Shown: one piece after another, positions 1 to 64,000 of the stretch
Position numbering within the stretch: position 1 is the first letter of the stretch
How the letters are laid out: every line of letters starts with the position of its first letter
Assembly: GCA_951799425.1 (NCBI GenBank)
Contig: OX637403.1
Coordinates: 30,110,811-30,174,810 of the forward strand
Origin: Ilex aquifolium
Taxonomy: Eukaryota; Streptophyta; Magnoliopsida; Aquifoliales; Aquifoliaceae
Direction: 5' to 3'
Length of the DNA: 64,000 nt
The notes under the pieces: generated by a model
What the model saw: only the letters and a program-made list of their open reading frames with translations
Told to the model about the DNA's origin: nothing
The model's database searches: none
Position numbers and translations under genes: made by a program

Positions 1-2997
1 CGTTCTCTACCTTGTCCGGGAAGGTGGATCAAAGAAAGGTAGCTTACTTCTCTCTTGGACTGATGATAGCTTATGTAGTGGTTGGCCTTCCTATTAGAAT
101 GCCTGTGAGGATCGAACAGGGTCATGCTTGCAAAATGGTCTCGTCGGGCCATTTGTCATGGACCCAAACCATGGCCCATCCCATAATCTAGGATATGGGC
201 AATGGCACGGGCTAAGCCAGTCCGTGTATTGTTTCTTATTAAATAATCAAACTATACATTTATATTGGACTCTAACTTAACACAACTTGTTACTTTAACT
301 CATCAATTGTAATTTCACCATAAAATTTGAGTTTTGGATGGGTTTTCAAACAGAGCGGGCCATGCAGCAGGCAAGGTTACGAGTTGGCCCATGAACTCGA
401 ACACTATCGTAGCCCGGATAGGGTGGGTTACATTTCTAGGCCAGGCTACGCACGGCCTTTTTTAGGGTTGGTTTGCAGCCCACCACTGGCTAACCCGACC
501 TATGGATTGCCCTACCTACTAGGGTAATCCCAATTTGTAAACAGACCATCAATTGGATGATGTGAAATGTGCAATAAGATCACAAATCAACCAGCAAGAG
601 AATCCAAAGAATGGTACCTGATTGTTTGTGAAAGCACTTCTGATTTGTGGAGGGTCATTTAGATCAAGCAGACTAGCAGCAGTGCCACTAGGAACAACTT
701 TGTACCCTGCGGGATTACCCAACCTAGACCGCCGCGAAGGGTTAACCAAATGAAATTCCGATGGATCATAGAGCTTGAGCTTAATTTGCGCATCCTCCTC
801 CGTCATAGCCACATGCCTCTTTGCCTTGAAGTAGCTCTTCCTAGGTGACTCGCCCGGCAAAGTCTCTTCCTTCACAAGATTCACCTCGACAAACGAATTG
901 TTGAGGCCATCGATGTCCATGTCGAGGTGGAAGGTAATGAAGTGATCGTGAACTACACCGATGGCATTTTCCGATACAAGAGAACCTGATATCTCTTTGT
1001 TGACAGGAACTTGATACACATTTTCGTACGGTGTTCCTTTCACCATTAGCATTCCGGACAGCCCTACCTGTTGGGAGGTAATACATTTTAGCTGTCCAAG
1101 TCTAGTAAACATTCATCACAGCAGTGTTATCATCGACACATAATATCTTCATCTATTAATAAAAATTACCTTGACGGAGATCAAACCATCAGTTTGAAAT
1201 TCCCAGTCGAATATGTAGTCATAGTTTCCAACTGATGCCGCCATTCGAGCCACAAGCGTCACCTTCGGCCTCGATTCTCTTATCTACGCCAAATTTAAGA
1301 TCAAAATCATAGTTTGGATTTATAATTTGTTTGCTAATGTTCAAGGCAAAGTTCAGGTGTATGAATCGGTCCTTCAACTCATACACCATTTAAATCAGCA
1401 CTTGTGTTAATAGATTAATTAGCATGATTCCCTTCTGAATTGAAGGAAAAAACTCCAAATGCAAATCAGGATATATGAGTCCATTGTAAAGCTAGGGTTG
1501 TGTAAATAAGCCAATTTAGAGATGTTAATACAGGCAATTTGAGTTGGGTCATGATCAAGCTCAAAAAACTTGTTTACCCGGAAACAAGGATTGTTTCACT
1601 AGGTGGTACATGGGTGACCCAGTACATGAGTCTCTCTTCATTTTAAAGTACGAAAAGGAACAAATAAATGTAGAAAGACTGAACAAATTCAAGCATACCT
1701 CGAAACCATTTATAGGGAGTTCGGAGTGCCTCCAGCCAATATCCCCGGCATAGCGCTCGAAAATGCAAATCATGTTGGACTGAACAAAAGCCTTCCCATC
1801 AGCAGCAACAAAAAGCCCATCCATATAGTATGAGTACCTAGGACAATCATTGAGTGGCACAAGTGGCATGGCTGTCACACCTAGTCCATACTCCCCTGCA
1901 TCCATGTATGTTCTGAAGTACCAAGATTCATCTATGTCCATATATGGCACAAATAATTCTGAAGCAAAACCTTTGTACATCACACTCCTTAGCTCTCCGG
2001 TCACCGAGTCCCGTACCATGGCCCGGGAAATTATCATTCCGGCTCGTTGGTCGGGCTTGATGTGAAACACCCAATTGGCCCATTTCACCATATGCCCATC
2101 TTCTACTCGAAAGCTCGAACCGTTGGGCTGCTCTATTGAAATTGGATTGAGTGGCTCCATTTCCATAGGCTTGTCTTGTGCCATGTACTGATAATCCGTG
2201 TTGGTAGCTTTTGGAACCGGTATTCCTAGGCCCGTATCGGATATTTTCACCACCTCTCGCTTATCGATGTCCACGGTCACGGTGAGCCCCTCAATGGGCC
2301 TCATGTAGAAATTTGGTGTGCCTTGGCTAGAGTAACATTGGACCTTTATGATCCTTTTTCCTTCCTCATTAGGCCCATACCACCCTGCCGAAAGTGTGAT
2401 GCAAGATAAATCGGAATACGCAACTCCTCGTGCCATGATTGATTTATTGACCTCTTCATTGGACAATGTCACCTGTAAAGCAACCGAAATGTCGTCCATG
2501 GATAAGATCGGATAGCCCGAACCGGGATTGTTGTCATGGCTAATGACCCGGCCCAAACCCAAGTCCACGGTGAGAACATGAGTTTGGCCATTCAATAGCG
2601 CAATCACAGACGCTCTTCTAGGGGGAAGAGGGTCACCTTTTATCCATTCCAAAACCCAGGATTTATCGGGTTCATCCAGAGATAGAGAATGGATTGTTGG
2701 GAAGGTCCATGAGAAGGGTGCATAGGCGGAGAGGATGGCTCGAACTTTCTTGATTTCTGGTATGGTTAGTGGATCTAGAGGGTGCAGAGGGGTGTCTGTT
2801 GGGAGGTTCTTGGGCTGTGAAACTTGGGTCTCTAGGACTGAGCCTAACTGGGTCCTTCGGTTCTTGGAGGTGCACCAAGGGGTGGACTTGGTGCAGCCGA
2901 ATAGTCCCGGTTTGCTTGGAGTACACCATGGACGTGCAAAAATGAAAAGGGCTATGGAGAGGATGACAGACAGGCGAAGACATGAAATGGTTTCCAT
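1..2997 (-). CDS. Copper amine oxidase copy 1, 3'-partial (exons 1-3 of 5)
   Basis: Primary (copper/topaquinone) amine oxidase, which oxidises primary amines or polyamines to aldehyde, ammonia and H2O2. Exons read on the minus strand are 2997-1699, 1283-1170 and 1067-618, with GT-AG junctions and phase-0 introns; exons 4 and 5 lie left of the window. Exon 1 begins METISC, followed by a hydrophobic signal peptide ([12 protein letters not shown]), so the product is probably apoplastic. N2 and N3 domains follow, then the start of the catalytic domain with the putative catalytic-base Asp (YMDAGEYG) and a cysteine pair (NDCPR, MICIF). Exon 2 carries VGNYDY, whose first Tyr is the topaquinone precursor. 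Exon 3 carries copper ligands HDH and a DMDID metal site. No frameshift or stop is seen. Positions 1-617 are intron 3. Copies 2 and 3 are nearly identical. The substrate cannot be read from sequence. Confidence 0.93.
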
Positions 2998-2999
2998 GG

Positions 3000-3859
3000 C
3001 CTCTCTCTCTCTCTAGAGAGGCCACTTTTTTTTCTTTTATCACTAGAGAATTACAACACTCCTACTTAAAAGCAAAAGTGAGGTAGCCCCAATATAACCC
3101 ACACACACCCTAGGGCTATCTAGAGAGGCCACTGATACTTCAGCTTTTACTAAGAAAAAGGGTCTAGAAAATGACTAATATATAACCATTCAGTGGATCA
3201 GGGGCGACTGAAGTTAATTTGAGGTCTAAAACGAAAATATTAAACAGAAGTCTTTTTATTTCTAGTATTAATTTTAAAAAAAAATTATTGTTAATATTTT
3301 ATGTAAGAGAGAGACAAAAGAAGGATGTGTTAATATTATAGATTTGATTATAGGCCCAAATTATTGCAATAAAAATTTTGATTGGATTTAATTTTTTGGG
3401 GCTTTTTTGGAGGGCTTAAAATTTAATAGATTTAATTTTTTTTTTTGTGGGTTAGAGATGTACCTAAAATTTGGGACCTAAAACCCATATTTTTTCCGTA
3501 CTGTTGGGCCAGGACCTATGCACTTGTAATTTGGGGAATGAGTTACCCATTAAAAAAAGTTGTTGAGGAGCAATGTAATATTAACTAAATTTTTTGTCCC
3601 AAATGATGTTACATGCAACTTTCACAATCACATAATTAAGTTTCTTTAATATTTAATAATGAATTATGCCGACATACAATATAATCTGACAGTTTCGTTA
3701 ACATAATCTTTTGGCAATTCAGTTATAAATTTTAAAAAGATGATGTCATAATGTGTTGGAACTATGAAAAAGACAATCATGTATATATTATAGTCAGGTT
3801 CATGCACTACATTATTTAAGGTTATTTTCGAGAATTGAATGGTCTATTGTCGATATATT
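3000..3859. other. CuAO copy 1 upstream flank
   Basis: No gene seen. It holds a short CT-rich leader next to the ATG, a 93-bp SINE-like insertion (3026-3118), and AT-rich sequence matching 49870-51230 in unit III and parts of 38330-38780 in unit II. Unit III has about 170 extra bases near 50195-50385 relative to this copy. Confidence 0.6.
3026..3118 (-). mobile_element. SINE-like retroposon fragment upstream of CuAO copy 1
   Basis: A 93-bp insertion starting with a T-rich run on the plus strand (A-tail on the minus strand), flanked by a 14-bp direct repeat TCTAGAGAGGCCAC at 3012-3025 and 3119-3132. Copy 2 has the uninterrupted site at about 28380-28395. The sequence resembles the longer retroposon at 50940-51164 (GATAGC, TG-rich run, TTTTAAGT block, A-tail), so it looks like a 5'-truncated member. 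It begins under 30 bp from the start codon and contains a TATA-like GGTTATATTGG on the gene strand. Confidence 0.7.
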
Positions 3860-4591
3860 TGACGGAGCTTTAGGTGGCTCAGCAGTCCCGAGTTGACACG
3901 TGGATAATTATAGCCTTATAGAGCTCAAAAGACGCCGGAAGAAGGAGTCGAGTAGTAATGACCTAGAGGAGCCGAGAATAACCGATTGAACCCAGCATTA
4001 AAGAGGACATGACTGCTTATTAATGACGACTTGAATGACTGTGAGAGGGCTATTAATGAGTCTCTGTGTCCTCGAGACCCACAGAGACAGTCATCATTAC
4101 AAAGCATTAATGGCTATTGCGCCGACCCGATGTTATCGGGAAACCCCAAGGTTCTTGTTCCCTAGCAGTAGACACTCATGAATAGGTGTTTAGCATCGAT
4201 TAGATGTATTTAATGACTGGGGATAGAGTCATAAACGCTCGGCATACCCCAAGTTATCGTCCGATCGCCCGAGTAAATCAGTCATGAGAATCTAAGGAGA
4301 AAACACTCATTATGCATAGATAAGAGTGCGAGCCATTAAATGTTGAGAGGAGACTCAAAGCTCCTGCACTCATTGCTAGCCATGTATAAATGCCCTTCAG
4401 AAAGATGAACAAATGTACGCAAAACGAAATCGAGAAAATACATTGTGCACATGCCTCTAATGCCGACTAACTTAAGCTTTGGAAGGGATTAGTTGGGTGT
4501 TTACCCGACCCCTTTCCTAATCCTTTGATTGTTTCAGGTTCATCATTCAGCGGGTCGTTATCTTTATTAATTGCAGGAATTCATCCTTGCA
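3860..4591 (+). mobile_element. Solo LTR, family 1, unit I
   Basis: A 732-bp element starting TGACGGAG and ending CTTGCA, flanked by 5-bp repeats ATATT (3855-3859) and ATACT (4592-4596). Near its right end it has a TATA-like TGTATAAATG and a Ty3/gypsy-type segment (TTACCCGACCCCTTTCC) followed by TTTCAG. Copies occur at 51235-51951 in the same site and at 38783-39504 in a different site. No internal retrotransposon domain adjoins it. Confidence 0.8.
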
Positions 4592-4803
4592 ATACTCATA
4601 TAGTTTCACATTAGAGAAATTACTTTTATTATTTTTTTGGGTCAATGGAGAAATTAAAGATAGAATACAGATAAAAAATTAAAGATAGAAATGACATGAA
4701 TTCATTTCACATGTTGACGAAGATATCAAGATGTAATTATATGATACTGTGTACAGTTGTTCAAACAGGCCCAAGTTAAATTTATTCATATCAAAAGCAA
4801 ATG

Positions 4804-4842
4804 TAACTGGGTCCTTTGGTTCTTGGAGGTGCACCAAGGGAT
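4804..4842 (-). pseudogene. CuAO exon-1 relic A, right-hand part (split by CACTA element)
   Basis: Matches CuAO exon 1 around TTCTTGGAGGTGCACC. It continues at 17875-17977 after the CACTA insertion, and the join is marked by a duplicated GAT. On the outer side the sequence is not CuAO but a short block that recurs with every relic. Confidence 0.75.
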
Positions 4843-5149
4843 CACTACAAGAAAAAAGGGGTTTTGTGACAAATTTTTTACGGCGAATGTGTTCGCCGTC
4901 ACAAAAGATGTATTTGAGACAATTGTTTGTGGCGGCTGTATTTGTCGTCACAAAAAGCATGTTTGTGTTAATATTTGTGGCAGTTATTTTTTCTGCCGTA
5001 AATAGTGTCATAAACTCAAAAAAAAAATATATATTTGAGACAGCTGTTTTTCCTGCCTTAAATAATATTTATAAATTCAAAAGAATTTTTTATATTTATG
5101 GCAGCTATTTTTCCCGTCGTATATAATACTAGTAATTGCCCGTGCCTGA

Positions 5150-6640
5150 AGGCACGGTGTAACGAAAAATTAGATTAAAACTTGAAAAATACTACACTCT
5201 TTGTAACTTAAAACAACATGTCAATAGAACTTACAATCAGACATAACAATCATCATAATTCACCATACCACCACAATAATTAATACATACTCAATCATCA
5301 ACACATATTCAACCACCAAAACATCAAGCTAATCCTTACTAATTTCAAGAAATTTCGGCAAAATTTCCTTTAAAAATAGAAGCACAAAAAAATCTAAACC
5401 TATCTACAAAACTTACAATCATCAATAACAATCATCATGATACACCATATCACCACAATCATCAACACATACCCAACCACCAAAACAATCATCATTTCAT
5501 ACCCAAAATCATCACAACCATGTATAATTAGTTAACTTTACAAAAGACGGAACACAAAAAATACATCTTCTTTATAGCTTACACCAAATATCCTTCAATG
5601 TATACCTGAAAATATTTGAAATATAAAAATTATCGAAACATGTGAGGCAAAATAAAACAATTGTAAATCCGAAACATAAGACCTCTTACTTTTTTCGTTA
5701 GTTGGATTCAACATAATTATTGTCATCAATTCCACTGAATTATCTAAAAAACAAATGAACACACACATTTGTATGTAGCCGGGGGGGGGGGGGGGGGGAT
5801 GATTTAGATTAATATAGGTAAGAATTTAGAAAGATTGTAACAAATTACCAATTTATTTAAGAAAAGATATGGAGTGTAGAAAAGACTTACAATCAAATAA
5901 GTCTTTCTCAGTAGCATTTAAACAAATGATTAATTTGCCTAATGATTTCAATCATAAATCTTTATTGGTGGCAGTATAATGGTGTGTGAAGTGCGAGTGT
6001 TTGATTGGTTACAGTTGTGTGTGTGAGTTCAATGTGCGAGTGGTTGATTGGTTACAGTTGTGTGTGTGTTTGTGTTTGTGCATGTATTGTGCGTGTGTTG
6101 TTTGTATGCATGAGAAGTAGAGAAATATAGAGATCCTCATTAAGAGAGGCTTTGACACCTGGACAATTGTTTGATCAGTGATGCGTTAGTGCATGTCGGT
6201 ATTGGATTGCAGATCGTTTGAGTTTTCTCAGAGATAATGTCATCTTTCAATAACTCTCCTAAATTTCCTCTTCATCCCCTTAAACCTTCTCTTCATCACT
6301 ATCCTTAATGTCCTCGTATCAATACGAACGTATTTTGCCCAATTGGGAGAATACATAACCACCTAAATTATTCACATAAACAATAAAATTAACACAATAT
6401 ATATATTGCCACCAATCCTAAAGTTATTTTGATGCAGTGATGTAAGAGTAGATTTACCTGATTACGCCGGCCCCATCCACAAAGGTCCATTGTATATACT
6501 CTATCGTTCTCTTTGACAAATTCACTCCAATCCTACAAAGAATGAATCTCATTGTAAAATTAAAAGTTGGAATGTTGAAAAGATTACATAATTCAATAGA
6601 AATAAACTTGTTTAAACTATACCATTTATTTGTAAGAATC
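5150..6640. other. Helitron 3' region, noncoding
   Basis: AT-rich, with no credible ORF. It contains CCA/ATCA-rich low-complexity DNA near 5240-5520, a run of about 18 G at 5781-5798, and a TG-rich stretch at 5990-6100 with a repeated GTTTGATTGGTTACAGTT block. Confidence 0.6.
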
Positions 6641-9600
6641 TTATAACAAAACTTCTGGGTAAACAATATTTGTGGTGCAATTCGACCCATCTTCCGGAAG
6701 GAGGACACTAATACGATCTGAAGATGTGCATCTAGATAGTGCCACATAAAGGTGCCCATGACTAAAAACAGGTGTCCGCAAATCAATTCCAACGAACTTG
6801 ACAGATTGTCCTTGGGCTTTATTGATTGTCATAGCATAAGTTAACCGGACAGGAAACTGACGTCTTGTCATTCGAAAAGGCAAGTCCAAAGATGTTGGTG
6901 TCAATGATATTCTCAGAATGAAGACTAAATTGCCAATTTTATCTCCATTTAATATCTGAGCTTCGATTACCCTTGAGGCACATCTAACAACCATCAATCG
7001 CGTGCCATTACAAAATCCATCTTTCGGAGGAATATTTCGCAACAACATTATTGGACATCCAACTTTCAACTCCAATCTAAACGGTGGCAACCCTGAAGGA
7101 TTCAGCGAGTTTAAGTACTCATTAGGATATCTATTCCTAATGGTACGGTCAAGTTCATCACCTTCAGACATTTTATCTGCAGCTAAAAAAGTAATTGTCT
7201 CTCCCGGAGTAATATTCAGTGCTGCAGCATTTATATCACTGACGTCGTCATTGCGAGCAGATAAAATTGTACGTTCAGTGAGAAAGGTCGGAGTTACTAT
7301 ACCAACCACATCCAATTGTGGATAGATTCTAAATATCAATTCATTTAGATTGTGACACCGGTTTATTGTAGATGGAAGTTGCACAATTTCTTGTGGATTG
7401 GTCCCAATCTAAAAAATGAAAGTATAATCAGTCACAAAATGAAATTTAATGCAAAGTCATGCTATAAAATTCAATTCAAGTTGGAATGGAATATTGCCTC
7501 CATCAAGAATTTAGCAAAATTAGTATTTCGAACGTCTGTGCGAGTTAATCGCATGTTTAAACCTAGAGTCAAAACACATATATCTTTCCATAGCAAAGAC
7601 CGTCTCAATGATGCACCCACAATTTGCTCGCGAACGCCTTTAGGAATAACAGGCAAGATTTGTCGAAAATCTCCACCTAAGACAACAGTGATACCCCCAA
7701 AAGGTCTTTTATCATCTCTGATATCTTGAAGTGTGCGATCAACTGCCTCAACACAGTATCGATGTTGCATAGGAACTTCATCCCATATTATCAGTTTTGT
7801 TTTTCTAAACAATTCGGCATGCATTGATTGTTTAGTGAACCCACATATCGAATTCTCTAGGGTTTCCAAAGGAATACAAAATGTAGAATGTGCAGTGCGC
7901 CCCCCTACCAATAACAACGATGCAATACCGGATGAAGCCACAGTAACAACAACATGTCCATAGCTACGCAATTTGGTTGCAATGGTATTGTACAAAAACG
8001 TTTTTCCCGTCCCAGCACCTCCACTCAAAAAGAAGGTAGTTGCTATGTTTTCACATGCTGATGATGTGACAGCAGTATAAGCAGCTAGTTGTGCATCATT
8101 AAGGCCTTCAACATTAATTTGTGCATCAGACTGTTGTGCTTCATTCTGAAGTTGTTGGTGTTCAAACAGTAATCTATTTCCAACTATTGCATTCCAATTT
8201 CCAATTGGTTGTGGCATGGGTGGAAAGTCAACTAAACTCTTCCCTGACTCATGGAGCAATTGATTCATCAAATATAAACCATAATCTTCAATTTGATCAT
8301 CAGTTGGATTCACAATACCAAACATAGTACGAATCCTGTGTGCTAAATCATCACATATATGTGCTGAGAATTGCATCCACAATTCAAATGGATGCAACGG
8401 AAAGCATTCCGTTAGAATTATAGCAAATAGTCTCCTTAATTGGTATCCCGTTCTCATAATTGCAGCCTCTTGAAGACATTGTATCCATTCTTCATCATCT
8501 TCAAGAAGTCTTCTTGCAACACATGCTGACTTGAATGTATCATGCATAACATTATTTACCGTGCGTAGCCAATCAAATGAAGTAGGTCCTCTAACAACAG
8601 TTAGAAGCAAACGCAAATAAAATCGCTCACCTGAATTTGGGCTAGCAAAGTACATTCTACCAATTACATAACCCTTTTGTCTTGGAGTCCATTTATTGAT
8701 GGACTTGTTCCAAACAAATTTTTGTGGAAATTCCTGATAAGTTAATGCACGTGCAGATTCATTTGCAGCGCAACAATAAAAAAAGCCAGTTAGAGTTGTT
8801 TCTTGATTTGCACCTTTAGAAAGGATTGTATCAAAAGATTCAGCAGGGTTAAAGACCACACGATGCATCCCAGGCAAATGAAGTGCCAATCTTACAACCG
8901 ACGGAATCTCTTCATGTAAAGGATTACCAAACAATCGCCACGCAGCTTCTGGAGGTCCAATATACCTAGCATCAAGATATTGTTGGATCTCATTAATTCC
9001 TCCAAGTACCATTGTTGCGCGATCATGTCCTTTATAAATATACTTGTGAATGCATTTTACACATCTGATTCCCGCACAAACTTCAACATTGATATGACAG
9101 TTAAACATCCTTGATAAATACGGATTATGTGGTACAACATCTCGATTATCAATTTCTTGCCCCCTCACGATGTACTTCTGACCAGTATTACGACGACGAT
9201 AGACAGGATATCCATCAGAGTCCATGCTTGTTGATTCCACAAATGCTCGAGGGTACCGCTTGATACATACCCCATTTTCCATACATGGTGCTTGTGGATT
9301 TCGAGCACCACATGGTCCGTGTACCATACAACCTATGATTGTTTCAAAAAGCAATGGGTCAGTTTGACAATCCGGAAATTCAGCACACACTACTTTGTCC
9401 ACTTGAGCACATGTTTGAATTTTATCTGACCCATTAAGGAATAAAAGTGCATGCATATGCGGTAACCCCCTTTTTTGGAATTCAATTGTAAAAACATGCG
9501 CTACTTTTCTACCAAAGACATTTTTTGTTTCTATCTCCTTCATCAAAAAATTTCGCTTCAACTCAAAAACACGGGCCACTAAATCAGGACGGTCAGTTGG

Positions 9601-11382
9601 GGTTTGATTTGTCCACGAAGCTTCGATTGATTCAACTTGTAGTATGTCAACCGATTTTGTTCAGTAGCGGCCCAAGCATCTACTACAAATTCCTGAAATA
9701 CTTTTTCAGCTCTCAAAATTGTTGAATACTCAGTGTCACGTTGGAACATACGATAACTGTAATATTGCAATTGTGTCAGTCGAGTAGATGAAGGTCCACC
9801 TTGACAAACGTTCCACTGTTTCAAATCTGGATTCCATCCTAACTCACCATAAGGGAACAATACCACATAATGCAATGACAAATAAGCCGGATGACACTCA
9901 TTAATTTGCATCAACCCATTATCTCCTCTCAAATGTAACACAATATCTCTCATTCCACTTGATTCAGTTCCATCTCCCGATAATATTACCGCAATCTCAT
10001 CTGTTGTTGGGAGATTATATCGACGCCGGTCTGTTACAAAACTGTAGTGAAGATAGGCTGGTAAATTCACCCCCGTCAATTCCAATTCACTTAAAATTGT
10101 GTGAGCCTGCCGAAATTTCATAGGAAATGGATTTACTTGCAATAAACAATCTTGTATGGTTTTCAAAACATCTCTTATCAAGTTAGGATTTCTGTTGCTG
10201 CGAACATCTAAAGCTGAATTAGGATCATAAATGTACAATTGTGAGTAAATTGGTTCACACCCTGGCTGTGGCATAAGCGATCATGTTCGATGGCGTAATT
10301 CTCCATGGATAGTGAATGTTCTAGGCCCCCTCCCAACAGTTAATCTGTCATCCAAAGTAGCACCAAGACTCGTAAACGCATTAGCTGCATTATACTCTCG
10401 TGTGTGCTGACGAAACAATTTTGCTTGTTCATCATTGTCGTCATACAATGCTTTAAGTATTAAAGGAGGTGCAATAAGTGGAGGTTGTCTAATCTTTCCT
10501 TGTAAACAACATTTACCAAAAAGAGGATTTGATACAGATGATTTTGTTAATTTTTCAGCAAGCCAGTGCAAGGCAGAACAATGAGGACATATTCGATTCA
10601 TCAAGCCGAGGAAATGACGATCTGGAATTTCATGCCTTCGAGGATTAAGTGCAACATCCATAGCTACACCTTCTTCTACTGTGTAGGCACTACAGTTAAA
10701 ATTTAGATGTCATACAATTTGATTGTATAAATTGAACACAAACTTAAAAGAAGAACATAAATAAGACAGCAAGAGTGAGAATAAGAAATTAAACTTATAA
10801 CGAACACCTGGTGCCTTCATTCTGATTACGCATTTGTTGGAACATGTTTGTCATATATGATGCCCCTGGGGAACATGAGGAGAATTGTTCCAAGACTGTT
10901 GTTGTGCTTTTGTCTAGGTTTTGAGGAGGCAAGTCTTGGAGCATGGTAATCACAGACGACACCCTTGAAATATTTGTTGGTGTGCCTTCTTCAAGATTTT
11001 AAGGAGGATTTTCTTGATTCATGATGGCCACAGACAACCACCGTGAAACAGTTGTTGTGGTGTCTTCATTAAGATTTTGGAGCAAGGTGGTTGACGATGA
11101 CTCTAAAACATTTGTTGTCACTATACTGTCTGTTACAGTATGAGAAATTTCGGTAGGCAAAATCATTGGTTGAAGGCGGGACCTTTTATTTGATTCTTGT
11201 TCTAGGCATGCTCTGCGACGACGACTCGGTGGTAAAGAAGGAAAAAATCTAGGCTGAACGGGGGCACAATGTCTTGATTGCTCTTTTTCGTGACATGCAA
11301 GTTGGCCCAATTGACGTTTGGAGCACTCATTTTTTTTCCTAGCATAATGCATTTCTGGAGCAAGCCTTGCACATTGCGGCAA
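6641..11382 (-). pseudogene. Helitron RepHel (rolling-circle initiator plus Pif1-type helicase), decayed
   Basis: Replication-initiator/helicase that mobilises Helitrons. An N-terminal exon (11382-10808) has a basic region PSRRRRACLEQES. The next exon starts at 10689 (AYTVEEGVAMDVALNPRR). Helitron-like N domain follows, with Rep motif [10 protein letters not shown] and tyrosine region [11 protein letters not shown]. Pif1 helicase motifs are [33 protein letters not shown] and HLYVALSRC. The reading frame ends at 6641 after NIVYPEVLL. Damage: TAA at 10999-11001, TGA at 10281-10283, and a frame break at 9579-9620 where KLRG meets [13 protein letters not shown], missing the several tens of residues that normally carry the FTCNP-type Rep motif. 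A probable 89-nt GC-AG intron (7409-7497) joins FLME to IGTNPQE. The start is uncertain. Unlikely to give active protein. Confidence 0.88.
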
Positions 11383-11432
11383 GTTTGATTTTGATATAAC
11401 ATTATAGTTTGGTGCCTAAACCACAAACTCAT

Positions 11433-14400
11433 AAAAAATTAATTATTATTTTGTTGATTTAACGTATATCGTATCGTTTAAGTTGTATATATAGCAGCGT
11501 GAGATAACTTGACAAATCATAGTGCTACAATGTTAAAATCCATACGGATCAAAAGATTTACTGAAATCTCATTATATAATAGTGTTGCATTAACAAAACT
11601 ATTTATCCAACCATTTATCAACATTATAATTATAATTACTGGGAAAGCCTAAGTTGCATCCAACACATTGTTTACTAATTACTGGACAGGTGTCAAAAAA
11701 TATAATATCATATTATAGAGTAAGATGTTCTAGAGTAATATGCCCGATCAATAGAATCTTGAATTTAACAGCTTGAAAGGTATGCTATAAATAAGATCAA
11801 AATATGCTTCAAATAATATTTCATAACAAAAACTTAAAGACTACAAATCAACATTAAGATTAAGAAACTAAAACACTCAACTACAAAACTGGTAAAAAAA
11901 ACCAAAAATCATAATGAGACAAACCAGTTGGCAATAAATCAAACGTTCGGTACATTCAAACGTTTTTTACATTCATCTTGCTCTACAACCAAATTATGAG
12001 ATTAAAACTATTAGGAGTAGACAAATTAAATTAATCATAACAATAAGGTGGGCAAGTGAATAACACGAATTAAAAAACAGATAAGTATATACCAACATAT
12101 AAAGTGCAAGAAATAAATGAGAAACTATTAAAATGAACCTAAGGTCACGAATAAGAAGTGCAAGAAATGAGTAAAGTTTAAAAGATAACATGTGTATAAG
12201 TCATAATGATGTAAAGTCCAAATCTATTGTAAAAACTGAGAGAAAAAGATAGAATCAATAGTCATACCAGTTGACAATCTTTATTTTTTGTTCCTGGAGT
12301 AGAAGAGATTGCTTTTTCTTTCCCCTTAAATTTGGCATTCGCCAAAGCATCAGACTTTTTTTTCTCCTTCTATTATAGATGATTGTATGGGGTGTAAGAA
12401 AACGCTACTTAAAAGCAAAAAAAAAAAAAAATGAATGAGAAATAGGTGAGGTAACACTACCTCATGTATACGGAGACGATTTAGTTCATACTCATTGCGA
12501 ATTACGACTCCGACATTATTATGACGAAGTCTTCGAACCTGTAGACAAAAAAACATTGAATAGTAAATAAGCAAGGCAAAAAATTTAGATAAAAAGTAAA
12601 AAAATGATGAGTAAAAAAAACTTATCATACGGTATTTTCTAGATCGTTGTCCATCTGTCACGACATTAATGAAGATAAATCAAAATAAATAAGATATTAA
12701 AAAAATTAATAAGAGATGTTTACAGAGAGTAAAGAAGATGATAAACTTACACAGCCAAAAATAACGACATCATCCATTGGTCGATGATTGTGTAGTTGAA
12801 ACGGTGGTGACTACACAGTAAAATTACAATGATTTACATCAATTCATACAATTAACATGCAATCATAATCAAACTCAACATCCATTCCATCCTAACATTC
12901 ATAATAAAAAAAACTTATTTCATCATAACTATAAACCTATTTCATAAACTAACAACCTAACGTTCGTAACTAAAAAAAAAAAACATTCAATTAAACACCC
13001 AATTAAAAGACACCCAAATTAAACACCCAATTAATACCCCCTTTATACACAAACATTCAAAAACTGTTGTGCAGTGTGTGTGTTTGTGTGCAGATGTGTG
13101 TTGTTTTGTGTGTGTGATGTTGTGTGTGTACTGTTGTGTGTGTGTGTTTGGGTGAGGTATGTCGTGAAAGAGAGAGAGGGAGAGAGAGAAAGAGATAGAG
13201 TGAGAACACAAATTAAATACCCAAATTCCTAATATCCTTTACTCCAATTCAATATTGGTTCGAACACAATTTCCATAGTTCGAATCAAAAATTCATGTAC
13301 AGAGACCAAATGCCACTGCAAGACTCCAGAACCAAACACAAACCAACTGATGGACATTTGATAACAAACCGCACTAAGAAACTATTGTTTTTTCTCTAAA
13401 ATGTATTGCTTGTCTAAAATGTTCTCTAAAATCTTATAAATTTTCTCTAAAATGTTTTTTCTCTAAAATGATTTATACTATAAAAGTCTACTGCCACATG
13501 ACAATGTTGAAACTCAAATTAATCTAACTTAAGGAGGCCTATAAAAACCATGTCAAATGTAAAAATCATTAAAGCAACTCACAAAAACAAATTCACAACA
13601 ATCAGTACAAAATAATACTCAAACACTATATAATAATAACCCGTGCCTAAAAACACTATATAATAATAATAAAATATAATAATAATATAAAAAAACCCCA
13701 TTAATTTAGAAAGATCTACTTACCTAAAATAATGATATACCTCGTAATCATATGAAAATCAATTACATGCTCACCATCATGTCATAGTCTTGTCTAAACA
13801 CAAATATTTATTGACTACCTCAATAACATAAAAATATTATCGTTTCACAGTAATTATAGAGTACAACTTGGCACAAAATTGTAGTGATTAAACTAATATA
13901 CTCAGCCAACATTATGGAATCCAAAATTCAAATGTCGTTACGGAAAACACTATCTTAATTGTCCAAAAGAAAAAACAATACAACTAATCAAACAACAAAT
14001 TAGTTTTTTTTCTTTTTGAACTAAAATTAGACAGCAACTCAATAATAGTCAATCACAACTTTTATAGCGTGAAGCCTGGAACCATTTCAAAGGAACCAAA
14101 ACATTGTCAAGGTCTTAAATTCATCTCTAGACAAAATAAGAAATTCACATTTTCTATAAAAAAAAAAATCAAGCCATAAAAATCACATCATCTAAGAATT
14201 CATTTCAAACACATGATCTAGTTCGAGTTACGATCTGTAACACCTATGCGTGTGTAAGGATCATAACCACATAAATAAAACCACACGAAGAAATACAAAA
14301 AATAACCCCTTTTATGAGAAAATTCTTCACTTAATTAAAGCCCAAATGACACTATCAGTACAAAACCCAAAAAAAAAAAATAACCAAATTCACAACAATC

Positions 14401-15194
14401 AGTACAAAACTAAAACAACAAATTCACTTAGACAACACCAAATTCAAAGCATGTTACCCAAAACAACTAATTGCTAGAGAGAAAGTCGCAAACACAAAGT
14501 GGCCTTACATAAGAGTCAAATGTTCATCAAAGAATGGTTGTGTTATATATATAAAGCACAAAAAAATGATATTGGAAAGGCTGAAATGCTTGTAACCAAA
14601 CCGAAATGCTTGTACCCTTAAACAATGAAACCAAACCGAGAAACAATGAAACCATGAAACCATCCACAAACCCAAAACTTGAGAAGAAATTCCACAAACC
14701 CACATGCTTAGATTCCACAAACCCACATGACCGAATGAAACAATGATAGTGTCATTGTTTCATTCTTAGATTCCACAAACCCACATGACCGAATGAAATT
14801 CCAGAAATTCCACAAACCATCCACAACCCAACAATGAAACAATGAAAACATTTTCAGCCGCTGCCACTGCTACTTCGAAATTCCACAAACCCACATCGAA
14901 ATTCCACAAACCCAAATCAAAATTCTAACCTCAAGGTTTGAAACCCACAAACCCAAATTTATTATGGGTTTCGAAACCCTCATGGGAGTGAGACAGATTG
15001 GAGAGAGAGAAAGAGAGGGGGAGAGGGAGGTACCTGGCTTGAGCTGTCGCTGATCGCCGCTGGGCTGTCGCTGATCCTGGGTTGTACCTGAGTTGTCGCT
15101 GATCGCCGCTGTGCTGCCGCTGAGAACGTTGGTCGAGCCATGACAAAGGAGTGAGAGGTGAGTAGTGTAAGGGGTGTAAGGGGTCTGCATAGAG
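11433..15194. other. Helitron 5' region, noncoding
   Basis: No gene recognised; the short reading frames here are low-complexity. Noted content: TG and AG microsatellites at 13070-13200, repeated TTCTCTAAAATG motifs at 13386-13465, and imperfect tandem copies of ATTCCACAAACCCACATG at about 14690-14920. Confidence 0.6.
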
Positions 15195-16967
15195 TAGGGA
15201 TGTCAGTGGACCGGGGAAAAACGGGTATTCGTCCAAACCCGTCCCGTTTGGACCGGGGATGGACTATACGTATTGGACGGTGGACGTATACGGGGATACC
15301 CGTATAAACCCGTGCGGGGATGAAGGCGGGGATGGACCTACCCTTACCCCCGCCCCGTACCCGCCCCGCCCCGCCCCCGTTATACCCGTTTAATATATAT
15401 ATATATATACATATAAATATATAATATACGTAAATAAACTCCCAGATAACTTAAACCTAACACCTCTTCCTCTACCAGCACTCAGCAGCGCCGCCCACCT
15501 CTCTCTCTCTCTCTCTCTCTCTTCTCTTCCTCTAAGCTCAATCGCTGTCCACTGATCGCTGCTCCTCTAAGCTCAACGCCGACCGCTCCTCTCCTCTCAA
15601 CATACAGTGAAAATGTAATTTTGTTCTCCTGTTACCTGTAGCTTCTTCTTTTTAGTGTTTTTCTGTGATTTTAGTCCATTTGAGCTTCTGGGTTTTGTTG
15701 GGTTGGTGTTGAATTTCTATGGAATCTTAAAACAGTACATGGTTTGTAGATTACAGCTCATGTATGAAACAATTAGTGTGTGTGTGTGTTTTTATGAAAT
15801 GTTTGTCCCTCAGTGCAGAAGCAAAGCAAAAGCTATAAATGAGTCGGATCTTCACCTTCTTGTGGATCTAACAATCATCTCCTTCACTTGTGGCTTTTTT
15901 TCACCGCTTTGACTACATGATTTGAAAGTCTACAATTAGGGATCTTCACCTTCTTGGATGCTTGATTTTGATCTTATCTTATTGGGCTTTGTTTGTTTGT
16001 ATTTAATGTATTACTGTTATTATTCATTAGGCTACAATATCTTTATTCATTGAGGTCTTGGATTTGACCAAATGCCATATGGGTTTCAACCTCATTTCAT
16101 GTAGATTTGGTCTAAATTTTTTGAACTTTGCTGCTGCTGCTGTAATTATTGGTTCATTTTTTTTGTCAATACATTTGGATTTGTTTCGATTCTTAGTTGT
16201 TAATGTTCAGATTGTTTAATTTTAATTATGTCATTTCCTTTTGTTTGAATTGATTGTTCCCAGTGATGTCGAGAAATAAGTTTTTATATCACAACATTTT
16301 GAGGCCATATTACGGGATTATTATATGAAACTTGACTTTGGTGCAGATTTACATTACAACACTTTGTATTATCTGTGTAATGTGCTGCAAAAGGGTTGTC
16401 GGTTTTCTTTATTTGCATCATAGGAAGCTTATTTTGTCACTTATGAGATCACAGTCTCCAAAAATTCGATGCACCTGAGTTTCACTTGTCCATAATTGTG
16501 CACTGGAATCTGGAGTGTCATTCTATCTTCAATACTATGTTGGATTTTATCTCATTCGTTTTTTGTGGTGTTGCATCAAAATCTATGGAACTTAAAATTG
16601 TGACTCTGGTTTAAACATTGACACTAATAAACAGTTTGGAATAGTTAATCCTCTTAATGAGCATTTTATATAAAATGTTGTTGGATTTATTTAAAATTTT
16701 AGATTATGTTGGCTTTGGCTTTGGCTTTGGCTTGGGCTTGGGCTTGGGCTTGGGCTTGGGCTTGGGTTTGGGCTTGGGCTTGGGCTTGGGCGGGTACGGG
16801 GGAAACGGGGACGGGGGCGGGGATTAGAAATTTACCCGCGGACGGGGATGGGGATGAAAACTATACCCGTTAGCGGGGGTGGACCGGGGATGGACGAAGT
16901 TTTTTTAAGCGGGTACGGGGATGAAGACTGCACCCCCCGCCCCCGCTTCGGTCCACTGACATCCCTA
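15195..16967. mobile_element. hAT-type DNA transposon, non-autonomous, nested in the Helitron
   Basis: Perfect 19-bp terminal inverted repeats TAGGGATGTCAGTGGACCG, flanked by a perfect 8-bp target duplication GCATAGAG (15187-15194 and 16968-16975), diagnostic of hAT. Subterminal regions are strongly GC-rich with repeated GGGGACGGGG and CCCGTACCCG blocks, unlike the AT-rich surroundings. The centre (about 15430-16700) has a CT-rich leader-like stretch and AT-rich sequence with no transposase. Confidence 0.93.
16708..16792. repeat. GGCTTT/GGGCTT hexamer minisatellite
   Basis: About 14 tandem hexamers that shift from GGCTTT to GGGCTT along the array, inside the hAT element next to its right subterminal GC-rich block. 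Confidence 0.88.
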
Positions 16968-17360
16968 GCATAGAGTATAGGGATGGGTAGCGTGTAGGTG
17001 GGTAGCGTGTAGATTGCTGCTGTGTTGAGCCATGAGCCATGGCAGAAGAGGTGACTGGTGACTGGTGACCGGTGAGCAGTCTGCTGGAGAAGAGAGAGAG
17101 AGAGAGTAGTCGTGTAAGGGTAGGGGTGGGCAGCGTATAGGATTGGGTTTCATTTGGGCGGGATTTTTTGTTATGTGAGATGAAATGTGGGCCATTAGAT
17201 TCAATTAGAAGAATTAGATAAAATCTAGACCGTTGAGATAAAATTAGAATGAATCTGAGCCGTCCTTGTGCTTTTCCAAATGAATTTAAATTAAATTAAA
17301 TTTTGAAGTGAAAAAAGATTCAAATTAGGTTCTATCTTATTATTATAGATTAAATTGGGT

Positions 17361-17482
17361 AGTTGTATAGATACCAATGGGTCTTTGGTATAATGATATT
17401 CCTTACATTGTGAAAGCTTTGCCTTCTTGAGGTCAAGGGTTCAAGCCCCCTTCCTCCCTCCCCCACCCCAAAAAAAAAGAAG
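17361..17482 (+). mobile_element. tRNA-derived SINE-like insertion in the CACTA element
   Basis: About 115 bp with a pol III box-B-like GGTTCAAGCCC (about 17430), a box-A-like region upstream, a C-rich stretch and a run of nine A. It is flanked by AGTTGTAT direct repeats (about 17361-17368 and 17482-17489). Confidence 0.62.
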
Positions 17483-17874
17483 TTGTATGTAGTGTATATA
17501 TGCATAGGGTATATAACATTGGTTATCAACGGTCTATAAAAATTAAAAAAAAAAAATTTTGTGGCGGCATCGTTGCTGTCATAAATATATCTTCTGTTAT
17601 TTACAATAGCCAAATATGGTATTTGAGGCAGCACTTTTGCCGCTGTGATAAAAACAAATGTGTCGGATTTTTTGTGACAACTTATTTACGACAGGGTCTT
17701 GCTACCGTAAATATTATTTGAGACAGACTGTTGCTGCCGTAAAAAAATTTTGAGACCACACTTATTATGGCGAGGCAATGCTGCCACAATGCCGCCACAA
17801 AAAATATTTGTGACAGCAAATAGACCTTTTATGACAGCACTTTACCACCGTAAAAACCCTTTTTTCTTGTAGTG

Positions 17875-17977
17875 GATGGGCTTGATGCAGCCAAATAGTC
17901 CTGCTTTGCTTGGAGGAAACCATGGACGTGAAAAAAATGAAAAATACTATGGAGAGGATGACAGAGAGGCTAAGCAT
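17875..17977 (-). pseudogene. CuAO exon-1 relic A, signal-peptide part
   Basis: Encodes MLSLSVILSIVFFIFF on the minus strand, in register with the CuAO signal peptide ([15 protein letters not shown]). It is frameshifted just after, in an A-rich run with one more A than the real gene. It is the other half of the relic interrupted at 4842. Confidence 0.78.
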
Positions 17978-18211
17978 TAACGTTACTTAGACATAATTTT
18001 TTGACCTAATCAATCATAAACATTAGATTGAAAATGGATCTCAATAAATATTGAGACTTACTATCAATTCAATGATTATTAATAATTAAATTAATAAATT
18101 AGATTCAAAAAACATTACTCTAAAAGATATGAAGTGGTTTTCTCTCTCTCTCTCTCCCACTAATACTTTAATAGGGGATGGTGAATTTTCACCTAATAAG
18201 CTGGTTATTAA

Positions 18212-18394
18212 GGGTAATGTTACAAAACTCAAATGAAACTCAAAAAGTTGTAACCGAAATGCATATTATTCTTTGGATGAGTGGATTCCATCAATTTTTT
18301 CAGTAGGACCCACTCATCTCACACTCATTTAAGGGATGATATTCATTTGAGTTTTAACTTTTGGGTTTCATTTGGGTTATATGGTATTTTCCGA
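18212..18394. mobile_element. MITE, about 183 bp, private to unit I
   Basis: Ends carry inverted CAAATGAAACYCAAAA blocks, and the element is flanked by TTATTAA (18205-18211 and 18395-18401). Unit III has the intact empty site (about 52525, GGTTATTAATACG). hAT-like by target length. Confidence 0.72.
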
Positions 18395-18667
18395 TTATTA
18401 ATAGGAAACGTATTAGAAAATGAATGGTACATGACCCTTTTGGACCTAGGAGGATTGGGTTTTGAAGTCGAAAAATATGACATTAATATTAGTATGAATG
18501 ACTTGTTTTTTATTCGTTCCAAAAAAATTAATTAAAATATATATAAATTAATTCAAACACTCCTATTAAAAAAAACAAAAAGATAATGCTAGTGCGTCGG
18601 AAGTTACAACGATGAAAAAGACAATCATGGTAGGGGTCCGCTCCACATGGTTGGATGGGATCTTTTA

Positions 18668-18669
<2 letters not shown>

Positions 18670-18698
<29 letters not shown>
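18670..18698. repeat. Poly-C homopolymer, unit I
   Basis: About 29 consecutive C following GGGGTCCGCTCCACAT. The same position has about 34 C in unit II (40347-40380) and about 17 C in unit III. Confidence 0.8.
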
Positions 18699-18699
<1 letters not shown>

Positions 18700-18712
18700 C
18701 CTTTTTTCTCAC

Positions 18713-19750
18713 ATATAAAGTAGCTAGAAAAATTTGTTTTGAGTTTTTCACGGCTCAGATTACTTTACGATTATGGATCTAATGGTCCTCATGCGAAATT
18801 TTTTTAAGACTCTTATCTTTCATCTAACTCTCTCTAACTGATACAACTCTCTTTCCTTAATTGGACTTTCATTCTTTTTACAACTCTAAGACTCTCATAT
18901 CTCATATAACTCTCTCTCTATCTCTCACACGTTTTAAACACTCTCCCTCTCTCTTGGACGGTTATATATATAATAATAACAAAATACATCTAATACCCAT
19001 TAAAACTCTAAAAATAAGGATTATTCCTAACAAATTATAGGATCATTAACATATGTCATCCTATATATATATTTATATCTATATGATCCTAATTAAATTT
19101 TCATTCCTTTTACACCTCTCTCTCACACACATTTTAAACACACACTTTTATCTCTTATATAACTCTGTCTCTCTATTTACCTCATACTCACACACACACA
19201 CACACATACACTCTCTCTCTATCCTAAACACATATAGTAATAAAATAATAGGAGTTGGAGAGTTTGGCTTGGATGGCTATATATATATATATTAATAACA
19301 AAATACATCTAATATCCATTAAAACTCTAATAACAAGGATTCTCTAACAAACAATTTAAACACACTCTTCCATCTCTCATATAACTCTCTCTCTCTCTAT
19401 TTCATACTCTCATCTCTCACATGTGTTATCCCATCTCTCATGTAACTCTCTCTCTCTCTTTATATATACACCCGCCAATATCGACTACTACCTAAAAAAA
19501 AGAAGATATATTTTAAAGTATAATAATTAAATATACAAATTGTGTACATGTTGATATTTTTTAGGGGTTGTGTTTTTAGAGGAAGTTTTGTTAAAATTTT
19601 TTAGAAAATAATATTTTCAAATTGATTTTGAATTGTGTAACTAAAGAAAATAGTAAAAAATAAAGTATTGTTTGAAAATATTTATATTGCATGACTGGTG
19701 CTCGAGATTTTTTAAGTTACTTAGTGCCTTTAAGCACGGGTTATTACTAG
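18713..19750 (+). mobile_element. Non-autonomous Helitron, unit I
   Basis: The 3' end reads hairpin GTGCCTTTAAGCAC, then GGGTTATTACTAG, followed by host T. The left end is inferred at ACATA/TAAAGTAGC from the matching unit III site, where the full start TCTATATAATAAAG is present; here the first bases seem lost. The interior is AT-rich with many CTCTCT and ACAC runs and no coding capacity. Confidence 0.65.
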
Positions 19751-20174
19751 TATTTAATATAACAGATAACAAACCAACTACTTTTACATTTCTCAATAAC
19801 AAATAACTCCACTAAAGCATACTTATCTCTCTCTTACATCTCTCTTATTTTTTTAATGTCCACTCTATTTTTAAAATACGTAATTAAAGATAAGAAAAAA
19901 AATAAATATCACAATCAATATTCAATTTTTAATATTATAAAATATATTTAAACACGAAATTATTGCTAGTTATTGAATATTGGGAATGTTAAAGATAGAA
20001 TCACACACTACTTTCACATGACGAAGACAAGAAGTCAATATATTTTTATCCCTCATGAATGCCTTTGATTGGATCGATGAGGAGATTAGTTGAAGTGCAC
20101 ATAAACTGGTCCAGACAGCCCTGATAGTTGAATAAAAAAAAAAAAAAGTAATACACCTATGACATTGCTGGAAG

Positions 20175-20706
20175 TAGGGGTGACAATCGTGTTGTATCGG
20201 ATGGTGTTTGTGTCGTGTCATTTCAGGTTTGTGTCGAGCACTAGTCAACCCTAACCAAGCCCGTTTAACTAATTATGTCGTGTCAACTTATTTATTTTCG
20301 AGTCGTATTCATATTGACTCATATAACCCGTGAATAAAAAATTTAACGCTCAATTTTTTGTCTAAATTTTATTATCACTTAATCGAACTTATGCTCATAT
20401 TTTTTTATAAACTAAAAATTAACTTAATAAATATAATAATAAAAATGAATAAAAATATCTTTTTTTTTGTACAAAAATTAGGTTACTATTTGATAAAATA
20501 TAACAAAAATTTGACATTTTATTCTTATAATACTACTTAAACATATTAATCGTGTCAATTTCAAATTCGAACCCAACTCATTTATTATTCGTATTAACGG
20601 GCGTGTCGTATAACGGTTCGTGTCGAGAAATAGTCAACTTTAACCCACTAATTTTATGTCGATTTCGAATCATATTTTCTTATTATGTTAGAAATTGTCA
20701 CCCCTA
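20175..20706. mobile_element. hAT-like MITE, unit I
   Basis: 532 bp with inverted ends TAGGGGTGACAAT and ATTGTCACCCCTA. The flanks GCTGGAAG and ACTAGAAC are a diverged 8-bp duplication; the unit III copy preserves GCTGG on its right. The interior is AT-rich without an ORF. Confidence 0.78.
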
Positions 20707-21585
20707 ACTAGAACCCTGAAATGCAACTTTTGGGTGGAATCATAAATTATAGTTTTTGAAGAAAATTGGAAATTTCAATTAGTGGCGGAGTTGATTAGCA
20801 AGGTGAATGAGGGAGATGGTGTTAGCTCTTGGCATAAGGAGAGTGGAAAGCAATACCATCAAAGAGGGAGAGAGGAAAGCAAAAATAACAAGGAGATACT
20901 TTGTTTGGATGCATATTTGAGTAATTTTGTATTTTCTGTCAATTACAGTGGTTAATTTAAAATTAAAGGGTAATTTTTTAAAATTAAAACTTAAGGGATT
21001 TAATTGCAACATGACCATAATTGGAGGCCTCAATGTGTAATTAATCCTCAAAAGAGTATACCTAACCGTAAATATCAAAATGCTCCTTGTAGATTGATGG
21101 ATAAGGTATTAATGATGATGGATTAATTATGGTTTCAATGGATTGTCAAAATTTAAATTCAAGTCATCTGAATTTACAGTTCGTCCTTATTATCACCGTA
21201 GTAGTAGGAATATTACACCAATCTAACACACCCATGGCCATTGGTGGCGAACACCAACGTCAATCATCCTTAAATCCCAGTTAAACAAATAGGTCATATG
21301 TCATCGTGTAGCCACCGCCTAACTGCCATCAATTGCCATCCATCAAGCAAAAGGAAAAATGAAAATAAGGACAGAAGAAGAATAAGCCCTTTGCCTATAA
21401 ACCAACCACCACCCAACCCAACCACCGCTGTTGGAAATGTAGATCCACACTGACCAACCAACCACCATTTTTGGAAATGTAGCGCCACACAATGACCACT
21501 CCCAACCTCGAGAAGAGCTCCAAAGTCCACACAAAATCCTCTCTAAATTCTATCAAAAATCCGACTAGAATTACATTGTAACTTG
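20707..21585. other. Unit I spacer without a recognised gene
   Basis: Repeated at 41486-42352 and 59404-60173. The minus strand has a 78-codon frame starting MDFGALLEVG that is nearly unchanged in all three units, but it has no recognisable domain, and recent duplication alone explains the conservation. Confidence 0.55.
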
Positions 21586-22347
21586 CAGTGTGTTTGGTAC
21601 GGTGGAAAAATGGGTGGAAGGAAAGTGAGGAAGGAAAATAGAAGGGAAGGAAAATGTTTCCATTGTTTGGTTTGAAATGAAAGTATGAGGGAGTGAAAAG
21701 TGGGAGGAAATCCTATCCTTCCAACCCACCAAATATTTTCAGCCCAAATTTGGGCGGAAAGTGGAGGAAAAAAGTGAAGGCAAGACAATAATTTTTTAAG
21801 TTGACCTTTTTACCCTTTACTTATTGGATATATTTCATTCCCAATTCCCACTTGAAGCTCACCACTCTTTTTTAATGTTATGATTATAGAGTTTAAATAT
21901 TATTTTTAGTTTTGTATCTTAATTTTTTTATCCAGGAAAATACATCAATGCGTAAATTCTTTTTATATTCTTATTTTTAATTAATGTCATTTTGACATTT
22001 TTTAATTAATAGTTAGAAATCATTCAAAACAAAATTAATTCCTCCAAAATTAATTCGTAACAAAAATAAGAGGATTAAAAGCTTTTTCAAATTAATTGGA
22101 TTGATTTGTAATAAAAAAATCACTAAATATATTTAAGGGTAGAATTATAAATTGGGCATATATGTTTTTTCTTTCCTTTCCTTTCAATTTTCATTCAATA
22201 CCAAACGGATGAAAAATATATCCCTTCTATTTTCCATCCCTCTTACCAAACAAAAAGGAGGAAAGCTTTCTTTCCTTCATGGATGGAAAGCTTATTCCTT
22301 TCACTTTTCTTTCTTCCTTCTTTCCATCCTTCGTACTAAACGGACCA
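21586..22347. mobile_element. MITE with GTTTGGTACG ends, unit I
   Basis: 762 bp, left end CAGTGTGTTTGGTACGG, right end imperfect inverse (CGTACTAAACGGACC), flanked by TTG (3 bp). Unit III has the undisturbed site AACTTGGGGTTC at about 60171-60180. The GGAAGGAAAG-rich interior is noncoding. Confidence 0.75.
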
Positions 22348-22421
22348 TTGGAGTTCAACCTATTCAACTCATAACTGTGGATAAAACACCACTTCCACCC
22401 AATCTTCGTCCCGATTCTATT

Positions 22422-22991
22422 AGATGAGTCCAGATTTAATTGGATCAAACTTAATTTATGAAATAAACCCAAATCAGCTAAAAGACAGGTCAAGTCCAGT
22501 TTATGGATGTGGCCCGATCTAAAGTTCAAAGGATTCAGGAAGATTAGCATACATGGAGAGTAACTACTGGGAGAACCACTCTCTCAAATCAAGACTATCC
22601 CTAATTGTGTCTATCCTAATTGTAGCTATCCTCCCCGAAAAGCTAGTAACCTACCTTTCATGCCACCGCCTCAACTAAGACTCTATACCTATAAATTGTA
22701 AGTCTTCTCCACAGGAGGGGCATCTCTCTACACACATTTTACACAATTACATCTCTCAGAGTCACGTATCCACACCTAGAGCTTATTTTTACTCATTTTC
22801 TACCACCTGCTATTTTATCAATAAAGTCCTCTGATCACCGTTACCGTCTTCAAAGTAGAGTAGGTCACACTGACCGAACCACTCTATATCTGTGTATTAC
22901 CTATATTAATCTCAACTTTATATTTACTGCATTTATTACCTATATGAATTACTCGACATGAGGTGCATAAATTCAATTTTGTGCATCATCA
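22422..22991 (+). mobile_element. Solo LTR, family 2, unit I
   Basis: 570 bp, flanked by CTATT (22417-22421 and 22992-22996). The start is AGATGAG, probably a mutated TGATGAG; the end is TTGTGCATCATCA. It contains TATA-like CTATAAATTG and AATAAAG. The last 19 bases (TCAATTTTGTGCATCATCA) match the end of the LTR next to the gypsy element at 56139, so the families are related. Confidence 0.78.
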
Positions 22992-24743
22992 CTATTGAAA
23001 TAGCTGCCCCTAATACCAGGTATAGATGTGCCCTAAATTCAATTTCACTTCGAATTAGTTTTGATTATCAATATTTTTAAACCTTCTCACAAGAGATCAT
23101 GAGATCAAGTAGAAGGTTTTTCAATCAAAATGAGGCATAATTCTTGCCATATTAAAGACTTAAAATTCTCCACATACCACTTAGCATTTTTCATCAATTT
23201 TCCTTGGGACTAAGTTAGATTACATTCGTTCCACACAAAAGAAAATATCATCCGACTCTGACCAAGTTTGTTACCCATTTTACGGGTAATGACAACACAG
23301 ATGAGAAAATTAAATTATGGGTTAATTATAAATGAGTATACAAAATTAAATTTAATTGTCACAAAATACACAGCTCTTAATGTTAAGTCATTAACTTTTT
23401 TTTTTTATTAACTCCTTATTTTTAGAACTTAATTGCGTCCAAGTACACAATTTATTTTTTTGTGATTTTCTTTTGATATATTTGTCCTGAAATATATATA
23501 TATATATCGATCATGAAAAATCTACACTGTAGCCTCTAGTGGATACCTTTTACATACGTCGTTGAATTATGATCTAATAGTCACCAAACACAGATGCTCA
23601 AAATTAATTGTCAAGACTTACCAAATTCATAACTAAATAGGAAATGTCTATGACTTATTAATTGTAATCTAGTCCTATATTTTTGGAGTGTGACTTTTAA
23701 CAAATCAATAAGTTTATTCTATTGTAATTTAGACTTTCCAGAATCAAGACACATAAACTCTTGATATGCACTGGTAAAATTATGTACATCTAACTCACTT
23801 CAGATCTTAAATTTTAGACTCTTATATATTAATTGTTCTCTTTAAAAAAATTGACAATATTTGATCAAAAAAAAAAAATTTGACAATAACAAGGCATTAT
23901 GGATGAATACAAAGTTTTCTTGTAAGACATTCCATGGACTCTATCATTGGTCTAAGAATCCACTATTTTATGCTTTTTTTTGGAGAACAGTGGGCAAACC
24001 ATTGAGCTCTCCTTTCGGAATCTTGATTCGGCTGGTGTCAAGATTCCAGGTGGGGCCCAATGTCGTCCCTAATAATTTATGAATCCAAATTCAATCTAAA
24101 TACTTTTTGGGCAATTTTATAATTAACCACTTTGTAAGAACTTTAATTTAATGTAATTATTGAATTGATTAAAAATTTTAATATTAAATAAAGCCCACAT
24201 TCAACTTAACAATTTTAAATAGAATTTTTCATATTTTTCTCTTTTATTTTTTTCTTGACGGATTATTCTTCACAATTAATGACTGAGGGTCTCACTTAAA
24301 TATATAATAGGTGATCCGTCTAAAAGAAAATAGAAGATAAAATATATTATAAATGATGTCACCTCATTTAATTTGTAAATTTTCTCTAGAAAAGAGGAGA
24401 GATTAAAGGGTGATTCAAATCATTTCTTGTTTTTTTTTTGGGTGGTTTAAAAAAAATCAATTTTTGGGATGTTGTATATATATATATATTTTTTTTTGTG
24501 TGTGATAGAGAACTTGTTTAAGGGACTATAGGGAATGTTGTATTGGCCTCAACCAGAGTAAAACCTGAATAAGTAATTAACTATCAATCATTGATATGAA
24601 TTGACATTTTTTTTATCGATAATTCGAACTTACATCTGATTTTGAACTTGTTATCTTATCTTATACACCTTATAATTTGATACCACCTCAAAAGACAAAA
24701 AAAGTAGTATGAAAGAGTGAGAATGGTGGTCATGAGAGCTAAA
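22992..24743. other. Region downstream of CuAO copy 2, unit I
   Basis: AT-rich and shared with 43752-46293 (unit II), the first part also with 60816-61475 (unit III). No gene recognised. Unit I has about 100 extra bases near 24380-24480 relative to unit II. Confidence 0.55.
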
Positions 24744-27700
24744 TCAAGAAGAACTAGCAGGCCTACAAACAGGCAGGTCCTTTTCGAAGTTGGGCATGGA
24801 ACGAAGGATTGGATTGCTTTGGAAAAAATTGACGGGCTTTAGAGCAAAGCTTGACGAAACTGTTGGCATCACGGGAAAGTCCTCCTGGCATGGTATGTGA
24901 TGAAATCCCAGTGTGTACCACAATACTATATCTGTGTTCTCAATTGGGCGATTCCTGTTTCATCAAACAAAAAGAAAAGAAAGTATAAAAAGTCAAATAT
25001 AAACAGTTTTACCTCTATATATATGGAGAAGTGCTAATGTGACTATGGGGCCTTCTTTACCTTTCAGACCATACAGCTAATGTATCTTCTCCCTTGCTTT
25101 GATATACCAAAAGGCCACCAGCCCACTGTTCGGTCCGGTTATATGGAGTCACCCATATCTATCACACAAAAAGGCAAATTTAGTGAGAATTTTGCAACTA
25201 AATTCCTAACACAATTAGTGTGTGAAAGCAAAATTGGAGCCTTTTCATCTAAAATATTGATTAGTAATGAACCGGTGACGTTTGTTTGCTCTTCCGCGTA
25301 AGATCTTCCAACCTACCATGACCATCAGTTGCCATCCATTTTCGTTCTCTACCCTGTTCGAGAAGGTGGATCAAAGAAAGGTAGTTTGCTTCTCTCTTGA
25401 ACTGATGATAGCATATGTAGTGGTTGGCCTTCCTACTAGAATGCCTGTGAGGATCCAACAGGGTCATGCTTACAAAATGGGCTTATCAGGCCATTTGTGA
25501 TGGACCCAAACCATGGCCCGTCCCATAATCTAGGATATGGGCAATGGCACGGGCTAAGCCAGCCCGTGTATTGTTTCTTATTAAATAATCAAACTATACC
25601 TTAATATTGTACTATAACTTAACATGACTTGTTACTCTAATTCATCAATTGTAATTTCACCATAAAATTTGAATTTTGGATGGGTTTTCAAACCGAGCGG
25701 GCCATGTAGCAGGCAAGATTACGGGTTGGCCCGTGAACTCGAACACTATCGTAGCCCGGATAGGGTGGGTTACATTTCTAGGCCGAGCTACGCACGACCT
25801 TTTTTTAGGGTTGTTTTTCAGCCCGCCACTAGCTAACCCGGCCTATGGATTGCCCTACCTACTAGGGTCATCCCAATTTATAAACAGACCATCAATAGAA
25901 TGATGTGAAATGTGCAATAAGATCACAAATCAACCAGCAAGAGAATCCAAAGAATGGTACCTGATGGTTTGTGAAAGCACTTCTGATTTGTGGAGGGTCA
26001 TTTAGATCAAGCAGACTAGCAGCAGTGCCACTAGGAACAACTTTGTACCCTGCCGGATTACCCAACCTAGACCGCCGCGAAGGGTTAACCAAATGAAATT
26101 CCGATGGATCATAGAGCTTGAGCTTAATTCGCGCATCCTCCTCCATCATAGCCACATGCCTCTTTGCCTTCAAGTAGCTCTTCCTAGGTGACTCGCCCGG
26201 CAAAGTCTCTTCCTTCACAAGATTCACCTCGACAAACGAATTGTTGGGGCCATCGATGTCCATGTCGAGGTGGAAGGTAATGAAGTGATCGTGAACTACA
26301 CCGATGGCATTTTCCAATACAAGAGAACCTGATATCTCTTTGTTGACAGGAACTTGATACACATTTTCGTATGGTGTTCCTTTCACCATTAGCATTCCAG
26401 ACAGCCCTACCTGTTTGGAGGTAATACATTTTAGCTGTCCAAGTCTAGTAAACATTCATCACAGCAGTGTTATCATCGACACATAATATCATCATCTATT
26501 AATAAAAATTACCTTGACGGAGATCAAACCATCAGTTTGAAATTCCCAGTCGAATATGTAGTCATAGTTTCCAACTGATGCTGCCATTTGAGCCACAAGC
26601 GTCACCTTCGGCCTCGATTCTCTTATCTACGCCAAATTTAAGATCAAAATCATAGTTTGGATTTATAATTTGTTTGCTAATGTTCAAGGCAAAGCCCAAG
26701 TATATGAACCGGTCATTCAACTCATACACCATTTAAATTAGGACTTGTGTTAATTAATCATATTAATTAGCATGATTCCCTTCTGAATTGGAGGAAAAAA
26801 CTCCAAATGCAAATCAGGATATATGAGTCCATTGTAAAGCTAGGGTTGTGTAAATAAGCCAATTTAGAGATGTTAATACGGGCAATTTGAGTTAGGTCAT
26901 GATCAAGCTCAAAAAACACTAGTTTACCCGGGAACAAGGATTGTTTCACTAGGTGGTACATGGGTGACCCGGTACATGAGTCTCTCTTCATGTTAAAGTA
27001 CGAAAAGGAACAAATAAATGTAGAAAGATTGAAGAAATTCAAGCATACCTCGAAACCATTTACAGGGAGTTCGGAGTGCCTCCAGCCAATATCCCCGGCA
27101 TAGCGCTCGAAAATGCAAATCATGTTGGACTGAACAAAAGCCTTCCCATCAGCAGCAACAAAAAGCCCATCCATATAGTATGAGTACCTAGGACAATCAT
27201 TGAGTGGCACAAGTGGCATGGCTGTCACACCTAGCCCATACTCCCCTGCATCCACGTATGTTCTGAAGTACCAAGATTCATCTATGTCCATATATGGCAC
27301 AAATAATTCTGAAGCAAAACCTTTGTACATCACACTCCTTAGCTCTCCGGTCACCGAGTCCCGTACCATGGCCCGGGAAATTATCATTCCGGCTCGTTGG
27401 TCGGGCTTGATGTGAAACAACCAGTTGGCCCATTTCACCATATGCCCATCTTCCACTCGAAAGCTCGGACCGTTGGGCTGCTCTATTGAAATTGGATTGA
27501 GTGGCTCCATTTCCATAGGCTTGTCTTGTGCCATGTACTGATAATCCGTGTTGGTAGCTTTTGGAACCGGTATTCCTCGGCCCGTATCGGATATTTTCAC
27601 CACCTCTCGCTTATCGATGTCCACGGTCACGGTGAGCCCCTCAATAGGCCTCATGTAGAAATTTGGTGTGCCTTGGCTAGAGTAACATTGGACCTTTATG

Positions 27701-28347
27701 ATCCTTTTTCCTTCCTCATTAGGCCCATACCACCCTGCCGAAGGTGGGATGCAAGATAAATCCGAATACGCAACTTCTCGTGCCATGATTGATTTATTGA
27801 CCTCTTCATTGGACAATGTCACCTGTAAAGCAACCGAAATGTCGTCCATGGATAAGGCCGGATAGCCCGAACCGGGATTGTTGTCATGGCTAATGACCCG
27901 GCCCAAACCCAAGTCCACGGTGAGAACATAAGTTTGGCCATTCAATAGCGCAATCACAGACGCTCTTCTAGGGGGAAGAGGATCACCTTTTATCCATTCC
28001 AAAACCTGGGATTTATCGGGTTCATCCAGAGATAGAGAGTGGATGGTTGGGAAGGTCCATGAGAAGGGTGCATAGGCGGAGAGGATGGCTCGAACTTTAT
28101 TGATTTCTGGTATGGTTAGTGGATCTAGAGCGTGCAGAGGGGTGTCTGTTGGGAGGTTCTTGGGCTGTGAAACTTGGGTCTCTAGGACTGAGCCTAACTG
28201 GGTCCTTCGGTTCTTGGAGGTGCACCAAGGGGTGGACTTGGTGCAGCCGAATAGTCCCGGTTTGCTTGGAGTATACCATGTACGTGCAAAAATGAAAAGG
28301 GCTATGGAGAGGATGACCGACAGGCGAAGACATGAAATGGTTTTCAT
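24744..28347 (-). CDS. Copper amine oxidase copy 2, complete five-exon gene
   Basis: Topaquinone-dependent copper amine oxidase, predicted 723 residues. Exons are 28347-27049, 26626-26513, 26410-25961, 25158-25061 and 24954-24744 (TGA). The fourth intron interrupts a codon after two bases and restores SERNRPIEN. Exon 1 starts MKTISC with a secretory signal peptide and encodes the N2 and N3 domains plus the first part of the catalytic domain (YVDAGEYG). Exon 2 has the cofactor motif VGNYDY, exon 3 the HDH copper ligands, exon 4 [15 protein letters not shown], and exon 5 [16 protein letters not shown] with the third copper His. The C-terminus is CRPASSS with no peroxisomal SKL-type signal. It differs from copies 1 and 3 beside the cofactor (VAQMAAS rather than VARMAAS) and at the exon 3 end (TNHQ). 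A perfect CT run of about 30 bp lies just upstream of the ATG, and no retroposon is present there. Confidence 0.95.
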
Positions 28348-28349
28348 GG

Positions 28350-28350
<1 letters not shown>

Positions 28351-28381
<31 letters not shown>
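28351..28381. repeat. CT/GA microsatellite in CuAO copy 2 leader
   Basis: Pure CT dinucleotide run ending three bases from the start codon on the plus strand, which reads GA on the gene strand. Copies 1 and 3 have shorter or interrupted runs (3001-3014 and about 49871-49895), so leader length differs among the three genes. Confidence 0.85.
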
Positions 28382-28384
<3 letters not shown>

Positions 28385-28460
28385 AGTGGCCACTGATACT
28401 TTAGTCGGTGGGGGCATAATATGTTTGATATTTAATAAGAAAAAGGCCAATGATCTAGAA

Positions 28461-31400
28461 AATTACAACATTAGTGGCAAGTTTACGACTGTAGTGAATA
28501 AAATTACAACATTAGTGAAAATTTTACAACAGTAGTGGACAAAATTACCATAATAGTAGAAAAAATTACAACATCAGTGAAAAATTTACAATAATAGTGG
28601 ACAAAATTACAAAATCAATGGACAATTTACTACAATAAAGGGCACAATTACTACAATAGTGGACAAACTTTTACTATCATTTGAAGTATCAAAACTATAT
28701 TTTGTGAGTTTGTGATCGATCACTAGTATTGACTGATCAATCAGTGAAAAAATTACAACATCAGTGGAAAAATTTACAACAATAGTGGACAAATTTACAA
28801 CATCAATAGAAAATTTACAACATCAATGAAAAAATTACAACATCAGTGGAAAAATTTACAACAATAGTGGACAAATTTACAACATCAATGGAAAATTTAC
28901 AACATCAGTGAAAAATTTACAACAGCAGTGGGTAAATTACAACATCAATGAAAAATTTACAACATCAGTGGGTAAATTACAACAGTAGTGGGCAAACTTT
29001 AATCAATATGGTGGTAAAAGTACGATTGACACTTTTAACCACATTTATTGTAAATACAACATTAGTGCATCCCACTGATGTTGTAAATTTATCTTTAAGT
29101 TTGTATTATTATCAACGGTTCTCATAATATTAACCAAAATGAAAATAAAATTTGTCTATATACTAATAATCTTAACCACAATCATTCTAATCTTACAACA
29201 ATAGTGGAAAAATTACCACAGCAGTGGACAAAATTACAACATCAATAAAAAATTTATAACATTAGTGATAAATTTACAACAATAGTGCAAATATTACATA
29301 ATCATTGTATTAAACCCTGAATTATAGTAAATTTTTCCTTTGATTTCATAACTTTTTCCCAATTGTGGTAAATTTATTCACCATGGTTTTAACTTAACCT
29401 ATTTTTGTCGTAAAATTTACTCTTAATCCTCGTAATGTTACCTATAATTATTATAATATTAACCAAAATAATGGTAATATTAATCAGAACAGTCATAAAT
29501 TAACCTCTAAACATGTAAATTTATCCACAATTGTTGTAAACTTACCCTCAAAAGTGGTAAATATGCCATTAATTGTGGTAAATTGCCCACACTTTTACTA
29601 AATCTCACTCTAGTAACCTTGTGATCGATCATAGACAATTGTGATCGATCCCAAACTTACAGTTTTTCAAAAAAATTAAGTCAATGATATTTGTGATCGA
29701 TCCTAAATAGTTGGGATCGATCACAAACATTCTTTTAACAATGGTAATATTAATCAGAACAGTCGTAAATTAACCTCTAAACTTGTAAATTTACCCACAA
29801 TTGTTGTAAACTTACCCTCAAAGGTGGTAAATATGCCATTAATTGTGGTAAATTGCCCACACTTTTACTAAATCTCACTCTAGTAACCTTGTGATCGATC
29901 CCAAACTTACAGTTTTTCAAAAAAAGTAAGTCAAGGATATTTGTGATCGATCCTAAATAGTTGGGATCGATCACAAACATTCTTTTAACATTTTAAGGTA
30001 TATTCTAAACTTTTGCGATAGATCATAATCTATTGGGATAGATCACAAAAAATATAGTACAATAATCTATCACAAAAACATAGGATTGGTCACAATTTTT
30101 CTTCTTAGAAAAAAAAGGGAGAATTACACCCAGATCCCTTGAGGTTGGTCACTTAATCACTCAGACTCCCTGACATTGAAAATATTATATACAGACTCCC
30201 TGAAGTTTGTACACGCATAATAAATCTGTTAATAAATTACACCCAGACCCCTTGAAGTTTGTAAACATATATTACTTAGACCCCTTAAGTTTAAAATGTT
30301 ATACTTAGACCAAAAATACTTCAATCAATGATAAAATACTATATGATCGATTACAATCTCTCAGAAAACCACTTTTGGGAGAGACTACCGTAACATTGTG
30401 ATAGATCTCAAGTTCTTGTGATAGATCATAAACATTCATAAAATTTAATTTCACCAATTAAAAATTTCGTCAATTCAAAATAAAATTTAAAATTTAACAA
30501 CAAATAAACATTCAATTTCATCAATTCAAAATTCACTTTCACTCAAATTAATATTAAATTCACCTTCAATTTTATTTATTAAAATTTAATTTCATAAGAT
30601 TAATACCAACTTGACCGCCAATTTTACTAAATAAACATTAATTTAGTAACCAAATTTCGTCAATAGACTAAAATCAAGTTATTTTTTACTTATTAAAATT
30701 TTAATACGTAAAAACTAAATTTTCATCAATTTGAATCGAATTTTAATTAGTACGAATTTTAAGAAGTAAAAAAATACAAATTCAATCGACTCGAATCGAA
30801 TTTTAATTAGTTCTAGGCGCTAGTAGCTTAGGTTGAGCTCAAAATTTTAATCAACTCGAATCTGAATTTTAATCGACTCAAATTTTAATATGTAGAAAAA
30901 CGAAATTTAATCAACTTGAATTTTAATATGTGGAAAAATATTTTTTGGTATTTTAACATTATATAGTAATTTTATATTAATTTGATGGACTGTATATTAA
31001 TTTCTTATTAATTTGATGAATTTAATGTTTATTGGATGATATTGGATATTAATTTGATGAATTAAATCTTAATTATTTAAAATTGAATATTAATTTGATA
31101 CATTGAATGCTAATTGTTTAAGTAGATAAATTGAATGTTAATTGAATTAATTTATGTGTTAATTTGATGTCAATTGGATGAATTGAATGTTCATTAGATA
31201 ATTTTGTAGTTTAATTTCATGAATTGAGTGTTAATGGGATGAATTTAAATATAATTTGGATGGATTAAATGTTACTTTGGTTTTAATTTGATGAATTGAA
31301 TATTAATTGAGTGAATTTGGATATTAATATGATGAATTTGATGTTAGTCAGTTGAATTTGAATGTTAATTTAATAAATTGAATATTAATTAAATTATTTT

Positions 31401-34400
31401 TTATGTTAATTAAATAAAATTGACTATTAGTTGGGTTAAATATGTCCCCGATAATATTAGTGATTGAATATTTATTGGGTGAATTTGGATGTTAATTTGA
31501 TGACTTGATTGCTAATTAGAGGAGTTTAAATATAAATTGGATGAATAGAAAGTTAATTTGACGAATTGAATATTAATTGGATGAAACAAAATGTTAATTT
31601 GATATAAATTTGGTGGATTGAATATTAATTAGGTAAACTTGAATTGGATGAATTTTGATGTTAATTTGATATAAATTAAATGTTAATTCGAAGAATTTGA
31701 ATTTTGATTTGATGAATTGAATGATATTTGGATCGAAAATACCATCGTTAGTAATAATATTACAATGATTTGGGTGAATTTACCATGATTTAAGGTGATT
31801 TAACACTATTTAAATTTAGTATTAATTTGATGAAATTGAATTTTAATAAGTAAAATTGAAGGTGAATTTGATGAAATTGAATTTTGACATGGTAAAATTT
31901 ATGGTCAATTTGGTGTTAATTTAATTAAATTGGATTTTAATAAATAAAGTCAACAGTGAATTTAATATTAATTTGATGAAATTAAATTTTGAATTGATGA
32001 TATCTAATGTTAATTTAGTGTTGATTTAATGGATTGGATAAAATTGAATATTAAATTCATAAAATTTTCTATTAATTTGATAAAATTGGTTGTCTGTATG
32101 GTGTTATATTTCTGAAACTATAAATAAATTAAATTGAAGCTAATTTATTTTTAATTTGATGCAATTTAATTGTAATTTGATGAAATCAAGTGTTAATTTG
32201 TTGTTTAAATTTAAATTTTGAAATTTCAATGTTAATTTGATAAAATTGACAGAAAGTTTGGTTTTATTTGGATGAAATTGAGTTTTAATAAATAAAATTT
32301 AAGGTGAATTTATTATTAATCTGGTGAATATGAATTTTAAATTGATGCAATTGAATGTTAATTTGGGGTTAATATGATGAATTGGTTGAAAATAAACATT
32401 AAATTCATTAATTTTATTCGGAATATATTTTTAGAATAAATATTATTATATTTTAGAATATATCAAAATTATTATTCAGAATATATCGAAATTATTATTA
32501 TTTTTTTATCTCTAAAATATTTGCGATCTATCCTAAGATCTTGTGATCTATCACAAGATAGTAGTTGTCTCTCCCAAAACTTTTTGAAACACAGTAAATT
32601 TGTGATCGATCACAAATTTATATGATCGATCACAAGTCACTAGAGTGAAATTTAGTAAAATTGTGGACAATTTACCCCAATTAAGGACAGGTTTATAACG
32701 TCAGTAAAAAATTTACAACAAGAGTGAACAAAATTACAACTTCAATGGACAATTTACTACAACAGTGGACAAATTTTAACCACCATTTGAAGTACCATCA
32801 CAAAAATCAGTGGGTTTGTGATCGATCAGTAATATTGACTGATCGATCAAGTAGTTGTACATTGAGGGTAAAATTACAACATTAATGAAAAATTACAATA
32901 TTAATGAAAAATTTACAAAATTAGTGGGCATAGTAATATCCAATGTTCTTGTAATATTAACACTAAAATACCCATAAATGTTGTAAACAAAATTTCATAA
33001 ATATATCCACAATTCTAATACTTTTTTCCATTGGTGTTGTAAATATGACATTTATTATAGTATCGTAAACTTACCCATATATGTCATTAATATTACCAAA
33101 ATAGTAGTAAATGGTCCTCTAAAATTGTAAATATGTCTACAAATTTAGTACGCTTACTCACAACAGTGGTAAATTTGCCCTTAATTGGGGTAAACGGACC
33201 CTCACATGTGATAAATCTACACTTAATTGTGGTAAATTAATACGATTTTGGTAAATCTTACCACAACAATGATAATATTATCCTTAAAAATATTAAATCT
33301 AACCAATATGGTGTTGTACATTACCAAAATTAGGTGAGGAAACCCCATTTGGTGAAGACTACAGTAACTTTGTGAAAGATCTCAAATTCTTGCGATAGAT
33401 CGCAAACATTCATAAAATTTAATTTCATCAATTCAAAATTTAGCCAATTCAAAATAAAATTTAAAATTTAACAACAAGTAAACATTCAATTTCATCAATT
33501 CAAAATTCATGAATTTAATGTTTACTTTCATACAATTGAGATTCAATTCATTAAATTAACCTTAAATTAATATTTAATTTTATTAATTGAAAATTCAATT
33601 TCATCAAATTAACACCCAGTTCACCTTCAATTTTATTTATTAAAATTCAATTTCATCAAATTATCACCAAATTGACCGTCAATTTTACCAAATTAACAAT
33701 GAAATTCTTAAATTTGAAATTATCACCAAATTGACCGTCACTCTTTCAAATTTATATTTAAACATCGCTAGATAAAATTATCACTTGATATTAATTTGAT
33801 GAAATTTAATTTTAATAAGTGGTGTTAATTTAATGAAATTAGATTTTAATAAATAAAGTTGACAGCGATCTATCACAATTATTATTTTTGGGAATATATC
33901 GCAATTATTATTATTTTTTAGAATATATCAAAATTATTATTTTTTTTATCTTCAAAATATTTGCAATCTATCATAAGATTTTGTGATCTATCGAAAGATT
34001 GAAGTAGTTTCCCCCAAAACTTTTTGAAAAACAGTAAGTTTGTGATCGATCACAAATGTGTATGAGTGAGATTTAGCAAAATTATGGGCAGTTTACCACA
34101 ATTAATGGCAAATTTACCACCTTTGAGGGTCAATTTACAACAATTATGAATTAATTTACAAGTTTTGAGGTTAATTTACGACTGTTCCGATTAATATTAC
34201 GACTCAATGTGCAACTACTTGATCGATCGATCAATATTAGTGATCGATCACAAACCACAAAATATAGTTATGTTACCTCAAATGGTGATAAAAGTTTGCC
34301 ACTATTGTATTAATTTTGTCCATTACTGTAACAAATTGTCCATTGATGTTGTAATTTTGTCTACTATTGTTGTAAATTTTTCACTAATGTTATAATTTTT

Positions 34401-37400
34401 ACCACTATTGTGGTAATTTTGCCCACTGCTCTTGTAAATTTTTCATTAATGTTGTAACAGAACAATCATAAATTAACCTCAAAACTTGTAAATTTATCCA
34501 TAATTGTTGTAAATTGACCCCTCAAAAGTGGTAAATATGCCCTTAATTGTGGTAAATTGCCCACAATTTTGCTAAATCTCACTCTATTGACTTGTGATCG
34601 ATCACAAACTTATTGTTTTTAAAAAAGTTTTGGGGGAGACTACTTCAACCTTGCGATAGATCACAAGATCTTATGATAGATTGTAAATATTTTGAAGATA
34701 AAAAAAAAAATAATTTTGATATATTCCGAATAATAATTTCGATATATTCTAAAAAATAATAATAATTGCGATATATTCCAAAAAAATAATTGGGATAGAT
34801 CGCAAAATTCATTTTCACCAAATTAATAAAAAAATCACCTTTAATTTTATTTATAAACTTTGATTTCATAAAATTAACACCAAATTGACCGTCTATTTTA
34901 TGAAATAAACATTAAAATTCATGAATTTAATGACTGTTAAATTTATCAAATTAACATTGAAATTCCAAATTTTAAAATTTAATTTCATCCAAATAAACAC
35001 CAAATTAACATTCGATGAAATTAAATTTTAAATTTGATTTCTACCTTTAAGCTTCCAAATTTGAACGAGGAAAACCACTTCCAAATTTCTACCTATAAGC
35101 TTCCAAATTTAAATTCATAAAATCATCGCCAAAGTAATGCAATTTCATAAAATTTATATCAAATTAACATCAAAATTCATCAAATTCAAGTTCACCTAAT
35201 TAATATTCAATCCACCAAATTTATACCAAATTAACATTTAGTTTCATTCAATTAATATTCAATTCGTCAAATTAACTTTCAATTCATCCAATTTATATTT
35301 AAACTCCTCTAATAAACAATCAATTCATCAAATTAATATCTAAATTCACTCAATAAATTCAATTACTAAAGTTATCGGGACATATTTAACCCACAATCAC
35401 TAATAGTCAATTTTACTTAATTAACATTCAATTTATTAAATTAAAATTAAAATTATTTAATTAACATTCAATTTAGTAAATTAACATTCAAATTCAACTC
35501 ACTACCATCAAATTCATCATATTAACATTCAAATTCACTCAATTAATATTCAACTCATCAAATTAAAACCAAATTAACATTTAATCCATCTAAATTATAT
35601 TTAAATTCATCCCATTAACACTCAATTCATGAAATTAAACTACAAAATTATCTAATAAACATTCAATTCGTCAAATTAACATTCAATTCATCCAATTGAC
35701 ATCAAATTAATACACAAATTAATTCAATTAACATTCAATTTATTAACTTAACAATAAATTATCACTTACCTTCATCAAGTTAACATTCAATCTCGTTCAA
35801 TTAATATTCAATTCATCAAATTTGACTAGTTCTCATTAATTTCATCAGATCAACATCCAAATTAATCCGATTAATATTCAATTCATCAAATTAACATAAA
35901 TTTAACATTTAAATAATTCAATTTATATTTAATTCGTACAATTAATATTCATTGTCATCCAATTAGCCTTCAATGTATCAAATTAATATTCAATTTTAAA
36001 TAATTAAGATTTAATTCATCAAATTAATATCCAATATCATCCAATAAACATTAAATTCATCAAATTAATAAGAAATCAATATACAGTCCATCAAATTAAT
36101 ATAAAATTACTATTTAATGTTAAAATACCAAAAAATATTTTTCTACATATTAAAATTCAAGTTGATTAAATTTCGTTATTCTACATATTAAAATTTGAGT
36201 CGATTAAAATTCAGATTCTAGTTGATTAAAATTTTGAGCTCAACCTAAGCTACTAGCGCCTAGAACTAATTAAAATTCGATTCGAGTCGATTGAATTTGT
36301 ATTTTTTTATTTCTTAAAATTCGTACTAATTAAAATTCGATTCAAATTGATGAAAATTTAGTTTTTACGTATTAAAATTTTAATAAGTAAAAAATAACTT
36401 GATTTTAGTCTATTGACGAAATTTGGTTACTAAATTAATGTTTATTTAGTAAAATTGGCGGTCAAGTTGGTATTAATCTTATGAAATTAAATTTTAATAA
36501 ATAAAATTGAAGGTGAATTTAATATTAATTTGAGTGAAAGTGAATTTTGAATTGATGAAATTGAATGTTTATTTGTTGTTAAATTTTAAATTTTATTTTG
36601 AATTGACTAAATTTTTAATTGGTGAAATTAAATTTTATGAATGTTTATGATCTATCACAAGAACTTGATATCTATCACAATGTTACGGTAGTCTCTCCCA
36701 AAAGTGGTTTTCTGAGAGATTGTAATCGATCATATAATATTTTATCATTGATTGAAGTATTTTTGGTCGAAGTATAACATTTTAAACTTAAGGAGTCTAA
36801 GTAATATATGTTTATAAACTTCAATGGGTCTGGGTGTAATTTATTAACGGATATATTATGCGCGTACAAACTTCAGGGGGTCTATGTGTAATATTTCAAA
36901 TGTTAGGGGGTCTGAGTGATTAAGTGACTAACCTTAAGGGGTCTGGGTGTAATTCTTCCTTTTTTTTCTAAGAAGAAAAATTGCGATCGATCCTATGTTT
37001 TTGTGATAGATCATTGTACTATATTTTTTGTGATCTATCCCAATAGATTATGATCTATCGCAAAGGTTTAGAATATACCTTAAAATGTTAAAAGAATGTT
37101 TGTGATCGATCCCAACTATTTAGGATCGATCACAAATATCCTTGACTTAATTTTTTTGAAAAACTGTAAGTTTGGGATCGATCACAATTGTCTATGATCG
37201 ATCACAAGGTTACTAGAGTGAGATTTAGTAAAAGTGTAGGCAATTTACCACAATTAATGGCAAATTTACCACCTTTGAGAGTAAGTTTACAACAATTGTG
37301 GGTAAATTTACAAGTTTAGAGGTTAATTTACGACTGTTCTAATTAATATTACCATTATTTTGGTTAATATTATAACAATTCTGGGTAACATTACGAGGAT

Positions 37401-38327
37401 TAAAAGTAAATTTTACTATAAAAAGAGGTTAAGTTAAAACTATGGTGAATAAATTTACCACAATTGGGAAAAGGTTATGACATCAAAGAGAAAATTTACT
37501 ATAATTCAGGGTTTAATACAATGATTATGTAATATTTTCACTATTGTTGTAAACTTCTCACTAATGTTATAAATTTTTTATTGATGTTGTAATTTTGTTC
37601 ACTGTTGTGGTAATTTTTCCACTATTGTTGTAAGATTAGAATGATTGTGATTAAGGTTATTAGTATATAGACAAATTTTATTTTCATTTTGGTTAATATT
37701 ATGAGAACCGTTGATAATAATACAAACTTAAAGATAAATTTACAACATCAGTGAGATGCACTAATGTTGTATTTACAACAAATGTGGTTAAAAGTGTCAA
37801 TCGTATTTTTACCACTATATTGATTAAAGTTTGCCCACTATTGTTGTAATTTATCCACTGCTGTTGTAAATTTTTCACTGATGTTGTAAATTTTCCATTG
37901 ATGTTGTAAATTTGCCCACTATTGTTGTAAATTTTTCCACTGATGTTGTAATTTTTTCATTGATGTTTTAAATTTTCCATTGATGTTGTAAATTTATCCA
38001 CTATTGTTGTAAATTTTTTCACTGATGTTGTAATTTTTTCACTGATCGATCAGTCAATACTAGTGATCGATCACAAACCCACAAAATATAGTTTTGGTAC
38101 TTCAAATGGTAGTAAAAGTTTGTCCACTATTATAGTAATTGTGCCCATTCTTGTAGTAAATTGTCCATTGATTTTGTAATTTTACCCACTATTGTTGTAA
38201 ATTTTTCACTGATGTTGTAATTTTTTCCACTATTATGGTAATTTTGTCCACTACTGTTGTAAAATTTTCACTAATGTTGTAATTTTGTTCACTACAGTCG
38301 TAAACGTCCCACTAATGTTGTAATTTT
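28461..38327. repeat. Giant ORF-less inverted repeat (foldback-like element), unit II
   Basis: Left arm about 28461-31740 and right arm about 35060-38327 are reverse complements; the first 280 bases of each arm, read side by side, agree at well over 90 percent. Landmarks pair at 29160/37680, 30830/36240 and 31560/35240. The 3.3-kb centre holds further inverted and direct copies (e.g. 32440-32640 with 34560-34800). The arms are built from degenerate units of the ACAACATCAGTGG kind, long TTAATTTGATGAATTGAA-type tracts, and repeated GATCGATC palindromes. No reading frame over about 75 codons exists. Absent from units I and III. Target duplication not resolved, so the class (long-TIR MULE, foldback or other) is open. 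Confidence 0.85.
32601..32614. repeat. Palindrome TGTGATCGATCACA in foldback centre
   Basis: Perfect 14-bp palindrome; identical copies at 34041-34054 and 34593-34606. Single-change variants recur at 28712, 29630, 29690, 29890, 32820, 34240, 37100 and 38065, often in pairs about 20-40 bp apart. Confidence 0.8.
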
Positions 38328-38615
38328 GCCCTCCATTGACTTAATGACAGCTTTTCGGTACCGTAGTCTGGTCCGTAATTTGGGGGATGAGTTACCCTAG
38401 AAAAAAAGGGTTGTAGAGGACGAATGTAATCCTTATCAAATTTTTTGTCTCAAATGATGTCACGCGCAACTTTCACAATCACAAACTGAGTTTTTTTAAT
38501 ATTTAGTAATGAATTATGCCGACATACAAGATAAGTGAGTTCCATTAATATTCAGTCATAGAACTTATACCACATGATGAAAAATTTGATAAACATAACT
38601 TAATCTTTTGGCAAT
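38328..38615. other. Unit II flank right of the giant inverted repeat
   Basis: Matches part of the CuAO upstream flank of the other units (compare 3530-3720). No gene. Confidence 0.5.
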
Positions 38616-38715
38616 GAGCAATGCTATATAACTCATTTAAAAAAGTTGATGAGACCCACTCATCCAATAGTCCCTCTTCATTTGAGATGCAAATTTGGGT
38701 TACATAGTATTTTCC
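38616..38715. mobile_element. 100-bp MITE in unit II flank
   Basis: Flanked by TTGGCAAT and TTGGGAAT (8 bp, one mismatch). Its right end, GGGTTACATAGTATTTTCC, resembles that of the unit I MITE at 18212-18394, suggesting the same family. Units I and III lack it. Confidence 0.65.
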
Positions 38716-38782
38716 TTGGGAATTCAATTATAAATTTCAAAAAGATGATGTCATAGTGTGTTGGAACAATGAAAAAGATAAT

Positions 38783-39504
38783 TGGCGGGACTTTAGGTGG
38801 CTCAGCAGTCCCAAGACTGACACGTGTGAAGAGATAGCCGTTATAGAGCTCAAGAGACGCCGAGGAGTGGAGCCGATGATGGATGGCTCGGAGGAGCCAA
38901 GTACGTATATCAACACCAGCATTTAAGGTGATTTGACAGCATATTTATGACGATGTGAGTGACTAAGACATGTCTATTAATGAGCCTCTGCTTCCTCGAA
39001 GACCCAAACTGAAAGTCATGAGTGCAAGCATTGATAACTGTGGCGCCGAGAATGGAACCCAAGGTACCGACCCCCCGAGCATCGAGCGCTCGGGAGTAGG
39101 TGTCAGACGCCGATCAGAGACTTGAGTGCCCGGGGATAGCCTTAGGCTCTCGGCGTGGTCCCTTCCTATTACCCGAGCATTGATGACACGAGAATCTAAG
39201 TAGAAAATACTCATCACGCATGGGTAGGGATGTAGTCCATTAAATGTTGAGATGAGACTCCATGTCCATGCACTCATTGTTGATTCAGGTATAAATATAC
39301 CTCAGAAAAATAAACAAATGTACGCAATTCACACTGAAAAAAACTAATACATTGTGCTCAAGCCTCCAAACTTATACTGACTTAGGTTTCGGAGGGGACG
39401 AGCCGGGTGTTCACCCGACCCCTTTTCTAACCTTTCCTTGGTTGTTTCAGATCGTTCATCTCGAGGATCGTTATCTCAAATTATTGTAGGAAATCTCCTG
39501 GGCA
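38783..39504 (+). mobile_element. Solo LTR, family 1, unit II (independent insertion)
   Basis: A 722-bp element from TGGCGGGAC to TGGGCA, flanked by a perfect 5-bp repeat ATAAT (38778-38782 and 39505-39509). The site used by the unit I and III copies is empty here (about 39610-39640, AATATACTTATATAG), so this is a separate insertion of the same family. Confidence 0.83.
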
Positions 39505-39834
39505 ATAATCATGTATATAACATAGCAAGGTTTTTTTTATTTTTTTTGAAACAGACATATCAAGGTTCATGCACTACATTATTTAACGTTCTTTTCGAGG
39601 ATTGAATGATCTATTGTCAATATACTTATATAGTTTCACATTGGGGAAATTACTTTCTTTTTTTCTTTGGGTCGATGGAGAAATTAAAGATAGAATACAG
39701 ATAAAAAATTAAAGATAGAAATGACATGAATTCATTTCACATGTTGACGAAAATATCAAGATGTAATTATATGCCACTGTGTACAGTTGTTCAAGCAGGC
39801 CCAAGTTAAATTTATTCATATCAAAAGCAAATGT

Positions 39835-39972
39835 AACTGGTTCCTTCGGTTCTTGGAGGTGCACCAAGGCGTGGGCTTGATGCAGCCAAATAGTCCTACT
39901 TTGCTTGGAGGAAAACATGGACGTGAAAAAAATGAAAAATACTATGGAGACGATGACAGAGAGGCTGAGCAT
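39835..39972 (-). pseudogene. CuAO exon-1 relic B (uninterrupted)
   Basis: About 138 bp similar to roughly the first 50 codons of CuAO exon 1, with a frameshift in the A run after the signal peptide. Homology stops on the right just before the gene's own start codon and on the left at AACTGG. It shows the pre-insertion state of the site hit by the CACTA element in unit I. Confidence 0.78.
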
Positions 39973-40344
39973 TAATGTTACTTACACATAATTTCTTGAC
40001 CTAATCAATCATAAATATTAGATTAAAAATAGGTCTCAATAAATATTGAGACCTACTATCAATTTAATGATTATTAGTGACTAAATTAAATTAATAAATT
40101 AGATCCAAAAAATATTACTCTAAAAGATATGAAGTCGAAAAAGATGACATTAATATTAGTATGAAGAACTTGTTTTTTATCGGATAATTTTTTTTTTAAT
40201 TAAAAAATATATAAATTAATTCTAACACCCCTATAAAAAAAACAAAAAGATAATGCTTGTGCGTTGGAAAAAGACAATCATGGTAGGGGTCCGCTCCACA
40301 TTATTTAAAGTTCTCTTCCAGGCTTGGCAGGGATCTTTTAAACC

Positions 40345-40387
<43 letters not shown>

Positions 40388-40950
40388 ACTCACATATTTA
40401 ATATAGAACAATTCTACGGGTCCCAATATTTATTGACACTCATTAATTATTCAATAATAGTGATTATTAAATTTGATTTTTAAATCTAATTTTTAAATTC
40501 ATGTAGTATTACTTTTAAATATAACAGATAGCAAACCAACTACTAGTATTACATTTCTCAATAACAAATAACTCCACTAAAACATATATATCTCTCTCTT
40601 TTCTCACCCTTACATCTCTCTTATTTTTTTAATGTCCACTCTATTTTTAAATTATGTAATTAAAGATAAGAAAAAAAATAAATATCACAATCAATATTCA
40701 ATTTTTAATATTATAAAATGTATTTAAACACAAAATTATTGCTAGTTATTGAATATTGGGGATGTTAAAGATAGAATCACATGACTACTTTCACGTGATG
40801 AAGACAAGAAGTCAATATATTTTTATCCCTCGTGAATGCCTTTGATCGGATTGTGAAAGAGATTAGTTGAAGTGCACGTAAATTGGCCTAAACAACCCTG
40901 ACCGTTGAATTAAAAAAATAAAAGTAATACACCTATGACATTGCTGGAAG
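39973..40950. other. Unit II spacer between relic B and the hAT-like MITE
   Basis: AT-rich, no gene. Contains a near-palindrome GTCTCAATAAATATTGAGAC (about 40031-40050) present in all units, the poly-C tract, and about 110 bp near 40405-40515 not found in the other units, close to the Helitron insertion site of units I and III. Confidence 0.5.
40347..40380. repeat. Poly-C homopolymer, unit II
   Basis: About 34 consecutive C in the context equivalent to the unit I tract. Confidence 0.8.
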
Positions 40951-41485
40951 TAGGCGTAACAATCGTGATGTATCGGATGATGTTCGTGTCATATCATTTC
41001 AAGTTTGTATCGAGCACTAGTCAATCCTAATCAAACATGTTTAACTAATTATGTCGTGTCGGCTTATTTATTTTCGAGTCGTATTCATGTTGACTCATAT
41101 AACCCGTCAATAAAAAATTTAACGCTCAATTTTTTGTCTAAAATTTTATTATCACTTAATCGAATTTATGCTCATATTTTTTTATAAACTAAAAATTAAC
41201 TTAATAAATATAATAATAATAATGAGTGAAAATATCTTCTTTTTTTGTACAAGAATTAGGTTACTACTTGATAAAATATAATAAAAATTTGACATTTTAT
41301 TCTTATAATACTACTTAAACATATTCATCGTGCCAATTTCAAACACTAACCCAACCCATTTATTATTCGTATTAACGGGTCATGTCATATACAGGTTCGT
41401 GTCGAGAAATAGTCAACCTTAACCCACTAATTTTATGTCGATTCTGAATCATATTTTCTTATTATGTTAGAAATTGTCACCCCTA
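40951..41485. mobile_element. hAT-like MITE, unit II
   Basis: Same insertion as 20175-20706, with ends TAGGCGTAACAAT and ATTGTCACCCCTA. Confidence 0.75.
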
Positions 41486-42352
41486 ACTAAAACCCTAAAA
41501 TGCAACTTTTGGGTGGAATCATAAATTATAGTTTTTGAAGAAAATTGGAAATTTCGATCAGTGGCGGAGTTGATTAGCAAGGTGATGGCATTGATAGTGA
41601 AGGAGGGAGATGGTGTTAGCTCTTGGCATAAGGAGAGTGGAAAGCAATACCATCAAAGAGGGAGAGAGGAAAGCAAAAATAACAAGGAGATACTTTGTTT
41701 GGATGCATATTTGAGTAATTTTGTATTTTCTGTCAATTACAGTGGGTAATTTAAAATTAAAGGGTAATTTTTTAAAATTAAAAATTAAGGGAGTTAATTG
41801 CAACATGACCATAATTGGAGGCCTCAATATGTAATTAATCCTCAAAAGATTATACCTAACGGTAAATATCAAAGATGCTCCTTGTAGATTGATGGATAAG
41901 GTATTAATGATGGATAAATTCTGGTTTCAATAGATTGTCAAAATTTAAACTCAAATCATCTGAATTTACAATTCGTCCCTATTATTATCGTAACACACCC
42001 ATGGCCATTGGTCGCGAACACCAACGTCAATCATCCTTAAATCCCAATTAAACAAATAGGTCATATGTCATCGTGTAGCCACCGCCTAACTGCCATCAAT
42101 TGCCACCCATCAAGCAAAAGGAAAAATGAAAATAAGGACAGAAGAAGAATAAGCCCTTTGCCTATAAACCAACCACCACCCAACCCAACCACCGCTGTTG
42201 GAAATGTAGATCCACACTGACCAACCAACCACCATTTTTGGAAATGTAGCGCCACACAATGACCACTCCCAACCTCGAGAAGAGCTCCAAAGTCCACACA
42301 AAATCCTCTCTAAATTCTATCAAAAATCCGACTAGAATTACATTGTAACTTG

Positions 42353-43105
42353 CAGTGTGTTTGGTACGGTGGAAAAATGGGTGGAAGGAAAGTGAGGAAG
42401 GAAAATAGAAGGGAAGGAAAATGTTTCCATTGTTTGGTATCAAATGAAAGTATGAGGGAGTGAAAAGTGGGAGGAAATCCTATCCTTCCAGCCCACCAAA
42501 TATTTTCAGCCCAAATTTGGGCGGAAAGTGGAGGAAAAAAGTGAAGGCAAGACAATAATTTTTTAAGTTGACCTTTTTACCTTTTACTTATTGGATATAT
42601 TTCATTCTCAATTCCCACTTGAAGCTCACCACTCTTTTTTAATGTTATGATTATAGAGTTTAAATATTATTTTTAGTTTTGTATCTTAATTTTTTTATCC
42701 AGGAAAATGCACCAATGCGTAAATTCTTTTTATATTCTTATTTTTAATTAATGTCATTTTGAAATTTTTTAATTAATAGTTAGAAATCATTCAAAACAAA
42801 ATTAATTCCTCCAAAATTAATTGGTAACAATAATAAGGGGATTAAAAGCTTTTTCAAATTAATTGGATTGATTTGTAATAAAAAATTCACTTAATATATT
42901 CAAGGGTAGAATTATAAATTGGGCATATATGTTTTTCCTTTCAATTTTCATCCAATACCAAACGGATGGAAAATATATCCCTTCTATTTTCCATCTCTCC
43001 TACCAAACAAAAAAGAGGAAAACTTTCTTTACTTCATGGATGGAAAACTTATTCCTTTCACTTTTTCTTCCTTCCTTCTTTCCATCATTCGTACCAAATG
43101 GAACA
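42353..43105. mobile_element. MITE with GTTTGGTACG ends, unit II
   Basis: 753 bp copy of the same insertion; the right end here is better preserved (CGTACCAAATGGAACA) and is followed by TTG. Confidence 0.75.
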
Positions 43106-43179
43106 TTGGGGTTCAACCTATTCAACACATAACTGTGGATAAAACACCACTTCCACCCAATCTTCGTCCCGATTCTATT

Positions 43180-43751
43180 AGATGAGTCCAGATTTAATTG
43201 GATCAAGCTTAATTAATGAAATAAACCCAAATCAGTTAAAAGACAGGTCAAGTCCAGTTTATGGATGTGGCCCGATCTAAAGTTCAAAGGATTCAGGAAG
43301 ATTAGCATACATGGAGAGTAATTACCGGGAGAACCACTCTCCCAAATCAAGACTATCTCTCATTGTGTCTATCCTAGTTGTAGCTATCCTCCCCGAAAAG
43401 CTAGTAACCTACCTTTAACGCCACCGCTTCAACTAAGGCTCTATACCTATAAATTGTAAGTCTTCTCCACATGAGGGGCATCTCTCTACACACATTTTAC
43501 ACAATTACATTTCTCAGAGTCACGTATCTACACCTAGAACTTATTTTTACTCATTTTCTACCACCTGCTATTTTATCAAAAAAGTCCTCCGGACCACCAT
43601 TACCTCCTTCAAAGTAGAGTAGGTCATACTGACCTAACCACTCTATACCTGTGTGTTACCTATATTGATCTCAACTTTATATTTACTGCATTTATTACCT
43701 ATATGAATTACTCGACATGAGGTGCATAAATTCAATTTTTGTGCATCATCA
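43180..43751 (+). mobile_element. Solo LTR, family 2, unit II
   Basis: Same insertion as 22422-22991, with the same CTATT duplication and the same mutated first base. Confidence 0.78.
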
Positions 43752-44687
43752 CTATTGAAATGGCTGCCCCTAATACCAGGTATAGATGTGCCCTAAATTC
43801 AATTTCACTTCGAATTAGTTTCGATTATCAATATTTTTAAACCTTCTCACAAGAGATCATGAGATCAAGTAGAAGGTTTTTCAATCAAAATGAGGCATAA
43901 TTCTTGCCATATTAAAGACTTAAAATTCTCCACATACCACTTAGCATTTTTCATCAATTTTCCTTGGGACTAAGTTAGATTACATTCGTTCCACACGAAA
44001 GAAAATATCATCCGACTCTGACCAAGTTTGTTACCCATTTTACGGGTAATGACAACACAGATGAGAAAATTAAATTATGGGTTAATTATAAATGAGTATA
44101 CAAAATTAAATTTAATTGTCACAAAATACACAGCTCTTAATGTTAAGTCATTAACTTTTTTTTTTATTAACTCCTTATTTTTAGAACTTAATTGCGTCCA
44201 AGTACACAATTTATTTTTTTGTGATTTTCTTTTGATATATATCGATCGATCATGAAAAATCTACACCGTAGTCTCTAGTGGGTACCTTTTACATGCGTCG
44301 TTGAATTATGATCTAATAGTCACCAAACACAGATGCTCAAAATTAATTGTCAAGACTTACCAAATTCATAACTAAATAGGAAATGTCTATGACTTATTAA
44401 TTGTAATCTAGTCCTATATTTTTGGAGTGTGACTTTTAACAAATCAATAAGTTTATTCTATTGTAATTTAGACTTTTCAGAATCAAGACACATAAACTCT
44501 TTATATGCACTGGTAAAATTATGTACATCTAACTCACTTCAGATCTTAAATTTCAGACTCTCATATATTAATTGCTCTCTTTAAAAAAATTGACAATATT
44601 TGATCAAAAAAAAAAATTGACAATAACAAGGCATTATGGATGAATACAAAGTTTTCTTGTAAGACATTCCATGGACTCTACCATTGG

Positions 44688-45571
44688 AAGCAATCTTAAA
44701 CAAAAGTTTTTTTGAGTTGGAAAAGTAATATTATATGGAATAAATTACATATATGACCTTTAAACTATGATCTTTATGTCAATAAGCTCTTAATTTTTTT
44801 TTATCAATTAAGCTCATGAATTCTCTAATTGTGTCAATTAAGCCTTTATGTCTACCTCCGTTAGAATGTGTCACTCACGTGATTATATGATACAAAAAGA
44901 CAAAATGACTAAATTGACATAATTAAAAAATTCAAAAGCTTAATTGACAAAAAAAAAAATTAAGGGCTTAATTGATATAAAGGTCATAATTTAAGAATTA
45001 TATGTGTTGTTTATTTTATTATTATTATATAAAAAAGTTTAAGAACAAAATTGAAGAAAAAATTAGAGAGCAAAGTAGACATGGATACCTATTGTGAGGA
45101 CAAAAGCCAAACTTTTCTAAGGTGGGTTGTGACATGGAAAATCTCATGAGTGGGGGCTGCTGCAGACTGCATAACATCCACTTGTAGATGTGTCACATCG
45201 CAACTTTCCTTTATAAATCAAACCCGATTGTTTTGGGTGTGTGTTATTTAAATATCTTCACTTGCACTTTCCCTTTAAGGGATTGTGTAAGTGTTGTGTT
45301 CAAAAAAATTAAAAAAACTCTTCGGGGCACATTATGCCGGCGTTTCGGTGTTGGACTGGAATTCCACACATTGGGCCAAAGGCCCTGTGGTAATGGTAAT
45401 CCACCGGGGTGTCGGGGGACTGGGCAATCCCACATTGGGATTGCTTTGGGTGTGTGTGTTATTTAAATATCTTCACTTGCACTTCCCTTTTAAGGGGTTG
45501 TGTAAATGTTGTGTTCAAAAAAATATACATAGATAAAGTTTCACTATAATCCAAATGGCAAAAGTATTTCA
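44688..45571. mobile_element. Composite insertion, unit II
   Basis: 884 bp absent from unit I, flanked by CTACCATTGG (44678-44687) and CTATCATTGG (45572-45581). The left part (about 44745-45010) is an inverted-repeat MITE with arms of about 100 bp around GTCAATTAAGC. The right part holds two SINE-like bodies in direct order (about 45220-45310 and 45310-45530), each with a GGTGTGTGT run, a CCTTTTAAGG-type block and a short A-tail. Confidence 0.6.
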
Positions 45572-46293
45572 CTATCATTGGTCTAAGAATCCACTATCTT
45601 ATGCTTTTTTTTGGAGAACAGTGGGCAAACCATTCAGCTCTCCTTTCGGAATCTTGATTCGGCTGGTGTAAAGATTCCAGGTGGGGCCCAATGTGGTCCC
45701 TAATAATTTATGAATCCAAATTCAATCAAAATACTTTTTGGGCAATTTTATAATTAACCACTTTGTAAGAACTTTAATTTAATGTAATTATTGAATTGAT
45801 TAAAAATTTTAATATTAAACAAAGCCCACATTCAACTTAACAATTTTAGTTGATTAGATCTCCATATTAAATTTAAATAGAATTTTTCATATTTTTCTCT
45901 TTTATTTTTTTCTTGACGGATTATTCTTCACAATTAATGAGTGAAGGTCTCACTTAAATATATGATAGGTGATCCGTCTAAAAGAAAATAGAAGATAAAA
46001 TATATTATAAATGATGTCACCTCAATTAATTTGTAAATTTTTTTTGTGTGTGTGATAGAGAACTTGTTTAAGGGACTATAGGGAAAGTTGTATTCGCCTC
46101 AACCAGAGTAAAACCTGAATAAATAATTAACTATCAATCATTGATATGAATTGACATTTTTTTTATTGATAATTCGAACTTACATCTGACTTTGAACTTG
46201 TTATCTTATCTTATACACCTTATAATTTGATACCACCTCAAAAGACAAAAAAAGTAGTATGAAAGAGAGAGAATGGTGGTCATGAGAGCTAAA

Positions 46294-49200
46294 TCAAGAA
46301 GAACTACCAGGCCTACAAACAGGCAGGTCCTTTTCGAAGTTGGGCATGGAAGGAAGGATTGGATTGCTTTCGAAAAAATTGACGGGCTTTAGAGCAAAGC
46401 TTGACGAAACTGTTGGCATCACGGGAAAGTCCTCCTGGCAAGGTATGTGATGAAATCCCAGTGTGTACCACAATACTATATCTGTGTTCTCAATTGGGCG
46501 ATTCCTGTTTCATCAAACAAAAAGAAAAGAAAGTATAAAAAGTCAAATATAAACAGTTTTACCTCTATATATATGGAGAAGTGCTAATGTGACTATGGGG
46601 CCTTCTTTACCTTTCAGACCATACAGCTAATGTATCTTCTCCCTTGCTTTGATATACCAAAAGGCCACCAGCCCACTGTTCGGTCCGGTTATATGGAGTC
46701 ACCCATATCTATCACACAAAAAGGCCAATTTAGTGAGAATTTTGCAACTAAATTCCTAACACAATTAGTGTGTGAAAGCAAAATTGGAGCCTTTTCATCT
46801 AAAATATTGATTAGTAATGAACCGGTGACGTTTGTTTGCTCTTCCGCGTAAGATCCTCCAACCTACCATGACCATCAGTTGCCATCCATTTTCGTTCTCT
46901 ACCCTGTTCGAGAAGGTGGATCAAAGAAAGGTAGTTTGCTTCTCTCTTGGACTGATGATAGCTTATGTAGTGGTTGGCCTTCCTACTAGAATGCCTGTGA
47001 GGATCGAACAGGGTCATGCTTGCAAAATGGGCTCATCGGGCCATTTGTGATGGACCCAAACCAGATATGGGCAATGGCACGGGCTAAGCCAGCTCGTGTA
47101 TTGTTTCTTATTAAATAATCAAACTATACCTTTATATTGGACTCTAACTTAACACGACTTGTTACTTTAACTCATCAATTGTAATTTCACCATAAAATTT
47201 GAGTTTTGGATGGGTTTTCAAATAGAGCGGGCCATGTAGCAGGCAAGATTACGAGTTGGCCTATGAACTCGAACACTATCGTAGCCCGGATAGGGTGGGT
47301 TACATTTCTAGGCCAGGCTACGCACGGCCTTTTTTAGGGTTGGTTTGCAGCCCGCCACTGGCTAACTTGGCCTATGGATTGCCCTACCTACTAGGGCAAT
47401 CCCAATTTGTAAACAGACCATCAATTGGATGATGTGAAATGTGCAATAAGATCACATATCAACCAGCAAGAGAATCCAAAGAATGGTACCTGATTGTTTG
47501 TGAAAGCACTTCTGATTTGTGGAGGGTCATTTAGATCAAGCAGACTAGCAGCAGTGCCACTAGGAACAACTTTGTACCCTGCCGGATTACCCAACCTAGA
47601 CCGCCGCGAAGGGTTAACCAAATGAAATTCCGATGGATCATAGAGCTTGAGCTTAATTCGCGCATCCTCCTCCGTCATAGCCACATGCCTCTTTGCCTTC
47701 AAGTAGCTCTTCCTAGGTGACTCGCCTGGCAAAGTCTCTTCCTTCACAAGATTCACCTCGACAAACGAATTGTTGGGGCCATCGATGTCCATGTCGAGGT
47801 GGAAGGTAATGAAGTGATCGTGAACTACACCGATGGCATTTTCCGATACAAGAGAACCTGATATCTCTTTGTTGACAGGAACTTGATACACATTTTCGTA
47901 TGGTGTTCCTTTCACCATTAGCATTCCGGACAGCCCTACCTGTTGGGAGGTAATACATTTTAGCTGTCCAAGTCTAGTAAACATTCATCACAGCAATGTT
48001 ATCATCGACACATAATATCTTCATCTATTAATAAAAATTACCTTGACGGAGATCAAACCATCAATTTGAAATTCCCAGTCGAATATGTAGTCATAGTTTC
48101 CAACTGATGCCGCCATTCGAGCCACAAGCGTCACCTTCGGCCTCGATTCTCTTATCTACGCCAAATTTAAGATCAAAATCATAGTTTGGATTTATAATTT
48201 GTTTGCTAATGTTCAAGGCAAAGTTCAGGTGTACGAACCGGTCCTTCAACTCATACACTATTTAAATCAGCACTTGTGTTAATAGATTAATTAGCATGAT
48301 TCCCTTCTGAATTGAAGGAAAAAACTCCAAATGCAAATCAGGATATATGAGTCCATTGTAAAGCTAGGGTTGTGTAAATAAGCCAATTTAGAGATGTTAA
48401 TACGGGCAATTTGAGTTGGGTCATGATCAAGCTCAAAAAACTTGTTTACCCGGAAACAAGGATTGTTTCACTAGGTGGTACATGGGTGACCCATTACATG
48501 AGTCTCTCTTCATTTTAAAGTACGAAAAGGAACAAATAAATTTAGAAAGACTGAACAAATTCAAGCATACCTCGAAACCATTTACAGGGAGTTCGGAGTG
48601 CCTCCAGCCAATATCCCCGGCATAGCGCTCGAAAATGCAAATCATGTTGGACTGAACAAAAGCCTTCCCATCAGCAGCAACAAAAAGCCCATCCATATAG
48701 TATGAGTACCTAGGACAATCATTGAGTGGCACAAGTGGCATGGCTGTCACACCTAGCCCATACTCCCCTGCATCCACGTATGTTCTGAAGTACCAAGATT
48801 CATCTATGTCCATATATGGCACAAATAATTCTGAAGCAAAACCTTTGTACATCACACTCCTTAGCTCTCCGGTCACCGAGTCCCGTACCATGGCCCGGGA
48901 AATTATCATTCCGGCTCGTTGGTCGGGTTTGATGTGAAACACCCAGTTGGCCCATTTCACCATATGCCCATCTTCTACTCGAAAGCTCGGACCGTTGGGC
49001 TGCTCTATTGAAATTGGATTGAGTGGCTCCATTTTCATAGGCTTGTCTTGTGCAATGTACTGATAATCCGTGTTGGTAGCTTTTGGAACTGGTATTCCTC
49101 GGCCCGTATCGGATATTTTCACCACCTCTCGCTTATCGATGTCCACGGACACGGTGAGCCCCTCAATGGGCCTCATGTAGAAATTTGGTGTGCCTTGGCT

Positions 49201-49869
49201 AGAGTAACATTGGACCTTTATGATCCTTTTTCCTTCCTCATTAGGCCCATACCACCCTGCCGAAAGTGTGATGCAAGATAAATCCGAATACGCAACTCCT
49301 CGTGCCATGATTGATTTATTGACCTCTTCATTGGACAATGTCACCTGTAAAGCAACCGAAATGTCGTCCATGGATAAGATCGGATAGCCCGAACCGGGAT
49401 TGTTGTCATGGCTAATGACCCGGCCCAAACCCAAGTCCACGGTGAGAACATGAGTTTGGCCATTCAATAGCGCAATCACAGACGCTCTTCTAGGGGGAAG
49501 AGGGTCACCTTTTATCCATTCCAAAACCCGGGACTTATCGGGTTCATCCAGAGATAGAGAATGGATTGTTGGGAAGGTCCATGAGAAGGGTGCATAGACG
49601 GAGAGGATGGCTCGAACTTTCTTGATTTCTGGTATGGTTAGTGGATTTAGAGGGTGCAGAGGGGTGTCTGTTGGGAGGTTCTTGGGCTGTGAAACTTGGG
49701 TCTCTAGGACTGAGCCTAACTGGGTCCTTCGGTTCTTGGAGGTGCACCAAGGGGTGGACTTGGTGCAGCCGAATAGTCCCGGTTTGCTTGGAGTACCCCA
49801 TGGACGCGCAAAAATGAAAAGGGCTATGGAGAGGATGACAGACAGGCGAAGACATGAAATGGTTTCCAT
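46294..49869 (-). CDS. Copper amine oxidase copy 3, complete five-exon gene
   Basis: Third tandem copper amine oxidase, 723 residues from the conserved METISC start. Exons are 49869-48571, 48155-48042, 47939-47490, 46708-46611 and 46504-46294, with the same lengths and phases as copy 2. The NYDY cofactor site, HDH and GFHH copper ligands, acidic second metal site and signal peptide are all intact. It is closer to copy 1 than to copy 2: same VARMAAS, same AFTNNQ, and the same retroposon upstream. An ATG at 49923, inside that retroposon, is in frame through the CT-rich leader and would add 18 charged residues (MIKEKKVASLERERKRET) ahead of the signal peptide. I prefer the 49869 start because all three copies share it and it places the signal peptide at the N-terminus. 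Confidence 0.95.
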
Positions 49870-49905
49870 GGTCTCTCTCTTTCTCTCTCTCTCTAGAGAG
49901 GCCAC

Positions 49906-49998
49906 TTTTTTTTCTTTTATCACTAGAGAACTACAACACTTCTACTTAAAAGCAGAAGTGAGGTAGCCCCAATATAACCCACACACACCCTATGGCTA
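49906..49998 (-). mobile_element. SINE-like retroposon fragment upstream of CuAO copy 3
   Basis: Same 93-bp insertion as upstream of copy 1, with the same 14-bp target repeat (49892-49905 and 49999-50012). Its position and duplication are identical, so it predates the separation of copies 1 and 3. It supplies the upstream in-frame ATG at 49923. Confidence 0.7.
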
Positions 49999-50939
49999 TC
50001 TAGAGAGGCCACTGATACTTCAGCATTTACTAAGAAAAAGGGTCTAGAAAATGACTATTCAGTGGATCGGGGGCTGAAGCTAATTTGAGATCTGAAGCGA
50101 AAATTTTAAATGGAGGTCTTTTTATTTTTAGTATTAATTTAAAAAATAATAATTTATTTTTAATATTTTATGTAAGAGGGAGACAAAAGAAGGATGTGTT
50201 AATATTGTCTAAAAAGATATTTCAATTTTTGTTTTTGTTTTTTACCACAGAGAGAGTGTTTAATTTTAACTTTTATTTTTATTTTTTATTTTTTTTTTAC
50301 CGGAGAGAGAGAGAGAAAAAAAAAGTGAGTGAGAGTAAAATATGAGTTGACTTTTGAGTATTTTTTTTAATTTATAAGTTTTTAATGTTATGGATTGGAT
50401 TATAGGCCCAAATTATTGTAATAAAAATTTTGATTGGATTTAATTTTTTTGGGCTTTTTTGTAGGGCTTAAAATTTAATGGATTAAATTTTTTTTTTTGT
50501 GGGCTAAAGATGTACCTAAAATTATGGGACCTTCTAAAAATTTGGGACCTAAAACCCATATTTTTTTCGGTACTGTTGGGCCAGCCCTGCAGTGGACCTA
50601 TGCACTTGTAATTTTGGGGATGAGTTACCCATTAAAAAAAAGTTGTAGAGGAGCAATGTAATATTAACTAAATTTGTTGTCCCAAATGATGTTACATGCA
50701 ACTTTCACAATCACATAATTGAGTTTCTTTAATATTAATAATTAATTATGCCGACATACAATATAATCTGACATGTAAAATAAGTGAGTTTCGTTAATAT
50801 TTAATCATAGAACTTATACCGCATGATGAAAAATTTGATAAACATAATCTTTTGGCAATTCAGTTATAAATTTTAAAAAGATGATGTCATTATGTGTTGG
50901 AACAATGAAAAAGACAATCATGTATATATCATTGTCAAG
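49999..50939. other. CuAO copy 3 upstream flank
   Basis: No gene seen. Equivalent to 3119-3780 in unit I, with an extra block near 50195-50385 rich in T runs and GAGAGA. Confidence 0.5.
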
Positions 50940-51164
50940 TTTTTTTTTTTGTGAAATCTACGAGAACTATAGAACAGCCACTTAAAAAGTGGAAGTTCCA
51001 TAGCCTCTATATGAATACACACACACACACCCAGAGCTATCCGATGTGGGATAGCCCCATCCCCTAAGCCCACTTAGGCCCAAAGGCCTCACCCAACCCG
51101 AAGGCGGGCCCTAGTGGAGGAAGATGAGCCCACACACGAACACTGTGGGGACGCTTACATACTA
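50940..51164 (-). mobile_element. SINE-like retroposon, longest member, unit III
   Basis: About 225 bp with an 11-base A-tail on the minus strand (plus-strand T run at 50940-50950), flanked by ATTGTCAAG and ATAGTCAGG (imperfect 9-bp repeat). It contains CCCACATCGGATAGC, a TG run and CTTTTTAAGTGG, matching the fragments upstream of CuAO copies 1 and 3 and those at 45220-45530. Confidence 0.6.
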
Positions 51165-51234
51165 ATAGTCAGGTTCATGCACTACATTATTTAACGTTAT
51201 TTTCGAGAATTGAATGGTCTATTGTCAATATATT

Positions 51235-51951
51235 TGGCGGGACTTTAGGCGGCTCAGCAGTCCCGAGTTGACACGTGGATAATTATAGTCGTTATGGAGC
51301 TCAAAAGACGTCGGAAGAAGGAGCCGAGTAGTAATGACCCAGAGGAGCCGAGAATAACCGATTTAACCCAACATTAAAAAGGACATGACTGCTCATTAAT
51401 GACAACTTGAATGATTGTGACAGGCCTATTAATGAGTCTCTGTGTTCTCGAGACCCACAAAGATAGTCATCATTACAAAGTATTAATGACTATTGCGCCG
51501 ACCCGATGTTCTTGTTCCCGAGTAGTAGACACTCGAGAATAGGTGTTTAGCACCGATCAAATGTATTTAATGACTGGGGATAGGGTCATAAATGCTCGGC
51601 ATACCCCGAGCTATTGTCCGATCCCCCGAGTAAATCAGTCATGAGAATCTGATGGGAAAACACTCATTATGCATAGATAAGAGTGCGAGCCATTAAATGT
51701 TGAGAGGAGACTCAAAGCTCCTGCACTCATTGCTAGTTCATGTATAAATACTCATCAGAAAGATAAACAAAGGTACGCAAAATGAAATCGAGAAAATACA
51801 TTGTGCTCATACCTCCAATGCCGACTGACTTAAGTTTTGAAGGGGATTAGTCGGGTGTTCACCCGGCCCCTTTCCTAACCCTTTGATTGTTTCAGGTTCA
51901 TCATTCAGCTGGTCGTTATCTTTATTGATTGCAGGAATTCATCCGTGTGCA
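51235..51951 (+). mobile_element. Solo LTR, family 1, unit III
   Basis: A 717-bp element from TGGCGGGAC to GTGTGCA with flanking ATATT (51230-51234) and ATACT (51952-51956). The insertion site and the mismatched repeat are the same as in unit I, so it is the duplicated copy of that insertion. Confidence 0.82.
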
Positions 51952-51956
51952 ATACT

Positions 51957-52163
51957 CATATAGTTTCACATTGGAGAAATTACTTTTATTTTTTTTTTGG
52001 GTCAATGGGGAAATTAAAGATAGAATACAGATAAAAAATTAAAGATAGAAATGACATGAATTCATTTCACATGTTGACGAAGATATCAAGATGTAATTAT
52101 ATGATATTGTGTACAGTTGTTCAAGCAGGCCCAAGTTAAATTTATTCATATCAAAAGCAAATG
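51957..52163. other. Block preceding relic C
   Basis: Recurs beside every CuAO relic. The minus strand carries TFAFDMNKFNLGLLEQLYT joined to the relic in several copies, but no domain is recognised. Confidence 0.4.
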
Positions 52164-52304
52164 TAACTGGGTCCTTCGGTTCTTGGAGGTGCACCAAAGG
52201 GTGGGCTTGATGCAGCCGAATAGTCCTGCTTTGCTTGGAGGAAACCATGGACGTGAAAAAAAAATGAAAAATACTATGGAGAGGATGACAGAGAGGCTGA
52301 GCAT
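52164..52304 (-). pseudogene. CuAO exon-1 relic C
   Basis: Same relic in unit III. It shares variants with relic A (AACTGGGTCC, ATGGAGAGGATG) rather than with B and D. It is followed by the same downstream sequence as relic A up to about 52560, where a truncated gypsy element begins. Confidence 0.77.
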
Positions 52305-52559
52305 TAATGTTACTTACACATAATTTTTTGACCTAATCAATCATAAACATTAAATTGAAAGTAGGTCTCAATAAATATTGAGACCTACTATCAATTCAAT
52401 GATTATTAATGATTAAATTAATAAATTAAATCCAAAAAACAATACTCTAAACGATATGAAGTGGTTTTCTCTCTCTCCCACTAATACTTTAATAGGGGAT
52501 GGTGAATGTTCACCTAATAAGCTGGTTATTAATACGAAACATATTAGAAAATGAATGGT

Positions 52560-52938
52560 ATAGGTTTGTGGCGAGGGTCGACATTGAGGCGGTGTGTGGC
52601 GACCTCAGGGTCAATTCCCTCAAGGTCTGCATGTGACCATACAAAGATGTCCATGTTACTTCTGAGAAAGTCTCTTAGTTGGCGAATCAGATCTTCAGAG
52701 AGAGAAGAGTCAATGTACACCTTCCTGTCTGGGTGTTCCTCATCTAAGGTTACCGCGGTGAGCTCCTTGACTGGTTCTCCTCTTTCTATCATGGTGTCAT
52801 CCCTTGGGTCCAGGACCTTCACTTGCAATGCCTCCTGTGGTTTCTTGGTTTCATTGAGGAGACATAGCATTCCCTTGCTGCTACCTGGTCTCCTCTGACC
52901 TCTCCGACTCCATTAGGGGTTGGAAATCGGAGGATGAG
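52560..52938 (-). pseudogene. gypsy pol fragment before the reverse transcriptase
   Basis: Resumes after the nested LTR with LRFPTPNGVGEVRGDQVAARECY, then DIFVWSHADLEGIDPEVATHRLNV, the segment preceding the RT catalytic core in Ty3/gypsy elements. Contains a frame change near 52850-52900 and ends at the truncation point. Confidence 0.78.
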
Positions 52939-54024
52939 TGCTTCAACTTTAGAAGTGTAAACCCAAGCGTAGGTTGAGCAAAATAATATATTCTCGGAAG
53001 CCCGAGGTCGAATCCACAGGGAATTGTAACAAGTCAACAATCACACTAACACTAATAAATTAAAAAGGAAACAATTTGTTTGAGGAGTTGATGATTGAAA
53101 ACAACTGACCTTAATAATTAAAACAGTAATAAAAATACTAGAGCATCAGGTACTCCCTCTCAATGTCATACGGTAATAATTAAAGACTCAAGACTTAATT
53201 TGAAACAGGAATTAAATGTCGGTTAATCCAGATAACAAATCAAGTGATGAAACCAAAAGTTGTAACCAAAAGATTATTCAGAAACCTGAATAATAAATCA
53301 ATCATAATATTTTATGAAACAATGTTAACACTTCAAGCGTGGAATAACCAGTTATTTATTCGCAGGGAAACTCAAGCAATCGATGTACATGGCACAACAA
53401 CTCAGGAGTTTTTACAGAATAAAAACTTTACTAAAAGATTAGAAACTAGATTAACACAATATCATAAATCATTAAGTACAAAGTCAATAAAAATACCGTA
53501 CTTCACTGAGAGGTTTTCCCTAGCCCTAGCTTAACCTTCTAGTCGGACATAATAAAAGAATTGCAAAGTACACTGAAGAATTCGTGAGCAAAAAAGATGA
53601 TCCAAGATACTCATTACAAAGTCTTCAATTTGTATTTATAACCCCCTAGGAAAGAGATTGATTTTCGTCAGAATTCTAAGTCTGGCATCAGCAGATCCTT
53701 GACACGCGTCCGGACGCGTGTTCATCTTCCGTCCGGACGCAACTTCCAGTGAGTTTGTTCTTCTTCTAATCGTCTTTCTGCCACTCGTGTCCAGACGCAT
53801 GTTCTTCTTCCGTTCGGACACGTGATCCAGTGTGTTTTCCTTTGAGCTATGCTTCGTCTTCCCATAATTTAACTCCAAAATTATGCTTTTGTCCTGCAAA
53901 TTAACACAAATCAACATTTGATAGCATAACACCCAAACTTGGATAAACTTTTATATTTATCACACTTTTATAGTTAAATAATCAATCTTTCCTAATAATA
54001 AATGTGATTATTCGGCCTTAATCA
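52939..54024 (-). mobile_element. Solo LTR nested in the gypsy pol region
   Basis: 1086 bp, minus-strand TGATTAAGGCC to TTGAAGCA, flanked by a perfect 5-bp ATGAG (52934-52938 and 54025-54029) exactly where the protease frame breaks. TATA-like TTATAAATAC on the minus strand sets the orientation. It contains the direct and inverted CGTCCGGACGCGTG blocks at 53700-53800. Confidence 0.82.
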
Positions 54025-55980
54025 ATGAGGTGATAGGTGGAAGGGACTGCTCTTAATGTGTTGAGAGCAGGTCGCCCCAGTATGATGTTGTAGGCAGATG
54101 GATAGTCGATTACCAGAAAATTGACCATGACCGTAGAGCTTCGGGGTGCAGCGTCGGCAGTGACTGGTAGGGTGATGGACCCTAATAGATACACCTTTTC
54201 CCCTGAGAACCCAATGAGGGGTGATCTTATGGGCTGGAGTCTCTCCCTGCCCAGATTGAGCTTGTCATAAGCTTCTGCGAATAGGATGTCCGCAGAGCTG
54301 CCACTGTCCACTAGGATCCTTCGTACCTGGAAGTTGGCAATAGTCATGGTGAGCACCAGAGGGTCATCATGGGGGTGCTGGATTCCTTCTAAGTCCTTGT
54401 CTGAGAAGGAGATGACTTCGTTGTTGCCATGCTTGGGCGCCTTGGGTGGGCGCTCATCATCAAGGTGCCTAGCTTTCCTGGCATGAGTCTTCATGGCAGA
54501 GAGGAATTCTCCTCCTCCTGCAAGCTCTCTAGAAATGGTGTGAATCTCCCCAATGGGATGTGGATCTTCCTTATTGTGGGGTGGAGGTGGCGTTTATCCT
54601 CTTCCGGCAACATACTGGCGAAGGTGTCCACGTTGGATGAGGTCCTCAATCTGCCTTTTGAGGTCATAACAGTCGTCGGTGTCATGGTCATGATCGCGAT
54701 GGAAGCGACAGTACTTGCTTGGGTTCCTGTGGTTTGGGGGAGACTTCATCCTCCCAGGCCACTTTACTACAGGGTCATCCTGGATCTGGAACAAGATGTG
54801 CCCGACAGCGGCGTTGAGGGAAGTGAAGGCTTGTCGGTCCCTCTGGGGAGCAGGACCAAGCCGGTCCTTGGCAGGTACCCTCTCTGTCATGTTGTGTTTG
54901 TTACTGGTCTCCTTCTTGTCGTCTCTGTCTCTTTCCTTTCTTTTATCCCCTGTTCTGGACGACTCACCTCATCTGGCCCTCGTGATGTCTTCTGCGTTCA
55001 TGTACTTTTGGGCTTTGGCTAGTAGCTCCGGCATGCTCCTTGGTGGTCGGTTCATCACCGAGAATAGGAAGCTTGACGAGCGGAGGCCTCCCAAGAATGC
55101 AGTCATGGACACCTTGTCATCGGGCTCTTCTACCTGAAGGACCTCCTCGTTAAAACGAGTGAGGTAGCTTCTCAGGCTTTCGTCCTTGTCCTATTTTATG
55201 CTGAGCAGGTGAGTAACGGGCTTCTGGTGGCGGTGCCCTCCAATGAAGTGCGACACGAACGACCTGCTCAACTCAGCGAATGAGGAAATAGAGGCCGGAG
55301 TGAGCTTAGAAAACCACTGTCGAGCGGATCCCTTCAAAGTGGTTGGGAACGCTCTGCACATGATTTCGTCGGGGACACTGTGCAGCTGCATTAGAGTTTT
55401 GTAAGTCTCCAGATGGTCCAGTGGATCCTTCTTCCCGTCAAAGGTCTCCACCGATGGCATTTTAAACTTTTGAGGGAGGGGGTAGTTCGCCACGTCCAGC
55501 TTGAAAGGCGTGTTAGTTCGCCTCACAAGATAGTCCACAGTCTCAGGTCCTTGCGCCTTCATGGCATTGAAGACGTCACCTAGCTGATTTTGTACTTCTT
55601 TAATTTTTTCGTCCCAGTGATTGGGAGCTCCTCTTGAATTGTCGTGAAAGTGGCTCCCCCATGCTTTGATTCTCACCCTCATCTTCATGGAATGGAGGGT
55701 CTCCGCTATGAGGAGCAGGAGCTGGAGGAGGAGGAGGTTGGAGTCCCTCAAGGGGAGGTCCCCCATGCTGGGCGCCCAAAGGAGCTCCCATAGGTTGGGC
55801 GCCCAAATGAGCTCCAAAAGTGGCGCCATGATGGGGTGCCTCCATGTAGGGAGCCTCTTGACGCCCATGGTGTGGTGCTCCTTTCACTTGAAGTTCAAGT
55901 TGTGCTCCTCCCTGCGCAGCAAGCATTAATTGGAGGATCTGTTGGTTTTGGGCCACAAGCTCCTGCATGGTCTCCAACAT
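54025..55980 (-). pseudogene. gypsy gag-protease, decayed
   Basis: Capsid/nucleocapsid polyprotein and aspartic protease of the retrotransposon. It starts MLETMQELVAQNQQ, then a Pro-rich linker, frameshifts between 55600 and 55868, then the gag core (DPLDHLETYKTLM, ARQWFSKLTPASI). A TAG at 55191 replaces the Gln of IKQDKDESL. A Cys-His knuckle-like KYCRFHRDHDHDTDDC follows, then a stop after YVAGRG (near 54594), then protease with catalytic DSGSSADILF and IILGRPALN. The protease end is cut by the nested LTR at 54024. It cannot make a full polyprotein. Confidence 0.82.
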
Positions 55981-57330
55981 CTGTTGCGCACTTGGGGCAG
56001 GATTGGCCGGTGGAGGAGTAACCTCCTCCTCTCATGTTGGATTGTCTTCATGTTGGTTCATCGATCGGGTAATGATCGCCATTGATTCACAATGTTAAAA
56101 AATGAGAATTTTGTCGTTTCCCACAGACGGCGCCAAACTGATGATGCACAAAATTGACTTTGCACACCACTAATCAAGTAATTTGGAAATTTAGGTAGCA
56201 ATTAATGTAAAAAGAGAGAGAGTTTATAGTGGTTCAGTCAATACGACTTACGTCCACTTTGGAATGGCAAAGGGTTGCAGGTATTTTATTGATTCCGGTG
56301 AGTAATGTGCACGGAGAGTTACAGATTGGAGAGGTAGATGAGTTTTGTGTTCTGTAGAAGGTGATGCCCCCCAAATGTTGGTGGGGCTTACATTTTATAG
56401 TCAGTCCTCAACCGAATGGAGCTACCAAGTGGCCATACTCAGCTATTCTAGTGGGATTTGCGGATTCCCCTCAACGGGTGTGACCGTTGAGGAGCTCCCC
56501 ACAAGACCGGGTCCCCGTTTGACTGCTTCCAAGGTGGTAGAGAAGGTAAGGGGTCTTGAGTGCTCTCTGTATCTTGTAGCTAAGCTGAGGTAGCTCCATG
56601 GTAAACTTGATTGGGCTTGGATCTCATCGGGCCTGCGGGGTCTTTATAGGTTTGAACCTTTAATTGCAACTGGGCTTCAGTATAGTTTTGGGCCTTTTGG
56701 GCTTGACCCATCAAGAATCACCGAGAGAGTATCCTCCGGGAGAATTACAATGCTTTTTGGGGAGAAGAGTAATGTGTGTAAAAGGTGTATTGTGTGTAGG
56801 GATCTCAAAGTCTAGAGATGTCAAGGTTGTTAAACATGTCCTCTATGTGGAGAAGGCTTACATTATATAGGTATGGTGAGGCGATGAGGTGAGACGGTCA
56901 CCACTACTTTGGTAAGTACAATTAAGGTAGGACTCTACCACTTTGGTAAGTACAATGATGGTAGGATTAGATCTTTGTGCGTATCCCGATATTTTCTCCC
57001 TCGTGCTCCTATTCCGTCGGAGGAGGATCCTGAGCTAGGCTGGACTTGAGTTGGAGTGACAAGGTGAGGAGAGATACCATTGACGAGAGAGAGAGAGAGA
57101 GTGGAATGAAGGAGAGTAGGGGTCCCCTTGGGGTGGCCTCCTTGGGCGGCCCCCCTTGGGGGTAGTCTCCTTGGGCGTTGGAGTTGTGGTCTCTTTTTGG
57201 GCCTGAGTCGCCTTTTATTGGCTAGAGCCTTCTTGACTTTTATGGGTCTAGTCAGTTAAATTCGGGCCCATCACTGTGTGCAGTTGTTCAAGCAGGCCCA
57301 AGTTAATTTTATGCATATCAAAAGCAAATG

Positions 57331-57469
57331 TAACTGGTTCCTTCGGTTCTTGGAGGTGCACCAAGGCGTGGGCTTGATGCAGCCAAATAATCCTGCTTTG
57401 CTTGGAGGAAACCATGGACGTGAAAAAAATGAAAAATACTATGGAGACGATGATAGAGAGGCTGAGGAT
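57331..57469 (-). pseudogene. CuAO exon-1 relic D
   Basis: Second relic in unit III, right of the gypsy element. It shares variants with relic B (AACTGGTTCC, CAAGGCGTGGG, GGAGACGATGA). The ATG equivalent present in A-C is mutated. Confidence 0.77.
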
Positions 57470-57824
57470 TAATGTTACTTACACATAATTTCTTGACCTA
57501 ATCAATCATAAACATTAGATTGAAAATGGGTCTCAATAAATATTGAGACCTACTATCAATTTAATGATTATTAGTGACTAAATTAAATTAATAAATTAGA
57601 TCCAAAAAATATTACTCTAAAAGAAATGAAATCGAAAAAGATGACATTAATATTAGTATGAATAACATGTTTTTTATCGGATAAAAAAAAATTTAATTAA
57701 AAATTATATAAATTAATTCAAACACTCCTATAAAAAAATAAAAAGATAATGCTTGTGCGTTGGAAGCTACAACTATGAGAAAGACAATCATGGTAGGGGT
57801 CCGGTCCACATCTTTGGAAAACCA
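57470..57824. other. Unit III spacer after relic D
   Basis: AT-rich, no gene. It lacks the roughly 310-bp segment present at 18135-18455 in unit I, exactly as unit II does; the break lies at the repeated GAAGT. Confidence 0.5.
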
Positions 57825-57842
57825 CCCCCCCCCCCCCCCCCC
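57825..57842. repeat. Poly-C homopolymer, unit III
   Basis: About 17 C, the shortest of the three equivalent tracts, 12 bp left of a Helitron start. Confidence 0.8.
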
Positions 57843-57853
57843 TCAGTCACATA

Positions 57854-58435
57854 TCTATATAATAAAGTTGCTTGTAATTCAAATTTCAAAAATAAACAAA
57901 ATGACTTTTGCTTTTCTCGGTTCAAATCGTTTTAAATTTTATTTTAAAGTTAATCTAACGGCTAATATTAACACCCTAAATTTAATAGGAAAAATAAGCC
58001 CCTAATGGTGTGTTTGAAGTGACTTTTTAAAAATACTTCTAGAAATTATTTTTTATAAGTACTTAAAAAAAAAAAATAGTGTTTGAAACCGCTCAACTAC
58101 TACCTCTACTACCACCACTACATCTACCAGCACCACCGCCACCACCATCGTCGTCGTCGTCGCCACCACTACCACAGTCGCTGTCGTCGCCCCCACCGTC
58201 GTCGCCACCGATGCCATCGTCGCCGCCATCACCACCACCGCCACCACGGTCATTGCCACCCACCACAACCATCACCGTCTCCTACCACCACCACCTCTCA
58301 CCCCTACTATAACCGATACTTAAATTCATTTATCTCTCCTCTATATTTGTGATTTGATTTTGGATATGAATACAAATATGTTTATTGTTTACCATTTTTT
58401 ATTACTCTGTGCTTTCAAGCACAGACAATAACTAG
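57854..58435 (+). mobile_element. Non-autonomous Helitron, unit III
   Basis: 582 bp, from TCTATATAATAAAG to CTAG, with 3' hairpin CTGTGCTTTCAAGCACAG and spacer ACAATAA, inserted between A and T. The interior contains a CCACCA/TCGTCG trinucleotide tract (58090-58310) that yields spurious Pro-, His- and Gly-rich frames. Confidence 0.85.
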
Positions 58436-58869
58436 TATTTAATATAACAGATAGCAAACCAACTACTATTACATTTCTCAATAACAAATAACTCCACTAA
58501 AGCATACCTATCTCTTTTTTTTCGCTTCCTTACATCTCTCTTATTTTTTTAATGTCCACTCTATTTTTAAATTCCATAATTAAAGATAAGAAAAAAATAA
58601 ATATCACAATCAATATTCAATTTTTAATATTATAAAATGTATTTAAACACGAAATTATTGCTGGTTGTTGAATATTGGGGATGTTAAAGATAGAATCACA
58701 TGACTACTTTCATGTGATGAAGACAAGAAGTCAATATATTTTTATCTCTCATGAATGTCTTTGATCGGATTGAAAAGGAGATTAGTTGAAATGCACGTAA
58801 ACTGATCTAGACAACCCTGACAGTTGAATAAAAAAAATAAAAGTAATACACCTATGACATTGCTGGAAG

Positions 58870-59403
58870 TAGGGGTAACAATCGTGTTCTATCGGATGGT
58901 GTTCGTGTCATGTCATTTCAGGTTTGTGTCGAACACTAATCAATCTTAACCAAACTTGATTAACTAATTATGTCGTGTCCGCTTATTTATTTTCGAGTCG
59001 TGTTCATGTTGATTCATATAACCTGTGAATAAAAAATTTAACACTCAATTTTTTGTCTAAAATTTTATTATCACTTAATCGAACTTATGCTCATATTTTT
59101 TTATAAACTAAAAATTAACTTAATAAATATAATAATAAAAATGAGTGAAAATATCTTTTTTTTTTGTACAAGAATTAGGTTACTAGTTGATAAAATATAA
59201 TAAAAATTTGACATTTTATTCTTGTAATACTACTTAAACATATTAATCGTGTCAATTTCACACACGAACCCAACCCATTTATTATTCGTATTAACGGGTC
59301 GTGTCATATACGGGTTCGTGTCGAAAAATAATCAACCTTAACCCGCTAATTTTATGTCGATTCTAAATCATATTTTCTTATTATGTTAGAAATTGTCACC
59401 CTA
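58870..59403. mobile_element. hAT-like MITE, unit III
   Basis: Same insertion as in units I and II. The right flank starts GCTGG, matching the left flank GCTGGAAG, and about 23 bp of flank are deleted just after. Confidence 0.75.
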
Positions 59404-60247
59404 GCTGGTGGAATCATAAATTATAGTTTTTGAAGAAAATTGGAAAGCAATACCATAAAAGAGGGAGAGAGGAAAGCAAAAATAACAAGGAGATACTTTG
59501 TTTGGATGCTTATTTGAGTAATTTTGTATTTTCTGTCAATTACGGTGGTTAATTTAAAATTAAAGGGTAATTTTTTAAAATTAAAACTTAAGGGATTTAA
59601 TTGCAACATGACCATAATTGGAGGCCTCAATATGTAATTAATCCTCAAAAGATTATACCTACCCGTAAATATCAAAGATGCTCCTTGTAGATCGATGGAT
59701 AAGGTATTAATGATGATGGATAAATTCTGATTTCTATGAATTGTCAAAATTTAAATTCAAATCATCTGCTGAATTTACAGTTCGTTTTTATTTTCTCCGT
59801 AGGAACATTACACCAATCCAACACACCCATGGCCATTAGTGGCGAACACCAACGTCATCCTCAAATCCCAATTAAACAAATAGGTCATATGTCATCGTGT
59901 AGCCACCGCCTAACTGCTATCAATTGCCACCCATCAACCAAAAGGAAAAATGAAAATAAGGACAGAAGAAGAATAAGCCCTTTGCCTATAAACCAACCAC
60001 CACCCAACCCAACCACCGCTGTTGGAAATGTAGATCCACACTGACCAACCAACCACCATTTTTGGAAATGTAGCGCCACACAATGACCACTCCCAACCTC
60101 GAGAAGAGCTCCAAAGTCCACACAAAATCCTCTCTAAATTCTATCAAAAATCCGACTAGAATTACATTGTAACTTGGGGTTCAACCTATTCAACACATAA
60201 CTGTGGATAAAACACCACTTCCACCCAATCTTCGTCCCGATTCTATT

Positions 60248-60815
60248 AGATGAGTCCAGATTTAATTGAATCAAGCTTAATTAATGAGATAAATTCAAAT
60301 CAGCTAAAAGACAGGTCAAGGCCAGTTTATGGATGTGGCCCGATCTAAAGTTCAAAGGATTCAGGAAGATTAGCATACGTGGAGAGTAGTTACCGGGATA
60401 ACCACTCTCCTAAATCAAGACAATCTCTCATTGTGTCTATCCTAGTTGTAGCTATCCTCCCCGAAAAGCTAGTAACTTACCTTTCACACCACTGCCTCAA
60501 CTAAGGCTCTATATCTATAAATTGTAAGTCTTCTCCACAGGAGGGGCATCTCTCTACACACATTTTACACAGTTACATCTCTCAGAGTCACATATCCACA
60601 CCTAGAGCTTATTTTTACTCCCTTTCTACCACCTACTATTTTATCAATAAAGTCCTCGACCACCATTACCGCCTTCAAAGTGGAGTAGGTCATACTGACC
60701 TAACCACTCTATACCTGTGTGTTACCTATATTGATCTCAATTTTATATTTATTGCATTTATTACATATATTAATTACTCGGATGAGGTGCATAAATTCAA
60801 TTTTGTGCATCATCA
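60248..60815 (+). mobile_element. Solo LTR, family 2, unit III
   Basis: Same insertion with CTATT on both sides, showing it predates all the segmental duplications visible here. Confidence 0.78.
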
Positions 60816-61316
60816 CTATTGAAATGGCTGCCCCTAATACCAGATATAGATGTGCCCTAAATTCAATTTCACTTCGAATTAGTTTCGATTATCAATATTT
60901 TTAAACCTTCTCACAAGAGATCATGAGATCAAGTAGAAGGTTTTTCAATCAAAATGAGGCATAATTCTTGCCATATTAAAGACTTAAAATTCTCCACATA
61001 CCACTTAGCATTTTTCATCAATTTTCCTTGGGACTAAGTTAGATTACAATCGTTCCACACGAAAGAAAATATCATCCGACTCTGACCAAGTCTGTTACCC
61101 ATTTTAGGGGTAATAACAACACAGATGAGAAAATTAAATTATGGGTTAATTATAAATGAGTATACAAAATTAAACTTAATTGTCACAAAATACACAGCTC
61201 TTAATGTTAAGTCATTAACTCTTTTTTTTTATTTTATTAACTCATTATTTTTAGAACTTAATTGCGTCCAAGTATACAATTTATTTTTTTGTGATTTTCT
61301 TTTGATATATTTGTCT

Positions 61317-62125
61317 ACACCGTAGTCCCTAGTGGGTACCTTTTACATACATCGTTGAATTATGATCTAATACTCACCAAACACAGATGCCCAAAATTAA
61401 TTGTCAAGACTTACCAAATTCATAACTAAATAGGAAATGTCTATAACTTATTAATTATAATCTAGTCCTATAAGAAAAGTTTATTTAATTTTTTGAAATC
61501 CAATATAAGTAAATATCTTTGACCCTTTTCCGTATAGGTTGATCCACTATGTGGCTTCAATTGGGGTACGCCATTGTTGGGTTTGTTTTTCTAATTTTTT
61601 GGTCAAATTAATCTTTATTTTCTCTCTTTAACTTTTTAATCAACCCAGGTAGGAGTGCTTATTAAGTTTCAAGTTAAGATTGCACATCAGATATTTGTTC
61701 CAGTTGCAAATTAAATTCAGAAAAAAAAAATCTAAAAAATTAATCTGGTGCTATCATCTTATACAATAAACAATAATCAAGTTAAAATTTTCTATGATAC
61801 AACCTGAAACTTTGCTCAATTCCATGATATCAAGTTGAAATCAAGTTTGAGAATTAAGAGTTGTAGTCGGCCATAGATAAAAACCATCCGGGTCGTTAGA
61901 TTCGATCCATTCAATACTAGTTAATAAAAAATAATTTTTTTATTAATCTCAACAGCTTTCCTTATAAGATTAGATCACAATTAATAAGTCATAGACATTT
62001 CTTATTTGGTTAATAACTAAATTAGGTAGGTTTTGACAATTAGTTTTGAGCATCTTTACTTGGTGACTATTAGATCATGATTTAGCGGTGTACGTAAAAG
62101 GTATTCACTAAAGGCTACGGTGCAT
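61317..62125. repeat. Inverted-repeat element with arms of about 158 bp
   Basis: Left arm 61318-61475 (CCGTAGTCCCTAGTGGGTACC onward) and right arm about 61968-62124 are reverse complements with scattered differences, about 490 bp apart. The left arm alone is also present in units I (from 23525) and II (from 44264). No ORF in the centre. Unit homology ends at the inner edge of the left arm. Confidence 0.7.
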
Positions 62126-62166
62126 AGTTTTTATAATTGCGCTACTATTTATATAATAAACTACAA

Positions 62167-62870
62167 TCTATATAATAAAGTAGCTTACAATTCAAATTTC
62201 AAAAGATAAATAAAATAACTTTTGCTTTTCGCGGTTCAGATCGCTTTAAATTTTACTTTAAAATTAATCTAACGGCTAATATTAACACCATAAATTTAAT
62301 AGGAAAAATAGGCCCCTAAGAGTGTGTTTGGAGTGACTTTTTAAAAGTACTTCTATAATTATTTCTCATAAGTACTTCAAAAAAAAAATAATATTTGAAA
62401 CCGCTCTACCACTACCACCACCACCACCACCATCGTCGTCACCACCTCCACCACCACCACTACCAACGCCGTCGCCGCCACCATCGCCACCCTCACTGCC
62501 TCCACCACCATCGTCGCCACCGCCACCACCACCACCGTCGTCGCCGCCATCACCACCGCCATCGCCGCCACCACCACCACCACCATCGCCGCCACCATCA
62601 CTGCCACCGCCACCGCCACCACCACCACTGTCGTCGTCGTCGCCGCCACCACCACCATCGTCGCCGCCGCCACCTCCACCACGGTCATTGCCACCCACCA
62701 TAACCATCACCGTCTCCTACCACCACCACCTCTCACCCCCACTACAACCGATGCTTAAATTCATTTATCTCTATTTTATGTTTGTGATTTGATTTTAGAT
62801 ATAAATACAAATATGTTTATTGTTTATCATTTTTTATTACTCTGTGCCTTCAGGCACAGACAATAACTAG
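62167..62870 (+). mobile_element. Non-autonomous Helitron, tandem copy 1
   Basis: 704 bp with start TCTATATAATAAAGTAGC and end hairpin CTGTGCCTTCAGGCACAG, spacer ACAATAA, CTAG. Same family as 57854-58435, with a larger CCACCA/TCGTCG tract (62400-62700). It is followed directly by another copy of the family. Confidence 0.87.
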
Positions 62871-64000
62871 TACAATTCAAATCTCAAATGATAAATAAAA
62901 TGACTTTTACTTTTCGCGGTTGAGATCTCTTTAAATTTTACTCTAAATTTAATCCGACGGCTAATACTAACACCTCAAATTTAATAAAGAAAATAGTCAT
63001 CTAAGAGTGTGTTTGTGGTGACTTTTTAAAAATACTTCTAGAACTTATGAATACTTTAAAAAAAAATAGTATTTGAAATCACTCCACCACTACCACCCCC
63101 ACCGCCCCACCACCATCACCACTACCACCACTGTTGTTGTCGCCGCAACGACCCCACCACCATCACCACTACCACCACTGATGTCGTCGCCATAACCGCC
63201 CCATCACCACCCTGCAACAATAACCACCACCTCCATCGTTGTCGTTGTCACCACCACCTCCACCGCTGTCGTTGTCGCCACCACCACCACACCAACCACC
63301 CCACCACCACTGCCGCCACCTTACCACCACCATCACAAATACCAACACTGTCGTTTTCGCTACTATCGCCATCCCACCCTCACCACCACCCCTACCGTCA
63401 CTACTGACCCACCACCGCTTGCTATTATCGTCGTCTACCGCCACCACCCACCATAATTTTTATCTCATTCTTATATTTATTATCATTATCACCGTCAACA
63501 CCCATCACTACCATTGTTTCTCACCACCACCCATCGCCGCCCACTATCACAACCCATCATTGCCCACAATCGCCGCCAGTCACTGTCACCCACCCCCATC
63601 AAACCAATCACCACCAATCGTCATCGCCCACTAGTGTCGCCACCCATTGTCACCCACTCCCACCACACTTACCACCATCATCGCTATTTACCACAACCCA
63701 TCACACTATCGTCCAGAAGCATCCGTCGTCGCCCACCACCACCATCATCATTGCTCACCACTGTCGTCACCCCATCACCACCACTGCCAACCACCATCAC
63801 CGTCGCCCACAACCACCATCGTCGTCACTCATAACTGTCACTACCACCATCGTCACCAAAAATTCACCACCAGCATCATCATTGTCACCTGTGACTGCCA
63901 CCATCACCACGGTCGTTGTCACCCACCACAACCATCACCGTCTTTTAGTACCACCACTACCACCGTTCACCCCCACTACAACCGGTGTTTAAATTCTATC
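62871..64000 (+). mobile_element. Non-autonomous Helitron, tandem copy 2, 3'-partial
   Basis: Begins at TACAATTCAAATCTC, equivalent to about position 20 of the preceding copy, and lacks the TCTATATAATAAAG start. It continues with the same family sequence (CTTTTCGCGGTT, CGGCTAATA, GTGTGTTTG) and a much longer CCACCA-type tract through 63960. Its hairpin end lies beyond the window. Confidence 0.75.

What the first reader, a model, noticed from the sequence alone, without database searches (positions are those of the whole stretch)
28461..38327. 9.9-kb ORF-less foldback locus dense in GATCGATC palindromes
Two arms of about 3.3 kb, highly similar and inverted, surround a centre that itself holds inverted sub-copies. 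The whole is made of degenerate short repeats and paired TGTGATCGATCACA-like palindromes with no coding frame. A transcript through it could fold into a kilobase-scale hairpin and feed small-RNA production. It is present only in unit II, so it arrived or formed after the duplication. It does not look like any element family I can name, and is the best candidate here for something undescribed.
Basis: partly seen in the sequence, partly recalled or inferred. Interest (0 to 1): 0.85.

Follow-up and report, generated by a model that had tools for sequence, protein, structure and literature searches.

The report
Helix-phased foldback transposon in a plant
The 9.9-kb palindromic stretch is one damaged copy of a dispersed, apparently gene-less foldback DNA transposon of this plant, and its arms are arrays of short motifs repeated in step with the turns of the DNA helix, which suggests they are landing sites for a DNA-binding protein.

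Summary
In detail: 28459-38327 is a near-complete palindrome without long frames, with 24 GATCGATC against 1 in the other 54 kb. Its reading as an unnameable one-off does not. The same genome holds arm relatives at about 29 places on 14 contigs. Copies and sister subfamilies end in GGACCAG[A/G]CTAC or close variants, and 12 of 17 loci with both ends in hand have exact 9-bp target duplications (11 insertions). The window copy's right end is 38374, followed by GTAATTTGG. Its left tip and about 360 bp of host DNA are gone. Units I and III keep the uninterrupted site. No transposase was found. By structure and duplications it is a non-autonomous foldback transposon, probably Mutator-like (MULE).
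The surprising part: modules of different sequence share one local pitch. The dominant autocorrelation period is 10.25-10.45 bp in the window element and 9 of 9 tested sister copies, and 201 of 309 close spacings between GATCGATC-type sites are 20-21 bp, 4 are 19 or 22. A strict Fourier test shows no register held across the whole element. I read the arms as phased protein-binding arrays (inferred). Small RNAs are untested.

The parts
28459..38374 (.). Foldback transposon copy, left terminus deleted, right terminus present
   Evidence: Self-comparison; right terminus GGACCAGACTACGG shared with sister copies; units I and III empty
28459..31677 (+). Left arm, about 3.2 kb (modules U1-P1-U2-M-R-P2-P3-X-P4-A-S-B, names of my own)
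35151..38327 (-). Right arm, inverted copy of the left arm; outer 2368 aligned bp 96.4% identical
28459..29300 (+). Left terminal U array: 20/21-bp repeats (AATTTACAACATCAGTGGAAA type), predicted strongly curved
   Evidence: TRF; wedge-model curvature
37500..38327 (-). Right terminal U array
29615..30100 (+). Paired GATCGATC / GATAGATC sites, 20 bp within a pair, 52 bp between pairs
30971..31750 (+). B array (AATTGAATATTAATTTGATG type): 20-21-bp lags by autocorrelation, different sequence from U
30100..30335 (+). X segment in left arm; not at this junction in C17b, C18a and C4a
36741..36976 (-). X segment at the same place in the right arm (also in both arms of sister copy C17a)
31750..35150 (.). 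Centre: partial arm modules in alternating orientation, itself partly palindromic
38328..38374 (-). Right subterminal box and terminus (GGACCAGACTACGGTACC...GTCAATGGAGGGC, read inward)
38375..38383 (+). Presumed right copy of the 9-bp target duplication, GTAATTTGG; left copy lost with the left terminus
   Evidence: length of 9 bp taken from sister loci
3526..3534 (+). Single GTAATTTGG at the uninterrupted homologous site of unit I
26767..28347 (-). Copper amine oxidase N-terminal frame of unit II; its first ATG lies 112 bp from the element's left boundary
   Evidence: Pfam PF01179, PF02727, PF02728; frame

Best explanation
The locus is a non-autonomous foldback DNA transposon that inserted with a 9-bp target duplication upstream of the unit-II amine oxidase gene and later lost its left tip with about 360 bp of host DNA. 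It is probably moved in trans by a Mutator-like transposase encoded elsewhere, which would recognise the GGACCAG-type terminus and the conserved subterminal box. The kilobase arms would act as multivalent landing arrays: short sites recur locally in step with the DNA helix (10.4 bp), so neighbouring bound proteins sit on one face, can assemble cooperatively and can help to bring the two ends together. SHOWN: dispersed family, shared termini, 9-bp duplications, empty sites, local helical pitch in several sequence modules, site pairs at 20-21 bp, no transposase found in what was read. INFERRED: MULE membership, trans-mobilisation, protein binding, synapsis. UNTESTED: siRNA production.
Against: No transposase was found, so the superfamily rests on duplication length and structure. 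None of the 150 scored PF10551 matches (of 1566 candidates) lies within 30 kb of a listed element end; of 150 scored PF03108 matches (of 916) two lie about 20 and 27 kb away, outside the elements (by eye). In a Fourier test only the U arrays and 32640-33330 exceed shuffles; B, P and the element as a whole do not, so no long-range register is shown. In three of eight sister-subfamily stretches the strongest period is 6.75-6.80 bp with 10.25-10.45 strong too. One of two stretches outside elements (L034) also carries a 21-bp signal. Hairpin or dyad complementarity of site flanks is inconsistent against shuffles. No binding, expression or small-RNA data.
Confidence: 0.7

Rival explanations
1. The arrays mainly serve anti-silencing, as the noncoding tandem motifs of VANDAL MULEs serve VANC proteins: a factor binds dense short motifs and removes methylation, keeping the element and its relatives mobile.
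For: Dense short motifs in noncoding DNA that turn over by tandem repetition resemble VANC targets (PMC5735166 and PMC10398659, passages). GATCGATC has a central CpG and is mostly intact: 402 exact against 50 single CpG-decay forms (and 147 GATAGATC/GATCTATC) in 22 element stretches.
Against: The known VANC21 and VANC6 motifs are absent or single here. VANDALs have degenerate TIRs, the opposite of this element (PMC10398659, passage). CpG outside the GATCGATC sites is no better kept than in flanks (observed/expected 0.60 and 0.45 against 0.61). No VANC-like gene was sought.
Confidence: 0.2
2. The element is a giant hairpin RNA source whose main effect is 21-24-nt siRNA and silencing of the adjacent amine oxidase.
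For: 46 exact complementary runs of at least 21 bp, 2143 bases, the longest 297. It lies 112 bp from the amine-oxidase ATG.
Against: No arm 21-mer occurs elsewhere in the window, so only cis effects are possible there. No transcript evidence. Hairpin potential follows from any foldback.
Confidence: 0.15
3. The palindrome formed locally by inverted duplication or template switching, or is an assembly artefact.
For: Long palindromes are prone to both (general knowledge; no call).
Against: Dispersed relatives with shared module order, termini and 9-bp duplications. The outer arms differ by 86 substitutions and no small indel, not the indel-rich pattern of raw long-read error.
Confidence: 0.03
4. 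The 10.4-bp pitch is only a relic of how the arrays were born (slippage from one 20-21-bp unit), without present function.
For: U and B units share AATT anchors (by eye) and could share ancestry. The pitch is local only. In the C17b/C17c duplication small indels are rarer in element than in flank DNA although nothing shows that these copies still move (26 per 396 substitutions against 22 per 143), so low indel rates need not reflect selection.
Against: Half-unit lags (52, 72, 93, 113 bp) in P and B modules fit a 10.4-bp base rather than copies of one 20.5-bp unit. GATCGATC pairs keep 20-21 bp while their flanks change between subfamilies.
Confidence: 0.33

Closest known systems
FARE foldback elements of Arabidopsis (Windsor and Waddell 2000; not read, not held)
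   Same: Long palindromic repeats at both ends; now classed with MULEs according to PMC4486113 (passage); a FARE element contains a MULE-domain transposase according to PMC3169594 (passage)
   Different: Sequences could not be compared; no transposase-bearing copy found here
MuTAnT, foldback MULE family of Medicago (PMC4486113, passages)
   Same: Modular foldback TIRs, G-rich termini, 9-nt target duplications, non-autonomous copies
   Different: MuTAnT is about 0.2-1.6 kb and targets TA repeats; here about 0.9 to 12-15 kb (the longest holds a nested LINE), varied targets, helix-phased arrays
Galileo element of Drosophila (PMC3688188, PMC3573991, passages)
   Same: Long internally repetitive TIRs whose tandem repeats hold transposase binding sites; the longest TIRs are in copies without transposase
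   Different: P superfamily; 7-bp sequences bounding copies are mentioned in PMC3573991; no sequence relation tested
Tetris foldback of Drosophila virilis (PMC4079207, abstract and passages)
   Same: Non-autonomous, long modular TIRs with internal tandem repeats, no apparent coding
   Different: About 220-bp repeats; no helical pitch mentioned in the passages seen
VANDAL MULEs and VANC targets of Arabidopsis (PMC5735166, PMC10398659, passages and one section)
   Same: Noncoding arrays of short motifs that diverge by subfamily
   Different: Motifs differ; VANDALs have degenerate TIRs

Membership tests
Foldback (FB-like) transposons | Long, internally repetitive inverted termini making up most of the element | tested here: met
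Foldback (FB-like) transposons | Dispersed copies with target duplications | tested here: met
   (12 of 17 loci exact; the window copy itself keeps only the right copy)
Mutator-like elements (MULE) | Target duplication of about 9 bp | tested here: met
   9 nt called typical for MULEs in PMC4486113
Mutator-like elements (MULE) | Related autonomous copy with MULE transposase (PF10551/PF03108) between the same termini | tested here: inconclusive
   None seen in the copies read: frames listed; Pfam run on part of them. Only 150 of 1566 and 150 of 916 genome candidates scored
VANDAL / VANC system | VANC21 or VANC6 motif arrays | tested here: not met
   YAGTATTAY 0, AGTTGTAC 1, AGTTGTCC 0 in the element
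VANDAL / VANC system | VANC gene in the family | not tested
   No VANC model was used
FARE | Sequence homology to FARE1/FARE2 | not testable with these tools
   No plant repeat library; FARE paper not held
Hairpin siRNA locus | 21-24-nt RNAs from the arms | not testable with these tools
   No RNA data

The most novel reading that the evidence does not exclude
The arms are a scaffold built on helical pitch: several sequence-unrelated repeat types, plus GATCGATC pairs two turns apart, are held locally to 10.4 bp while their sequence drifts between subfamilies. A transposase or anti-silencing factor would assemble on them as one-faced arrays, so spacing rather than sequence is the conserved feature of the arms. 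(Lowered from 0.30 on checking: the Fourier test shows no register across the whole element, so the claim is limited to local arrays.)
Probability: 0.26. Interest if true: 0.75.

Novelty: new variant of a known kind. Interest (0 to 1): 0.5.

Why it matters
Why foldback transposons carry kilobase-long repetitive arms is an old question. This genome offers several subfamilies, one with an identical 29-base box in 42 of 100 listed places, in which pitch and site spacing recur although arm sequences differ. That makes a direct test possible: change the phase, not the sequence, and measure binding or transposition. It also shows that a striking palindrome beside a gene can be explained as a known kind of mobile DNA, with its insertion and a later deletion read from paralogous empty sites.

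Tried and rejected
Target duplication at the apparent arm ends 28459/38327: at best an 8/11 match. Dropped once sister copies showed that the true termini lie further out.

Indel scarcity as proof of selection on spacing: the outer window arms have 86 substitutions and 0 indels of up to 10 bp, against 52 per 522 in ten duplicated stretches without the gene, 56 per 630 with it (some of the ten overlap). But the inner arm part has 4 per 31, and in the C17b/C17c duplication element DNA also has fewer small indels than flank DNA. Not used as proof.

Arm homogenisation as a general rule: X in both arms and the sister position of the window arms suggest it for the window lineage. But in five of six copies with both arms, at least one arm is closer to another copy's arm than to its own partner, so it is not general.

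Curvature as the common feature: only the terminal U arrays are predicted strongly curved (107 and 112 degrees per 125 bp against shuffle means 57 and 50); B arrays and centre are not.

Paired GATCGATC as conserved hairpins: three typed pairs fold well, but complementarity between the two sites is not kept consistently across pairs.

Known VANC motifs: absent or single. Rfam: no match in the window. Papers holding GATCGATCAC: 39, 20 listed, none of those about a transposon by title. Foldback literature searches, listings only apart from the papers cited; helical phasing of transposon ends: 6 papers, none on foldbacks by title. I claim no absence from print beyond these.

Search for an autonomous partner: the 8-kb elements L059 and L060 and 4 kb from the middle of a possible 11-kb element at C8:11.42 Mb (L061) show no transposase. 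C17c holds a reverse transcriptase frame and Y1 a Gypsy polyprotein as nested inserts; L033 holds a retroviral-type protease frame.

Full report
CHECKING THE OBSERVATION. The window is plant DNA (inferred from its genes and elements) carrying three copies of a copper amine oxidase gene (Pfam on the unit-II frames; copies about 96% alike). The foldback exists as described: outer arms 28459-31116 and 35960-38327 align over 2368 bp with 86 substitutions and two large gaps, continue inward at about 94%, then in blocks of mostly 74-93%. GATCGATC occurs 24 times inside and once outside. No frame inside exceeds 88 aa; five of 60 frames were scanned with Pfam without a match.

ONE COPY OF A DISPERSED FAMILY. 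The window's own assembly (800 Mb, 103 contigs) could be searched. The left arm gave 403 matching pieces with 33 of 7131 first-look candidates scored, a lower bound. By my count the listed pieces fall at 29 places on 14 contigs. I fetched 12 arm-homologous copies at 11 loci. Most share the module order U1-P1-U2-M-R-P2-P3-P4-A-S-B, several repeat it inverted at the other end; C6a, C8b and C13a are more rearranged, C8a and C4a are partial, C17a lacks its left tip.

RELATED SUBFAMILIES. A 29-base subterminal pattern has 161 genome matches with up to three mismatches and none for the reversed control; 42 of the 100 listed places carry one identical version, which suggests recent spread (spread is inference). 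Loci L029-L034 carry the 78-bp box at both ends at 91-97%, and these, Y1-Y3, L059 and L060 are foldbacks with different arms. I saw no transposase: frames were listed for the copies, and Pfam was run on part of them. Nested retrotransposon frames were found in C17c, Y1 and L033.

HELICAL PITCH. In the window element identical bases recur at about 11, 20-21, 31-32, 41, 52, 62, 72, 82, 92, 103 and 113 bp. The dominant period of the autocorrelation is 10.40 bp, amplitude 0.94; five equal-sized window controls reach at most 0.12 at 10.0-10.7 bp. U, paired-site, B and centre modules each show 20-21 bp; paired sites and B add 52 and 72 bp, odd numbers of turns. Modules X, A and S do not show the pitch clearly, and in a stricter Fourier test only the U arrays and 32640-33330 exceed shuffles, so the register is local. 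AA/TT in 200-bp windows peaks at 10.4 bp, 3.84 against 1.06-1.33 in three controls. I tested nine of the 12 sister copies (C17c, C8a and C4a left out): all have their top period at 10.25-10.45 bp. Their left flanks reach at most 0.16 in this range, except that of C8b, which contains another copy (0.42). In eight stretches from sister subfamilies the top period is 10.3-10.65 in five, and 6.75-6.80 with a strong 10.25-10.45 component in three; one of two outside stretches also carries a 21-bp signal. Across 22 element stretches, 309 successive site spacings of up to 60 bp include 131 at 20 bp, 70 at 21, 2 at 19 and 2 at 22; the next commonest are 52 bp (29) and 29 bp (13). Related copies and paired arms are not independent.

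ARM HISTORY. X sits in both arms of the window copy and of C17a but not at this junction in C17b, C18a or C4a. The window arms are sisters in the tree (92/85, below the starred level), with C8a and C17a nearest; arms of C17b/C17c group by side. So in the window/C17a lineage both arms may descend from one X-bearing arm. Against a general rule, in five of six copies with both arms at least one arm is closer to another copy's arm than to its partner.

MECHANISM. The architecture fits a non-autonomous foldback transposon moved in trans. By analogy with Galileo, where tandem repeats in long TIRs hold transposase sites (PMC3688188, passages), I read the arms as binding arrays; the local helical register adds that neighbouring proteins would face one side. 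VANC-like anti-silencing (PMC5735166, PMC10398659, passages) is compatible with arrays but not with the known motifs. Hairpin siRNA is possible but untested; no arm 21-mer occurs elsewhere in the window.

CLASSIFICATION. Foldback structure and dispersed copies with duplications are met. The 9-bp duplication meets the MULE criterion, but the decisive feature, a MULE transposase between these termini, was not found: 150 of 1566 PF10551 and 150 of 916 PF03108 candidates were scored and none lies inside a listed element; two PF03108 matches lie about 20 and 27 kb outside (compared by eye). I therefore say it works like, and is probably, a foldback MULE. No plant repeat library was available to name it.

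VERDICT. Real, and not a unique undescribed locus: one damaged copy of a sizeable foldback family. The shared local helical pitch and the two-turn site pairs are the part a specialist may find surprising.

Noticed in passing
window 1-3014, 25343-28364, 46893-50206; also 19742-23950, 40507-44687, 58394-61472: Tandem array of copper amine oxidase units: three gene copies about 96% alike and a further partial spacer copy at 58394-61472.
   Followed up: partly
window 6641-10661 (-): Helitron frames; the 7471-9579 frame has PIF1-like helicase and Helitron_like_N domains.
   Followed up: partly
window 54018-55980 (-): Frames of an LTR retrotransposon; the 55191-55868 frame matches Retrotrans_gag.
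   Followed up: no
window 44726-45027: 300-bp stretch 74% self-complementary, without the termini of the foldback family; perhaps a MITE.
   Followed up: no
G000:C17 20525500-20541500 and 20625500-20644500 (L013-L016): The same foldback insertion duplicated about 100 kb apart with its flanks and 9-bp duplication; the second copy gained a LINE-type insert. A natural clock for arm evolution.
   Followed up: partly
L011:5632-6670 (C16a) and L061:3-1204: The centres of two foldback elements share an unidentified protein-like frame (62% over 58 aa) without a Pfam match and only a weak match to the frame beside the reverse transcriptase of C17c (E 0.001). It could be a captured gene, a retroelement remnant or an element-encoded protein.
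   Followed up: partly
[not shown]
   Followed up: no
L060 about 6000-7000: Two neighbouring 500-bp stretches of only 13% and 6% G+C inside a foldback element.
   Followed up: no
G000:C1 46349073-46353162: Six subterminal boxes in the same orientation about 812 bp apart: a possible satellite-like array grown from the element.
   Followed up: no
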